Position numbers and translations under genes: made by a program. A DNA stretch of 64,000 nt from Gracilaria domingensis. Taxonomy: Eukaryota > Rhodophyta > Florideophyceae > Gracilariales > Gracilariaceae. Below, piece by piece: positions 1 to 64,000 of the stretch. The stretch covers positions 111,172 to 175,171 of the forward strand of contig VCMS01000087.1 in NCBI GenBank assembly GCA_022539475.1. Reading direction: 5' to 3'. Numbering within the stretch: the stretch's first letter is position 1; each line of letters opens with the position of its first letter. The notes below the pieces were generated by a model that worked only from the letters and a program-made list of their open reading frames with translations, was not told where the DNA came from and did not search any database.

Positions 1-398
1 TGGTCAGAGCTGGACCGCCGGTGGGGAAAAGAAGTGCTCGATGTATGACGGGATGATGAATCGCTGATATTTCGTTTCCGTGAGAGTTGGTGAGGCGATG
101 GGGATGAGTTCTTGTCTGCGTAAGGCCTGTGAGCCGCATATCCACCGGAGGTCGTTGGGATTATGAGTTGGCTGCCTTGTCGGGAATGAGTGGAAGATGG
201 ATGCTGTCTAGGTCGACGATGGTCGGGGGCGGGCGCAGCTTCAATTAGCTGAGGGGCGTGGGCACTCTGTGGAGCTGGTCTCGACGCGCTGGCGCCGGCG
301 CGAGGTGGATCGGACGCGCGTTGTCGAGTTTTGTGAGAGGTTGAGAGGCGGCTTAAACCAGCCAGAAGTGGGTCTTCCATGGAACCGCTTCTGCTCAT
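1..398 (-). CDS. Partial unknown gene running off the left edge
   Basis: Reading the minus strand from ATG codons at 398 (or 380, same frame) gives a frame that stays open to base 1, about 130 codons without a stop. The product is rich in Ser, His, Arg and Pro, begins MSRSGSMEDPLLAG, and looks intrinsically disordered. I recognise no domain. An in-frame TAG lies about 75 bases upstream of the ATG, so the start is bounded. The opposite-strand frame over 269-559 looks like its shadow. The C-terminal part lies outside the window, so function cannot be judged. It could also be a chance open frame in GC-rich DNA. Confidence 0.35.
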   Translation of the reverse strand, partial: MSRSGSMEDPLLAGLSRLSTSHKTRQRASDPPRAGASASRPAPQSAHAPQLIEAAPAPDHRRPRQHPSSTHSRQGSQLIIPTTSGGYAAHRPYADKNSSPSPHQLSRKRNISDSSSRHTSSTSFPHRRSSSD

Positions 399-3060
399 GG
401 CGAACGCTGCCGCTACTCGTCGCTGCTTACGAGCAACCAAAGGCTCCGCAAGTTGCTACCAATGTGGAAGAATGTAATGTGAATTTCAGAATGGGCGGCG
501 GCAGGCAGACGGGGGTTTCGACGCAATTGGCGGTCAAATCAAGAGTCCATGACGGATGACGCATTACAAGACCGCGCTGATCGAATGAAAACTGAATCAT
601 ACAGTAGTTTTTCCATTAAATACGAAACATCATGTTTGATGCAGTCCACCCGAGGATGGGCAGTTTCACCTTCAGCATGCTCACACACAAGTGACAGGCG
701 GTATTGTTCGGATCCTCGAAAGTTTGAAGGTACCGTCGTACTACAAGGATATCCCTGATATCCCAGATATGTGTTTCCGAGAGTGTTTACTCATTAATGA
801 GTCATTATCATGTGGGAAGAATCTAATTCACGTATCATAGTGCGGCGTGTGAGAACAACAAAACTGCTGCCAACGCATTGAGCACTGACCTGGCTGAGAG
901 CAAGAAATTCACGATGACTCCTATATTCAGCTTGGTTGACGCTTGTTGCAAGGCTCTTCTACTGCAGTGTGCCTAGCGCCCCAGCACTAGCATAGACAGT
1001 GAAATCTAACGGCTGATGCTATGGTGTTCTGAGAACACTTCTCTCTCTCTTTCTCTCCAGGATAAGTGTACTAAGCCTAAAGTGCGGCGAAGTGTTGAAA
1101 GTTCTGTTCAAAGAAGCATTCTCCCGCGACAAAACCAGAACGAATGAAGGATGCTTGCTTCTGTTGCAGACCGTAGTGTCGATCGGTTTCGCTTCCTCAA
1201 GGAATACGGCATGAAATAGCGGATCCCATGTGTCTACTTTAAAAGAAGAGCTGCCTGGAAATAAGCACTCTCTCCTGAGAACTTTTTCTTTCGGACCGCA
1301 GGAGTCCCGAACTCAGCTTCATTTCGCTTCGTCCACCTTTCGGCGGATCAAAGGCAGGCATACAGTGAGAAGGCGAGTACGGCCGTCTGGTAGCATTTGT
1401 ACTTCTGCATTCATTCAAAGACGTCCATAGATATCCGCACTACCTACTTTCTGGTACAATACACACGCGGAAGGAAAAGCTGCTAGCGCTTGATTCTCGA
1501 TCAAACAGCCGCGGGCACAATCGGAATCTAAATCGGGCTGGGTGGCTGTCAATATTATCGATACAAGGGTAAGATAACTTTACAGGCGTCCAAATTTCTT
1601 GGATTGCGTAAGTAAAGATCTGCATGATGGTGGCGTTCATGATGACCAGAGCCGCACGAGGAGCATTCTAAGGTCACGATGGCATGTGTAATCCATCACA
1701 AATATCTAAGCTACGGAGCTTCGATCCCGAGGGGCCGCGCGCTCCCTCGCGTGCAGGTTTTCCGTATACGGGTACAACGGTCTTGGAATGAAGCGTTCTG
1801 TCGATTCGAAGATTTCATTAGGAGTTGGAAGTGGTACGTTGCCCGTGATGTAGGTACAGAATCGATACAGGCACGATCCGCTGATTGTACGCAATGGCAG
1901 CAAGCGAAGGAGCGCGCAGTAGACAGCCGACCCAGATAAAAGCAAACAGTGGAAAGACAGGGCGCAATCGATTAACGTATGTTAACCAAGATATAGTCAA
2001 TTTGACGAAGTCAAATCACCGAATTGCATCGCTCTGCACCACAGCGCAGAACACATCAAAGCACAAATTGCAATCTGGCTTGCAACATGTTTAGCCTTGC
2101 TATCGCGATTGCGCTCTATCAGAAAGTTGAAACGGCGACCAAAAAGTAACAGTGGTAGTTTTTGAAGAATGGGTCTTTCGAAAGTTAATAATGAAAGCAT
2201 TCGATTATCGACAACGGTTGGTGTTTAGCTTGAATCTTGTTTGCTTTGCCTCTTAGCTTTGCATAGCTGTAGGCTACGATAGTCCACGTAAATTATACAG
2301 TACCTCTTGGTGAAGGTGGAAGGACTTGGCTCTGTGTCTGTCTACTGCATATCGTTGCTTCTCGCGCTTCAGTATCTTACTGCAACCTTCTTCCAGTGGG
2401 ATGTGATATCGGTAGCATTTCAGACTTTTAGACCAACGGATCCCAGATCCGCAAGAAACTGTACATGCAGTAGATACAGGGGTATCGGTTCCTTGGGTAC
2501 CGTTTTGACAAGGGCATCACGCAGTATCTACGCGCAGCTTGGGTTAGAATTGCAGTCTCGAGAGAGAGAGCGGTACTATCAAAGCAAGTTACAGTAGGGC
2601 TGTCGAGACTCCTGTTGTTGGAGATACGAGACTTGTTTGTGAGCGGCACTGGAACACAAAACACAAGGCAGAAGTGAGATTTGAGACCAGTGCGGTGCGG
2701 AGATATGTGCAATGCCATCCAGGGCTGGCGCAGCACGACAGGGCATCGCTGACAACAAACGAAAATCGGCGACTCTCGAGAACGTCAGCGAAGACGAGAG
2801 CGTATCTAACGGATGAAGTATGTTCAAATGTTACGCAATGAGCACCACTTGGCACGCGGTGGTATGCGCGCGAGCAGCGCGACGACGTAGTGACGTGCAC
2901 CCGCGTTCAAAGTTTTAAAGGGAAGACAAGGGACATGGAACAAGCTTAATCGATACTGAGCGGGATATTATGATCTGATATGTAAATTGCGGGACTTGAG
3001 GAGAAAAGCTGCGCGAGCGTTATGACGCCGATGTGCAGCGCGCTGACGATGACGGCGGCA
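399..3060. other. Long stretch without a recognisable gene
   Basis: Only short open frames of under about 105 codons occur, with no recognisable domain and no shared direction. Composition is near 50 percent GC and unlike the adjacent coding sequence. I see no tRNA, rRNA or transposon ends. It may hold 5' regions of the flanking genes or decayed mobile DNA. Confidence 0.5.
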
Positions 3061-3068
3061 GCGCACGG

Positions 3069-3248
3069 TATAAAAGCGAACGGGTGCCAGCGCGGGGGGG
3101 TGGGTGAGGGCGCTGACGGGAGGCGCGACAACTGTCTCGCGGTGGAGGTTGCTCTCGCAAAATGGCCGCCGTAGGCTTTCGCGAGGCGAGCTTGAGCAAC
3201 GAGAGCGGCGGCGCGGACTGGGCGCGCTCACGCGGCGGGCATAAAAGC
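3069..3248 (+). promoter_or_regulatory. Two TATA-like boxes upstream of the zinc-finger gene
   Basis: TATAAAAGC lies at 3069-3077 and CATAAAAGC at about 3240-3248, both in GC-rich sequence just before the zinc-finger reading frame. If transcription starts about 30 bases downstream of the second box (near 3270), the first ATG would be 3309 and not 3162. This is the reason for the chosen start of that gene. Function is inferred from sequence only. Confidence 0.4.
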
Positions 3249-3308
3249 GGGGGCGGGCGAGCGCGGCGAGAGGCGGCGTGGGCGTGCAACCGGAGCAGAG
3301 GAGCGCAG

Positions 3309-3480
3309 ATGGAGAGCCGCACGAACAGCCGAAAGGACACGCTGCAGCCGGCGGCGGGCGCGCGGGGCGCCGGCGGGGGGCAGCTTCACCGCATGAGCGT
3401 GGAGTACCTGCTGAACGGGGAGGAGCGCCGTCCGGCCGCCGGCGCGTCCGGCGCGTCTGGCGCGTCCGGCGCGGCGGCGC

Positions 3481-3514
<34 letters not shown>

Positions 3515-3830
3515 GAAGGGCGCGGCGAAGAAGGGCGGCAAGGGCGGCGGCAAGGAGAAGGCGGCGCGGCGGTTCGCGTGCGAGCGGTGCGGGTGCGCGT
3601 TCGGCATGCGGTCCAACCTAAAGCGGCACGTCGCGACGGTGCACGAGCAGCGGCGCGTGTTCCGCTGCGAGCTGTGCGGCGCGGCGTTCGGGCTCAAGCA
3701 GAACCTGGCCACGCACGTGCGCGTCAAGCACCACAAGGTGCGCGAGTTCCAGTGCGACGTGTGCCGCTACTCGTTCGGCTACAAGCAGGTGCTGCAGAAC
3801 CACCGCCGCTCCATCCACGGGCTCATGTGA
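3309..3830 (+). CDS. C2H2 zinc-finger protein, three fingers
   Basis: The predicted 173-residue protein ends in three adjacent C2H2 fingers (about residues 89-171), each with spacing C-x2-C-x12-H-x4-H and linked by short basic linkers, so it should bind DNA in the nucleus. The N-terminal half is low complexity: an Ala/Gly/Ser stretch, a run of ten or so Gly encoded by a GGC repeat near 3482-3513, and a Lys/Gly-rich segment before finger 1. The frame is open back to an ATG at 3162 (222 residues), but a TATA-like box lies between the two ATGs, so I prefer 3309. Target genes are unknown. The fingers are intact and no residue is missing. Confidence 0.8.
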
Positions 3831-3835
3831 GCTGT

Positions 3836-4121
3836 CAGCCCCCGCCTTACAGCCGCGCCCCCGCGCGCCGCGCGCCACACCTGCCTGCCGTGGCCCCCGC
3901 CGCGCCACCCCCCCCCTCGCCCCGCGCCAAGTGCGCCCCCTCCTCGTCCCCCCACTCCTTTCCACCGCCGCCCCCCCTCCCCCCTCCCACGCCCCGCCCC
4001 TCCCCTCTCCCTCCCTCCCTCCCTCCCCTCCCTCCCTACCCCGCCCCGCCCCCCCCCCACCCCGCTACCGCCCGCTACGCCCTCTCCCGAAGCCACCCCC
4101 CTCCCCCCCCCACTCCCCGCC
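3836..4121 (+). repeat. Cytosine/pyrimidine-rich tract before the PP2C gene
   Basis: Almost the whole 290-base gap between the zinc-finger stop and the PP2C start is a C-rich, CT-rich strand with many runs of 4-9 C. The opposite strand is correspondingly G-rich and could form quadruplex or triplex structures. It lies where the 3' UTR of one gene and the promoter and leader of the next must be. Confidence 0.6.
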
Positions 4122-5762
4122 ATGTTCCGCCGCATCCGCGCCCGCAGCCGCGCCCGCCGAGCAAAGCACCCCTCCCCCTCCCGCTCCCCCGACGCCCCCC
4201 CCGCCGCCCACCAGCTTCTCCTCCACTCGCAGCAGCCCATCTCCCACACCCCCGCCATCGAGCTCCCCCGCCGCTCCCGCACCCCCTCCGACTCCACCCC
4301 CCTCATCACCCGCTCCCCCTCCCTCCCCCACTCCGTCTCGCAGTCCGAGGTGCACGCCGTGCGCGCGCGCACCGACATCGGCACCGCCAACGACACCTCC
4401 GCGCGCGTGTACCCCGAGACCATTCACCGCCCCGCGCCCGTGCATCCGCCCGAAAGCCTGTCCATGGCCGAGCACCACCGCCGCCTCTCCCTGGACGGTG
4501 AGCTGCCGCCCAACGCCATTCGCCCCGATGACCCCAACCACGAGCTCGAGGAGGAGACGTTGCGCGAGGGTTTGATCGACTTTATTCCCGACGCCTTCAC
4601 CAAGCCCATCGACGTGTCCGCCTGCTCCAAGGCTGGTTGGGAACCCTTGCGAGATTCGGCCATGCCCGTGGCCCCCATGCACACCGTCGAGGTTCGCAAG
4701 GAGAATCAGGACGCCTTTTGTGCGCTGGCCCCGTTCGTGATTGTGCCCACCTCGCCCAACGATACCAAGGGCCAGCGTCAAATCTTTCTCGGAGTGTTTG
4801 ACGGACATGGAGCGGAGGGGCGTCCAATTGCTCATTACGCTCGCGATTTCATTGTCGCCACTGCACGTGAGGCCGCCCCTTCGCTGGCGTACGCCCACTC
4901 GCACAAGCAACATCCGGTACCTGCCCAGCTACATCGCGACCGCGTCAACGTGCTCAAGGCCGCCTTCTCCCGCGCGGAGCGCGCCCTCACCGAGTCGGAC
5001 CCGCCCATCGACCATGTGTTTTCCGGCACCACTGCCGTTGTGTCGTGGATGTTCGGCCGCGACGTCTACACTGCCTGGACTGGCGACTCGAGATGTGTGA
5101 TTGGAAGAGTGTGGTCCGCCGAGCACGGACGGGTTCGCTTCAAGGCCATTGATCTCAGTCATGACCAAAAACCTACGCGCGTCGACGAGAAGAGGCGCGT
5201 GCGTGCCGCTGGAGGGCGAATTGCGAGATGGCACAGAAATTCCGGCCCGTTGCGTGTGTGGTTACCGCGTGACTGGACGCCTGGGCTGGCTATGACGCGC
5301 AGCATCGGTGATACCGTGCTGAGCGAGTACGGCGTGAGCCCTGTTCCGGAGGTATCGTTCACTACTTTAGGAGCGCATGATAGTTTTATTGTACTTGCAA
5401 GCGATGGAGTGTGGGAGTTCATGACCAGTCAGGAGGTGGTGGAGTTTATTGGGCGTATGCGGAGAGAAGGGCGGAGCGCAAATGACGCGGCCGAGGCACT
5501 TGTGCGGGAGGCCGTACGGAGGTGGCGGCGTAACGAGGTTGTTGTGGATGACACAACAGCTGTTGTAGTATGGCTTGCACTGGAAGATGATGGAGAGGAT
5601 GATAAGAAATCAAGCGATTCGCCACTGTCAAGACATAGAAAGATGTTCTCCATGGCGAGAGCAAAAGTGGGGAAACATCACTCACACGGTGTTCATATTG
5701 TATGTGACGACGGACATCTGGCAGAGTTTCATTGTAAGAATGATCTTTTGCAAGGCATGTGA
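4122..5762 (+). CDS. PP2C-family protein phosphatase
   Basis: A 546-residue protein whose residues about 180-490 form a PPM/PP2C Ser/Thr phosphatase domain. Visible signatures in order are KENQDAF, GVFDGHG (metal-binding Asp and Gly), SGTTAVV, WTGDSR, LSHDQKP, AMTRSIGD, ASDGVWEFM and DDTTAVVVWL, so the Mg/Mn-binding aspartates are all present and the enzyme should be active. The first 180 residues are Pro/Ser/Arg-rich and disordered, starting MFRRIRARSRAR; a transit peptide is not excluded. The C-terminal 50 residues after the domain are a basic tail. The start is the first ATG after the C-rich tract. Substrate cannot be inferred. Confidence 0.93.
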   Translation: MFRRIRARSRARRAKHPSPSRSPDAPPAAHQLLLHSQQPISHTPAIELPRRSRTPSDSTPLITRSPSLPHSVSQSEVHAVRARTDIGTANDTSARVYPETIHRPAPVHPPESLSMAEHHRRLSLDGELPPNAIRPDDPNHELEEETLREGLIDFIPDAFTKPIDVSACSKAGWEPLRDSAMPVAPMHTVEVRKENQDAFCALAPFVIVPTSPNDTKGQRQIFLGVFDGHGAEGRPIAHYARDFIVATAREAAPSLAYAHSHKQHPVPAQLHRDRVNVLKAAFSRAERALTESDPPIDHVFSGTTAVVSWMFGRDVYTAWTGDSRCVIGRVWSAEHGRVRFKAIDLSHDQKPTRVDEKRRVRAAGGRIARWHRNSGPLRVWLPRDWTPGLAMTRSIGDTVLSEYGVSPVPEVSFTTLGAHDSFIVLASDGVWEFMTSQEVVEFIGRMRREGRSANDAAEALVREAVRRWRRNEVVVDDTTAVVVWLALEDDGEDDKKSSDSPLSRHRKMFSMARAKVGKHHSHGVHIVCDDGHLAEFHCKNDLLQGM

Positions 5763-6755
5763 GGGACGGGTTGCTTTTACTTTTGTTGATTTGTTTTTGT
5801 TAATGAGCGCGGGTGTGTGTTTTATGCAGAGTAAAGAGTGGACATTGTATCGTGGCGGACGCGGAGGGCGGTCGCTGACGACCGTGAAGAAGGAGCCCTC
5901 GGCGACAAGGATACTTGTGTGGCACTTTTTTTGTGGGATGGAGGCGGTAATGAGTTGGTTGTAATTATGAGGGTTGGGGGGGGGGGGGGGAGAAAAGCCC
6001 ATCATACACAAGTGAGCGTTTGTTGTGCGTAATTTGGGCGCACTTCAGAGGCTCTCACTCGCAGCTGGAAGCATGGGGTTCACATAGGGTTTTGTGTGGT
6101 GGGCATGGCTCGCGCTCTCTTAGCGGACTTGTAATGTTTAGGTACTTTGCTGTTTCGTAGAAGCCGGACGCGGGCTGCGTTTCTAAGCTGAGCACAGCCG
6201 GCGCTGTGTGGCCACGAATAAACGGCTCGCTGTTTAACGAAGAAGGTATTTCGCGGCAGCGGCGGGCAGTTTGCGCTGGACGCGCCTTGTGCGAAAGACG
6301 ACGGCGAGCTCACGCGCGACGGAGACGACGTGCGGGGAGGGGGATGTGGCGGTGGCGGGCGACAGGCGCGCGTGGGGCGGCTTGACGCAGCGTGCGGCGG
6401 CGGCGATGCGCGTCGCATGACGTCAAGTTGGCGCTCGTGTTGTTGGTTCATGACGTGCTGCCACCGGCCAACGCTGTGCGGCACCGCTCGCGCGGTGGCG
6501 CGCAGCGCCGCACTTGGCCGCCGCCGATTGGCCGGGAACAACAACCGGCGCCCACGTGGCCAACGCTGAATTCGCGCCCACGCGCCATGAGATTGTGACA
6601 AGATTGTCGCCGACGCCGCGCCCGTGTCATTGCGCTGCCCAGTGGGCAGTGCCTACCGCACGTCCGCGCATAGCTCGGCGTCCCGTATCTATCTAGTCGA
6701 CGGGCCGTGGATATCTGGTAGATACTATCGACATATCTGTCTCGAGCTGTTGGGT
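5763..6755. other. Intergenic region with CRE-like and CCAAT-like sites
   Basis: It holds a 15-base G run at 5976-5990, an AATAAA at 6218-6223, a perfect TGACGTCA at 6418-6425, a second TGACGTG near 6450, and ATTGG (reverse CCAAT) near 6527. The GC-rich second half is probably the promoter of the small gene starting at 6756. The open frames on both strands here are low-complexity and I do not consider them genes. Confidence 0.45.
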
Positions 6756-6989
6756 ATGGCCGCGGGCGATGAGGATGCCGGGGTCGCCGTTACCACGTCG
6801 GCGCCGGTGCTGACCGCTTCGCATTGCATCTCGCTCGCCGATGGCACCGGCGTCGAGGACAAGCTCGTGCACGAACACGCCGTCAACACGCCTGCCGCCA
6901 ACAGCTACAAGGGCGTCCTGCACGCCATTGACGCGCTGCAGGCGGACGTCGCCGAGTACCTCACGCGCCACATAAACGCGTCGTCGTGA
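6756..6989 (+). CDS. Small conserved-looking protein, function unknown
   Basis: A 77-residue acidic protein starting MAAGDEDAGVAV. The C-terminal half is amphipathic helical (IDALQADVAEYLTRHI). This arrangement, a short disordered N-terminus followed by a helix with L-Q-x-D-V-x-x-Y-L-T, recalls the Gon7-type subunit of the KEOPS tRNA-modification complex, but the resemblance is too short to name it. The frame is open further upstream to 6624, yet that part is unlike protein and precedes the likely leader. The stop lies only 17 bases from the stop of the convergent gene at 7007, so the two transcripts must overlap. Confidence 0.55.
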   Translation: MAAGDEDAGVAVTTSAPVLTASHCISLADGTGVEDKLVHEHAVNTPAANSYKGVLHAIDALQADVAEYLTRHINASS

Positions 6990-7006
6990 TGCCACTCTTG
7001 CATCTT

Positions 7007-8047
7007 TTACTCCTGAACTACGCGCTTTCTAGGGTCCATTAAATCGGTCATACTCGGAGTGTTGCGATCTGTGAACAACTGATTCACGGGCACTGCGATC
7101 ACTTTCATTTCTTGCGGCTCTTCGTTCTCTTCCTCGTTGCTATACTGATACAACGGCGTTGGGAACCAGAATGGCGCGATGGCGCTGTTGATCTGGAGCT
7201 TGCCCTCCTTAATCGAGTTATCGCTGTTTGGGAATGTTTCCATCACCAAAGTTTGCACCGATTCGCTTCTCTTCACATTCTTAATGAACTTCATCGCCGT
7301 GATCAAAGTTTGGGCTTCAACCAATTTGTAAGCCACCAGCATATCAGTATCGTTTGGAAATCGATCTTCAAACACATCCATGTTCACGAATTCGACGTCG
7401 ATGTCCTCAAACCCGCTGCTTTTCTCTCCGATACATGTCAGCTGTACCATTCTGAACTCCTCTCTCAGCTTTCTTACAATATGTGGCAACCAGGCTGCAT
7501 CGCGCTCACAACCGATATCCACCACGTTGATGGCGTTTGTGACTTTTATAGCTCGATAAACACCCTTACAAACCAGATGAAAAGGTCGCTCACATCCGAT
7601 CCATCCGCCGCTTCGCAACGCTGTGAAGATAGATGGGCGCTCGCGAACCTTCGTTTGCGGCACACTCTCGATCAACCAATGTGACGGTAACGGCGGAAGC
7701 ATGGCAGTTGCAAACGATGGTATCCAAGAAGACCCCTCATGTACGTTAATTGTATCCCGATTCTCTTGAATGCGTGGAAACGGTAACGGGCCTTCTGGAA
7801 TTGGCTCCTCGAATGCATTCACTATTTGCGTGTTGTCGACGCTTACTGGCTGCGCGAACCATGCCACTGGCTGCGTTGATGGCGGAGATGGCGTGAATGA
7901 GCGCCTTGATCGATGAATCTGAGTCTTTCGCAGCGTCTTGAAAAAGATTATTACGCTTATTGCAAACACGAGAGTTGGAAACCAGGTGGTAAGGCTTGTA
8001 TGTCCTCTTTGCCTTCGGCGTCGACGCCCATGCTTTCTCCGACCCAT
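7007..8047 (-). CDS. Membrane-anchored methyltransferase-like protein
   Basis: A 346-residue protein with an Arg-rich N-terminus (about residues 1-18), one hydrophobic segment at about 22-38 and a lumenal-type remainder, a type II topology typical of Golgi or ER enzymes. Near residue 170-180 the segment NVVDIGCERDAAWLP resembles SAM-binding motif I of class I methyltransferases, and VEFVNMDVFED further on fits the acidic motif II/III region. The C-terminal part contains APFWFPTPLYQY. A methyltransferase acting on glycans or lipids is a plausible guess, but the fold assignment is by motif only. It converges with the small gene at 6756-6989. Confidence 0.7.
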   Translation of the reverse strand: MGRRKHGRRRRRQRGHTSLTTWFPTLVFAISVIIFFKTLRKTQIHRSRRSFTPSPPSTQPVAWFAQPVSVDNTQIVNAFEEPIPEGPLPFPRIQENRDTINVHEGSSWIPSFATAMLPPLPSHWLIESVPQTKVRERPSIFTALRSGGWIGCERPFHLVCKGVYRAIKVTNAINVVDIGCERDAAWLPHIVRKLREEFRMVQLTCIGEKSSGFEDIDVEFVNMDVFEDRFPNDTDMLVAYKLVEAQTLITAMKFIKNVKRSESVQTLVMETFPNSDNSIKEGKLQINSAIAPFWFPTPLYQYSNEEENEEPQEMKVIAVPVNQLFTDRNTPSMTDLMDPRKRVVQE

Positions 8048-8357
8048 ATGTTAAATGTGTTCTTCAACGCAAGGCTTCTGATTATATCGGATGTGATGCA
8101 GTGCCGTTGGTATACATTCAGACCATCAGTTTGTGCTGAAGCACTGCTCATTTCGATAATTTATCCGCGCGAGGGAGGTGAGTCGGCGCTCCTGATAAAA
8201 ATGGGAGAACCTGCATTTGAGGAACGAAAGTTGTTATGCATTGCATTTGAACAGTTATGACGTTTACTTGTTGATAAGGACTGGTATGTCAAGAAGAAGG
8301 GAGTACTAACAGGCTACAAAGAAATAGTTGGGGTTCTGTGTAAGGAAAATGGTATGG

Positions 8358-9410
8358 TTAAAAACGAAGCTGTGGTTTGCTGTCCGCCTGTTTGGCATTA
8401 GCATCGTTCTCAACGGCGCGTGCAATCATGAGCGCGGCGTGTTCGAGCTTCTTTCGCCTCCTCATGCCGAACAATCCTCTGAAGAAGTTACGTAGACCAG
8501 GCGCACGAAAGTTGTACATTTGCGCAGCCTGTCTAAGGTCGGATGGTCTCATAGGGAGGGTAGGGGCCATGGATTGATGAAAGGGTTTAGTTTCGGTTTC
8601 AGTGTCAGTTTGAGTCAAATGGAACGGGAATCCCGTGTCTGGTGGCCGAGCGTACAGAAAGACGTCGAGATTAAGACGAGCGGTGCATTTGTCCACTTGA
8701 GCGTCTCTGGTCTTGACGTATCCTTTGGACGCGAAGTTTTGGAGCAGTGGGAGTTGGCGATCAATTTGCAGCAAATGTTGCAGAGTGGCGTCAACGGAAG
8801 CGACGAGGTGGGTGCGAGTGCTGGTCATTCGGAATGCTTCGACACGAATATGAGTGTCAGCTCCATGTTCGGGTCCGTATGACAGCAGCTCGCCACCGGC
8901 TTGCCGTTCATGTGGAGTGCCAGAGCGATAGAAGGGCACCCAAATACCGTTCCAGAGATATCGAAGGGATACGACGCAATCACCGATGACAGAAAGGCGT
9001 GCGGCATTGAGGATTCCGCGCGATGAGACGCGAAAGTTTGCGCGCAGAGTGGCGAGCTCTGGGGTGTGTGGAGCAGCGAGCACATGAAGCACGGCGTGGG
9101 AAGTTTTGAACTGGTGGTGAAGGGAAGAGCAGAGCTCGGAGTAGGTCAAAGGGATGATGGCGAGGATGTTGTGCTTGTTGAGGAGACGCAGCGTTACGGA
9201 CGTGGACGGCGCGCAGGAGGGAATGGTGAGGGCGGTGGCGAAAGTGTGGAAGGAGGTTTGCTCGGTTTGGACGGAGACGAGCTCCGACGGAACGGAAAGT
9301 TGGATGCAGAGCGGGCGACGACGGGCAGCTTCGATGCGGAAGGTGAGGCGCAGACAGGTGTGCTGGTGGCGGTCGTGGCCGTGGGTGGCGACGAGCATGG
9401 CGGACTGCAT
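8358..9410 (-). CDS. Hypothetical protein, possibly tandem C2-like domains
   Basis: A 350-residue frame with even protein-like composition. The first 120 residues alternate short hydrophobic strands (LCIQLSVPSELVSV, TSVTLRLLNKHNILA), followed near 135-215 by a second beta-rich block (VVSLRYLWNGIWVPFYRS, HIRVEAFRM). This looks like two C2-type or other beta-sandwich modules such as those in copines, but the calcium-binding aspartates are not obvious, so the assignment is weak. The tail is basic (GLFGMRRRKKLEHAALMIARA). The start ATG at 9410 sits at the border of a one-kilobase GC-rich island that is likely its promoter. Confidence 0.55.
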   Translation of the reverse strand: MQSAMLVATHGHDRHQHTCLRLTFRIEAARRRPLCIQLSVPSELVSVQTEQTSFHTFATALTIPSCAPSTSVTLRLLNKHNILAIIPLTYSELCSSLHHQFKTSHAVLHVLAAPHTPELATLRANFRVSSRGILNAARLSVIGDCVVSLRYLWNGIWVPFYRSGTPHERQAGGELLSYGPEHGADTHIRVEAFRMTSTRTHLVASVDATLQHLLQIDRQLPLLQNFASKGYVKTRDAQVDKCTARLNLDVFLYARPPDTGFPFHLTQTDTETETKPFHQSMAPTLPMRPSDLRQAAQMYNFRAPGLRNFFRGLFGMRRRKKLEHAALMIARAVENDANAKQADSKPQLRF

Positions 9411-10440
9411 GGCGGAGGGCGGCGACGGCGGCGGCGGCGAAGGTAAAGAGGAGCGGGGGGGGGGAGGGGGGGGGATGGGGGCGGCGGGGCGCAGTTTAAA
9501 AGCGCGGCGGCGGCGGGTGGCGACGGCGGGCGGTTCTGGCGGGGATGCGATGTGGAGGCGGGCGGCGCTCGCTGAGACTCGTGACGTGGCGCGGCGGTCG
9601 CGAGATGCGCGCGCGTTGTGTAATCAGCGGCGCGGCGCATTTTTTCGCAACGGCGGCGCCGTCACGTGAGCGGCGCGCTGAGTGCATACCGCCGGCGCTC
9701 GCAGCTCGACCGCGTGCCGCAGAAGCGCCGCCGCTTCTTCCCGCCGTTGGCCGCCGCGCGCCGCCGGCGCAGAGGCGCTGCATCGCCTTCCCGCCGCCGC
9801 GCCGGCCGTTGGCGCCACGTTGGGGTTGCCGTTGCCGCCGCCGCCGCCGTGATCAGGCGCGCCATGCGGCTCATGCGCGCGCTGTGGTCACGCCGCCGCG
9901 CCCGGCTTGCGTTTGCATGGCGTCCACGTTGTGACTAGCTGTGACGGCTTGCTCTGCCGCGCTGTATCTGCTCGCCTCGCGCGTGTTCCTCTTGTCGTCG
10001 CGAGAGCGCGTCTGCTTCGCCCTTATTCGCCGCCGCAGCGGCGTGCACATTCCCGCCTGTTTTCTCCTCCCTGCGCTGCGCCGCGCCGCGCTACACGTTG
10101 CCCGCGGCGGCCGCTGCGCGCCCGTGCGACGCGCTGGCTGACGGCGGCGCGGGCTGGTGGCGGTTTGTCCAGGCGCTTGCGCGGCGGTGCGCGCCTGCGC
10201 CGCGCTTGGCCGCGTCCTGCTGATGTTTGTTGCTAACGTGCGGCACGTATTTCGCTGGCGTGCTGCGTTTTTTTTGGACGGCGACGCCGCCACCGCCCTC
10301 CCGCAGCTGTTGAGGCGCGCTTGTCCTGTGGGGCGCCTGTCTTGTGTCTGCTTGGTTTTAACCTTCTGCCTCTACGAGCACGTTTTCTGCTTGTCGGCCG
10401 CCGTGCGGCGTGCGACCGGAGAAGCACTGACTATTAGGTA
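9411..10440. other. GC-rich island upstream of the minus-strand gene
   Basis: About 1 kb of GCG/CGC-rich DNA with a CACGTG E-box/G-box at 9663-9668 and a G-rich purine run near 9455-9480. Numerous overlapping open frames in all directions translate to Arg/Ala low-complexity sequence, the expected artefact of such composition. It is probably the promoter of the gene at 8358-9410. A further promoter firing rightward is possible, but no gene follows. Confidence 0.45.
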
Positions 10441-13169
10441 AACATTAAATGGTTTCTCATCGTGTGTGCTAGGTCTAGTAATGTGTGCTCCGTGTGCTCG
10501 CACAGGCGCTCACATGACACGCCTGCACACTCTGAAAAGATGCCGCTGTCTTGTTTTCAGTCGCAGCGCGCGGGACCGCGTCTCGAGAGTGATTCGAGGC
10601 GCTGCTGCATCGGCCGTCTTCCGCACTGTGGCTGAGTTCACTTGCAGACGAGTGGGCAGTGCCAACGGTTCGGTCGGTGAGGTGAATGCACTGTCTGTTG
10701 TTGAGTCACAGAGCTACTCACTGAGTAGTACTCAGCATCGAACTGCCGCTGATTAGATGTATACGCTAGATTAATCACGGTTTCCAATCAGTAGCAATGC
10801 TGAATTGCGCGTGAATGTGTGCACAATGGATGCGGCGCGATGAGCACAGCTTTGGTTTCGACGAACGCAATGCATCAAGTTAGATACTGATACCCGCTGA
10901 TCAGGTCCACGACAACTCGTGAGCGTCAATTCACGAGTCGAGTTGCAAGAGCACTCTGCAAACCTTCACTGCCGCCAATCGAAGGGACAAGCACGTCTCA
11001 TGTGCTTGCGAGAGGTGCAGAATAATGTATACTTCCTAGTGTCAGGAACCAACGTCACGCACAAGTCAAGCATGCAACGTTGCGTGAATTATGCAAACAA
11101 TCTACCTTCGTATCTGCAATGCAGTCAAGTGTCCCAAGAGTCGCAAGCACGCTGCTCAGGTTGTACATAGTCGCTACCTTGATATTGTACTTGAATTGAG
11201 ATCGCGGCTGCGCAGGTCCCTGGGTTGACTGGTTGGGCTCCAACGCAAGGAGTACATTCAATAGTCGTGACATCACTCCATATTCGAAGATTCTTCTTTT
11301 TCTTCTTCTATATGGTAAGCTGCCCCGAATGACGAAGATTCATTACAAAGAAGGGACTATCCTCATACCCCTGTAATCCCTTCGCCGCAATGGTTTTGGG
11401 ATGCAGTAGCAGACTCACGTATCTAGTGAAATCAGCGGCATTCCTCAGAAGGATTAGACGTCATTTGCATAAGCTGAAGACATCTTTTCGTATGCTACAA
11501 GACGTACTCGAATCGTCTGGCAGCTTAGTGTACTATGTGCGATATCACGATCAAGTTAGCACGGAGAGCTGTGTGCGATTCACGAACAAGAGCTTTGCTC
11601 TTATTCGTGAATCGTACACGCTATCCTTTAAGGATTTGATGGATATCCCTCCTGCTAAGAGAGAAAGACAGTGTACAAGACAATGAAAGACACGATGCAG
11701 TGGCCGTCAAAGTTTTTTTTTGGCCTTTTCATATTTAATAGGGCTTAAAGCGACCATGACAAAGAGGTAAATTGCACATATCTCCCTTTTTCTTCTACCT
11801 AAGCAGCGTTTGAAGCTTGATACCAAGTTAGCTCTGTTTCTTGTGATTCTAATGAACTCAGTTTGAATACCTCAACGGTTAGAGTTCAAAAGATATGGCA
11901 ATAAGAAAAGTGGCCTCATATGAGGCCAAATGTCGAATAGACACTAGCAAGGAGAGTTTTGTATAACTGGTTAAGCCTCTCTCGCTACTTCGAAGTATGG
12001 AGTAGACGACCATATGAAAGAAGAAGAAGAACATTGCTCTCCTGATCCTTTGTGCAGGATAGGAAACTGTGATACGAATTGGGCAAACGCAAAAAGGGAT
12101 ACCACTATTGTCCCTTATGAAAACTTTTGAGGTTGGTCCTGTTTAAGAAGGAAAAAAAAAATCTTTACTTGAGCTTCCGTTACACACGTAATCGGAAGCT
12201 GTCCCAACTAAAGAAGAAATAGAATGGGACAAATTCAAAGCCAGGTGTGGTACACCACGCCAGGCCGTTTCAGATCCTATTTCTGCAACTAAACGTAAAT
12301 CGGAGTCCGGATCCAGAACATTGGACCCGGATTCTCTGGTTCAGTAGGTCCGCAAGAATGCTCCTAACTCGTGAGTATCGCTTGAGCACGGCCCTTTTTC
12401 TGAAATTCATGATGCTGCAAACCTGTTTTACAACTTTTATCTTCTGCGGGTGTACCAAGGGTGGAGCTCTAATATGTCTGTATAGAGCGTGTACTTAACC
12501 CAAGAAACACTCCCATTGAACAACAGAAAAGGCACAAGAACTGACTGAATGCGCTTCTGCTGAAACATATTCATCCAGTTCCCATGCAAAACTACTAAGT
12601 TCGCTGAGTTGACTTTTGCCAGTGTTCGCCTTTTAGTAAGAGAGCCGTGCTTTCAGAAACGCTCCACAGCTTGTTCTAGTTAAACTGGGGTGCCCAAAAA
12701 TGAGGGAGAGAGAGAGATGGAGTTACATAGATAAACTTCTGCCGAGGCAGTTTAGGGCAGGTTGCGCCAGGAGGAAGTTGAGAACAAAATTGTTGTTTTA
12801 AGGGAAATTATAATAATGGATTATTAGGGGATTTGACCCCAACCTCTTGGCGGGCGTGGGGTCTTTTAGGGGTACCAAAGGTACCGACGGTACAGTATGG
12901 ATTCGGGAATCGCAGATGATTGTCGATAAGATATCCTTGGACGTCACGACTCGTGACTCACGAGCATCCTTGTCCAGGTGGATGAGGACCGTGCTATCTA
13001 CTTTCATATGCCCTGATCAGAGAGAAGAACGAGCTCAGTCGTCCTTTGGTGTCCATTTGCAACGATTTCACCGTCTTTCGCTGTGCGGGCTCTTAACAAC
13101 CGTTATCTCACCTATTTCGACGAATCCATTGCGCTGTTTCTGCATAGCGCATGCAGCAGAGCGTCAAAC
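10441..13169. other. Gene-poor stretch with hairpins and palindromes
   Basis: No convincing gene. It contains an inverted repeat with 8-base arms ACTCGTGA/TCACGAGT around 10,914-10,936, a long hairpin at 11,576-11,614, a perfect 18-base palindrome at 11,911-11,928, GA-rich and A-rich runs, and in the last 250 bases a GACGTCAC at 12,940-12,947 and CTCGTGACTCACGAG at 12,950-12,964 containing an AP-1/GCN4-type TGACTCA core. The latter sites are 200 bases before the Nudix gene and are candidate bZIP sites. Confidence 0.4.
11576..11614. repeat. Long near-perfect hairpin
   Basis: Arms CGATTCACGAACAAGAGC and GCTCTTATTCGTGAATCG pair over 18 positions with one mismatch around a TTT loop; flanking GTG and CAC extend the stem. 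This could be the core of a MITE or a small structured RNA. Confidence 0.6.
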
Positions 13170-13868
13170 ATGAGCAGTCCTCCTCAACATCTTTCTTTCT
13201 TTTCTGATGTGAAACAAAAGAATCCAAACTTCAAACCAAATGTAACCTGCCCTCCAACTGGCAAGCAACGGGATCTCTTGGTTGACAACACACCGTATAG
13301 TCGTTTCTATCATGTCACTGTATCCGACAGTTCAAGACGACCGCAATACGACCTCGTCGCAATCGCTGAACCTACAGGAGCAATAACGCTACCTGTAAAC
13401 GAGCATAATCAGATAGCCTTGATTCGCCAGTGGCGATCAGTTCCTTCATCTGTTCCAGGATCGAAGGCTTTTGACAAACCTCTCGAGTTTCCGCATGGCT
13501 TCTACTCTACAGAGGTCCCACGAGGATTTCCAGAGCATGGTGAATCCCACGCTGACGCAGCCGCACGTGAGGTGCGGGAGGAGTTGGGTGTGGCAACCAA
13601 AAAAGTCTGGCAACTAGGATGGTGCAACTTCAATACAGCGATAGCAATGACCGATATTCCTGTCTTCGCTGTGTTAGTCGATCACACTTCACAAGTAGTT
13701 GATCAAAAGGATGGAACTGAGGTCATCGAGAATGTCGAATGGGTTTCAATGGAAGAGCTCGGTGATTTTGTCATGAACGGAAGCATCAGATGTGGACTCA
13801 CTTTAGCCGCTGTGTCGTACGCCTTTGCAGCTCGTGGTAGAATCGCTCAGTTCATTAAGGAACGATGA
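13170..13868 (+). CDS. Nudix hydrolase, ADP-ribose pyrophosphatase-like
   Basis: A 232-residue protein starting MSSPPQHLSFF. Residues about 125-150 carry a perfect Nudix box, G-x5-E-x7-REVREELGV, with both Mg-binding glutamates, so pyrophosphohydrolase activity is expected. Upstream strands (FYHVTVSD, YDLVAIAEPTG, NQIALIRQWR) and the downstream WCNFNTAIAMTDIPVFAV fit the NUDT5/ADP-ribose pyrophosphatase branch; the exact substrate cannot be read. The frame is open 29 codons further upstream (13,083), but those codons look like leader sequence, so I chose 13,170. Likely cytosolic, with no targeting signal. Confidence 0.88.
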   Translation: MSSPPQHLSFFSDVKQKNPNFKPNVTCPPTGKQRDLLVDNTPYSRFYHVTVSDSSRRPQYDLVAIAEPTGAITLPVNEHNQIALIRQWRSVPSSVPGSKAFDKPLEFPHGFYSTEVPRGFPEHGESHADAAAREVREELGVATKKVWQLGWCNFNTAIAMTDIPVFAVLVDHTSQVVDQKDGTEVIENVEWVSMEELGDFVMNGSIRCGLTLAAVSYAFAARGRIAQFIKER

Positions 13869-14724
13869 TCTGATTACGGAGACAGCGGAGTATTCAGACC
13901 ATCGGAAACTCTCGCGGAATTCTGTGTCTTTAGAATGCCCTTTTCTTTGCTGAGAGTTATGCCTGGTCAGTTCCTCACGGCACATTTGGATTGGCGGGGA
14001 AATTCTTTACATGGACTGACAAACACTCTTGATCAAAGCGACGCAAGTTTCGCTGAGGGAGTGGACTGGATGTCGTCATTTGTTTGATAACCATTGAAAC
14101 TGTGGGATTGCCAACTCCATGCCTCTGTCGCTGTTCTCGGAGAATTGCAAACTAATCCTATCGTACTAGGGAAGGGGTGCAGAGGCCTTACAAAATCTCT
14201 GTCCAAAACAGGGCCATGAGGCAGCCAAATTGTCGGAAAGCATGCTAGAGGTCAAGGACTTTCTTCTGGGCCGTACCAATTCTTAAAAGTACGCCTTAAG
14301 AAAGGTCAAATGTGCTTCGCAAACGTGATGCGGAATATGGGTCATGCAAAGAGTTTTGTCGGTCGCCCTTCTACCGCCGGTGCGCTGCTCGCAAATACAT
14401 ATATGCATGTATAATGTCTAATTGCGTCATCATCATCTCTCCATGCGCCGCCCGAACCTACGAAAAGGAATTCGGCCCAAGGTGCCAAGGCTGATTTTAT
14501 GCACCTGCGACAATGGCCATATTCGTGCGTAGTTCTGACAGTCCTCCGGACCTGAATCGATTAATTCTGATTGCTCATCCCTTGCATTGCCAGACCTTCA
14601 TCAGCAATCTCTACCAGTCCTTCCAGTGCAGAGTTCAGAGATTTGAGGTTCTGCCTATTAAGTCACGGAGGACAGAGTTGCTTAAACGTGAGCATATGCT
14701 GTTAGACCATTAAAATCAAGCAAG
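13869..14724. other. Intergenic, nothing recognised
   Basis: About 850 bases with only short open frames (60-66 codons) and no recognisable domain or repeat. It must contain the 3' UTR of the Nudix gene and the promoter of the next gene. Confidence 0.5.
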
Positions 14725-16374
14725 TTGATGGATTTGGACGCTTTCTCGTACTCTACCACTCTCGTGTTATTCTTTGGCTATGTTCTGACGAACTGTGTGG
14801 CAAAAGAACATAAATGTAGCCCTTCAATTTCAGCCTTGGTTGCCCCAAGCCCAGCCGTGGCTCGTGCGTCCATTGTGGGGAAGACGTATTCAGACCTTAT
14901 TGATCTAGGATTTGTTGAGAACGGGTTCTCTGACTACTGCTCAAGACTTCTCATGACAGAGAAAGAGTCTGCAGCAGTTGTCTTCCCAGATTCGATTTCC
15001 TGTGTTAAGCATTTTTGCAAAGATGATCCTATTCGTCATGTTCAAGAGGATCCTGGGAATAAGAACGGACTTGTTAACCGAGAGATGTTGTGGCACTTGT
15101 GTGATGGCTCCTGTGCTGTACGATTAAGCAACGGAAAGGCCATTGTCAGAAAAACCGGGAGCGGAATCCACTGGGAACTGCGTCAAGGAGACTTCCTCTT
15201 CCGTGAAAAGATGTCAACGGGACGAATGAAACCACTTCTTATGTTACCATTTGCCTTGGTTGCTGCACTGACGTTTCGATTTCATAAGAGACTCGTTTCC
15301 CCGGCTTTGATATGTGTCGCAGTCGTGGTCTTATGGTTTTACATGAAAGTTGATAAGGGAACAAGTTATTCGCTTGTAGTGCAGGAGTACCCAAGTGAAG
15401 ACGCAATCAGCATCGGTAATTTTGTTTTGCATAACTTTTCATACTCTGTAATCCGTCGGGGTGATGGAAGGTGCGCGATATACACTTGCAATCGCTTCAA
15501 GGGGGTACAAAACTTCCGCTTTCGAACACATTGTGACGTGTTGAATTTCAGAGTTCCGCATGTAACACGGAGAGGACGACCTGTGAAACTGAATTGGCTC
15601 AAGGTGCTGACTGGTGTATGGCTCTTGGAGCACAAAGAGTACGATCACATTGTATACGCCGACCGAGATCTAATCCTCGACAGAGATCCATCATGCGCAT
15701 TTGGACATCAAAATGTAGTTTTCTCAGACCTGGGAGGTGCAAAACCTGATTCTGCGATGTTCATCTTCCGAAATGGCAATGGCATCAATCATTTATCCGT
15801 TTTACATTCGTGGCTGAAGAAGGAAACTGGTGAAACTACTCGAAGGGACGGCGGGGAAGAGCAGGCGGCGCTTTTCAACTTGCCAACGAATTTGACTCAC
15901 GTTGCAGCCCAGAGACTTTACATGTTCCAATGCGGAAGAAATTCTATCAATCGAGCAGAGTGTCTACATCGCCGCAGATATCTAAGTGTAGATGTCAACA
16001 TTGTACTCACAAAGCTGCTTCTCGAGACTTTACGCCCAACTGTCTTTAAATTCACGCCATATCGCTTGCTTGTACCAACGCTGATATTCCGTGAAATGAA
16101 ACACAGCGTTCTGAGGGAGCTTATACCATTAGTGTTACCAATCTTGGAGATCATTATTTACCAACGCTGGGTGGTAGAAGCACCCGTGACGGAACTGCGA
16201 TGCCCTCAAATGAGCACAAAAGCAATTTCTTATGGTTCGTTCGATAACCCATATACTCAAACATTTTCTAGCCTTTCTGCTGTTGGCGTCGTAAGTCGTA
16301 CGCCAAAAGGATGGGTTTGCACGGATCTATCTCAGGGGTGGGGCCTTGGAATTATCCTCGTCTATCCTCCGTAG
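14725..16374 (+). CDS. Putative Golgi glycosyltransferase, GT34-like
   Basis: A 549-residue frame. From about residue 168 (MKPLLMLPFALV...) two hydrophobic segments, about 168-205, form a membrane anchor, followed by a catalytic domain resembling GT34 galactosyl/xylosyltransferases: NWLKVLTGVWLLEHKEYDHI, then VYADRDLILDRDPS with a DxD metal site, then DSAMFIFRNG, and an EEQAALFNL motif where GT34 enzymes have their second conserved acidic block. A second hydrophobic stretch lies near 465-485. The first 167 residues are different: a signal-like N-terminus (SYSTTLVLFFGYVLTNCVA), then a Cys-containing, unassigned domain. Either one chimeric protein or two genes merged in frame; a start at 15,226 would give a conventional type II glycosyltransferase. 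Confidence 0.65.
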   Translation: MMDLDAFSYSTTLVLFFGYVLTNCVAKEHKCSPSISALVAPSPAVARASIVGKTYSDLIDLGFVENGFSDYCSRLLMTEKESAAVVFPDSISCVKHFCKDDPIRHVQEDPGNKNGLVNREMLWHLCDGSCAVRLSNGKAIVRKTGSGIHWELRQGDFLFREKMSTGRMKPLLMLPFALVAALTFRFHKRLVSPALICVAVVVLWFYMKVDKGTSYSLVVQEYPSEDAISIGNFVLHNFSYSVIRRGDGRCAIYTCNRFKGVQNFRFRTHCDVLNFRVPHVTRRGRPVKLNWLKVLTGVWLLEHKEYDHIVYADRDLILDRDPSCAFGHQNVVFSDLGGAKPDSAMFIFRNGNGINHLSVLHSWLKKETGETTRRDGGEEQAALFNLPTNLTHVAAQRLYMFQCGRNSINRAECLHRRRYLSVDVNIVLTKLLLETLRPTVFKFTPYRLLVPTLIFREMKHSVLRELIPLVLPILEIIIYQRWVVEAPVTELRCPQMSTKAISYGSFDNPYTQTFSSLSAVGVVSRTPKGWVCTDLSQGWGLGIILVYPP

Positions 16375-17319
16375 AGTCGTTTGCAATAGCCCAGGTTTTC
16401 GTTTTGATGTTGAGTTCTTTGTTCGGGTTTAAACACTTTCTTGACCCAACATGGAATCTGAGGAACTTACGAAGGAACAAAGAGAAGTCAAATTCATGAT
16501 GCCTGCTCTGCAAAGTCCAGCAAATTCGAGTGACTTGAAGCTCATGATAAGGTCGAAACGTGCAGAGACTGGGATTCCAATGTCGGCGAAACAGTTACAA
16601 GTTGAGAAGCACACGAGCTGTGAGTTTGAGTTTTGCACGTACTCGCCGCCTCAGAGGTCACATACACTTTCACCCCAATATGTACGTGTACTGCTGTAAC
16701 TGTGCAGAGTCGGAAAAATGTAGAAGGGTACGGACTGCCGTGACTGCCATTAGTATTGTTCAGGTTCATGGCACAATCTCATTCAATTCTTCGCACGTTT
16801 GGGTCGCTTAGGGCACAAGTGTTGATCAATCCAGAAGAGATGGCGGACATGCCCCAGTACTTCAACATGGGAGGATTAATCATGACTATCACTCCACCCC
16901 TCCTTTACTTAGAACCATGTAGCCTTCCGGGATGCTTTGAAGCTTGAGATGGACAAGCGCCTTGTTTCCCATGCGTTGAAACCATAGTGTCTTGTAATTT
17001 AGCCGATGTACAGAAAGGATGTAAGACATACTCAATGCAGTTTCCAAAGCAAACACTCAACAGTTGTAAGGAGATCTACGAAATCAAAGCTAACACGAGC
17101 GAGTTGTGGACCGAAGTCTATCTACATGGGGAAGTAGTCCTTGTCAATTTGGCCCCATCCATGGCTTTCTTGAAATAGGGCTAAGAGAGAAACCAATGTG
17201 GGAACCATTAGATATGCGCCATCTTCAGAAGAGACACGAGTAGATTTACAAGCTGCATCAAAGAATAACACAGTTGCATGCAGTTGTTAGTGCGAGTCGA
17301 AGAAGAAATACGAGAAAAA
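16375..17319. other. Intergenic, possibly decayed coding sequence
   Basis: The gap after the GT34-like gene holds short plus-strand frames (16,451-16,699; 16,756-16,947; 16,987-17,178) with fairly protein-like composition but no recognisable domain and shifting frames. They may be the remains of a gene. I could not assign any. Confidence 0.3.
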
Positions 17320-18570
17320 TCAGACCGGTCGTGCGCTATATGCCTGAAGCAACCGCATGAGCAGATCCATTTGATTCCCATCGGTTGCAGAGGACTCTCT
17401 AAGGACTCTCTCCTGATAATGAGCGCTCTCTTGTTCTGTACGGTTAACTTCCTTTCTTGCCCGGAGCACATCTTCGAGAGTTAGTGGGCGCAGTTTCTTT
17501 TGTGTCGTAGAGTTCCCTATGGATGCACGCTCCCTCGCAGCCCCTCTCACGCCTTCCCGAAGTGGATGCATCATTGCTGCGCGGCACAATTCCTTCAAGT
17601 CAGAGCCGGAATAACCCTCTGTGACACGGGCGACGGAAGAAAAGGAAAAGCCTTCTTCCAGGGTGACACCTTGTAGAACTTTAGTAAGAATTTCCAGCCT
17701 TTCTGCTTCGTTGGGAAGAGAAACTTCGAAGGGTCTCGGCATTCTTCTCAGAATTGCGGGGTCAACATCGTAAGGTCTGTTAGTAGCACCAAGTACAACC
17801 ACTTGATTGTAGCGATCATCAGTGGTGAGTCCATCCCATAACTGCATAAACTCGGCTTTGAGATTCTTGTGTGCTTCGTGCTCTGCGCTCGATCGCTCTC
17901 TGAACAAGCCATCTATCTCGTCAATGAAAATAATTGTAGGCTGAACGCGACGAGCAAGAGAGAAAACAGCTCGTGCCAGCTGCTCGGTATCTCCAAGCCA
18001 CTTTGATAGCAAAGAACTCGGTGACAGGGCAAGGAAGTTGGCACCAGACTCCTTGGCAAGCGCCTTCGCGAGCATGGTCTTCCCAGTTCCCGGAGGACCG
18101 TAAAGCAAGATGCCTTTAGGTGGTTGAAGCAAAGAGCTCTCTCCTCTTTGATACACATCAGGATACAACAGCGGGTACACGATGAGCTCCTTCAGAGTCT
18201 CCTTAGTGTACGACAGGCCGCCAACGGAGTCAAACGAAGAAGATATGTCTTCTGGAAACACGAGATCATGAAGCAGCATTTCCTCGGCTGGGGAGAGATA
18301 ACGCAAGGCATCATTCGGCACCCCAGTTCGTAATAGGCGGTTGAGAACGGCCTCTCTGCGCTGCCGTGTACGTTCCCTAGACTCGGCGTTCGGGTCCATC
18401 ACACGCTTTATCACTCGTGCGGAGACATAGACGCCCAGAACCGCGAAGGCGGCTGACAGCAACTCTCGCGAAAGAAGTGCCCAGAAAGAGGGCGCTGCAT
18501 CAGCGAAGTCCGGGGTGGGCTCGTCGGAAGCCATTGCGAGGATGTGAGACAGAATGGGAGCGAGAACCAC
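17320..18570 (-). CDS. Msp1/ATAD1-type membrane AAA ATPase
   Basis: A 416-residue protein with an N-terminal hydrophobic anchor (about residues 29-54), a basic linker and one AAA domain: linker box YLSPAEEMLLHDLVFPED, Walker A GPPGTGKT at 158-165, pore loop KWLGD at 190-194, Walker B IIFIDEID at 213-220, sensor/SRH region GATNRPYDVDPAILRRMPRP, and a C-terminal small domain with YSGSDLKELCRAA. Order, length and the RRMPRPF signature match Msp1/ATAD1, which extracts mislocalised tail-anchored proteins from mitochondrial outer and peroxisomal membranes. The catalytic set is complete. An alternative start at Met13 (MASDEPTP) is equally good. Confidence 0.93.
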   Translation of the reverse strand: MVLAPILSHILAMASDEPTPDFADAAPSFWALLSRELLSAAFAVLGVYVSARVIKRVMDPNAESRERTRQRREAVLNRLLRTGVPNDALRYLSPAEEMLLHDLVFPEDISSSFDSVGGLSYTKETLKELIVYPLLYPDVYQRGESSLLQPPKGILLYGPPGTGKTMLAKALAKESGANFLALSPSSLLSKWLGDTEQLARAVFSLARRVQPTIIFIDEIDGLFRERSSAEHEAHKNLKAEFMQLWDGLTTDDRYNQVVVLGATNRPYDVDPAILRRMPRPFEVSLPNEAERLEILTKVLQGVTLEEGFSFSSVARVTEGYSGSDLKELCRAAMMHPLREGVRGAARERASIGNSTTQKKLRPLTLEDVLRARKEVNRTEQESAHYQERVLRESSATDGNQMDLLMRLLQAYSARPV

Positions 18571-19048
18571 AGACGACAGGGAAAAGGTGAAGGCTTACTT
18601 CCGGGTGTCGGTCTCTGGCGGAGATGAAGCGACGGCGCCGAATAACTCGCTCTGTAGACAAATTCACGGAATTATTCTGTTCGGTTGGTAGCGCGCAGCA
18701 GTCATGGCCCACAGGGGCCTAATGACTGGGCCACATCTGACTCGCGAAAACGGCCGCGTGCGTGTTCTCCCACGCGACGTGTTGCAGGTGTCCACCACTC
18801 AGAAGGTGGCAGCGCAGCATTGGTCGCCCAGTTCCATGGTTATGGGAACGGTGATGACGTCCATCTGCGTTGCACTTCGCCCGCATGAATTGGTGATGCC
18901 CACCTTCTTCACTCACTATTGTCTTCTACACCTCGTGACCCGAGCGCCACGCGTCTAGCAAGATAGGTTCTTCCCAGTCACAGTAACCGATCTCTTGATC
19001 CCTTTCATCCACCACGTGCTTGTGAGCTGTATCGCCATCTTCTTCACC
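18571..19048. other. Divergent promoter region between Msp1 and ARL8 genes
   Basis: The 478 bases separate two divergent genes and so should hold both promoters. An 84-codon plus-strand frame at 18,704-18,958 starts MAHRGLMTGPH but has no recognisable feature; it could be an upstream ORF or chance. Confidence 0.4.
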
Positions 19049-19765
19049 ATGTTCTCCCAGCTTTGGCAGAGCATCTTGGAATGGCTTCAAAAGTACGTTG
19101 CGACATGCTCTTCGACCTCGCCCATTTCGAATCCACTAACTTTCTTCTTTTCTTTCAGTCTCTTCTTCCAGCAAGAGATGGAGCTAACCATTCTGGGTTT
19201 ACCAAACGCGGGAAAGACCACGCTGGTCAACTTGATTTCGACTGGTGATTTCACAGATGATCGGATCCCCACCGTCGGCTTCAACATGCGTCGCGTTCAG
19301 AAGGGCGGTGTTACTTTGAAAATGTGGGACTTAGGTGGTCAAGCGCGCTTTCGGAATATGTGGGAGCGTTATTGCAGAGGCGTTTCAGCCGTTGTCTTTG
19401 TCATTGACGCTGCCGACTACGACCGTTTTGATACTGCCCGACTTGAACTTCAAGACATCTTATCGCGACAAGCACTCAACGGAATTCCAGTGCTTGTCTT
19501 GGCAAACAAGAGTGATCTTCCAGGAGCCGTCAAGGATATCGATGAAATCGTCAACATTTTTGGCCTTAAGGAGATCAACAATCATGAAGTTTCTGTGTAT
19601 TCCATTTCCGCGAAGAACCGTGTCAACATTGATGTCACTTTGCAGTGGCTCATCGACCACGGTTCAAAGAAGACATCGTCCTCCACGGCGGCAGCTGTCG
19701 TGGCACCGGCTTCCGACGAGCCAGCAGCATCATCTTCAAGTGCTCCAAGTGCGTCAACTTCATAG
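19049..19765 (+). CDS. ARL8: ARL8 small GTPase, one intron
   Basis: Spliced as 19,049-19,092 joined to 19,159-19,765 (216 residues). Splicing gives MFSQLWQSILEWLQ then NLFFQQEMELTILG, the amphipathic N-terminal helix and WKEEMEL-like junction of ARL8, which recruits BORC/kinesin-dependent transport to lysosomes or vacuoles. Nucleotide-binding motifs are intact: GLPNAGKTT (P-loop), IPTVGFNM (switch I), WDLGGQARFR (switch II), NKSD and the SAK motif; the WERYCRGVSA block after switch II is diagnostic for ARL8. The C-terminus carries an added Ser/Ala-rich tail of about 30 residues absent from animal ARL8. Without splicing the frame remains open with 22 extra residues, so automated annotation may miss the intron. 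Confidence 0.93.
   Translation: MFSQLWQSILEWLQKYVATCSSTSPISNPLTFFFSFSLFFQQEMELTILGLPNAGKTTLVNLISTGDFTDDRIPTVGFNMRRVQKGGVTLKMWDLGGQARFRNMWERYCRGVSAVVFVIDAADYDRFDTARLELQDILSRQALNGIPVLVLANKSDLPGAVKDIDEIVNIFGLKEINNHEVSVYSISAKNRVNIDVTLQWLIDHGSKKTSSSTAAAVVAPASDEPAASSSSAPSASTS
19093..19158 (+). other. 66-nt intron in ARL8
   Basis: Donor GTACGT at 19,093, pyrimidine-rich 3' end TTTCTTTTCTTTCAG finishing at 19,158. Removal restores the family N-terminus exactly. Its length is a multiple of three and it contains no in-frame stop. Confidence 0.88.
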
Positions 19766-20218
19766 TGTCGTGTTGTGGATCCAACTTGCACGCATGGCAT
19801 GGTGCAGTTTTATCGGACCCATTATACATAGTAGTCGACGACGGTAATTTTCAATGCCTGTTCTTCCAGACACCAGTCACTGCTCTCCGAGATCGCATGA
19901 CATATGGATTCCTTTCATCTCACTTTGCTTGAACCAGGTTTGTGCAATGTGTGTCTGACTCTCTTTGCATTGGGGATATGAGAAAAAATCGTGCGCAATT
20001 GAGGAACCACCTGTGAGAATAGACCACAACGTACAAAGTCCCGCAGAAGGTCAGCATCATCAATCTAACTGTCACTAGACAATGGTCACTAAACTCAACT
20101 TACATTTTCCGGACTGAAGTTTATCATCCTGAAGATTTTCTATGTACATGTAAAATATGCGAAACAAGGGAACCCTTAGCAAGGAGAGCATTGTAGTTGT
20201 GCAAATCCGTCTCGAATG
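19766..20218. other. Convergent intergenic region
   Basis: Holds the 3' UTRs of ARL8 (plus) and ARP4 (minus). Nothing else recognised. Confidence 0.5.
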
Positions 20219-21628
20219 TTATTGACACTTCCGATGAACAAAAGAGGATCCGTTTTCGTCGTACTCAGACTTCGAGAACCACATTTTCTGAAACTCAGAG
20301 AATGTTGCCAGGATACTTCCACCAGTCCATGCGCAGTACTTGCGCTCATGGCTGCCTGTTGCAGCAAGCACGCGAACCTTATGATAAGTTTCTAACAGGC
20401 CAAAGCTCAGTCTCTCATACAAACCACCCATATCTGAAGTACCACCTGTCAGACAAACTCCGGCATACATGTCCCGATGTATAGCCTCCGGACACTTCTT
20501 AATAGCATCGACGACCAACCCGTGCAGTCCATGTGATTCGTCAGATTTCGCACTCGTTGCGTCCGGTCTTGATCCGTTCAGGTATTGATCAACATACGAG
20601 AGTCGTGCATCCGTGTTGGTTTCCATGATAACGTGCGGTAACCGTGCGAAAATGGTCTGTTCTGCTACTGAAAACCTTTCCGCGTTCATTTCAATGGTGT
20701 TCCCGTCGGGCAGCTCATATGTTCCATGTATGACAGGAAGCGACTTAAGATCTACAGAAGGGTTTTCGTGGACGACACACAGATTCGCTTTCACTTCCTC
20801 CAGTAACTGAATTCTGGAGAACTCCATGAACGAAGCAGTAGTTTTCGGAAAAGATAGTTCTTTAATCTCTGACTGTCGCACAAGATTATCTTCGTCGACA
20901 CCGTCTACCCGCGTGATAGTTCTTTTGTAGGACCAGATTGGGCGGAGCTTGGGATTTGCGCCCTGCAGCAGAGAGTCAAGCATAGCATTCAATGTGCGAC
21001 CACCAATGGCCGTTCGAATTGCTTTTCCTTTAAGCACTGCACCGTCTTCCACAGGAACTGCACTTGTACCAGAATGACCTATGTCCAAAACAAGTCCTGT
21101 CGTTTTACCATTCGCATAAGCGGAAAGCACTGCTGCGCGTGCGAGATAAAGGGCAGGAACTTCAAACTTCTCAAAGATAAGCTCGACTATTCTTTCGCGC
21201 GATTTTCGTCCGTTATGGTTGGGCTCAGCACAGAGCAAGGCGTTTTCGCGAGTAGGGGCGTGGAGTTCATTGCACAGGGTATGCGATAAAAGAGTTTCGA
21301 AGAGGTTCCAGTTCTCAATCAAACCGTCCGACCCAAAGGGACTCACGATTTCAACATTGTCCTTGCGAATGTTGACTGCATTATGGCCAGCTCGTGCTGG
21401 TTTATACTTTCGCTGATTTGGTTGTTCGTCCGCTGGCTCGGACTCGTACTCGCAAGCTAGAGCTGATGGGACGAGGACGTGCGGAAGATCCTCACCGGCG
21501 GTGCCCGCCTTGACAGTATGAGAGCCGGCATCAACGACTATGCTGGGAACCGTTCCTTCCACCTGATACATTGGAATGCTGATGAACTTTCGAGCCGGGG
21601 GTTGTGGCTGGGTTTGGGTCTGTTCCAA
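20219..21628 (-). CDS. ARP4: Nuclear actin-related protein, ARP4/BAF53 type
   Basis: A 469-residue actin-fold protein. Residues about 28-50 read SIVVDAGSHTVKAGTAGED, the phosphate-1 loop in the ARP4 form; VLDIGHSGTSAVPV is phosphate-2; VCLTGGTSDMGG is the adenosine motif; and the C-terminus WTGGSILATFSEFQKMWFSK followed by EYDENGSSFVHRKC matches BAF53/ARP4 much better than conventional actin. ARP4 is a shared subunit of chromatin remodelling and acetyltransferase complexes (INO80, SWR1, NuA4, BAF). Insertions relative to actin (around residues 62-90 and 330-355) are also typical of ARP4. Single exon; the start is the first ATG and fits family length. Confidence 0.9.
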   Translation of the reverse strand: MEQTQTQPQPPARKFISIPMYQVEGTVPSIVVDAGSHTVKAGTAGEDLPHVLVPSALACEYESEPADEQPNQRKYKPARAGHNAVNIRKDNVEIVSPFGSDGLIENWNLFETLLSHTLCNELHAPTRENALLCAEPNHNGRKSRERIVELIFEKFEVPALYLARAAVLSAYANGKTTGLVLDIGHSGTSAVPVEDGAVLKGKAIRTAIGGRTLNAMLDSLLQGANPKLRPIWSYKRTITRVDGVDEDNLVRQSEIKELSFPKTTASFMEFSRIQLLEEVKANLCVVHENPSVDLKSLPVIHGTYELPDGNTIEMNAERFSVAEQTIFARLPHVIMETNTDARLSYVDQYLNGSRPDATSAKSDESHGLHGLVVDAIKKCPEAIHRDMYAGVCLTGGTSDMGGLYERLSFGLLETYHKVRVLAATGSHERKYCAWTGGSILATFSEFQKMWFSKSEYDENGSSFVHRKCQ

Positions 21629-22012
21629 GTGGATAGAATGAGTCCTGTAATAACCGAAATGCTTGATCCGGTGCCGGGGAGCATCCCAGACAAAGTTCTC
21701 GCAGGGTATGGCATCGAGTTGTGATACACTACCCTTGTAGAATCATTTGGATTGGTTTTGTCGCATTTTTGATACTTTCCAGTCCTTTTCGGTACTTGTT
21801 TTTCCCAATTTTGGAGCGACTACCCCGGCACTTTGGGATGCGCACCATGTCGCTGAGCGCACATGCAATGCGTAGAGCTTCAAGAACTATCTCAAAGAGC
21901 ATAGACATGTTCATATCAAGCACGGTGAAGAAGTTGTGACCAAGGGTAAAACGATATCGTAGCTCATTCTTTCTCTGATACCGACGTTCTGATCTCTCTA
22001 CCACAGAGCAAA
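21629..22012. other. Divergent promoter region between ARP4 and uL22m
   Basis: 384 bases between two divergent start codons; contains only short meaningless frames. The last 60 bases are probably the uL22m leader. Confidence 0.45.
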
Positions 22013-22729
22013 ATGCTTGCCGCTCGAGCGAGTTCTCGTATATGCGCATCGCTTCGTCGGCTGTTGCACTCTTCTACGCCGAAACCATGCGCTCCTGAAT
22101 TCTTAGAAATGGTTGACGAACGCCCTGACCTGAAACCAACGCTTTCGAAGCGAGAATGGCCCCTGGATCTGCGCGGGATGGAGATCCGAACGGCCAAGGC
22201 TCGCCGATTAGGTATCAATACTTCTCCACAAAAGCTAAACCTCGTTGCGAAACTAGTCCGCAATCTGCGCATTGAAGAGGCTCGTCGCCAGCTCGCTGGC
22301 TGCAAGAAGAAGACCGCTCCTTATGTTGCTGCAACCATCCACGCAGCCGTTAAGAACGCGAAGGCGTTCAACTTGCGTGAAGATCGTCTTGTCGTTGAAG
22401 AAGCGTTTGTCGGAAAGGGCCGATACCTACCTCGCATCCGTCCTTGGCACGGAAAAGGTCGATGGGGACTTGAACATAAGAAGTATGCCCACCTTACTAT
22501 CAAACTGCGGGAGCTTGACGAGGAGCTTTGGGAGAACAGAGTGATGTCAAAATACTTTCATCTCAGAAGAGGGAATGGTCGTCCGGATGATGAAAACCAT
22601 CCCATACATTCGAGCACGAAAGTGAGTTGGGTCAGCGATCTAGATGACAGCTTCCGAAAAACAAGAGAGAGAATTGAAGGTTTAAAAGAACTTGTAAAGA
22701 TCGGCGAAGAAAATGTTCATTCGGCTTAG
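22013..22729 (+). CDS. Mitochondrial ribosomal protein uL22m
   Basis: A 238-residue protein. The first ~25 residues (MLAARASSRICASLRRLLHSS) are Arg/Ser-rich without acids, a mitochondrial presequence. Residues about 60-165 are the uL22 fold: RTAKARRLGINTSPQKLNLV, LVRNLRIEEARRQL, AATIHAAVKNAKAFN, then VEEAFVGKGRYLPRIRPWHG with the tip of the extended beta-hairpin that lines the exit tunnel. The roughly 60-residue C-terminal extension is charged, common in mitochondrial members. A plastid location is less likely because red algal plastids usually encode rpl22 themselves. Divergent from ARP4. Confidence 0.88.
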   Translation: MLAARASSRICASLRRLLHSSTPKPCAPEFLEMVDERPDLKPTLSKREWPLDLRGMEIRTAKARRLGINTSPQKLNLVAKLVRNLRIEEARRQLAGCKKKTAPYVAATIHAAVKNAKAFNLREDRLVVEEAFVGKGRYLPRIRPWHGKGRWGLEHKKYAHLTIKLRELDEELWENRVMSKYFHLRRGNGRPDDENHPIHSSTKVSWVSDLDDSFRKTRERIEGLKELVKIGEENVHSA

Positions 22730-24434
22730 AGTTGAACACAAGGGTGTTCATGTTTGTGAGTTAGCATGGTTTTAGGAACGAACATTTGTGCATAAGCAAG
22801 TCGAGGTGTCAGGTGCAGGCAGCTCGGGGCATTAATCCTTGGCCCGTAGAGGGGTTTCTGCAACGTACTGCTCCCCCATCTCGTGACTTGAATGCTCAGG
22901 TCTGGGAATCAAGATGGTAAAACGGCTTGTACGAGTCTGTCTACATTACGGAAGGCTTTGTCTTCACAACTTCAGGGTGCTCCTCTCAAGGAAGCATCCG
23001 CGATAAGGAGAACACTGTTGTGAATTATCCCTGATTGGGGCTTTGTGTTTTTCTCACTAAAGACTGCAGGTTAAACTTGAAGTTACAAGACATTATGCAG
23101 TGTCCCGGTGTGTGACGCTCAGGGTTGTCAAGAACTACATATTTTGCAAAAGGGGCGGACCGTCCTCACGTGGAGATAAAGTGAGTAGTTTGAAGCGTCA
23201 CCACGTACTATGAGTACGTGACTGATTCCTCGAATAGCATCTCAAAGATCATAATTTCTATCCGTTTTCTGAGAGACTAACTTTGAGTCTCAGTTTGCGC
23301 ATATATGCGACATATATATGCAGGTCGGTGTTTTGGGTGATAATGTCGTTGAGTAAATGCTTTCCTTCTTTTATCTTCCTTCTTCTTTAACGCACACATC
23401 TACTTTTCTTTCTCTGGGTCGAAGCGAAACCCACAGAAACTTTGTTTTGAAAGTAAACACTCTTGTAGAACTTAAGTAATTGCAGTATACGTTTACTAGG
23501 GGCGTATTTCTAACTACTTTTTCTTCGCTTTTCAGGGTCACTGGCGGAAAGTACTGAACAAGACTTGTTCAACAAGTAGTCATCAGCAACGACTGGTGAA
23601 GAGGGTTGTTTGTTACAGGTACTTGGGTCAGATTTCAAGTACCAGAGAGAAATGACGACGACAGAAATGACTACATTTAACACGTGTAAAATCAACACAA
23701 CGTCGTCTCTCATCTCTTTGTATACGTCTTTCTTTGGTCTCGGTGCATCCGTCTGCGGTACCCAGCACCGCCGCAAAGCGGTGTTGTTCACGCGAAGGGT
23801 ACGCTACTTGCGTTTTTGGTCCAACATGCTTGTCTACCCACAATCACTCTCCTCGTAAAGAGTGTACTTCGCTAAAATGGTTTGCATAATAAGCTTCGGG
23901 GAGTTCGCTTCGTGAAGAAAGGGCGTGCTGACCCTATCTCAGCTCGCACCCGAATTTGATTAGCGGGCCCATTAACATTAACAGCGTTAAACATATTGCT
24001 CATCGAACTTAGCGACGAGAACGGTGGAGAGGTCAAACATTTTTAGCGTTCGAACGTGGATTAGAAGGCTACCACAGGAATGTACTTTGAGCATGGAATC
24101 TGCGTCACGGCACATTTTCCATATTTGGGCTCGTTGCGTTATTGTAGTGTTGCAGTCGTCACTAAGACTGACAAAATTTGGGAAGCATACTGGAGTTGGC
24201 TTGTCGATAACAATTTCTCGGTTGTAACGCTCGAATTGCTTGAGCGGAAACCACCTGCGCTCTCGCTATCTTCCGTGTGCACCTAGCCGTGATGGCTGCA
24301 TAGGAGAAAGAACAGTGAAGCCTTTCCACAGCTTCTGCGAACTATCCGTTTCGAAATCATTTCTTGGATGTGATACATAAGACGCTCTTCCAACTTGCTG
24401 CTCGGTCATCGACGTTTATCCTTTCTGTTCAATA
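22730..24434. other. Intergenic, 1.7 kb, small inverted repeats
   Basis: Contains an inverted repeat CACGTACT-ATG-AGTACGTG at about 23,203-23,221 and AT-alternating GCATATATGC sequences near 23,300. A minus-strand frame at 23,510-23,791 encodes 93 residues with one hydrophobic helix (VVLILHVLNVVISVVVISLW) and might be a small membrane protein or an exon, but I cannot confirm it. A plus-strand frame at 24,080-24,286 is unassigned. Confidence 0.35.
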
Positions 24435-25847
24435 ATGGGCAAGATCAACTTTCGCCATCATCATGTGCTGGTCACGCTTCCTATGCTCTTTTTTATCATT
24501 AGACTGTCGCCTTTGCTGCATCATCGAATCCCGGCATACTCATTCGGATATGAACGCATTACGGTCGACTCAATGGCCGCGCAAAACCCAAATTCTGCTG
24601 TTTATCGGAACCGAATGAAACGGCTGCTGAGGATCGTCATCAACGAGTATACAGATTGGCACAAAGAACAGCTAGAGCTCTCGATGAACAATATCACACA
24701 CGCTCAATCAATTCCAAAACTTGTCTACAGAAGTATGGACATTAACTATGGTCTCGGTGACGTCATCCGGGGTTTGATACACTGCTATTTGTGTGCGGTA
24801 GTATCGAAACGGCTTTTTCTTCTTAACTTAACCGACCCCTTCCCCCTCGCTACAGTCCTCGACAATCCACCAGGTTACAACTTTACGTATAACCCGGTGA
24901 TTTTCGGACCCAGGGGTGGTGAAAGCATAAACCAACCCGTAAGGTTTACTAGACCTGTGTATTTTGATGAACTTGATCTAGTTCTCAGCAACACAACAAT
25001 GTTGGTCGACCAAACCCAAAATGTTCTTGATTGGGATTTGTTCCTGGAGATCCCCCGACTCTATCCTGAATTGGACCTGTCAGTGAAGCTTGCTTCTGTT
25101 TCGGATTTCAAGCCCAGTCGTGAAGAAGTCGTTCCGTTTATTCTAAAGGCTTTGTTTCACCCGTCCGCCGAATATCGTAAACTCATGTCCGTCCCGGTTG
25201 ATTACCACAATTTGTGGTCGCCGAAGAGGTTTTTCCGAACAGACGATGATGCCTTACGTCGTATCTCCACAAATCGACGATACGTTTCAATACATGCTCG
25301 TATTGGTTATGGATTGCATGAGAAGACCCCACGTTTTAACCTAGAGTCGCGAAATATAACCTTCAAAGACGTAGCCTGCTGCCTGGCACAAATGGCGACG
25401 GAGATAGCGAATGATCGCAGACTGCCTATCCCTCACCAGTTTTTCATCTCCACTGATACGGACGACTTCAGAACCATCCTCAAGCGCGAGATTTTGCGTA
25501 TAGACCCTACTGCGAGGGTGTTCCACACGCGTTGGCACTCGGTTCATTTGAAGGGTGTCGGGGGAATCTTTACACCAAGCAAGCTGAGAAATTATATGAA
25601 TACGTACATGGACGTATACTTGTTATCCAGGGGAGACTCTATGTTATTCATTCGTTCCGGATTTGCTCATGTGGCCTTGTGGATGGGGGCAATGACAAGG
25701 TTTGTTGGAATTCAGCTGGACTACTGTCTTCGTGTGATGAACGGAAGTGCTAGCCTCAGAGAATCGATGCATGATGCTGTCGTAGATAGAGCAGGATTCT
25801 ATACAAACAGATATCACAGTATCCTGAACAGGGAAAAAAATGCATAG
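24435..25847 (+). CDS. Fucosyltransferase-like Golgi enzyme
   Basis: A 470-residue type II membrane protein with an anchor at about residues 10-28. The lumenal part resembles the GT37/GT11/GT23 fucosyltransferase superfamily: YGLGDVIRGLIHCYLCAVVS (the glycine-rich GLGN-like motif), YVSIHARIGYG (the HxRxG donor-binding motif I), FFISTDTDDF (the STDxxx motif), and a C-terminal YMDVYLLSRGDSMLF followed by SGFAHVALWMG, matching the conserved D-x-x-x-L-S-x-x-x-x-x-x-S-x-F block. Several N-glycosylation sequons occur. A role in building cell-wall or glycoprotein glycans is likely; acceptor unknown. Single exon, first ATG after a pyrimidine-rich leader. Confidence 0.8.
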   Translation: MGKINFRHHHVLVTLPMLFFIIRLSPLLHHRIPAYSFGYERITVDSMAAQNPNSAVYRNRMKRLLRIVINEYTDWHKEQLELSMNNITHAQSIPKLVYRSMDINYGLGDVIRGLIHCYLCAVVSKRLFLLNLTDPFPLATVLDNPPGYNFTYNPVIFGPRGGESINQPVRFTRPVYFDELDLVLSNTTMLVDQTQNVLDWDLFLEIPRLYPELDLSVKLASVSDFKPSREEVVPFILKALFHPSAEYRKLMSVPVDYHNLWSPKRFFRTDDDALRRISTNRRYVSIHARIGYGLHEKTPRFNLESRNITFKDVACCLAQMATEIANDRRLPIPHQFFISTDTDDFRTILKREILRIDPTARVFHTRWHSVHLKGVGGIFTPSKLRNYMNTYMDVYLLSRGDSMLFIRSGFAHVALWMGAMTRFVGIQLDYCLRVMNGSASLRESMHDAVVDRAGFYTNRYHSILNREKNA

Positions 25848-26316
25848 CGCTTGCCGTGTGGTTTAGCGTTACTCCGTCTCATGCGATCCTTGTCTTCGGA
25901 AACGTAACCGCTTTCTACACTGGTTGTCGCGACAAACGCGTCTTTCCCCTTTGAATACCAAGTTTGCCATCTGATGCAGAACTACGACATTGTCCACAAT
26001 CTAACGTCATCACTGCATCAGACCCGTTCAACGTTAACGAGCTTGTTCCGATATGGGCATGCATGTAACTGAGCTTTCCTAAAGAAGGTACTGTACTCTC
26101 CGTATACGTATTGTGGGCGTATATATGCGTTTGCTGGAAAGTTCGTGTCTTGTGCCAGGTTCCCATAGAAGCATCTAAATACGGCCTGTTCAGGCCAGGG
26201 CATCGACAACCGTGTGTCCACAATGACGCCTGTGGTCTGTACAGAGCAGAGTACTATATTCTCTTCATTCATCTTAGAATGAAAATACATATGGCGGGGT
26301 TTAGTCGCGGCCTATT
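25848..26316. other. Convergent intergenic region
   Basis: About 470 bases between two stop codons; 3' UTRs. Nothing else recognised. Confidence 0.5.
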
Positions 26317-28305
26317 TTACAAAGTAGGAGCCACTGCCTCGGCACCGACATCAACAGCCTCAAATCCCACTCCTCGCTCAGCTGCCAATCGAATACGCGC
26401 CAAAGCAGTATCTACCGCCAACACGCCCACGTCACCAGCCTGTCTGGAGCGAATACTTAGAGAGCCAGCGTTAACTTCTTTCTCGCCAACAATAGCCATT
26501 AAAGGAATTCGTTCCTGTTCCCCATTGCGAATCATCTTACCAAGTCGCTCACCAGAACAGTCCACCTCAACTCGCAGCCCATTGCCCTTCGCCCGCAGCG
26601 CGACATCTTCACAAAACTTTCGTGACGCATCTGTCACGGGTAACAGTCTGAGCTGTACAGGTGCAAGCCACAACGGAAACTCACCCGCATATGATTCAAC
26701 TAGGATGCCGAAGAAGCGCTCTACAGAACCAAAAATGGCGCGGTGAACCATAATAGGGCGCTTTCGCTCTCCGTCTTTGTCAACATACTCAAGATCAAAC
26801 CTTTGAGGCAAATTGAAATCGCATTGCACAGTGGAGCACTGCCACAGTCTGCCAATAGCATCGCGGATCTTGACGTCAATCTTTGGACCATAGAATGCTC
26901 CGCCACCTTCATCGACAGAGTAGTGCCATCCCTTAGTCGTCAACGCCTCCTTCAAAGCATTTGTAGCCTTTTCCCAAATATCAGTCGAACCTACGCTCTT
27001 CGCAGGGCGCGTAGAAAGCATGATCTCATATTGCGTGAATCCAAAGCGACCCAAAATGCTCTCAGTAAGATCAAGCACTCGCGTTATCTCCCCTGCAAGC
27101 TGTCCCGGCAAACAAAAGATATGTGCATCATCCTGAGTAAAACCGCGAACTCGCATGAGACCATGTAGCGTACCACTTCTTTCATAGCGGTAAACAGTGC
27201 CCAACTCCGCCCAGCGCAGAGGTAACTCGCGATAACTTCTGAGACCATTCTTGAATACCAGACAGTGAAAAGGGCAGTTCATCGGCTTGAGCTGGTACTG
27301 CTCGTTCTCTACATCCATTTGATCAAACATACTCTCCTGATAAAAATCAAAATGCCCCGAAGTCTTCCACAGGTCCACATTCGCCACATGCGGCGTGTAC
27401 AAGAGTTCGTAGCCGTCTTGCATATGACGGTTCTTCCAGAAGTCCTCAATAATGGCACGCACGCGGCTGCCTTTAGGATGCCAGAACACCAAACCGCCGC
27501 CAGCGGCATCCTGGATGGTGAAGAGGTCCAGCTTTGCGCCCAGCACGCGGTGATCACGTCGCTTTGCCTCTTCTTTGAGACGCAAGTACTCGGCAAGTTG
27601 CTCCGGGGTCTCCCAGGCTGTGCCGTAAATGCGCTGCAACATGGCATTGTTCTCATCACCGCGCCAGTACGCGCCAGCGACAGTCTCCAACGCAACAGCC
27701 TTGGGGTTGAGCTCGCCGGTGGATTGCACATGCGGGCCGGCACATAGGTCCCACCACTTTTCGCCAATATGATACACGGTAATGGGGTCTGAGATATCGT
27801 CGAGAATCTGCAGCTTGTACGGCTCGTTAATGAGCTCAATTCTAGATCGCGCCTCTTCGCGACTGAGTTGCTCGCGGCGCAGCGGAAGGTTCTGTCGGAT
27901 GATCTTATCCATCTCCTTCTTGATTCGCTTCAAATCACGATCTGAAAACGGCACGTCATGGTCAAAGTCATAATAAAAGCCGTTCTGAATGCACGGTCCA
28001 ATGGTGACCTGCGCGGCGGGGAACAGTCTCTGCACAGCCATGGCCAGCACATGCGCTGCGGTATGTCTCAGCTGGAACAGGTGCGAGCTGCTTTCGTACG
28101 TAGGCAGCGGCTTCGGCGGCGCCGTCTCCTCCTGCGAAGGCGCGACGGGCGGCGACGACGACGACACGGACACGGACGCTATGGGCCGGGCGCGGCGCGC
28201 CACGCGCAACGACGCGGGGGTCACGGCGGCTGCCAGCCGCGTGCGCAACGCATGCAGCGACGCGCGCGCGGGCAGCGGCGCCACGAACAGCAGTCGCGCA
28301 GCCAT
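26317..28305 (-). CDS. Organellar-type threonyl-tRNA synthetase lacking TGS
   Basis: A 662-residue class II synthetase. Residues 1-70 are an Arg/Ala/Ser-rich transit peptide. The protein then enters directly at the second editing domain (RHTAAHVLAMAVQRLFP, with the zinc-type His pair, later DLCAGPHV), without the N-terminal TGS domain of bacterial ThrRS. The catalytic core has NCPFHCLVFKN (zinc Cys), motif 2 YRYERSGTLHGLMRVRGF followed by DDAHIF (zinc His), FYGPKIDVKI, and motif 3 VHRAIFGSVERFFGILVE. The C-terminal ~110 residues form the anticodon-binding domain. It charges tRNA-Thr, probably in plastid and/or mitochondrion. It diverges from the RelA/SpoT homologue across a short GC-rich region. 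Confidence 0.93.
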   Translation of the reverse strand: MAARLLFVAPLPARASLHALRTRLAAAVTPASLRVARRARPIASVSVSSSSPPVAPSQEETAPPKPLPTYESSSHLFQLRHTAAHVLAMAVQRLFPAAQVTIGPCIQNGFYYDFDHDVPFSDRDLKRIKKEMDKIIRQNLPLRREQLSREEARSRIELINEPYKLQILDDISDPITVYHIGEKWWDLCAGPHVQSTGELNPKAVALETVAGAYWRGDENNAMLQRIYGTAWETPEQLAEYLRLKEEAKRRDHRVLGAKLDLFTIQDAAGGGLVFWHPKGSRVRAIIEDFWKNRHMQDGYELLYTPHVANVDLWKTSGHFDFYQESMFDQMDVENEQYQLKPMNCPFHCLVFKNGLRSYRELPLRWAELGTVYRYERSGTLHGLMRVRGFTQDDAHIFCLPGQLAGEITRVLDLTESILGRFGFTQYEIMLSTRPAKSVGSTDIWEKATNALKEALTTKGWHYSVDEGGGAFYGPKIDVKIRDAIGRLWQCSTVQCDFNLPQRFDLEYVDKDGERKRPIMVHRAIFGSVERFFGILVESYAGEFPLWLAPVQLRLLPVTDASRKFCEDVALRAKGNGLRVEVDCSGERLGKMIRNGEQERIPLMAIVGEKEVNAGSLSIRSRQAGDVGVLAVDTALARIRLAAERGVGFEAVDVGAEAVAPTL

Positions 28306-28695
28306 TGCGATTGCGAGCGGCGCGTCCTCTGCGGCAGCTGCCGGGCGCTTCCGAGCGCGAACCGCAACCTTTTCTCACGGAGTCGTGGCAATCCGAGCGA
28401 CCCGAGATCAGCGCCGCAGCACTGGCGCCACGTCGCCAACGCGCACTCGCACGCCCCGTGCCCAGCGTGCACACGCATGCCACGCATCCGGCGAGGACGC
28501 GTCGTGGGCGCATCGTGGCGCGCAATGCGATGACAAGACGCCGCGTCAGCAGTGCTGCCTCACAGCCGCATAGGGCATGCGGCGCAGCGCGGTAGCGACG
28601 CATCCCTCGCATGCGCGCAGTCGCGGCGACGCCAGCCATGCGAGACAGTCCGTCGCCGCCGCATCCGCCCGGTGCGCCATCCACTTCTCATCGCC
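28306..28695. promoter_or_regulatory. Bidirectional GC-rich promoter of ThrRS and RSH
   Basis: The 390 bases between the ThrRS start codon and the preferred RSH start codon must drive both genes. The sequence is GC-rich, without TATA. No specific element can be assigned. Sharing a promoter would couple organellar Thr-tRNA charging with the stringent-response enzyme. Confidence 0.5.
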
Positions 28696-30717
28696 ATGCG
28701 ACGCTGCGCCCCGCGCCCCGCACGCTCCACTTCGTCATCACGAGCCGCATCGCCGCACCTTCTTCAGCGCCCGGTCCTGTGCTCGCCCGACCCTCTCTCG
28801 CCACCATCCCCCTCCCCCGTCGCCCCCCACATGATCGCCTCCGCCTTCGTCCCGCTTCACCCCCCCGTCCAACTTCGCCGCCACGACGGCCGACCCCGTG
28901 CGTCATCCCGTCTACGTCCGACGCGCGCGCTGGCGGCCACGCCTAAGCCGCCTAAGCCGCCTAAGCCGCCTGTGCCGCCGCTCACCCCCGCCCAATGGCT
29001 CAGTTCTTCGTCCGTCACTTCGCTATCACCGACCACGCCGCCCGCCGCGTCGTGGCGCGACCTGCCGCCCGCAGAGCCCTCCGCGCTCGACGCCGCGCCT
29101 TCGACCCTGCAACGTCTGGTGAGAGACCTGGAGCAACGCATTTTCTACCTGGGTCCCGTCAATCGACATAAGGTTTTGAAGGCTGTTCAGCTTGCCACCG
29201 AGGCCGTAGGCGCACCGCCTCGCCTCGTGCGTTACAATCTTACCGTCGCGCTCATCGTGGCCGATTTGCAGATGGACTGTGACACTCTGTGCGCTGCTGT
29301 TTTGACTCAGGTCATTTCACGCCCTGGCTGTACCAGAAGGGACGTGGAGCGACATGCGGGCCCAGACGTTCTTCGAATCCTCAACTTTCATAACCAGCTC
29401 AGCACCACCATTCAACTTTGTGCTCACTCCCATTTCACTGAGATGTCTTTTTCAAACCTGCGCGAGCTCATTCTTGTCGGCGCTATGGAAGAGCCACGTG
29501 CCATTTCGCTCGAAGTGGCGCGCGCTGTGCTTGCCATTCGCACTTTGGACACGTTATCTGACGAGCAGACCAAAATCACCATAGCGCGTCGATCTATGTA
29601 CCTGCATGCGCCGTTAGCCAACCAACTGGGCATTTGGTATGCCCAGGGTGAGCTAGAAGAGCATGCGTTCATGTACCTGCAGCCCGAGAGCTATCATATG
29701 GTACGTCGTTTGGTCGGCGAACGGCGCCGTGAGTGCCAAACTACTCTGGCGCAAAACAAGGAGTTTTTGGAGCGTATACTCACCAAGTCGCCGCAGGTGC
29801 GTAGTCTGGTGCGCTCTGTCACCATCAAGGGCCGTGTCAAAGGGCTCTACTCCGTGTACCGTAAGATGACTCGATCTGGCAAGAAAGTTTGCGAGATCTA
29901 TGACTTACTCGCGTTGCGTGTGCTTGTACAACCCAAACGCGCAGATGATGCGTCTGAGCAGGCCGCTTGTCATGCAGTCGCTGATGTAATTCGTGAACAT
30001 TATGATACCATTGAGGCGCGCGCAAAGGATTACATTGCGCGTCCAAAACGCAATGGCTATCGCAGTTTGCACCTTACTGTCCTGTCGCCGGAGAGCTCGA
30101 CACCGTTGGAGATCCAAATTCGAACGGAGAAGATGCATCATGTGGCTGAATTTGGCGCGGCTGCCCATTGGATTTACAAGGAACATGCCACCAAGGACTC
30201 AAGAAGCTCGAGCGCCGCGGAAGAGAATGATGCCTCTTCTCGCTCAAGGACTGCTTCCACTTGTTCGTCCAGTGAAACGCAGTCAACTGACACTGATGAC
30301 AGCTCATTGAGGAGCACGATCGCTGAATTGTACAAAAACAAAACAACGCAAACTATGGTTGTGAAGATGAAGGCGGCCGACGCGCATGAATTGACGCTCT
30401 CTTCAGACGAACAGCTGAACGAGCTCGCTTCGAAACGAGTCGCTCTGGCTCGGTGGCATGGCGACGGATATGACGAGATCCGACGTGGCTACGTGACGTG
30501 CATGGCGTCTGCCATCCGAGCGAGTCGAGTGATTGTTGCGGCGGCTGGTCAACTGTATGGACTGGCTGTTGGTTCGACCTTGATGGACCTTGCTCACGGA
30601 CTTGGCGTGGCTACTCTAGGAGCTATTGCTGTGGTGAATGGATCGGTTGCACCGCTGACTCAGAGGCTGGAGATGAACGATATTGTCCGGTTCATCTCCG
30701 CTTTGCCTGAACCTTGA
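28696..30717 (+). CDS. RelA/SpoT homologue, hydrolase-dead (p)ppGpp synthetase
   Basis: 673 residues from the preferred ATG (28,696); the frame is open to 28,552. The Arg/Ser/Pro-rich N-terminus (MRRCAPRPARSTSSS) is a transit peptide, followed by PKPP repeats. The HD-hydrolase region is recognisable by context, but the catalytic HD pair is replaced by Thr-Gln (AAVLTQVI, codons at 29,305-29,310), the upstream His by another residue, and the later LADR motif by VARA. The synthetase domain is intact: KGRVKGLYSVYRKM, EIYDLLALRVLV, RPKRNGYRSLHLTVL, LEIQIRTEKMHHVAEFGAAA. A degenerate TGS-like domain ends the protein. Expected activity is ppGpp synthesis only, in the plastid (mitochondrion possible). 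Confidence 0.9.
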   Translation: MRRCAPRPARSTSSSRAASPHLLQRPVLCSPDPLSPPSPSPVAPHMIASAFVPLHPPVQLRRHDGRPRASSRLRPTRALAATPKPPKPPKPPVPPLTPAQWLSSSSVTSLSPTTPPAASWRDLPPAEPSALDAAPSTLQRLVRDLEQRIFYLGPVNRHKVLKAVQLATEAVGAPPRLVRYNLTVALIVADLQMDCDTLCAAVLTQVISRPGCTRRDVERHAGPDVLRILNFHNQLSTTIQLCAHSHFTEMSFSNLRELILVGAMEEPRAISLEVARAVLAIRTLDTLSDEQTKITIARRSMYLHAPLANQLGIWYAQGELEEHAFMYLQPESYHMVRRLVGERRRECQTTLAQNKEFLERILTKSPQVRSLVRSVTIKGRVKGLYSVYRKMTRSGKKVCEIYDLLALRVLVQPKRADDASEQAACHAVADVIREHYDTIEARAKDYIARPKRNGYRSLHLTVLSPESSTPLEIQIRTEKMHHVAEFGAAAHWIYKEHATKDSRSSSAAEENDASSRSRTASTCSSSETQSTDTDDSSLRSTIAELYKNKTTQTMVVKMKAADAHELTLSSDEQLNELASKRVALARWHGDGYDEIRRGYVTCMASAIRASRVIVAAAGQLYGLAVGSTLMDLAHGLGVATLGAIAVVNGSVAPLTQRLEMNDIVRFISALPEP

Positions 30718-31370
30718 GCACGGATTTGTACGGATATGCGTGTGATTTTGTTTGTAACGTTGTGCTAGTTTTTTGTTCTGACGGGGGTGGGTTTGGATGT
30801 TGTACCGTGTGTTGTACTACTGAAGGATGTATGCTGTGTACGATAATGTAACTCTTGTACTATACTTGTAACTTATATCTTGCTAAACCGTTTTTGACTC
30901 TTGTGGAAGTGGGTCGAGGCTCTTAATAAACATTTCTTTTCTTCATCGGTGTGTGCCTGTTCAACAGTTGACGCAGCAAGATATTTGTGCCGCGGGAGAT
31001 ACGCTCAGCTTCCATTCGGAACAAGTCCACGCGTTGCAGAACGTCGACGTGATGACGAGTGCAAAAGGTTTGCACGCAAGCAGGTGGGTTCGGGAGCGCA
31101 ACGTTCCGTTGCTTCAAGGCGCAAGTTTGCGCGCCGCTAATTGGACGCGGGCCACGCCAGACCGCAGTGAATGGAGCACGCTCGGCCGATATTTCGCGCG
31201 GGTGGCGCTCTGAAACGTGCTATGGCTGCGTGTGATTGGCCGCCGGACGCTGTTCTCACCTGCTAATGCGCGCCTTACATGTCGGGCTGACGCGCTGCCG
31301 CGCCTTCGTCGCGCTTACAATGCGCTTCGCTGCCGCTGATGAAGCATGATCTTCCCGTGTTGTTTACTGC
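30718..31370. other. Intergenic with RSH polyadenylation signal and CCAAT-like boxes
   Basis: Contains AATAAA at 30,925-30,930, 208 bases after the RSH stop. From about 31,080 the sequence becomes GC-rich and carries TAATTGG and GATTGG (reverse CCAAT) near 31,138 and 31,235, features of a promoter although no gene start follows on either side. Confidence 0.4.
30925..30930 (+). terminator. AATAAA polyadenylation signal candidate for RSH
   Basis: A canonical AATAAA hexamer downstream of the RSH stop codon. Use is inferred. Confidence 0.35.
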
Positions 31371-31883
31371 TCAATGCAATCTGGGCGGAGCCGTCTTGCG
31401 AGCGCCCAGCGGCTGATCCCTGCTGAACACCGAGTTGGGTCTCAGACCCAATCTGGTGATCACGTCCATGTAGCGCTGTGCATCCGTCCTCAGCAGGTAC
31501 TGCATAAGGCGTCGTCTCTTCGCCACCATCATTACCAATCGTCGCCGACTCATCTTGTCCTGCTTGTTTTGAATCACGTGCTCCGTGCAGTCCTTGATAC
31601 GATCGGTCAGCAACGCAATCTGCACAGGCGTGGCGCCCGTATCCTGCGCATCGCGGCCAAACTGCGCGATGATTTCCGACTTGCGCACGCGACGACGCTC
31701 AGACTTGGACGCGTTGCTGAGCGAGAGCGCGGCCGCCACCGCTTCGTGCGCGCGGGAGCGCGCGGCGTCCACCTCGTGCGAGAGAACGGTGGTCGATGAG
31801 GAGGCGGCGTTTCGCATCCGCACGCCAGGCGCCGGCGGCGACGCGAGCGCGCGGCGCCACGGCAGTCGGCTCAACCTCAGCAT
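31371..31883 (-). CDS. Organellar ribosomal protein uS15
   Basis: A 170-residue protein. The N-terminus (MLRLSRLPWRRALASPP) is a mitochondrial-type presequence. The uS15 core occupies about residues 65-155: KSEIIAQFGRDAQDTGATPV, QIALLTDRIKDCTEHV, then DKMSRRRLVMMVAKRRRLMQ and YLLRTDAQRYMDVITRLGLR, the helices that bind the central domain of small-subunit rRNA. Length fits uS15m with an N-terminal extension; a nuclear-encoded plastid S15 is possible, as this gene is absent from red algal plastomes in some reports I cannot check. The start codon lies at the edge of a GC-rich island. Confidence 0.88.
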   Translation of the reverse strand: MLRLSRLPWRRALASPPAPGVRMRNAASSSTTVLSHEVDAARSRAHEAVAAALSLSNASKSERRRVRKSEIIAQFGRDAQDTGATPVQIALLTDRIKDCTEHVIQNKQDKMSRRRLVMMVAKRRRLMQYLLRTDAQRYMDVITRLGLRPNSVFSRDQPLGARKTAPPRLH

Positions 31884-33007
31884 CGCGTGCGCGACTTGAC
31901 TCGGTCGGATGTTGCGTTGAGGCGTATCTCGCCACCAAGCATATCGCGCGGCGCGATCCGCGCCCGCAGGCCACTGCCCTCGAACCGCCGCCGAGAAAAC
32001 ATCATCTCAGACATGCCGGACACGGCGCATCGTGTACACCCGTGGGACGCGCCCACGTGTGGGCATGGTCGCAATGACAGATGGATTGCACCGGTGTTCT
32101 TTGCTGCCAATTGATAAAACTATCAACTCGTAACTCGCCATTCGTGAGCTGTCCCATCTGCCATGCGCGGCAAACGCGACGGGGGCCGCGCGCGCGCAAT
32201 TCGGTTGTCGACAAAAGAGCAAGCGGCCCGCATCCAGCGCGCTGATTCAACGCGACGGAGCAGCCTTGAGCACCACGAGCTCGAAGCGGCGAGTTTTCCA
32301 TCTCCGCTCATTCGTGGTGGTGCGGGCGCGACGGCACGCCGCGCGAGGCGAACAGTCTCGAGCCTCGGCGAGCGCGGCGTGCAGCCACTTGCGCTGTGCC
32401 GGTTTGCGGAAATGGCCCACCGCGTTCCAGTCCGCCACATGAGCGAGGTCGACTTTCAGTTGGAACTTCCAACTAGCCGCGGCCAAGGGGCGCGGCGGCA
32501 CTGGCGCAGCTGGCGCCGCACACGTGCCGAGATCTTCGCGACCGAATGGCGGCACGCCACGTAGGGCGCGCGCGCCACGCGCGGCCAATGGCGCGGCGAC
32601 AGCTTGGGCAGCCGGCGTGTAGCGCAATGCACCGGCGTAAAACGCCGCCGCCAGCCTGTCAACCGCGGCGCTCGCGTAACCGACTTGGGATATGTCGTCC
32701 GGCGGCAATTCCTCACGCGTTGCGATCGTACGAACCATTACGCGCAGCGATTATAAGCCGCGCCGTCGTTGGCGCAAATCGCGCGCTTTGTTGCGTGGGT
32801 GGTTTTGGCACGCATTTGGTGGCGTTCATGTTCCATCGTCACGGGCCGTACGCGCGCTCGCGCAATGCGCACCATGACATTGCGAGCCCAACACGCCCGC
32901 TACATAAACGGGGTGTGCGCGTCCTGGAGCTATTGCACCGCTCCACTCACCTCTGTGATTCTTCTTCTTCCCAGCCGTTGTTTGAGCGAGATAATTTAGA
33001 ACACGAC
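31884..33007. promoter_or_regulatory. GC-rich divergent promoter island, uS15 and carbonic anhydrase
   Basis: Roughly 1.1 kb of GC-rich DNA between divergent start codons. A TATA-like TACATAAA at 32,901-32,908 lies about 100 bases before the carbonic anhydrase ATG; GGCCAATGG near 32,584 is a CCAAT box; a TTATAAGC occurs near 32,751. The many overlapping open frames are low-complexity artefacts, except that the carbonic anhydrase frame remains open upstream without looking like protein. Confidence 0.5.
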
Positions 33008-33625
33008 ATGAGCGCCAGAACGCAAGCCCCGCCACCTACCACCACTACGCCCGCCGCCGATCAGGTGTTGGATAAGCTGCTTATTTCCAATGCAGCCTAC
33101 GTCAACGGCGAGCCCGTCTCTGCGGCCGGAAGCAGCGCTGGTGTGCGCAAGCACCTCGCCGAGAATGGACAAGCACCGAAGACCATTGTCATAGCGTGCG
33201 CCGACTCACGCGTCAGTCCCGAAATTATCTTCCGCGCGGGACTGGGCGAACTATTCGTCATTCGCAACGCCGGCAACGTCACATGGGAAGATTCCGTGCG
33301 AGGAAGCGTGGAGTACGCCGTGGAGCATCTCAACTCGAAGGTGATCATGGTGTTGGGACACAGCAAGTGCGGCGCCGTTGCCGCCGCAACCGCCGTCGCC
33401 AAGGGTACCACAATGGGCGACAATAGCCTGGGCAGACACGTTTCCAAAATTGCCGACGGCGTGAAGCATGTCTGCGACGATGAGCGCGGCGCCGTGGAGC
33501 AGAACGTGAAGAACGGGCTGGAGGAGCTGCGGAAGAACGACGTCGTGAGGAAATTCGCCGATGTCAAGCTCGTCGGCGCCGTGTACGACCTCGCGTCCGG
33601 GCAGGTGTTTGTGCTCAATGAATAA
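33008..33625 (+). CDS. Beta-carbonic anhydrase
   Basis: A 205-residue protein from MSARTQAPPP. It interconverts carbon dioxide and bicarbonate. Zinc ligands of the beta class are all present: Cys64 and Asp66 with Arg68 in CADSR, His118 and Cys121 in LGHSKCGAV. Other family blocks are visible: FRAGLGELFVIRNAGN, SVEYAVEHL, and a C-terminal VGAVYDLASGQVFVL strand. There is no convincing transit peptide, so a cytosolic enzyme is likely, useful for inorganic-carbon supply. The frame is open a further 154 codons upstream, but that sequence includes the TATA-like box and is non-protein-like. A poly(A) signal follows at 33,672. Confidence 0.95.
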   Translation: MSARTQAPPPTTTTPAADQVLDKLLISNAAYVNGEPVSAAGSSAGVRKHLAENGQAPKTIVIACADSRVSPEIIFRAGLGELFVIRNAGNVTWEDSVRGSVEYAVEHLNSKVIMVLGHSKCGAVAAATAVAKGTTMGDNSLGRHVSKIADGVKHVCDDERGAVEQNVKNGLEELRKNDVVRKFADVKLVGAVYDLASGQVFVLNE

Positions 33626-33671
33626 CTCGTCATCCACGTGGCCAACTATGCCAGCTGCTGAAAACTTGACA

Positions 33672-33677
33672 ATAAAC
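33672..33677 (+). terminator. AATAAA polyadenylation signal for carbonic anhydrase
   Basis: AATAAA lies 46 bases after the stop codon, a typical distance. Confidence 0.5.
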
Positions 33678-34520
33678 CTTTTTTTAATTTCTGAAGTACA
33701 AGTGTTTTATCGATACCCCACCATGGGGTGGCGCTACCCTCTGCCTATTTCTATTCTCGGCTGCTTCCCGTTCATGGCCCGTCGTCGAGCCACTCCCGCG
33801 TCCAGTCCACCATTGTCTCCGTCCCTCCGTCGTGCGTGTCGTCCCATCGGAGCCCGACGTTGCGAAGGCGCGGGGGGAGTGCGCACCACTTGAAAAGAGC
33901 CGCAGCAAGTTGTGCTATATATATTCCGCAGGTGCCATCACTGCAAATGCGCACTTGTATGAATTTTCTGTACCTTCATCTGCTGCAGCGTGCTTCGAGA
34001 GTTTGTTCTCCAGTTTCACTCTGCAAACCTTTTGTCAAGCCCCAGTGCATCGCACGCGCCCACGTTGGTCCGTATCGTGGTTTTGCTGTGGAGCATTTCG
34101 GCCGATTCGAGATGGAATTTCGTTGCCATACTTGGAATCAACGGACAATCCTCGCCTAGCCTTTGGAATTGCGCCATATCAATCCCCGTCTGGTAAAGCC
34201 AATTTCAGTGCTGTTCACTCCATCCCCTCAATCCCTCTTTTTTCTCCCCTTTGTTCCTCCCAACTACGCCTCGGGTGGAGGCCATTCTGTCACCGGCCAA
34301 CTTTTTGAGCCTCGCCCAAGATTGAGACGCGTCACCAACGACGCGTCACCAACGACGTCCTTCTATCTCTACTATTTAAACATGTCCCACATCATCACTT
34401 GTCCAACAACTTCCCCGCTGCTCGTGCCTTGTGCTTACATGCATCCCCATCTGTCATATATTTCAATCCTTCGTTCACAACTCATATCTCCCAGCCCGCG
34501 GCTGTCTCCGCGTCCATAGC
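33678..34520. other. Intergenic and bZIP promoter with a tandem repeat
   Basis: A 14-base unit GACGCGTCACCAAC is repeated 2.3 times at 34,326-34,357, followed by a TATTTAAA TATA-like box near 34,373. The CGTCA cores resemble bZIP half-sites, so the bZIP gene downstream might regulate itself. The rest is CT-rich without genes. Confidence 0.45.
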
Positions 34521-35003
34521 ATGCAACCATCTATCTCCTATTTCACTCCATATCTGCGGCAATGGGGAATAGACCCGGTACCAGACCCTCTCGCAACAGA
34601 ATCGCCGCTTTCCGAACTAGAGCAGCTGCTCTTCGGAACAGAAAGCTATCTTCCATACTCCCCAAAGCCGCCATTGGATCCACATCTATCGAGTCCAACT
34701 GAGGAACACTTACCGCCTCTTGAATCGCCTACTTCTCCTTCTCAGTGCGGTGAAGAAAACTTACCAACCCAAAAGCGTCCAAAAGACACGCGTACTCGCG
34801 CCGAAATCCGTCGTGACCGCGCAGCGAGGAACCGAAGCTCGGCTCGTCGATCACGTCTGCGAAAAAAAGCGCAGAATGAACGCGAACGCTTGCACGCCCA
34901 AATGGTTGAGCAGCGAAATGTCTCTCTCAAAACGCGTGTTGCTACTCTACGTAATCGAATGCTTCGGCTACAGACCATTGTAGCACGCATGACGCAGAGC
35001 TGA
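34521..35003 (+). CDS. bZIP transcription factor
   Basis: A 160-residue protein from MQPSISYFTPYLRQWG. The C-terminal half has a bZIP basic region with the invariant N-x7-R spacing (RRDRAARNRSSARRSRLRKK) followed by a leucine-zipper-like heptad helix reaching the C-terminus (LHAQMVEQRNVSLKTRVATL, with L/V/M at heptad positions), so it should bind DNA as a dimer. The N-terminal half is acidic and Pro/Ser-rich, suitable for activation. The zipper is short, about four heptads. The frame extends 30 codons further upstream, but a TATA-like box about 150 bases before 34,521 favours this start. Confidence 0.85.
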   Translation: MQPSISYFTPYLRQWGIDPVPDPLATESPLSELEQLLFGTESYLPYSPKPPLDPHLSSPTEEHLPPLESPTSPSQCGEENLPTQKRPKDTRTRAEIRRDRAARNRSSARRSRLRKKAQNERERLHAQMVEQRNVSLKTRVATLRNRMLRLQTIVARMTQS

Positions 35004-37903
35004 ATAGCGATCAAGCGGCGTCTGCGTGTTGGTGCGTGGCTGATGGTGATCTTCATATTTTGGTATTCCGTGATTGAAATTCTAGCAGTTGGTTCAATGA
35101 CTTCTTGTGCACACTTGTAAAGCGAAACTATTGTGTTGCGCTACGTTGAGCATTAGGATCGCATATACTGAGCTTCACGGATAAACATCAAACTCTTCGT
35201 ACGACTGCAATTCTTACGTTTTCTTCGCGTTCCTTCTCCTACACTCTCTGGCATTTGAAGCTGAATATCGAACTAAGCTTCGCTTTCTATACTCCGATCT
35301 TCTCCAAAACTGTATGCGTGCGTGAAAGTACCCCTTTTCAAGGTCGGAGTAATTACGTTTGCGTTACATTAGGTTTAAGATTTTCTTACGAAGTGCATCA
35401 ACCCATTTTCTCCAATACAGTACTTCGCACCTGCGAAGTACAGTACAGTGGGGTCTACTCTATAGTGCTACCCCTTGCCACTGAAAGTGGCGTAGCACTA
35501 TTTAGGATCAGGCAATATATGCTGACTAAAGAGGTTAATCTTGAACATCTCCGTAATTAATAGCCGGAAAAGTCGTGCCACGCCGATTGGGGTAGCACTA
35601 TACTGAGCCAGGCACTATTCAAGTCGGCACTATATCGCGACCCCCCCCCCCCCCCTGTACTTCGCACCTGCGAAGTACTGTAAAAGTGCAACATACGAAA
35701 TAAGCAAACCTCTCTATTTCTCACGCATACAAACACAATTCCTGATCTCCTGGCATTCTTGTACTCGTGAACTGCTCTCAACAGCCCTGTCCGTAATACA
35801 GTATTGAGTACCGTATTCTAGTACAGAAGATATGACTCTGCATAGTAAAAGGTCTTCCGTAAATATAGGGTGTGTCTCATACTGGGGCATGTACGAAGCT
35901 CTTGCGGCGTCAATTTCCACGGTGTCGAGTTTATCCGATTTGTGCCTTCAACCAGAAAATCGATTAATTCAGACTGTTTGCTTCGAGGTGGAAGTGGAAC
36001 CGTGAGAACGGTTTATGAGACAGGTAATATGGACGGGTTTTATCAGTTTTATGTACTTTAGGCCTATAAAGGTTATCAAAATTAATGGAAGAGGGATTTG
36101 AAATCCACTGCCTTTTAGATGCCGAAGTAAGGGGGGAAGCTACGGGCCACGACGTTTTTCTTTTCCTAAACGATAATTCAAGGGGTATGACTCATGGCAG
36201 AGATCATACCGGTGGCATCTTGGTGAAAGATGCGCTTTAGAGAAAACTGATCGGGGCAAGTACTTGGGATGATACGCTCGAAGGTACAAGGTAGATACAT
36301 AGTGCAAGGGCAGACATCAGTGCTAATTTTGTATAGCCGCGGATCATGAGTTGGAAGCGGGTTTGGGAAGAAGTGTGTCGGGTGTGGAATGCACTTGTCG
36401 ACGTGGAGGGAGCGGAAGTGATCTGCACTGCTGCCTTTCTACTGGTTAGGTACGAACAACAAGAAAGGGTATCAAAACCGCACGGAGTATGAAACGATGC
36501 GCCAGAATACTGTCAGGCGAGGACCAGCCCTTGGAGTGGCAAACGACACAGCAAAAGCTGGCTGGAAACATGCTGAAGTATTCCTTCATCAAATGCATTT
36601 TTTATGATACGTGACGCTGAAGTGTTATTCGGAACGACACACGACCGGTTTGTCTTGTTCCGACTTGAGTCGAGAACAAGAGATTGCTGCCGTTCAAAAC
36701 GATTTCCCCTTGAGCGAGGTTGGAGGGAGATTACAATTTACACAAATTTGTTTATGTGGAGAACAGGACTGAAGAAGTTCTGGAACACAAAAATGAACCG
36801 GATGTCTGAACTATGCCCGCAAGCCAAAAGCACAAATTGTAGAGTAAGGCTACTGTAACGAGATTCGTTTTTATACTCACAACGATTGCTGTCCACACGA
36901 AGAGACGGCAGCATGGCGATTTCGTACGTAGTATGCAGAAGTTACTGAAAGCGCCGAACGATGATATGTTGTTGATATCGGAAACGGCCGGCAGATATCA
37001 TGCATCGATCATCGTCGTGGTGGCACAATCACTGAGGATAGGCTGACAAGATAGAAAATTTTACCCTTGACAGACGCAGTTTTTGACGAGCAGCCTGCAT
37101 GGCTGCGCAATGGGAGCTTCGGGCTCCACGAGCGTGCAGCGCAGATGCACGTGTACGAATTGCGTTTCGCTGCTTGGTGTCTCAAGTTGCATCGTTCAAG
37201 CTTTGCCACACTTGAGGGTCAGCGGCGGCGGCTCCAGAACTTTGGGCGATTCGCACATATGTGGTTTTGAACAAGTGGTCGACAACTTGTTGAACATTTT
37301 TTAGCGCCTGGGTTCGGGAGAGTCAAACGCGATAAGTCTGCTGATGAAGTCGATAAAATCGCCGCAGGTATTATTGCCAGATCAAGCCGGGGAACTCGCG
37401 ACTCACCGCTGTTGTCCACAGTTGCCTCAGTTGATTGGCGCCATTTCACGGCCGGGCGGCTTTTCTCGCGACTGGAGTTGAATTTCGAGGGTTGAATGCC
37501 TGGAGTAGTCTTTCAACGTTTAAGGGTGGACCGCTTGTAGATACCAAAGGTAGATCTTCGCTTCACTTTCGACGTCGGTACCGCCGGCACCAAGCGCAGG
37601 TTATTAGCCGTCCAACTCCGGACGTACGTACAAGCCCGCGCCGACTTCCGGAAGAGCGGGGGCTTATCGACTCGTCGAAGTTACAGCGCGGCACGATCCG
37701 TAGTTCGCCACGTCGCGCGCTACACTGCCCATCACAGCGCAGCGCGGAGCCCAACACGTGTGCGCCTTGAGCATACACCGCCGTCCCCTGCAGCGAGCAG
37801 GGCCGCAATGTTTTGGCCCGCTGCCCGTTCGACTCTGCTGCGCACCCACCACCGTCAGCGCGTTGATCGCTCCGTTCACCGCGCCGCAGCTCCGAGCGAA
37901 CAA
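35004..37903. other. Repeat-bearing gene-free stretch
   Basis: 2.9 kb without a supported gene. It holds the palindrome cluster at 35,420-35,678, a 15-base C run at 35,641-35,655, and only short open frames. From about 37,560 it becomes GC-rich and is the likely promoter of the GT14-like gene. Confidence 0.45.
35420..35678. mobile_element. Small palindrome-bounded element, MITE-like
   Basis: A 22-base palindrome with arms GTACTTCGCA and TGCGAAGTAC around CC occurs identically at 35,420-35,441 and 35,657-35,678. Between them lies a nested inverted repeat, TAGTGCTAC ... GTAGCACTA near 35,462-35,500 with inner arms GCCACT/AGTGGC, and a further partial copy of GGGTAGCACTATA near 35,590. This pattern suggests a small non-autonomous DNA element. 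No clear target-site duplication was identified. Confidence 0.5.
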
Positions 37904-39133
37904 ATGGCGCCTCGAAATGCGGCCACTCTGCCTCGACAATCGCTCCGCCAGTCCGTGTCCAAGTCTTCGTCTGCTGCTTCCGTCGCCATGCCTTGCAAGG
38001 TCCGACGGCCGTTTCTGCCGCTTTCATCCTTGATTTTCTCCGTCGTATTGCTCTCCCTGTGCTTCGCCTTTCTGGTTCGCTCGCCCTCTGCGCAGCAGGT
38101 CTTGATGCGTCATGTCTCCTCCGATGCCAATATCGCATACTTCATACAGCTCACGCCAGAGACCGTGAATCATTTGCCGAGGCTCTATTCTGCCATCTAT
38201 CACCCTCGGAACACTCATGCTCTCCATTTTGACGTTCGTATTCCACAGTCTCAGGTAGAACGCTCCATCGCCACTCTGCGTGCGCAAAATCCTGACTTTG
38301 AAAAGGACACCATCATAATCCCGCCTCGAAAGCTTGTCTACGACGGTATTTCGATGGTGCTTAATACCTTGCACGCCATGACTGAACTTCTCAAATACCC
38401 CGACTGGCACTACTTCATTAATCTTTCGGGTCATGACTATCCTCTTGTCCCGCCATATCTTCCACGCCAACTGCTCGGTTCCGTTCAATCAATCGCCCCT
38501 AACTTTCTGTCCATGAGTACTTCAGACAGAGCACACGCTGTATTCTATGATCGTGCGTCAACATTGTTCACTGATACCTCTTTGTGTTTCCCGCCGACTG
38601 CTCCTCATCAGCCGCTAGATGAACCTGTTTGTAACGTTCTTGCAAAATCCAAGACCCCGAACCCGATTTTCTCCAAATCATTTGTACCCGCGTACTCTGG
38701 AGCTTGGCTCATTGTATCTCGCCAATACTGTGAGAACGCAACCACTTCAGCGGACGCTCGTCACTTGCTCGTAGCATTTGCTAATATGCGCGGAGCGGAC
38801 GAGTTTTTCTTTGCTACATTGGCCAGATATAATCCTTCTTTCAATCGTACGCTTGCATCAACGGCGTTGAGGAAAGTTATATGGGTGGCTGATGGCAGCC
38901 ATGCTGGACAACATCCCTTCTTTGTTGATGAAAAATTGGACAATGGCTCCTTCCGTTTCTTCAAGGAACTTAATAACTCCATTGACTTTTTTGCCAGAAA
39001 GTTCCGACATCCTGATAGTCATTTCATGGATGTCATCGATGATATGGCTAGAGATCCAAACCGTATCGCTAGACTTTCCACTGCTTTCCATTGGATTGCA
39101 GTGAAGTTGAGAGAGCAAGTGAAGGCTTCTTGA
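37904..39133 (+). CDS. GT14-like glycosyltransferase (core-2/I-branching, xylosyltransferase family)
   Basis: 409 residues from the chosen ATG (other in-frame ATGs at 37,808 and 37,988; the latter gives a classical short cytosolic tail). One anchor, LSSLIFSVVLLSLCFAFLV, makes it a type II Golgi protein. The catalytic region shows GT14 features: IAYFIQLTPETVNHLPRLYS at the start, LVYDGISMVLNTLHAM, then DWHYFINLSGHDYPLVPP (the N-L-S-G-x-D-x-P-L core), AYSGAWLIVSRQYCE, and ADEFFFATL with the catalytic-region acidic residues. Such enzymes add GlcNAc, GlcA or xylose branches in glycoproteins and proteoglycans. Several sequons follow. Single exon. Confidence 0.85.
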   Translation: MAPRNAATLPRQSLRQSVSKSSSAASVAMPCKVRRPFLPLSSLIFSVVLLSLCFAFLVRSPSAQQVLMRHVSSDANIAYFIQLTPETVNHLPRLYSAIYHPRNTHALHFDVRIPQSQVERSIATLRAQNPDFEKDTIIIPPRKLVYDGISMVLNTLHAMTELLKYPDWHYFINLSGHDYPLVPPYLPRQLLGSVQSIAPNFLSMSTSDRAHAVFYDRASTLFTDTSLCFPPTAPHQPLDEPVCNVLAKSKTPNPIFSKSFVPAYSGAWLIVSRQYCENATTSADARHLLVAFANMRGADEFFFATLARYNPSFNRTLASTALRKVIWVADGSHAGQHPFFVDEKLDNGSFRFFKELNNSIDFFARKFRHPDSHFMDVIDDMARDPNRIARLSTAFHWIAVKLREQVKAS

Positions 39134-40016
39134 TCACCTGCATGCTTCGTTTTGCCCTCCCCAACTCACCTTTTCTTAAGCTTGAGACTGCTTGCGCTAG
39201 TCGTGAGCGATACCACCTGTTCCGTCATGCTCGAAATGTACGTGTAATGAATTTATGAGTCATTTGACGTCATCATTGCGCCTTGACATAGATACTTCTG
39301 GACTTTCTCCGCTTCTGTACTGCAATCTTGGTATGAAGCCTGTGGCAGCATATGTGTATCCCCAAATTTGTGGTGACGAGGCCGTTATGATCGTGAGAAC
39401 GCTTCTCAAGTGATTCACTGTTCAACCATTCACACAATGTTGCTCGGTACCGTTACACAGTGTTGCAGCCATTTCTCCGACAACCTGCAAACTTATTGGC
39501 CCCCGCAATCGTACTGATATGCGCTCGCTGGCCCACGGCAATCGTCTCACTCCGTTTGCTACACACTGCCTCCAAACTTGCGATCTTCTTCAATAGTGTT
39601 GCCCTTGGTTGTATCAACTACGACGGTCTTGCAATGCGGGAATGCTCGTTTGGCAACGGCGCGCGCTGTTCTCACACGCTGTTCTCATGTAAAGACCCCT
39701 CTGTACCCCTTTCCATAGATACATGTTATGTACGATGAGTATGAAGATCCCAAAGTTAGTGTTCCAGTCAAAAAGATTCCTCTACCAAGCAAAAGTCTTC
39801 CGGGCAGTTTTTGCTTGATATAGGACGACGAGGTGAAACAATTCCGACATTATTCCACTACCGCAGCCCCCTCCCTCTCCCTCTCTCGCTCATCATATAC
39901 GTTCAGCTCTCATTAGTTTAATCAGAACCAAGTGCAGAGCACGTGTATAGTGCAGTCTCAAATCAATGGCAAATGGCAATAGAAAGGCCAACAGCAGTGT
40001 TGGCCAAAGACCTTTC
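39134..40016. other. Intergenic with inverted repeats
   Basis: No gene seen. Two hairpins stand out: CAAGCAAAA...TTTTGCTTG near 39,787-39,818, and GGCCAACA-GCAG-TGTTGGCC near 39,986-40,005, nested in outer AGAAAG/CTTTCT arms directly beside the MITE. Confidence 0.4.
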
Positions 40017-40390
40017 TTAACCCTTTCAACACAAAGTTCTTATGTCCAGTATAGTAGACATAAGCGTAAGCCAATGAGCTTGCAAAGACGGGTTGAAAAC
40101 CATTAAAATTAGCCAGATGTCATTGATTGATTGTTTTCTTGTGCATATTGATTTCTGTAAATGACGCTTATTGGCTAGCTATTTTGCAGAGTTTTTGAAG
40201 AGCCAATGGTAGCGCACAGCGTACGTAGTTACGTAAAGCATGCATAATATATGCTTATGTCTAGTATACTAGACATAAGCGAAATCACCACACGGCAGAA
40301 TAACAACCAATTGTTTTCGTTCGCGTCCAATCATTGTTGTATCTTATGTCAATTAGAACATACATAAGCGTTCAGTGTCCAAAGGGTTAA
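40017..40390. mobile_element. piggyBac-like MITE with TTAA ends
   Basis: A 374-base unit bounded by TTAA on both sides, with imperfect terminal inverted repeats beginning CCCTTT: left CCCTTTCAACACAAAGTTCT, right (reverse complement) CCCTTTGGACACTGAACGCT, both leading into CTTATGT. Internally, a 28-base perfect palindrome with half-site GCTTATGTCTAGTA lies at 40,253-40,280, and an imperfect copy at 40,039-40,066. TTAA targets with CCC-starting ends are the hallmark of piggyBac elements. It has no coding capacity. The right TTAA is immediately followed by another CCCTTTTGG end. Confidence 0.6.
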
Positions 40391-40889
40391 CCCTTTTGGG
40401 ACTAAAAATTCTTCTCTAGTGAGGTAGAAGTAAGAATAACCAATAATATTGCATGAAAAAGTTTCATATAGAGTGGTTTTAGAGCGACTAAAAAGTACAT
40501 TTGTACGCGTATGCCACAAAAAGGTAAATTATTGGCTAATGTGAATATTGATTGAATAACTGCCAATGGATTTGCGTTTCTTAAGTCTATTGAGAATTAA
40601 AAAAAAGACACTTGGCAGGAGTAGAACCAATTATTACTGTCAGGAATCGACAGTGCACCAACCAGACTTAGTTCTTGTGTCTATTGAGACAGACTGAACA
40701 ACAATGTGAGCTACCCAAGGATCTTATAGCCGTGTTCACTGTAGGGTCTGCGGTCGTTTCCGCAGAACAGCGACCAAAAGAATAAAGTTACTGAAAACAG
40801 AAGCCGTACATGAGCTGAGTCAAATCAGCTGACAGATCAAGACGCTTAAGTTCTCGTTCACTTCCGTTCACTTTGCAAATGGCACGAAT

Positions 40890-41556
40890 ATGTTTATTGC
40901 CAATGTTTCTAGACGCATATACAAAGCAGAGCGAGAGACGCTGGATCTTCAGTCGCTAATTAGTCATTTGATCAACAACAAACACGTATATCCTCTTTAT
41001 AATGCAGAAACCTTCACACGCTTTACAGATAGCATGCAGCAAGATGAATTCCTCAAAGAGTCCCATCTAATGAAGTACATGTGCGACAAGAGAAAAACAT
41101 ATATATGTGGAAGTTACTACATCAGAAGCCAAGCGCTTGTGAGGTACTGCAAAACTTTCCCCATTCCCAGATTGCAAGGTACTTGGGTTGTTATGTAGAT
41201 GATGGATTTGTCGTAGAACTCTGCTTCGGACGGTAAAATAAAAGTCTTATCAAAAGAGTTAAGCGCTGCCCTCGTGATGTCGACAAACGTTTTGTCTACA
41301 AGCTGTAAGAAAAGAAGTTCGACACTTGCATGCCTTGGGATTCTGCCACAATGACATTAGCCCTGACAACATAATGTTCGACAATCACAATATGCCTGTG
41401 ATTGTAGACTTTGATTCATGTTAACTCGAAGGACTTCCGTTGGGGCCAAAAAGTGGAACTCTGGGATTTTTCAAAGCAGATGCGACGATCTCGGAGACCG
41501 AGAACGATTGCTATGCATTGCAGAAACTGGAAGAATACTTGGATGAATATGCCTAA
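40890..41556 (+). pseudogene. Decayed protein kinase gene
   Basis: Reading across frames gives a clear kinase-like series. N-lobe-like CEVLQNFPHSQIARYLGC and DDGFVVELCF lie at about 41,130-41,230, followed by an in-frame TAA (41,234), then SLIKRVKRCPRDVDKRFVY, a second TAA (41,306), a frameshift, then VRHLHALGFCHND (catalytic loop HND in place of HRD), PDNIMFDNHNMPVIVDFDS (DFD in place of DFG), a third stop (41,422) and SGTLGFFKADATISETENDC to a TAA at 41,554. The HND/DFD pattern and the ETENDCYAL motif match a fungal-type small protein-kinase family. Three stops and at least one frameshift make it a pseudogene. The upstream frame from 40,890 may be its N-terminus. Confidence 0.7.
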
Positions 41557-43281
41557 AGTCATTTTCCCATAGGAGCCAGGTGAAGAGCACGTAATACTTT
41601 GCTATGCTAGAGATATGCGACAGGGGATTGTTTCAAGCAGGTTAAGCCACATCCGTAGGATGCATCCGCCAGTTTGACACTTTGATATCCTAGGGAGGTA
41701 GTCTATCTTTTTGTTTTCCTGCTGCATTAAGATTTGGCGTCATCGTCAGTTCCTCATGCGGAGTGGAAGAAGAGGCAAATGAGTAGAACAGAGAAGTTCT
41801 CAGTTGCATCGAGCCGTGCACTTTTTCTCAGAACTTTTGTACGATTCCCAAATTTGGGCTTTCTGAAGGGTATCCATGGATAACTTTCGAAGATCTACGT
41901 CGTTTATCAAAAGAGAAAGAGGCGTTTGTCTACGTTTATCACTGATAAGTTATCAAAGGCTGTGCAGCTTGGCCTTTTAAACCAGAAGCTTTTCGATTTT
42001 CTTGGGAAACGCGTTCGTTTATTCGCCTTTTTTAAGTGACATACTTCTTGACTGTTGGCCTCCGTTGGAGATCCGTCTGCTGGCTTTAGCCCCGATCGCC
42101 GAAGCGTTCGGACCCAGGCATGTCGCAGAGAGGCGAGTAGCACGTTCGCAAAGTGACACACGCTTTCTTGCCAGTCATGCTTCATATATATTCACATCTT
42201 TGTCGTTTGTCCTTCGGTGCGCTCCTTTGACTAATCTTCCATATTGAAGAGTTCGAATGTCGGCAATGACTATCATTCTGCTGCTCTGTGTTAAACACCA
42301 CAGGCCAAATCGACCCAGCTTGCGCTTAACAACAGGGTATGGATAGAAAGGAGGGTAAAAGAGCGAGCTCGGTAGCAAACGACACTGTGCCTGAACGTTC
42401 GTGCTGTGGTGGTGTTAGTGGAGTGTCTGAAGCCGGCGCTCTGACGTTAACGAAGATCTTCAAGTTGTCTGGAGCAGCGCCGGCGTCACCGTCATAAGAG
42501 TCAAACGCAGCACCTCCTTTCGCGATAGAACCTCTTCTCGTCCCTCGAAACACCACAAAACACTATGAAGTAGTTGTAGTACAGCCACTGATGATATCAT
42601 ATTAGTAAGACACGATCCTACGCGCTTTTCATGCATATATGTATTCCAGTGTTGAACAGAAAGTAGGATTATTTCCACCATATTTCCTCTACCCCAAATA
42701 TGCATCCTGGACAGGAAAGATGTGAGGTTGTTCTGCTGGCCAAGATTCTCATGCGGTTTTATCCATACACTTCGAATTTAATATCTAAACAGATCTGGGC
42801 TAGAGATCGGTTCTACAACTCTGCACATAACTGGGTTCATTCTACCTTCGGTACAATTGTATTGCCAAGATTCTTGGGCATTGCCACGACGCAAAGACAA
42901 TTGTCAGAATGACGGTCACGCACCTCTTCTGTGCTTTGATTCGTATCAAGGAGACATGTGCAGTAACGTTTTGCGCCGAGCTGTTTTGCAGTTCCCATTG
43001 CTCCAGATTGGTAGCTATATATTGTACCAACTCATAAAGCAATGACTGCACTTTGTAAGGAATTCCTTCACAATTCATCTCACATACGCTTTCTGTCAAG
43101 ATCCCTACAATGTGATCACCTGCGGCGATCGAACTGTGATTGACCTCGGCATCCGCAAGGGACATAGTTGCGCTTATTACTCGTATCGGAAGATAGTTTT
43201 CCTGGCAATTCCCATATGTCCAGCGATTTGACAAAATGCTGAACTACCAAAACTCTGCGAAGGAGAAACAGAAGTATATCC
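41557..43281. other. Intergenic, 1.7 kb, unassigned frames
   Basis: Only short frames. A minus-strand frame at 42,842-43,234 (130 residues) has protein-like composition but no recognisable motif; it lies just downstream of the stop of the Arg/Asp-rich gene on the same strand. I do not call it. Confidence 0.4.
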
Positions 43282-45489
43282 TCATTCTTTCTCCTCCTTT
43301 TGATCCATCACATTCTCATTCATTGTGGAGCAGTTGCGATTACTCAAATCTCTCCCCCCAGCTTCGTCTTCTTCTCTCACTCTTTCTAGATCTATTGGAA
43401 ATGATCTCGACTCAAGAGCTTCACCTGTCGAAGTCTCATCAGTCTCTCGCTCGATCACAACATCATTTTCCCTCGCCTCTTTCTGTTGAATATTACGCTC
43501 AGGGCGAACTGTACCTTGAATTGCTACACAGGTCTTACTTGTTCCCTGCCTTGCCTCGCCCGCACAACCATTGCCATTCCTATTGCTGTTCTTCTTTTCG
43601 TTGGTATCAGCATTCAGGTGTGGGGGACCGACTGCTTTTCCACCGTCTTGTCTAACTATGCAGGGAATCATCTTCTCATTTCGACTCTCTCTTTGAGTTG
43701 CCCTGTTAATCCCCTTGCTCTCACAGTTGCGATCATTCACGATTCCCATTTCATCATCCCTTATGCTCCCATCCGAATTTGAGTTCTTTGAGCTTTCGTC
43801 TGCGTGTTGAACTACATTCTCGCTCTTCTTCTCGCCACCGTCTGCTCTCGTAACGGCTGTACCATCGGCGTCCTCGCTCGCCGTTGCACCCTGGTTTTCA
43901 TTCTCTGTTTCGGTCTTACTCGCATCCCCAATTTCCCCACTTCTCCTCATCTCCGCTTCAATGCGCTTATAAGCCTCTGGAATTTTCTCACTGGGGGGCG
44001 TACTCCAAACTTCCTCGACGTGAACAACATACCCATATTTGAAAACAGCCGGGTCGTACACAATGTTTTCATCTATGGGCACTTCTTGCACAACAGTAGG
44101 TCCTACAGGTTCACTAAATTCCTGCTGGAATCTTCCTCTACCTGTCCCCCCGTAGCATCGACCCCGACTCGGACGCGGGGTGTCAAATCGATTAAACTGA
44201 CGACGATCCTGTTGAGCACCTTCTTGAGGACGAATACCTCTGAAACGGTGGTCATCGCGGTCGCGAGGTCCAGTACCACGACGAAACTCGTTCCTTGCCT
44301 GATCGGCATGCCTGTGAGCTCCAAAACCAGGTTGATTTTCGTCACGTGCCTGGTCTCCACGTTCACGATGTCTGAAACCAGAGCGAACATCTCCAAGTGA
44401 TTGATTACTACGTTCACGGTCTCCAAAGCCACGACGATGGTCATCCAATCCAGAGCGCATCGGACGAGTCTCAGGCATTTCGTGGAACCTTTCCGTTTGA
44501 GCATCCATGTCATTGTCTTCGCCTCCATTCCCTTGAGAGACTCTCCCTCTTCTTACCAGGTTGCCGACACGTGCGTCACCAGAACTGTCTCTGCGTTTGT
44601 GATGTAGATCATCACCACTTCGCGCTCCCCTGGTTGGAGAGTTCTCTATCCTGGCCTCGCCTGGAGAACCCAATGAACGATAGCGCCCAGTGCGTCTCTC
44701 CTGAGGCGGAGAGGTGTCGCTAGCGCGTCGCTTGGATGGTCTTGCAGATTGCTCTTCGTCACCTTCATTTTCAAACTCTTGTCTGCTTCTTCGCCCGTAA
44801 GCTCTGTCTCGATGACGTTCATAATCGAAATGAGCCTCTCCATTATCATACGAATACCTCCTACCTTGTGGAACATTCCTTCCGGTGTCCTCACGTGGGT
44901 ATACGTCATACATGCGATTCGTCCGGCGCTCAAAACTACGTATATCACCAATACGAGACCCAAAATCTTCCTCTCTATCAGAACCACCGAAGTGGCGACG
45001 GTCACTGCGTGAATTATCTCCGGTGCTTCGCCGTCGCTTTGCAGGCTCACTCTCGCATTCTTCTGAGCGCTCCCTCTTCAGGTTATTTCGATTAGTCTCA
45101 TGGGAATCCGGTCCTTCGCATTTATCACGTCTGCGCCGACTTCGCATCTCAGAAGACCCTGTTTCCTCCATTTCTTCATGAAGACGTCTACTATGTGTGT
45201 AACGATCGTATCCATCTGCAGGCGCGTCATGTTCGTACTGGTTACCAGAATATCGGCCGGAATGGCGACGGTGATCTTCACGCTCGTAGTTGCTGGGACG
45301 GACTTCGTCATATCGGTCGTATCCTCGACGACCGTCTCCGTATCGATCATCCCTGTCCCATCTTTCCCTCTCGTGTGCGTAGTGATTCCTACGCTCCGAA
45401 GACCACTCACCTCGCCTACCATTCGAGCGATGACGGCCTTCTGAATCATAGTCCCGATCACGCTCCCCGCGATAATATCTTTCAGGCAT
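43282..45489 (-). CDS. Arg/Asp/Glu-rich disordered nuclear protein
   Basis: 735 residues from the first true ATG (MPERYYRGERDRDYDSEGRH). The first ~430 residues are dominated by RD, RE, RS and DR dipeptides with Gly and Tyr, as in RNA-processing and splicing-associated proteins; an RGRCYGGTGRGRF patch near residue 445 resembles an RGG box. A short hydrophobic block follows (VVQEVPIDENIVYDPAVFKY, then YVVHVEEVW), the only stretch that could be a conserved binding motif; the rest is acidic and Asn/Ser-rich. I recognise no folded domain. A likely 5' UTR intron precedes it. A role in mRNA metabolism is inferred from composition only. Confidence 0.75.
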   Translation of the reverse strand: MPERYYRGERDRDYDSEGRHRSNGRRGEWSSERRNHYAHERERWDRDDRYGDGRRGYDRYDEVRPSNYEREDHRRHSGRYSGNQYEHDAPADGYDRYTHSRRLHEEMEETGSSEMRSRRRRDKCEGPDSHETNRNNLKRERSEECESEPAKRRRSTGDNSRSDRRHFGGSDREEDFGSRIGDIRSFERRTNRMYDVYPREDTGRNVPQGRRYSYDNGEAHFDYERHRDRAYGRRSRQEFENEGDEEQSARPSKRRASDTSPPQERRTGRYRSLGSPGEARIENSPTRGARSGDDLHHKRRDSSGDARVGNLVRRGRVSQGNGGEDNDMDAQTERFHEMPETRPMRSGLDDHRRGFGDRERSNQSLGDVRSGFRHRERGDQARDENQPGFGAHRHADQARNEFRRGTGPRDRDDHRFRGIRPQEGAQQDRRQFNRFDTPRPSRGRCYGGTGRGRFQQEFSEPVGPTVVQEVPIDENIVYDPAVFKYGYVVHVEEVWSTPPSEKIPEAYKRIEAEMRRSGEIGDASKTETENENQGATASEDADGTAVTRADGGEKKSENVVQHADESSKNSNSDGSIRDDEMGIVNDRNCESKGINRATQRESRNEKMIPCIVRQDGGKAVGPPHLNADTNEKKNSNRNGNGCAGEARQGTSKTCVAIQGTVRPERNIQQKEARENDVVIERETDETSTGEALESRSFPIDLERVREEDEAGGRDLSNRNCSTMNENVMDQKEEKE

Positions 45490-45514
45490 AGTGCTAGAGG
45501 GCACCAACAAGTTT

Positions 45515-45607
45515 CTGCAACAGAGAAAGAAAACAATTTGCTAAGATTGGGAGAGGACCAGAGATATGTGGAAATCCGAAGCCGAGCTACTCTCATAAAA
45601 TACTTAC
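45515..45607 (-). other. Probable 5' UTR intron of the Arg/Asp-rich gene
   Basis: On the minus strand a consensus donor GTAAGTA begins at 45,607, and a strong acceptor TTTTCTTTCTCTGTTGCAG ends at 45,515, 26 bases before the ATG. Joining the flanks does not extend the reading frame (a stop lies upstream), so the intron is in the leader. 93 nt long. Confidence 0.6.
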
Positions 45608-46642
45608 GCCAAGGAGTTTCAGGATCTATGTTTGAACGAATCGGTATGACTTCGTTTTTCAACAGTCGTTTTGTGATGAAGATGAGAACCAAAACAAAGC
45701 AACGTGCGTTTCACATCCTGATCTTGTTCGTTGAGAACCCACGAAAAGACAAGAACGGTACCCATTGTTCCCAATGAGACGAAGGAATTAATTGAAACGT
45801 TGCTTACGAACTATAGAAGTTCGGCAACGTTTCCCCGATCAAAGGGGCCAGGATTGTAAGAATGGAACATCACATTTCCCGTTTAATATCGGTCGATTAG
45901 GAACGGTAGAGTCCATTATCATTTCAGAAACGTATTCATCGGCATTACTCCGTTATAACAATGCGGGAAATATGGTCCACTTCTAAGTTTGAACACGGGG
46001 TGGGGAGTGTGAAACGGTTGGAAATGAAGCTATGCTAGAAAGGTTTCGCAGTGAAACCCGAGAATATATCATTATCGCGATGTGGGCAAGTGGTAGAATG
46101 AATGAATGGTAGAAGTGCATTGTCCCCCCCCCCCCCCCCTTGAGTGCAAAAGTCAAGGATATCCTTAAGATAACCCCGGAACAGCTCACAGAGAACCCAG
46201 CGAGCATTATGCCTCATCCTAGAGGCATCTTGAAGATAGGGGTGCTGCGGAACATACCTTCGGTGTGGCCTTCAATTGAGCTAATCGAGGTGCCCGCAGT
46301 AGTTCGCTATGCATCCAATTAATGCGCGACACGTCTCATTCCAAAAGTAAGCAGATGCAACTGCAACCAACGGCTGTGGTTGCACGCCCAAAATGTCTTT
46401 ACGTGTAGCCTGTACCAAACGTAACCTGTAAGGCAGATTATACAACGTAGATACCTCTATGGAATAGTTACAACAGGCTTGGGATCACTGATGGTGAATG
46501 CCAGACGGGTCCGACAGTTGTTGCCTCTGAAGCAGCGAAGTCGATCATCAAGTGACGATCCGTATGCACTGCTTTCTACATACTTATCAAAGCTTCTCGT
46601 TTCGAACTCCATCCAGACCTGGCACCGTGACAATTGTTCCTC
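45608..46642. other. Intergenic with a 16-base C run
   Basis: Promoters of the divergent Arg/Asp-rich and DPH6-like genes. A run of 16 C occupies 46,124-46,139. No gene recognised. Confidence 0.45.
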
Positions 46643-47461
46643 ATGATCAAATCCATGCCCTTTCAGACGGTTCCACTGGACATTGAGGAACTGCACCAAG
46701 CTGCTTGCAAAGCCAAACAGTCTCACTATGTCGACCCTGATACAAAACTCATGGTCTTCACAGCGTATTATCTCTCAAAGCGTAAATGCTGCGGATGTGG
46801 CTGTCGCCATTGTCCATATAAACCGAGGACACTACCCCACCAAACCTCTCGCCTGCTCCATGGCAAGTTTGATGATCTTCCACCAGTTGTCGATGTCCTT
46901 TTCTGGTCAGGGGGTAAGGATAGTTATCTGGCTTTCCGAGCGATGCGACGCGCTGCCCTCCGACCTGTCATTCTGCTTACCACTTTTGATGCCGCTTCCG
47001 GCATTGTCGCCCATCAGGAGGTCTCAATAGGCAACATTGTGCGTCAAGCCAAAACTCTGAATGTCCCTCTTCTTGGGATTCCCGTCGAAGGTGGCGCTTA
47101 CGTTCGTCTCGTCACAGCTGGCTTGGATCGCTTACGGGACCATGGGGTTGAGATTATGCGAGTGGCGTTTGGCGATTTGCATCTACAACATGTCAGAACT
47201 TGGAGAGAGAGTGAGCTTACTGCATTAGGGGCACAACTGTTTTATCCGGTGTGGGGCGTCCCCTATCAGTCTTTGCTAAAGGAACTAGAGGATTCCAATA
47301 TTACTATTCGAATCAGTGCCGTAGATCGAGACCGTACGGCTTTGAAACACGTCAAGATTGGTGATAAATTCTCCTCTCAATTTGTGAATCAGCTGTCAGA
47401 CGAGATCGATCGTTTTGGTGAAAATGGAGAGTTCCACACATTAGTTGAGTTATGGAGGTAG
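46643..47461 (+). CDS. DUF5522 + diphthine-ammonia-ligase-like ATPase fusion
   Basis: 272 residues from ATG 46,643. Residues about 12-65 are a DUF5522-type zinc motif: CKAKQSHYVDPDTKLMVFTA, then CCGCGCRHCPY. The following domain is an adenine-nucleotide alpha-hydrolase of the diphthine-ammonia ligase (DPH6)/PP-loop type: DVLFWSGGKDSYLAF is the pyrophosphate loop, with later VRVAF-like GDLHLQHVRTWRE and FYPVWGVPYQSLLKEL and the conserved GENGEFHT near the end. The family amidates diphthine on EF2; whether this fused form does so is unknown. It ends soon after GEFHT. A GTAGTT/TTGTTAG pair just at the stop could be a 48-nt intron (47,458-47,505) leading to about 43 further codons. Confidence 0.82.
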   Translation: MIKSMPFQTVPLDIEELHQAACKAKQSHYVDPDTKLMVFTAYYLSKRKCCGCGCRHCPYKPRTLPHQTSRLLHGKFDDLPPVVDVLFWSGGKDSYLAFRAMRRAALRPVILLTTFDAASGIVAHQEVSIGNIVRQAKTLNVPLLGIPVEGGAYVRLVTAGLDRLRDHGVEIMRVAFGDLHLQHVRTWRESELTALGAQLFYPVWGVPYQSLLKELEDSNITIRISAVDRDRTALKHVKIGDKFSSQFVNQLSDEIDRFGENGEFHTLVELWR

Positions 47462-47613
47462 TTTTATCATTCATGTTCTCTACAGTTATATGTGCTTTTT
47501 GTTAGGCGGGTGTTCCGTGAGGCATTTCCCGTAACTAAGGATACCTCAGAGATATGCGTTGAGCTTGGTTGTTTGATCGTATTCCGTACGTCGTGGTTGC
47601 GTTATGCATGTTT

Positions 47614-50600
47614 CTACGGTGTGTCTGGGCCGGCCTGAGGTTCGTGTCCAGGTGAGAGAACAGGTTTTCTGCAGAAGGGACATGAGTCGTGTTCAAGCAA
47701 ATCCTCACCTCCAAACCACTGCATAATGCATTCATTATGAAACAGATGGTCGCAGCGCAGTTTCATGGTTTTCTCGCCTTCCTTGAACTGATTCTGACAG
47801 ATTACACAAAGATCTGTCTCGGCGGAAGAATTACCGCCCTCAGGAACTTCGAAAATTCCCACTTCTGTTATCTCGTTTAGCGAAGTTGCCATTGATCGGT
47901 AGATGAGAGTCATCACCTTCTGGTGACCCCGTTCTGATGCCCTACGATACGGAGTCTTACGATGCTTGTCCCGTGCACCGACATCCGCTCCGTACTTGAG
48001 CAATGCCTCTACAGTTTCTTCGCTTCCTGTTTCGGCAGCAAGGTGCAGTGGCGTGAGCAATTTATCATTCGCTGGAGAAGGCTTCGCCCCTCGTCGAAGA
48101 AGGAGGCGAACATTTTGATATAAACCCTTGTAGCACGCGTTGTGCAAAGGGGTATCCCTTTCATTATCCAGCATCTCCAGATCAGCTCCGTTGGCCATCA
48201 GCAATTGCATACTTACCCTGCCCTGCTCTCGACCAGCAGCAATATGAAGTGGTGTGGCTTTGTCTTTGTTAACCTTGTTAACATCTGCACCGCTCCTTAT
48301 CAACAACCAAATTAGTCTAGCGTCACCGAGAAAGCAAGCAATATGAAGAGCAGTCAGTCCCTGGGGTCCACTACAGTCGGCATCGACTTTTGCTTCCAAG
48401 AGAGTGCTAACGACATCAAAATGTTGATGTCTAGTGGCGAGCTGTAATGGAAGATACCCATTCTCGTCGGGCAATGTACAATTTGCGCCTCCCTCGACCA
48501 GAAGCTTGCAGGAAGTTGTGTTTCCGTTAAGCGCTGCTAAATGAAGAGCAGTGAACCCGTCTCCTTTAGCGAAGTCCAGAGACGCTTTTGTGGTGATAAG
48601 CATCCCAATAATTTCTGCGTTACCCAGGCGGGCTGCGAACATCACAGGGGTGAAGCCACTGTACCTACCACCTTGAGGAACCACTTTATCCACATCGCAA
48701 CAGTGCTCCAGTAAAATTCGTGCGACTTCTTCATGACCACTGTCACAAGCAATGTGAAGTGGAGTGAGCCCATCACCGCGAACAACATTTGCATTTGCTC
48801 CTCCTTCTAAGAGTACACGAGTCATATCTCCAGAACCGTTACTGCATGCCATGTGTAGGGGGGCCACGCCGTCATGGTTCGTCTTGTTTGCATCAGCGCC
48901 AAGCGCCAATAACTTGCGCGTGGGCTCGACTTGTCTTTCGATTACGCAATGATGTAGGAGAGTGTTTCCCGCATCAGATGGCAACTCGAGATCCAAAGCT
49001 TCCTGTCGTTCATCGGCATCCATAGTTTCAAGATGATCCAAAAGTATGCATAACTGGTCAAAATCCTTTCTGCCGAGGATAAGTCTGGTTGGTGTTAGAG
49101 CTGTATTGCGGTTCATGTTGATCTTGGCGCCATAGGACAAAAGCTTCCGTAGAACCTCCGTGCTTCCTGACTGGGCGCTAGCGAGTAGAATAGCTGTTTC
49201 TCTGTCCTCTGTTTGGGCGTTGAGATCGCAGCCTTTTCGGATAAGCACGTCAACTGCTTCAGAAGCTCCAAATCGTGCGGCGACATGCAGCGGATTCCAA
49301 CCATCATCATCTACCGCATTGATGTCAACATCACAGTTATCAAGCAAATACTCGATGATGTCAACTCGAGAACCGCTCGTTTTCACAGCCTCGTGAAGAG
49401 CGGTCCAGTTCTCGATATCTTTGGCGTGAATTCGAGCTCCAGCTTTGACTAGTAAGTCTAAGCACGGCAGGGAGTGATGCCTAATCGCCATAAAGACCGC
49501 TGTCTTTCCGCTGTCATTCATGTGCTCAATTGAATCCTTGAACTCGTCCAAGCTCAACAAATACTTAAGAACTTTAGGACGATCGTTCGAACAAGCCAGA
49601 TGGAGGAGGCTTGCACCTCGATCGCGATTGCTACGAGCTGGAGGTCGTGATGTCGACAACACGCGGAAAGACTCTCGAAAAACTGATTGCAACGCACGAA
49701 ACACCTCCGCCGCGGGGTCATTGGCTTCTTGAGGTGCGCCACCGACTTCGCCCTCAGTAGTCCCACCTACCTGTTCGGAGTCCTCTGCTATGGTTTGACC
49801 AGAAGTTTCGACTGAAGTTCCAGTCGTCGACTGTTCCGGGACTGGATAGTTGCACTCTCGTACCACATATTTCGTGATCGCTCTTATCTTCCTTTCTTCG
49901 TCTTTTGAATTTCCCTCCCCATGCTCTTCATTCTCATTTGCAGTTGGTAACGAGTGCAGGTTTGATACAGCTTCCTCGCGACGAGCCGCAGCAAAATCGT
50001 GTTCTATAAGGAGTTTGACGCAACTTACATGGCCTGCTTCGACAGCCAAGTGAACAGGGCGTCTCCCGTCATTGCCCCAAGCTTCAAAATCTGCGCTGCA
50101 GTTAAGCAGAGTTTTTAAGGACAAGTGAAGTCCCTTTGAAGCCGCGAATCGCAGGTAGGACCATGTGCAATTATCTGACTTATCAACCTTCCGGTTGGAG
50201 AAGGGCTCATCCAAGTTTGCGCCGGCCTTCGACAAAATTCGGATTGCTCGCGTATTCTGAAGCCTCACAGCCCTCGACAAAGGCGAAAGTCCTTCGGCAT
50301 CTCTGACCGAAAAGATTCCCTCTGCTGGTATCTCAAACTCCCCATCAGGAGTCAGCACTTTCTTTTCGGAACAACCAGCTAGCAACGAAACAATTACGTT
50401 AAGAATACGTGTATCAGGTTGTTCCGCGACGTAGTGGAGAGGACTTTCTCCCAACCATCTTGAACGCGCGAGCGCTGCTCGATTTCTTGTGAAAGAATGT
50501 CGAACGTTGGAACTTTGCGAAAAGATAGAGTTCAGATCTGCGGCGGAGAGCGGTTTCAGCAAGAGAAGCGGGGAAACGGACTTGTCGAGGAAAGCTTCTC

Positions 50601-50670
50601 GGAGTTTGCGGGAGTCAGATTTGGCGACAGCCTCGAGGATGAGGGCATGTTTGCTGGGTTGGGCGCCCAT
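47614..50670 (-). CDS. Ankyrin-repeat RING-finger E3 ligase, N-myristoylated
   Basis: 1018 residues from MGAQPSK, an ideal N-myristoylation signal (Met-Gly-x3-Ser); the frame is open 26 codons upstream, but this start is favoured for that reason. The body is about 20 ankyrin repeats (TALHxAxxxGxxxxVxxLLxxGA pattern, for example TPLHIACDSGHEEVARILLE), with a gap around residues 255-330 filled by a disordered acidic segment. A C-terminal RING-H2 follows: CVICQNQF, then LRCDHLFHNECIMQW, and CPFCRKPV. The order resembles XB3/XBAT ankyrin-RING ligases of plants, which are membrane-attached through myristate. It would ubiquitinate partners caught by the ankyrin array. Single exon. Confidence 0.92.
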   Translation of the reverse strand: MGAQPSKHALILEAVAKSDSRKLREAFLDKSVSPLLLLKPLSAADLNSIFSQSSNVRHSFTRNRAALARSRWLGESPLHYVAEQPDTRILNVIVSLLAGCSEKKVLTPDGEFEIPAEGIFSVRDAEGLSPLSRAVRLQNTRAIRILSKAGANLDEPFSNRKVDKSDNCTWSYLRFAASKGLHLSLKTLLNCSADFEAWGNDGRRPVHLAVEAGHVSCVKLLIEHDFAAARREEAVSNLHSLPTANENEEHGEGNSKDEERKIRAITKYVVRECNYPVPEQSTTGTSVETSGQTIAEDSEQVGGTTEGEVGGAPQEANDPAAEVFRALQSVFRESFRVLSTSRPPARSNRDRGASLLHLACSNDRPKVLKYLLSLDEFKDSIEHMNDSGKTAVFMAIRHHSLPCLDLLVKAGARIHAKDIENWTALHEAVKTSGSRVDIIEYLLDNCDVDINAVDDDGWNPLHVAARFGASEAVDVLIRKGCDLNAQTEDRETAILLASAQSGSTEVLRKLLSYGAKINMNRNTALTPTRLILGRKDFDQLCILLDHLETMDADERQEALDLELPSDAGNTLLHHCVIERQVEPTRKLLALGADANKTNHDGVAPLHMACSNGSGDMTRVLLEGGANANVVRGDGLTPLHIACDSGHEEVARILLEHCCDVDKVVPQGGRYSGFTPVMFAARLGNAEIIGMLITTKASLDFAKGDGFTALHLAALNGNTTSCKLLVEGGANCTLPDENGYLPLQLATRHQHFDVVSTLLEAKVDADCSGPQGLTALHIACFLGDARLIWLLIRSGADVNKVNKDKATPLHIAAGREQGRVSMQLLMANGADLEMLDNERDTPLHNACYKGLYQNVRLLLRRGAKPSPANDKLLTPLHLAAETGSEETVEALLKYGADVGARDKHRKTPYRRASERGHQKVMTLIYRSMATSLNEITEVGIFEVPEGGNSSAETDLCVICQNQFKEGEKTMKLRCDHLFHNECIMQWFGGEDLLEHDSCPFCRKPVLSPGHEPQAGPDTP

Positions 50671-52279
50671 GGGAGCTGCGCGGGGAGGAAGAACAGGTGC
50701 ATAGAATCGAGAACGGCACACGGTATATTGGGCACCATTATCACTCAAGTCCGTTGACGTTAAGGAAAATGGGGCACGAAATGATGATAATAGCCTCCAC
50801 CTAGGCTTGTTCGGTTGAGCGAATTCAGTTTTGCGTCAAGTCACAGAAACGGGTTTAGCTCCATAGCAGGAATAACATTCTGGACAACTCAGTTCCCCAG
50901 AATGGTCGAGAATGGTTCAATTTTCGGGGCAAAGGCCTTCCATGCCATGGAAGGTACCAGAGAGCAGAGCTGGCACGCGTTTCATGCGGGCCTAGCAGAG
51001 AAGAAGCACAACCTTGCGATACGCAGGTCATCATGCACGTATTTCACCACGAGAGAAAACGCCAATCGTGACGCCGCTTTGGTATTGAAACGTCATAGTT
51101 GTCCGCGGGTGTCGACGTGGGGGCCGGTGAGTACTGCAATAGCGTGGTGCAACACCCCATATTAGTACGCCCGACGGGACAGTTTCATAAAAAAGCTGTC
51201 CTTCCTCCAGACTTGAATAAAACTGGATTGCTGTCGTATTCCGTGTAGCATACTAGAGGATGTGCTACTCATACCGAGTGCCTCTCGTTGCTATTATTCC
51301 TGGTGTTACAACTCACGTTTTTGGTCCCAACTCTCAAAGACAGTGGACCGTAAACGAGAGCCTCGGGCCTGTCTCTCGTAAGACAGGAAAAGTCAGGTGC
51401 AGCTATTGTAAATTCTGGTTGTATCGTAGAAGATATTCGACAGACCATAATCAAGGTGCCGAGGGTAGATACACCCCTCGTATGTATACATTCCTTCACG
51501 GTTTCCTTGTTATTGCACTGTGCATCATGCCATGATGAGCTTGCCATGATGGCATAACGAACGGAATAAAGACATTCATACTCCGAATGCTCTGTGGGGC
51601 ATACCGACCATGCGCAAGCTCGGAGCCTTTTGAGCCAGACAACATCTTACGAATCCTTTCCCAGAAAGGTTTGGTGAACCAATGTCGAGGATCTATGCCG
51701 CGCAATGCTGGAGAGGCGGCCCTGACATCTAAACCGACGTTAATGGCCTAGCAAAGTAGCAGAAGCGCAGCTATGCTTTCGGTCACGTCGCCAGTGACAT
51801 TGACCTGTTCGCCATCGAAAGACGGGCACGTGAACCTACGCTGGGTAGGAGGACTAGCGCCGTTACCGAAGGTAAATCGATGCGTAACCTACACGCAGAT
51901 CACGTTCAACAGCACACAAAGAATTTTACCTACAAGGGGTAGAAACTTTTTGCACGTGATTTCTTGAAAATGGTTTTGTGTCTTGCAGACGTTTCTGTTG
52001 CAACTTGCGTGCTATTGCACATGACATATCTTCTCGCATAACGAGATCGTTGTATTGCAACTCGGCGTCAGGACTCACAGCTACGGCAGTTAGTTGTTCA
52101 TTTACTCCAAAAAGTGTTAACCACCGCAATAAAGGCAGCAGCAGCATTTTTACCGAAAGCGAACAAGATGTGGCTCCATTCATTTCACCGCAACAAATAG
52201 GAAGATACCTAGGCCAGATAGCGTGCTTCAAATTTTGGATCGTCGCGTAGAAAGTTAGCGATTGTGAGATTGATCCATA
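50671..52279. other. Intergenic, 1.6 kb, nothing assigned
   Basis: Short frames only. The CCTGTCT-CTCGTA-AGACAGG inverted repeat near 51,367-51,390 recalls the Harbinger terminus by chance in seven bases. No gene, RNA or transposon was identified. Confidence 0.45.
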
Positions 52280-53206
52280 TCAAAGACGGGAGTCTGGCGT
52301 TTGTGTGCCAGTGACATCAGCCACAGGGGCCTCCCCTTCACGACTGCCATTAGGCTGGCTCCTTCGTTTGATCTTCGACTTGGCTGCCGTCTTTCTTCCT
52401 GAGTGGGGTCTTGGTTTAGCCTCACTAAGCGATACGTCGCGACCGACAATGCTTGTCCCCTGCAAGCATTCGATGGCCCTAATTCCCGAGCGTCGACTCT
52501 GCATTTCAACAAAGGCATAACCCTTTGGCATGCCTGCAGAGTCAGACGGCAGCTCGCAGTTGAGCACCGCGCCATAACCAGAGAAGGCACGATACAAATC
52601 CTCCTCAGTGGCGCGAAAGGACAAGTTTCCCACAAACACGTTAATGGGGCCGTCATCGACCTCCGGCTGCTGCTGCACACCCCTCGCAGCTATAAATGGA
52701 TTGGTGCCATCGCCCTGCTCCGCAGCCCGCGCCAAAGCGGCATGGGCCTGTTCATCACCCCAAATAAGATCGTCCTCCGTGGCAAACCACTCATGCAAGC
52801 AAGCCGAACAGGCTACGACGCGCGCAACCCCCTCAAGCTCCTCCGGCTCGACGTGGTACACAGCCAGACACTGCACACACTGCAGAAAGGCATCCTGCGA
52901 GACAACGGCCACATTGGCGGGACGCGGCGTCACATGAGTGCGGCGCGGCAGATGGAAGAGGGGAAGGCCGGGGAGCACCGGCGGCGGCGCGCACAGAGGC
53001 AATGCGCGCCGTCTCCTCGCGCGGCTGAAGGCGGAGCGGAAGGCGCTTCGAGTAAGCGGCGGCGGCGCGGCAAACGACGGCGGCGCGGCAAACGAAGGCG
53101 GCGGCGGCGGCATCGCGTCGTTTGTCGCCGCCGATGCGCGATGCTGCCGCGCTCGAGATGTGTATGACGAGATCGGGCCGCCATGGGCGCTTGTTGGGCT
53201 CGACAA
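52280..53206 (-). CDS. Zinc-ribbon plus RRM RNA-binding protein, organelle-targeted
   Basis: 308 residues (an alternative start at 53,113 gives 277). The N-terminus is Ala/Pro/Arg-rich with a tandem SFAAPP repeat, consistent with a transit peptide. Residues about 108-142 form an MJ0042-type zinc ribbon: CVQCLAVYHV, then ACSACLHEWFA, two CxxC knuckles about 20 residues apart. Residues about 185-262 are an RRM with RNP2 NVFVGNLSF and RNP1 KGYAFVEM. The C-terminus is basic with an RS-poor, Lys/Arg tail. RNA binding in the plastid or mitochondrion is likely. The left end of the giant Harbinger element lies 58 bases upstream of its first ATG. Confidence 0.85.
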   Translation of the reverse strand: MSSPTSAHGGPISSYTSRARQHRASAATNDAMPPPPPSFAAPPSFAAPPPLTRSAFRSAFSRARRRRALPLCAPPPVLPGLPLFHLPRRTHVTPRPANVAVVSQDAFLQCVQCLAVYHVEPEELEGVARVVACSACLHEWFATEDDLIWGDEQAHAALARAAEQGDGTNPFIAARGVQQQPEVDDGPINVFVGNLSFRATEEDLYRAFSGYGAVLNCELPSDSAGMPKGYAFVEMQSRRSGIRAIECLQGTSIVGRDVSLSEAKPRPHSGRKTAAKSKIKRRSQPNGSREGEAPVADVTGTQTPDSRL

Positions 53207-53264
53207 GTGGCCACGCGGCTCTCGTGGCGGAGTTGCGGATCAATCACGCGCATTGGCGTTTCAG

Positions 53265-53301
53265 GGCCTGTCTTAACAAGCGTTGACGACGCGTTGTCGT
53301 T
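53265..53301 (+). repeat. Left terminal inverted repeat of the Harbinger element
   Basis: Begins GGCCTGTCTTAACAA and ends ACGCGTTGTCGTT. A direct repeat of the 18-base unit starting CCTCTGTGCCTCG lies further in, at about 53,405-53,440, and may be a subterminal transposase-binding motif. Confidence 0.85.
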
Positions 53302-53653
53302 AACGTTGATATCTTGAGTTTTTCAAGAAAGCCTGGCTGTAAATTGAACCACCTACTGCCCCGTTCCACTGAAAGGACCAATACCCTTCTCATTCTATTA
53401 TGCACCTCTGTGCCTCGCCAAACCTCTGTGCCTCGTCAAAGTGCGTCACTGTCGGACGTAGCGCGTACTTATCGGTACGCTATATTCTGCGGTAAGCAGA
53501 TTGCTCTTCGTCGACGGCGTAGATCATGTACATTCCCGCTCTCCTTTTCCATGATCTCACCCAGCTCTTTTGCTGTGCTCTCCCATTAATCGAGAGGTAC
53601 TCTTTTGAATCGTTGTCTGGTGATATAAGCGTTTCTCGCAATGATCATCGCTC

Positions 53654-54961
53654 TTGTGTCGAGTCGAACACGGCTCAACCACCATGGTTGCGTTCGTTGG
53701 ATCGCACACAGCGAAGCGAAAATCTGTCCTCATGAGCAGCGCATTTGTTATTGAAGCGTTTACCCACTGTCTCAATGGCGTCCAAATCTTACTCAATAAG
53801 CACAGGGTCAAAAAACGACAACCGACTATCATCAAACGATTATTAACCTACGAAACTCTCTCCGCCAATCTAAACTCTCGAGCGTTCAGAAACGTGTTTC
53901 GTATGACGCGGGATAACTTTGACGAACTTTTCGACAGAGTAGGTCATCGTCTTGTGAGAAACGTTGAAATGGGAGACAGATCGAAACGCCTCACAATTAC
54001 TCCGAAGACGCGCTTAGCTATCACTTTGCGTATGCTGGCGGGTTCCACTTATGCTGACATAATGCTTTCTTTTCACGTAGGGCGCTCAACTGCCTACCAT
54101 GTCTTTCATGACACTCGAATGGCGTTGATGAACGAATTGAAACTACCAGGTCTTCCTAATTCTGTTGAAGGGCTAGAAGAGCTTTCGTTGGGCTTCAAGC
54201 ACTCTCGAAAACGTTTGAGCCCTCTAACTGGTTGTGTTGGGGCAATCGATGGAATTGCTGTCCAAATGAAGAAACCTTCGTGTCCAAATGCTGCTGCATT
54301 TTATTGTCGTAAGAATTGCTACTCGCTTCCCGTTCAGGCTCTTGTGGATTCACGATACCGATTCATGGATGTCTCCATACGATGCGTGGGTTCTACGCAT
54401 GACCAACTGGCCCATGTTGTTTCTAAGCTTGGGCGCTTTTTGGCTGAAAATAATCTTCAGGTGGAATACTGGATTGTTGGGGACGAAGCTTATGTCTGTA
54501 CTAACAGCCTGATTTTTCCTATACCTATTTCGCAGATAAGAACGTGCTGGGAGGACGGGTTTAACTTTTATCTGTCTTCATTAAGAATTCATGTGGAACA
54601 GGCTTTCGGTATGCTGGTTGCCAGATGGCGGATTCTGAACTTTCTGGAGTTTTCTGTTAGTGTGAACTGTGAAATTGTCTCGGTATGCATGAAGCTTCAT
54701 AACTTCTGCATCGAGAACAGATTATCTGGCTGCAAGGAAATTACTGAGGAAGAGGTTTGTGAACGCGTTCAAGATGTTCTTGCCTGGTATCAATGTTGTA
54801 AGGAGAGGCACGCGGACTGGGTATGTGTTGAGGAAGAAGAGGTTGAGGCAGATGGAGTTTTTGTTCTGTCCAAGAGGGACGCTTTAGTGGAAGTTATTGC
54901 GCAGAAGGGGCTAAAGCGTCCCATGCCTCGTGGTGCGCCATGTAACTTAAGTATTCTTTGA
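53654..54961 (+). CDS. PIF/Harbinger (HARBI1-like) DDE transposase
   Basis: 435 residues. Residues about 80-150 hold the helix-turn-helix-like N-terminal domain (FRNVFRMTRDNFDELFDRVG, LRMLAGSTYADIMLSFHVGR). The DDE_Tnp_4 nuclease domain follows: GAIDGIAVQM with Asp199, WIVGDEAYV with Asp277, and RIHVEQAFGML with Glu315, so the catalytic triad is complete and the frame is uninterrupted. It excises and inserts the surrounding element, normally with the help of the SANT-type partner protein. Possible starts are Met1, Met11 or Met27. Codon-level integrity contrasts with the decayed cargo beside it. Confidence 0.93.
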   Translation: MCRVEHGSTTMVAFVGSHTAKRKSVLMSSAFVIEAFTHCLNGVQILLNKHRVKKRQPTIIKRLLTYETLSANLNSRAFRNVFRMTRDNFDELFDRVGHRLVRNVEMGDRSKRLTITPKTRLAITLRMLAGSTYADIMLSFHVGRSTAYHVFHDTRMALMNELKLPGLPNSVEGLEELSLGFKHSRKRLSPLTGCVGAIDGIAVQMKKPSCPNAAAFYCRKNCYSLPVQALVDSRYRFMDVSIRCVGSTHDQLAHVVSKLGRFLAENNLQVEYWIVGDEAYVCTNSLIFPIPISQIRTCWEDGFNFYLSSLRIHVEQAFGMLVARWRILNFLEFSVSVNCEIVSVCMKLHNFCIENRLSGCKEITEEEVCERVQDVLAWYQCCKERHADWVCVEEEEVEADGVFVLSKRDALVEVIAQKGLKRPMPRGAPCNLSIL

Positions 54962-55348
54962 ATCTCCGGGCGTTGCTACCAATCACATGGTGGTCTCTAA
55001 GACTTTAAATAAGAATTGCACATTCCAACAGTGCTCATGAGCCTCTCAGAAGAGGAGACCGAGTTATGGAAATCGTGTCTTGGTTGGTTTTCCGGCGCTT
55101 ACATTTCATTCTTCGTTATGAGCAGCGCCGGTTTCACTTCGCACCTCGGTTTAACTGCGCTTTTTACTTGGCTCTTGTGTGGCATTCTGTTTTTGAAGAC
55201 GCGCTCGCGTCTTTGCGTGCAGCTTCGTTGTGTTTTTCCTTGCGGTCAAGGTCGTTCTGAGTTGATCACATACACCCGTCCACCGGGGCGAATTCTGGGA
55301 CTCAACATTTATCCACTCAGGTGGTCCAAGCTTTAGACTCACACTCCT

Positions 55349-56425
55349 GTGAGCTCAGGTGAGATCAATGATCTAGCATTCCATTATTTGCAGCAGTCTG
55401 GTACGTTCAACAAACTGTTCCCTTTACGTTCAGGGTCCGCATCGAACGTGTACCTCTGCACCGCACAACAGCTCTGTGTACTTTTGTGCATTTGTACTCA
55501 ACTTGTTCTCGCGGTGCACCACTGTTCCACACTAACTCTACGTGTGTGTGTGTTCCTTTCTTATTTTCGTTCGTTTCTTCTACTTGATCCTATCTTTATA
55601 GGATACTTTCGGAGCGCTTTTGGCTTTCGGCTACGAGAGCCAAGTGAGCAGGACCAAAATCGATGGCTCTCAAATACCTCCAGGTGCTCTGATTTCCTTC
55701 ATCCAACGCAGCGTACACTTTGTCGCAATCGAAGATAGTCTCATGGACGAAAGTAAAGAAGGCACTCACGCCATGGACCGCGTCAGTTCTTTGCTTGACG
55801 TCCATCGTTTCCTATGCAATCAGGACTTTCAAGCCACGTCAGCAGGTCAATGTAATCAATGGAACCAGTGACAACGCCGTGATGATGGACCTAGACGACA
55901 AGAAACCCACGACAAACATTGACAAAGCAAAGGAATGTACCAATCGAACACGGATGTCCCACACTCAGAAGTTCTCAGCTTCAAAGGATATACATCAGAG
56001 GCGTGTGTCCGAGCATGGAACCCGCTTACGTCCGTTCTGGCAGCATTTGCGAGAGACTCTACAGCTCGAATCTGGCCTACTTCTACCACTTTTCCAGCCC
56101 CCTCTTCAGCGTCAGCGTCAGTATCAGCGGCAGCAGCTGCACAGTCTTTGGTACTGCCTCATGCAGCCGAACTAACACGATCTAGCACCTTGAGCAAACA
56201 TGTATCAAACGATGTCACCTCTTTAGATTGGATTCCAACTGGAACAATGCTTGCAACCGGTACATATGATGGGATTTCAAAAGTGTGCAGTGAGACTGGA
56301 GAATTAAGCAAAGCCTTCTGAGACATAGTGGACCACTGCTTTCGTTAAAGTGGAACAAGTCAGGTAATTATATTCTAATTGAGTCGGTTGATGGAACTGT
56401 TACGGTATGGAATAGACTCGGAGTG
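55349..56425 (+). pseudogene. Captured fragment of a TBL1-type LisH/WD40 gene
   Basis: The first exon reads SSGEINDLAFHYLQQSG, the LisH motif that opens TBL1/TBL1XR1, but its initiator is GTG. A 201-nt intron (55,401-55,601, GTACGT to TTTATAG) follows and splices in phase to YFRSAF; then a one-base frameshift leads to FGYESQVSRTKIDGSQIPPG and ALISFIQRSVHFV. WD40 repeats come next: CVRAWNPLTSVLAAFARDST with ARIWP, DVTSLDWIPTGTMLATGTYD, another frameshift near 56,318, then HSGPLLSLKWNKSGNYIL and DGTVTVWNR. It stops abruptly at about 56,425, after about three of the eight WD repeats, where PA200-like sequence begins. Corepressor function is lost. Confidence 0.82.
55401..55601 (+). other. Retained intron in the captured TBL1 fragment
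   Basis: Donor GTACGT, acceptor CTATCTTTATAG; joining the exons restores the LisH-domain order. Its presence shows that the cargo was taken from genomic DNA and not from mRNA. Confidence 0.7.
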
Positions 56426-59400
56426 CCTTTGAACGCGATCTTGCCGCTTTGGAAAACCGCATTGGTCGTTACCTTGACTTCAAGCATGCCTTTGAACCAC
56501 ATGAATTTCCGTTCTTCATCAACATCATGATCAGGGGCGCTCTGTCGCCTTCAATCGATATGGGGCTACGTTCCAAGATGGCGCGCTGTGCTTCACGTGT
56601 TTTAACCAAGAGACTCTGTGTGATTCCCGACGGCATCCCGTGCCGTGCAATCTTGAAGCGCATCATTGAAGTGCATAATGAATGTATTGACGGCAGTCCG
56701 TATATCGGCAGGGATTTCAGAGATTCACATTGCCGAAATCTCGCTTTTCTGCTCACGAAGAGCAGGAACTTCCTGACTCCTGATGACAGCGCAGAAAACA
56801 TATGGAATGAGTTTGCGCACAGGTTACATTCTACTGATATTGATGTCAAATTCAGAGCGCTTCTCCTTCTTTCTCACGTTCTGCCCTCCCGAGCCGACTC
56901 GTGGTCTGGCTGGGTACCAGAAATTATGAAGATATGGGAGACCATATCTTGTCCCAGTGATTGGAACACCATCTGGATGAGCATGTTTTCGAGATTGGCT
57001 CGGCACCAGCCATGTGTGCATGACTGGACGCCGTATCTTTCGCTGGATAACACAGTCGCATGAAGTCTGCCTTTCTGTTGGCTTTGGGTTCGTACGCCTC
57101 TCACGGTCAGATTGACCGACACTGTCCAACGCACTTGCATTTCTTGATAGATGGAAAGAATATATCAATGTTTGCGATCTTTGCTGTATATTCATTATCT
57201 CCGAAGTATTCTGAGGCCTTGGAATACTCGGAACGATTCTTCACCCTCATTGCCAATTACTTCCATCAGAGTAATAGTGGTTCTTGGTCTTTCTGTACCG
57301 GCACATTTCTGTCGTATGTCCTGTCCCATCTTTCATCCGGTGTGAATGAAGAGCAGAAAGCTACAAAGGCAAGAGTACTCACGAGAGTTTTGAATGGCCG
57401 TGCTACAAAGAGAGTAGCTCCAAGTGAACATCGTCTCACTCCAGATATTATTAACAAGCTCGTTCACATTTTACGCCCGCTTATTCATCACGGATTACAT
57501 TCCAAGGTCATGAACTTATCCATGCATTCGGCAACTGCAGCAAAAGAGCTAGCATTACTACAGCCTGGGAAGGTTGTCGAACCCCTGCTTATTGAAGCTG
57601 CCGAAGGTCTTTGTTCCGTCTCTTCCCGTCACCGTACTTTCGCTGCCCTTAAGCGTCTTGCGTCTTTGACCCTTTTATTTGTAGATGGAGACATATTTCT
57701 GAATGGGATGGACTACCTAACCCAAGCGCTTGAGCTAACACTGCCGGGAATCGATCCCAACGATCTGGGAAAGACCGAGTATACTCTAAAGTTTATCGCG
57801 GGTGCCGCTGCTAGGCTGCAAAGCATTTTCGAGGAAGATCACAGTAGTGGCTTTGAGGACTTCCTAGAGGACTACGTGCCACAGATTTTGGATCGCACAT
57901 TCTCAAAACTTGAATCTCTTGAAGCACCTCCGAAGAAGAATAGAAATGGGGTGTACAGTTCAGGCGATTCCCATCTTTCTTTCTTCATGTTTTCTGTGGC
58001 TATAGAGAACCTGTTCGGAGCTCTTCCTGGAACGATTGCTGAGTCAGCAACACACCGAATTGCCCAGAAACTAACTGGGTCTGCTTGCAAAAATGGTATG
58101 AAGTACTATGGGGTCCTGGTCAGAGCTGCAGCAGCTGCAACCACAGTCTCAAGAGGTGGGTCTTCAGTGTCCATTTTCGTTCCGTCTTTGATCCGGAGCA
58201 TACTTGACGATGGTGCTGCTGTCGAAACTACCAAGAAGTGTTTGGCTACTGTAAGTGGAACGGAAATGGTTTGGAGAATTCGTATGCTCGCACAAGCATG
58301 CCGTGCCGTAGGGTGTGGGATAGGTGACCATCTTGATGAGATAGCCCTAATTATTCGTCTAGCAATGGACAAATCGTCTCACCTGACCTACAAGGACGGG
58401 GGTCGACTGCTTCGAGGTGTTCATGAAGGACTAACATCCCTTCAAATAAAATTTGGTCCAGGAACAGTATCAGAGCATTAGCCAAAAGAAGACGAAGGAA
58501 TCTACTACTTTGAATGGCACATTCCAACAGAAGAAGAATGGAGAGAAGGTGAACATTTGGTTGAACTGTTCATGAACAAGGCAGAGGAGCTTTGCAACTA
58601 CTCTCCCGAAGATAAAGGACTGAAGTCGCTCACAACAGATCACGATGTTTTGTTCAGAGTGCTGCGCCTGCTGCATGCGCTCCAGAAAGGTGGTCGATGC
58701 TTCCTTGCAGGTGCTATGCCAGATCATTTCAAGGCTCTCGACAAACACGTAGCAGGAAGTACTACAGTAACCGGGTCCGATGCTCGTTTGGCTTTGAAGA
58801 AGCCAATTCAAGTCGGTTTTGGAGGTGAAAGAGTGGAAAGCAATGGATACAAGTTCGTGACGAGTATGTGGAAGAGACTATATTCTTTGGTATCGCTTAA
58901 TATGAAGAAAGTGTTGCTGTGCCGGCCCGATGACGGCGCTCTATTGTAGCGCTGTCTTGAACCGATTGAACTTGCTCATGAGCGGTTCAGAAAAGGAGAC
59001 CGAAGTCGGCAAACTATGTACGCGTCTCGAAGCTACAAGTCTTCGTACAAGTCTGTCATTTCAGCGAAGCGACCTTTCGGATGTGAAGGAAGAGTTGGAA
59101 GAGCAATGTCTCGTTTTATTATTAAGCTTAGAATTGAAGCTCATCATGAAATGCGGTTGAGTATTGGGCCAGAGGTGGAGCCGGCGCTTTGGGACAGTCG
59201 AAACTATGGTAAGTCTACTCTCGGAAATGGCTCTTAACGACTTCCCTCGTTTTCGTTCTGAAGCGAGTGGAGTTCTCACCAGAGCACTGAGAATCGTTCG
59301 TCCACACATTCGAAAGAGGGAAGTTCTCTCCGTCATCGATCGCCTTCGAAGCGCAGCTTTTGGGTCGTACAATAAGGAAAGTCTGAAGACCAAGAAATCA

Positions 59401-61485
59401 TCTGAAGACACAGATACTCTTATCAAGACTGAAGATGATATGGGAGATTCAGGCGCCTCAAACAAAACGAACCCCTTATGGAAAGACGGCGAAATCTCTT
59501 ATGAGCAGATCATTGGCTCATCATCTATCCTACGTAGCTCTGCACTTGCTCCTATGATAATGCGTGACTGGTCTCTGTTTTCCCTCATGATCAAGACCAT
59601 ATTGTTTGCATTGTCGAAGGCGGAACGTGCAGACGGTGCGGGTGCCTAGACAGTCCTATTCGCTAATCTTTCCGATCTCGTCAGACCACTACGACTTCGT
59701 CAATTGCGACAGATTGGTGAAGACCTCGAAACTATTCCACGCCATGTCTTAAATGCGTCTGAACAGCTAGATCAGCAAAACAGACAGAAGCACTATGTTG
59801 ATCTGAGTGAGCACTTGTTGAGCCTATTGACCTCTCTAGGTTTGGACGTTCCCGAGTTGAATGGGGTCACGAAGACGAAAGGTAATGGAACGCACTGGAA
59901 GACCGAGATATTGATCACAACGGTGTTGTACTTTTTGCTTCGGGACGATCGGCCTCCCTCGGCAGCTGTTGCAGACTTCTTCACTCGCAGTATAGTTTCA
60001 GACATCATGGCCTTGCGTCATGTTTCTTCACGAGCAGTTTTTCTCATGCTTGCCCTTAGTGAGAAGATGGCGAAAAGAGATGGCAAGAACGATAGACGAT
60101 CTTCCCTTGGATTAATAGATTGGTCTTCGTCGGGAGATAGTGCACTTATGACCGTCTCATCTCTTATAGGTTCAAAAGAGTATGTTCGGAAGCTGATTCA
60201 TACTCTTGCTCTACACCATGATGACGCTTCGGACGGCGGCCTACGCCGTATCGACCTTGCGGTGATGGGTGGACTTGGTTTGACGTTTCTTTCTCGTACA
60301 AATGACGGTGAGTGCTGCTGGATTGTGTACGGAGGACGCCAGTGGCCTACTTCATGGCATCCTAGATCAAAAGATACACTCAATCTTGTTAGTGTGCGAT
60401 ACTACGAGGCGTTTGCAAGGATTTGGGGGAAAAGTTGCTATGAAGCTGCGCATCCAACGTTAACGGAGCTCGTAGAGACGATCAAGCTGAAACGCGAGTG
60501 TATCATTGAAGGAGTCAAGGACGAAGATGTCAAGGTTGTTGCCGGAGAAGTGCTGGCTGGCTGATGTCGAGGCTTAAATCATCTTGAATGCAAGGATAAA
60601 TGTATGCAAGCCAGTGTGGAACAACTCGCTGTCAGCTTTCTGAACGAGATTTCTGGTCCTACAGGAAAGATCAATTGCAGTACAATCATTCGATTGATAA
60701 GTACTTCCGGAGAAGAAACAGTTGGATACAAGGTTCGCACGGGATTGCAGAACTGGCTGTTTGAGAGCAAGCCACTCATTGTTGGAATGGAAGAGGGCCC
60801 AGTTGCCCAGCAGCAAGCCAGAAGATTGCGCTATCTTCACTCATGCGTTTGAGATATAACAGATCCAGAGGATCCGCGTATGGTGCGATTCACGAAAGAA
60901 CTCACCAAACCACTTATAGCAGAAGTCGGGTTCGATCATAAGTTGAAGACTGTGCGTGAAGAAGTTGCGCGTTGCCTTGCCCTAGTTGCCATTGATATGC
61001 CTGCAGACTACAGATCCAAATTTGACGAGAACTTGGAAGAGCTCTTGAGCAGTCTAAGTATTATGGAAGGTGGCAATGGGGAAGAAGCAGATATTGATGC
61101 TGAAGTTGACGAAGACGTTAAAATGACGGATACAGAAGCTGAGAAAGCCCACGCAGCCGAACAGGTTAAGAGGAGTCGCTCGAGACAAAGAGAGACGCTG
61201 TGTAGATTTGTGTCCACTTCACAATGGAATGGTCGGGTACAGGGCTTTGAAAGTTGTGTTTCAAAGCTGATTCCATCTTTATTCTCATGTTAAAACGATT
61301 CAAATCAAGAGCGTGTGTCTCATGCCCGTATGACCCTGTCATTTACTTCGCAAGTTACCTCCTTCGGAGAAGGTCTTGGATCAAGTCGTATCTCAAATGG
61401 AGGTGACTGCCAAGGACAACCGGTGGAAGGTACGTTCAGGGATTCCTGGATGTTTGCAAGTGTTTAATTCACCAATTTGTTCATG
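56426..61485 (+). pseudogene. Captured, decayed proteasome activator PA200/Blm10 gene
   Basis: About 1,650 codons of PA200 (PSME4/Blm10) HEAT-repeat protein, beginning FERDLAALENRIGRYLDFKH. Landmarks in family order: WVPEIMKIWETISCPSDWNT with HDWTPYL (about 56,900-57,040); FTLIANYFHQSNSGSWSF (57,240); LELTLPGIDPNDLGKTEY (57,730); FEWHIPTEEEWREGEH (58,510); LLRDDRPPSAAVADFFTRS (59,940); and WRVRSG-like NRWKVRSGIPGCLQVF (61,420). In-frame stops occur at 58,479 (TAG), 59,647 (TAG), 60,562 (TGA), 60,850 (TGA) and 61,291 (TAA), with frameshifts near 57,060, 58,950-59,160 and 61,300-61,380. No splice sites explain these. The 3' end is missing. Confidence 0.87.
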
Positions 61486-61746
61486 GTAAAGCCTGCGACT
61501 GTGAAGAGAATGCATGATATCGTCAGTGGCTTGCCTGTCGCACGAGATACGTTCAATGCGAAGGTATACGGCGATAGTGATTCACTGTTCGTTTACACGG
61601 GCCTGGAAAGCATTGGAGAAGCTCCGAAACTTGGCAATGAACTCCAGAGAGATATCAACAAGGAATATAGAACCCTGAAAATCGAGATAGAAGCGATCTA
61701 CAAGAAAATGATAGTGCTTTCGTTTGGGAGAGAGCGAAAGATATGA
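61486..61746 (+). pseudogene. Captured fragment of DNA polymerase alpha catalytic subunit
   Basis: About 87 codons. AKVYGDSDSLFVYTGLES is family-B polymerase motif C (YGDTDS), preceded by TVKRMHDIVSGLP and followed by ELQRDINKEYRTLKIEIEAI and YKKMIVLS. The YTGL after the motif and the EYRTLKIEIE stretch (RYRxLEIDID in Pol1) point to polymerase alpha among the B-family enzymes. It has neither start nor the rest of the polymerase and ends in TGA beside an unrelated sequence, so it cannot be functional. Confidence 0.75.
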
Positions 61747-61945
61747 GATAAAGAGATAGGATGGAAGCAAAGCGTAGTTCATTTACGAAGCATAACAGTG
61801 ATCGCATCCCACCACCACCCGGTGGCTAGTGTCTACTACACTTTCGCCACCACGATCACAGAAATAGAGCCCCTAGCATTTTCTAATCAACAATGAATCT
61901 GTACCTACGACAACAAGAAACTGAAAGACAATGGCAAGTTAGAAA

Positions 61946-63352
61946 TCAATTCTGCTTGTCGCGATCGCCAGTTTTCCTGTCTTCGCAGAAGTCCTTGAGG
62001 CGTTTCTTGCTGCGGTGCAAAATCCCGAGAAGCATTTCCTGGACCTCACTATCTCCTCCAAGTTCAAGAGCGCGCTTGTGCATCTCTACGCTTGTGAGTA
62101 CATCACCAGCAAGGCGTTTCTCCTCCTCGGAAATCTCAACATCGACTCGAACGCGCTTCGGCCTGTTTTCACTTCGCTCCGGGTGACTCTCCAACTGCTG
62201 CTTCACGTAGCCAGTAAAGTTGCTCAGCGACTTCGACATTTCGTTTAGACTTCCCTGTATGTCGGAGCTGCGTCTCTTTTGTGACTTTGTGTCTCCGCTT
62301 TCGCGCGCAGTGCTCTGATTAATACCTTCATCGAGGCCCCCTGCACCGTTGTCGATTAGTTTCGATGTCAATTGGAGTAGGTTTGTTTCCTCCCGAGGAG
62401 TACCCATCCTGCATACCAAGAACATGATCAGCGTCCTCTTCGACTTCATTGTGTAGTGTCCAGTACCTGTAAGCTCAAGAAAAGAAACGATTCGGTCTGG
62501 GTCATTCTGCCCGGAGGCGGACCACTTATCACAAACATCAGTAAAATGGCGCCTTGCGTCGTAGAACTGTTCCTTAAGTACAGAAGCCTTCCTCTCACAA
62601 AGCGCCCGAGCATTAGAGTCAACTTCTTCCAGGTGCCCTGTAAAGTTCTCCTTGGAGTCAACGAGGGATTGTTAAATCTCTGTGCGATGCAACCCCAGAA
62701 TGCTTCGCGTGTAATGCGACAACCCATTTCATCCTTTGACAGTTCCAGTCCACATGCTTTCAACAGCGCATGGCGGCATAAGTTGTCATCCCTGAGTAGG
62801 ACAAGAAGACGCGCAAACTCATGAGCGAAAAGTTAGCTTTCTTCTCGCCTACACAAATGTCCGGATTAATACCTCCCTTCATAACGACTCGCACTGCACT
62901 GGTTGCTGGTTTTTTGTCAGACTGATGCAACCGCTGGATCAAGGTCTGAACTTCGGGGAGAATGTCCCACGTTCTGCAGCCTTGAATTGAAGCTTGAACC
63001 CAAGCTTGGTAATCTCTGCACCCATGATTCTTGCGAATGAGCTCATCAAACGCTGTTCCTTTTTCAGTAAGGACAAAAACATATATCATGCACCTTGCGA
63101 TCAGTGCCCCCTTCGAGCGGAACTTATAATGAGCTTCCATTGCTTTGAAATATGATGAAGATCTTTCACAGTTCTCGAGCACAAGTACGAATAAAAGTGA
63201 ACTGCTTTCTCGCGATCTTTGAACTGACATGATGCAAACTCTGGGTCTTGTGTAGTGTTGGTCTCGGTTGGAATACCGGTGCGATTGTGAGCGTTAGAGA
63301 TTGTTTTGCGGGGACTACGTCGAACGGGCGGAGCACTTGTAATGTTCGACAT
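61946..63352 (-). pseudogene. Harbinger second ORF, SANT/trihelix-like DNA-binding protein, frameshifted
   Basis: Reading minus strand with frame corrections gives one protein-like series: an N-terminal block (ALIARCMIYVFVLTEKGTAF, RRNHG-like HGCRDYQAWVQ), then FARLLVLLRDDNLCRHALLK, LELSKDEMGCRITREAFWGC with IAQRFNN (a SANT/trihelix-type helix pair), a one-base frameshift near 62,653, then VDSNARALCERKASVLKEQF, FTDVCDKWSASGQNDPDRIV, and a final open part (61,946-62,449) with LTSKLIDNGAGGLDEG and a basic C-terminal coiled region. Its converging position opposite the transposase is the normal Harbinger arrangement. Two frame changes suggest loss of function, an intron I cannot place, or sequence errors. 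Confidence 0.6.
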
Positions 63353-63949
63353 AGAACTAGATGTTGTTCAGTTTGCAGTAGACTACGACTCAACAAGACT
63401 TCTGAAAGACGCTGTTGGAAGACCCAGGTGTTTCCGAGTTTTGCATTGCAGCTTTCAGAGAGAGATTACCTGTGGCAATTGTCGAGAGTCAGAGAGGTAT
63501 GCGAGCTGCAGCACAGAGAAAGCGGCCGTGTTTCGACGATGGACGAGATGCCGGCGGTTACTTTTCCTTCCAGAGCAATGTGAAATAGAGTTGTGGCGTA
63601 GTGGCGACTATTAGAGAGGCTTAAGACTCCGTGTTCCGCAGAGGCAACAACAAACGATGGGGAGAGATAGGGTAGGGCAAAATTAACATAGCGCAGGTGG
63701 TGCGCAAGCGCGGGTGCGTCTGTGGAGCGCAGGGTGTGCAAGCTGCCAGATCAAAAGAGCGGCATGCTCTATTATGCAACTCTGCAACTTGGAGGACCAG
63801 AGCAAGCCCCAAGGGTCTTTGGCGTCTTCTGGAACGTAGATTTCCTTACAGAAAAACTAGGTTTGATGCGGGTTTAGGAAAAGCCGTAGCAGGCCCAAAG
63901 CGGGACCATATCTGGCCACTTAGCATCGTACAAAGTCTCGTCAACGAGC
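63353..63949. other. Right subterminal region of the Harbinger element
   Basis: Between the second ORF and the right TIR only short frames occur on both strands (for example 63,697-63,981 running into the TIR). No additional cargo recognised. Confidence 0.45.
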
Positions 63950-63989
63950 AACGACAACGCGTGGGTCAACGCCTTTGTTAAGACAGGCC
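63950..63989 (-). repeat. Right terminal inverted repeat of the Harbinger element
   Basis: Ends TTGTTAAGACAGGCC at 63,989, directly followed by TCA; inner end AACGACAACGCGT matches the left repeat in inverse orientation. Confidence 0.85.
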
Positions 63990-64000
63990 TCATTTTGCAT

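Follow-up and report, generated by a model that had tools for sequence, protein, structure and literature searches.

The window, a stretch of 64,000 nucleotides of red-algal DNA, contains a 10.7-kb segment that has inverted repeats at its ends and pieces of three host genes between them. Is this segment a single transposon that has taken up host DNA, and if so, by what route was the DNA acquired and does it serve the element or its host? Gene capture by transposons with terminal inverted repeats (TIRs) has been studied best in non-autonomous plant elements. The segment is very probably (at about 0.87) an autonomous PIF/Harbinger-type DNA transposon, with host-gene cargo copied as DNA into a slot between its two converging genes.

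Structure and copies of the element

Positions 53264-63989 of the window span a single, full-length PIF/Harbinger-type element (Table 1). Its TIRs align with gaps at 42 of 49 identical columns. In C163, the contig of the same locus, they are 46 bp long and identical at 42 of 46 positions without gaps, and a preliminary description that had recognized the repeats but counted 36 matching bases was therefore slightly low. A length of 46 bp falls inside the superfamily range of 25-50 bp, and the superfamily duplicates 3 bp of its target, as given in PMC2572040. The identical TCA flanks claimed earlier are present on both sides.

Table 1. Features of the element, in window coordinates
Feature	Position	Strand	Remarks
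Target-site duplication TCA, left	53261..53263		
TIR, left, 46 bp	53264..53309	+	starts GGGCCTGTCTTAACAA...
PIF/Harbinger-type transposase gene (DDE_Tnp_4)	53684..54961	+	frame open from 53645, first ATG 53684
Captured TBL1-type WD40 fragment, 5' end of gene	55073..56419	+	86% identity to parent at C25 over 55140-56419
Intron kept in captured TBL1-type copy	55401..55601	+	201 bp (203 bp in parent), GT..AG; taken from C163, which shares the window's coordinates in this part
Captured PSME4/PA200 fragment, 5.1 kb uninterrupted	56421..61534	+	93.7% identity to parent at C11; in-frame stops
Captured DNA polymerase alpha catalytic-subunit fragment	61538..61718	+	85% identity to parent at C1
ORF2 region	61946..63570	-	upper boundary approximate; indel-broken in window; 540-aa open frame in C163, C8, C4, C28
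TIR, right	63941..63989	-	
Target-site duplication TCA, right	63990..63992		

The transposase frame is open over 438 aa and matches the entire Pfam profile PF13359 (DDE_Tnp_4; E 4e-25, profile positions 1-158 of 158), as expected of the intact HARBI1-like transposase described earlier. Putative catalytic residues, assigned by motif with a script, are D202, D280 and E318. A search for relatives of the transposase in plasmids gave no match, and none of four stretches in viral contigs that fitted a pattern was confirmed.

Facing the transposase from the opposite end is ORF2, originally described as a converging SANT-like frame. In the superfamily, the second protein carries a Myb/SANT-like DNA-binding domain. 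The convergence holds, but the frame is broken in the window and its SANT-like nature was not confirmed: a Pfam domain search gave nothing above the curated cut-off, and comparison of an ORF2 profile with solved structures gave a single match at chance level and none that was convincing. ORF2 is nevertheless conserved among relatives, where it converges on the transposase, and has conserved W..IA.RFN positions that are reminiscent of a trihelix. The frame is open in four other copies, in two of which (C163 and C8) the 438-aa transposase is open as well. The window differs from C163 by one mismatch and 28 indel bases: 8 are inserted and 20 deleted, of which 17 are missing from the last 1.4 kb; ORF2 looks broken here at an error-rich contig end. 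Damaged copies include C19, with a stop in ORF2 and a transposase shortened to 385 aa, and C2, whose transposase carries two stops.

A search of the host genome with the left end gave 40 matches and revealed other copies bearing these TIRs. Copies at other sites are 98.2-99.7% identical across ~10.7 kb, and two subfamilies, A and B, which are ~88.5% identical, have the same TBL1/PSME4 junction. The 3-bp flanks agree at eight of ten distinct two-ended sites compared, relatives included, and differ at C8 and C67. The matching flanks are TCA twice, AGA twice and TGA four times, and none is the TTA or TAA that PMC2528002 describes as usual for grapevine PIF elements. Ordinary chromosomal pseudogenes flanked by chance on either side by an independent short TIR element would account for the pseudogenic state of the cargo and for the single copy seen in the window by itself. 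However, the 10.7-kb unit recurs with the same cargo and junctions at several sites, with differing surroundings and mostly matching 3-bp flanks. Such multi-copy full-length units refute a pair of separate flanking elements, and we consider this explanation extremely unlikely.

Between subfamilies A and B, dN/dS was 0.195 for the transposase and 0.29-0.33 for ORF2, compared to 0.77-0.84 for PSME4, the only cargo fragment measured, over a stretch with 4 to 13 stop codons. Judged from these ratios, the PSME4 cargo is drifting nearly neutrally while the transposase and ORF2 are under purifying selection. Two open genes under such selection, together with the near-identity of the copies, support the earlier proposal of self-mobility. 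The element looks like a working cut-and-paste transposon that has spread pieces of host genes round the genome, and it is probably still mobile today.

Content of the central slot

The central 6.6 kb of the element consists of pieces of three host genes that have intact loci elsewhere in the same genome. Comparison with those loci confirmed the TBL1, PA200 and DNA polymerase alpha fragments named earlier and their single orientation. Only 1 and 3 nt separate neighbouring aligned stretches, and no clear microhomology is seen where these stretches meet.

We found the transposase and ORF2 to converge in 47 of 47 pairs; pairs were detected by the presence of both genes, and captures that destroyed a gene would escape. 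The slot between the genes spans 0.6 to 10.2 kb, except in two of the 47, where it reaches 17.1 kb and, in C2 with a 12.5-kb insert, 18.4 kb. Of 45 loci, 36 have a slot of 2.5 kb or more, and the content was read at 14 of these 36 and at one of the nine short ones (C93). Five cargo types occur among the 14 long slots, and every type includes segments that match other genomic loci. The cargo of C12, C216 and C30 derives from C3:401.6k and C64:92.6k, with a 4-bp alignment overlap at the joint; that of C159 and C20 from C1:61.6k, C23 (adenylate kinase) and C3:195k (HSP70); that of C175 and C409 from C58 and C3:93k; and C301 holds three stretches of polymerase alpha. Different cargo at the same slot in related elements supports the suggestion of a gene-shuffling lineage.

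The polymerase alpha fragment (181-184 bp) differs from its parent by a K80 of 0.146 in the window family and 0.145 in C301, and by 0.225 between the two, whereas K80 between their transposase ends is 0.329 (178 bp). Rather than one capture shared by the window element and C301, which we also considered, these values suggest separate captures, or exchange between elements.

A red-algal host is supported by phycobilisome-linker sequences, which gave 14 matches on nine contigs of the genome, eight of them besides C680, which was taken for plastid.

Route of capture and fate of the cargo

Cargo could also have entered by way of RNA, as reverse-transcribed transcripts inserted in the element. The PSME4 parent is open over 1963 aa and its matching segment falls in one open frame, making that fragment uninformative by itself, and two gaps in the C159 cargo initially seemed intron-like. 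The TBL1 fragment, however, retains an intron and upstream sequence, and the kept intron refutes an RNA route for this piece. In C159, the sequence missing at the HSP70 gap is coding in the parent; that missing at the C23-derived gap is partly open in the parent and has no GT..AG borders in the alignment. We therefore regard RNA-mediated capture as very unlikely.

The transposase gene and ORF2 face each other from just within the 46-bp TIRs, and the region between their 3' ends would be one in which foreign DNA does the element little harm. Host segments were very probably copied into this slot as DNA. This most likely happened while an internal break in the element was being mended by template switching to other loci, after which the segments moved with each transposition.

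The cargo had been considered old, which does not apply uniformly: PSME4 was captured shortly before the split of subfamilies A and B, and TBL1 apparently earlier than PSME4. We also considered whether CpG loss marked a methylated backbone against unmethylated cargo, and rejected this, as observed/expected CpG differed negligibly (0.92-1.02 in the backbone; 0.89-0.92 in the TBL1 and PSME4 cargo).

The cargo probably lacks a function. That selection maintains chimeric proteins made by the element from host sequence might be read from the long stretches over which PSME4 cargo stays in one frame, and from a 378-aa HSP70 chimera open in C159 and C20 alike. Against this, the four PSME4 copies compared carry 7 to 13 stops each relative to the parent, dN/dS between subfamilies is near 0.8, and the chimera is less alike in protein (93%) than the two slots are in DNA (96%). 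Selected chimeric proteins are thus highly improbable. Very unlikely, too, is that the slot pays: converging transcription would yield cargo RNA of both senses matching needed host genes (PSME4, DNA polymerase alpha, HSP70, adenylate kinase), those genes would be hit as well when small RNAs silence the element, and the hostage cargo would shield the lineage. If true, this would explain the long slots in most members and their differing content.

Comparison with known systems

Capture by Harbinger-type elements had been called much less described than that by Pack-MULEs and Helitrons, a claim weakened by clear precedents in PMC2528002, PMC2572040 and PMC8903248. The grapevine PIF elements Pifvine-3 carry transduplicated host sequence with exons and introns, some of it common to several copies, from which the authors concluded that transposition was not inactivated (PMC2528002). 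As described there, Pifvine-3 resembles the algal element in having a transposase, a second ORF and host cargo. Its extra DNA, however, lies in the 5' region and measures at most 3.5 kb, as opposed to 6.6 kb between converging 3' ends, and its host belongs to a very distant lineage. Turmoil-1 of C. elegans, also of the Harbinger superfamily, holds pieces of two host genes, one intron-bearing, but these are 205 and 131 bp long inside 760-bp inverted repeats, with one full-length copy (PMC2572040). The algal element has kilobase pieces, a central slot, several full-length copies and relatives with different cargo.

Pack-TYPE elements, surveyed for Harbinger-PIF in rice and maize, likewise are TIR elements that carry and multiply host coding DNA, but are defined as non-autonomous (PMC8903248), whereas the algal carrier has an open transposase and ORF2. 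Because of the open 438-aa transposase we do not file it as Pack-TYPE, though its cargo behaves alike. For animal Pack-TIRs, the gap-filling and FoSTeST models of template switching at breaks inside TIR elements fit the central location of the algal cargo (PMC8277862); the words Harbinger and PIF are absent from the main text of that article. Animal Pack-TIRs are mostly single-copy, unlike the several autonomous-looking algal relatives with multi-gene cargo.

Here, one lineage that retains both genes, several of them open, carries different host DNA at the same central slot. Since the parent genes are found in the same genome and copies range from near-identical to diverged, the order of captures, the structure of the joints and the break-repair model can be tested directly, and this outside land plants and animals. 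Compared with Pifvine-3, Turmoil-1 and the Pack-TYPE PIF elements, what looks new in the algal lineage is the fixed central slot.

The element, its copies and its host

We searched the host genome, 77.9 Mb in 680 contigs (C-numbers here), with the 301-bp left end of the element, and obtained at least 40 matches, including full-length copies with the same cargo elsewhere. The terminal inverted repeats (TIRs), the TCA flanks, these copies and the parents of the three cargo pieces confirm the preliminary description of a PIF/Harbinger element carrying host genes. End to end over ~10.73 kb, identity to the window element was 99.7% for C163, 99.6% for C390 and C8, 99.5% for C4 and 98.2% for C19; the C336 copy is 99.1% identical, and that on C28 is truncated by the contig end. 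The window lies at the end of contig C87, and its element shares its flanks with that of C163 (1500/1500 bases on the left side), indicating a single locus; C4 and C336 likewise have common flanks.

Features of the window
Feature	Position	Strand	Details
Whole element	53264-63989		one unit; 46-bp TIRs, TCA on both sides
Transposase		+	438 aa, DDE_Tnp_4; cargo lies between it and ORF2
ORF2 (second gene)		-	opposite side of the cargo from the transposase
TBL1-type piece	55073-56419		parent L052, on C25
PSME4/PA200 piece	56421-61534		parent L051, on C11; open for 1963 aa
DNA polymerase alpha catalytic subunit piece	61538-61718		parent L053, on C1
RRM protein gene	52283-53239	-	directly adjoins the insertion, 5' end towards the element; zinc-ribbon match below cut-off
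Short palindromic direct repeats	40039-40373 and 35416-35682		CTTATGTC...GACATAAG, x3; GTACTTCGCACCTGCGAAGTAC, x2

Matching 3-bp flanks were found at 8 of 10 distinct two-ended sites: TCA at C87/C163 and C4/C336, AGA at C390 and C2, and TGA at C19, C12, C216 and C30; those compared at C8 and C67 did not match. The C12, C216 and C30 elements are shorter relatives (8.54 kb) with different cargo and 72% DNA identity in the transposase region.

The two versions of the window locus, C87 and C163, differ by one mismatch and 28 indel bases, and 17 of 20 deleted bases fall within the last 1.4 kb. ORF2 is open at 540 aa in C163, C8, C4 and C28, alongside an open 438-aa transposase in C163 and C8; the transposase frame of C4 is broken near the contig start, and that of C28 lies beyond the contig end. 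ORF2 is split into two frames in C390, and is broken at many indels in C336 despite this being the locus of C4. The open frames in other copies show that the window understates how complete the element is. The converging ORF described earlier is present and conserved, but its SANT-like label is tentative: a scan of ORF2 from four family members gave no match above the cut-off, and comparison with solved structures gave one match, at chance level.

Phycobilisome-linker sequences matched 14 times in the genome, on C680 (taken for the plastid), C8, C128, C11, C104, C142, C25, C47 and C257. Since C8 holds both such a match and a full-length element, a red-algal host is well supported, a glaucophyte being the less likely alternative.

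Origin, age and decay of the cargo

The three pieces lie in a single orientation, with 1 and 3 nt separating the aligned stretches. TBL1XR1 was among the best solved-structure matches of the TBL1-type parent (2.7e-118). The TBL1 piece retains sequence from upstream of the gene together with a 201-bp GT..AG intron, whose counterpart in the parent measures 203 bp; this rules out an RNA template for this piece and shows that its template was DNA.

The K80 distance of the PSME4 piece to its parent was 0.063 for C163 and 0.089 and 0.091 for C67 and C2, which form subfamily B. With ~0.12 between B and the window-like subfamily A, ~0.016 remains for the stem and the branch of the parent itself, taken together. 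The equivalent sum for TBL1 was ~0.06, so that TBL1 seems to have been captured before PSME4, although UTR and intron may inflate the TBL1 figure. The TBL1/PSME4 joint is common to both subfamilies. Missing from B are some of PSME4 and the whole polymerase piece, which it may have lost or may never have acquired.

Between A and B, dN/dS was 0.195 for the transposase, 0.29-0.33 for ORF2 and 0.77-0.84 for the PSME4 piece, the part of the cargo to which these ratios apply. PSME4 gave 0.83 between C2 and C67 and 2.0 between C163 and C19 (on 61 changes), and the C163 piece has seven in-frame stops relative to its parent. An ORF2 ratio of 0.77 between A and C19, on 31 changes, counts against a clean picture. 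Together with two stops in the C2 transposase, and one stop in ORF2 and a transposase frame shortened to 385 aa in C19, it indicates that some copies are decaying.

Inserts also interrupt C2 (12.5 kb) and C67 (13.7 kb), each at its own position. They have long stretches in common (79-95%), for the most part inverted relative to each other, and represent a large repeat nested within the Harbinger copies.

A variable slot between two kept genes

Searches with the transposase and ORF2 gave at least 96 and 84 matches, merging to at least 94 and 62 places. Among the matches listed, a transposase lies no more than 25 kb from 47 of the 62 ORF2 places, always in convergent orientation (47/47), and the other 15 have none. 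With C163 and C336 left out as duplicates, the slot between the 3' ends of the two genes is at least 2.5 kb at 36 of 45 loci and at most 1.5 kb at nine (median 5.2 kb); these lengths are gaps between matched stretches, which partial matches overstate and nested inserts, as in C2, may extend.

We examined 14 of the 36 loci with a long slot, seven from the window family (C87, C390, C8, C4, C19, C2, C67) and seven others (C12, C216, C30, C159, C301, C175, C409). C12-type cargo matches C3:401.6k and C64:92.6k (93% over 1.6 kb). C159 carries fragments of C1:61.6k, of C23 (adenylate kinase domains) and of HSP70 at C3:195k, and the C20 slot is 96% identical to it. C175 and C409, mutually 91% identical, match C58:48-49.7k and C3:93k and include a dispersed repeat. 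C1:61.6k, C64, C3:401.6k, C3:93k and C58 are named as sources on the strength of DNA matches, and may or may not be genes. The C301 slot holds three polymerase alpha stretches interrupted by a 985-bp repeat, and the C147 slot, judged by coordinates, a polymerase fragment. The one short slot read of the nine (C93, 1.0 kb) had no frame of 80 aa.

A degenerate repeat array occupies about half of the C12-type slot (L020, ~2020-4470), adjoining the captured fragments. The C301 repeat (26.98-27.97 kb) has at least 38 other matches genome-wide (92-94%), with same-strand pairs spaced 10.6-12.1 kb on C111, C115, C133, C140, C155, C197 and C340, an arrangement expected of paired LTRs in an LTR element.

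Breaks inside the element repaired by template switching would leave a central stretch of variable content, drawn from several sources and flanked by the two retained genes, and the slot fits this. Passages of PMC8277862 propose such switching for animal Pack-TIRs. Gap repair in its excision form is a possible route of capture as well, and the joints favour neither: the pieces of the window element are separated by 1 and 3 nt, those of C12 overlap by 4 bp, and C159 has joints of 2 and 28 nt.

Cargo differed less than backbone, the element's own sequence, in 10/10 pairs of C163, C390, C8, C4 and C19 (Fisher p < 0.05 in 8/10, the pairs not being independent), for example 2/6648 versus 12/4089 for C163-C390 and 80/6647 versus 84/4091 for C163-C19. 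The backbone excess includes the noncoding ends. Against C2, none of the five showed a difference between cargo and backbone rates. The uniformity could reflect central repair between copies; assembly errors or polishing could also produce it.

Relation to known systems

Among the titles listed on red-algal genomes, captured gene fragments in Rhodophyta transposable elements, and Harbinger in red algae or Porphyra, none concerned red-algal Harbinger gene capture. Grapevine Pifvine-3 (PIF elements with captured genes; PMC2528002), the Harbinger-type Turmoil-1 (PMC2572040) and Pack-TYPE elements, with a survey that includes Harbinger-PIF (PMC8903248), are precedents for gene capture by such elements. 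Gene capture by Harbinger-type elements is already known, and the fixed central slot of the present lineage looks like a variant of it.
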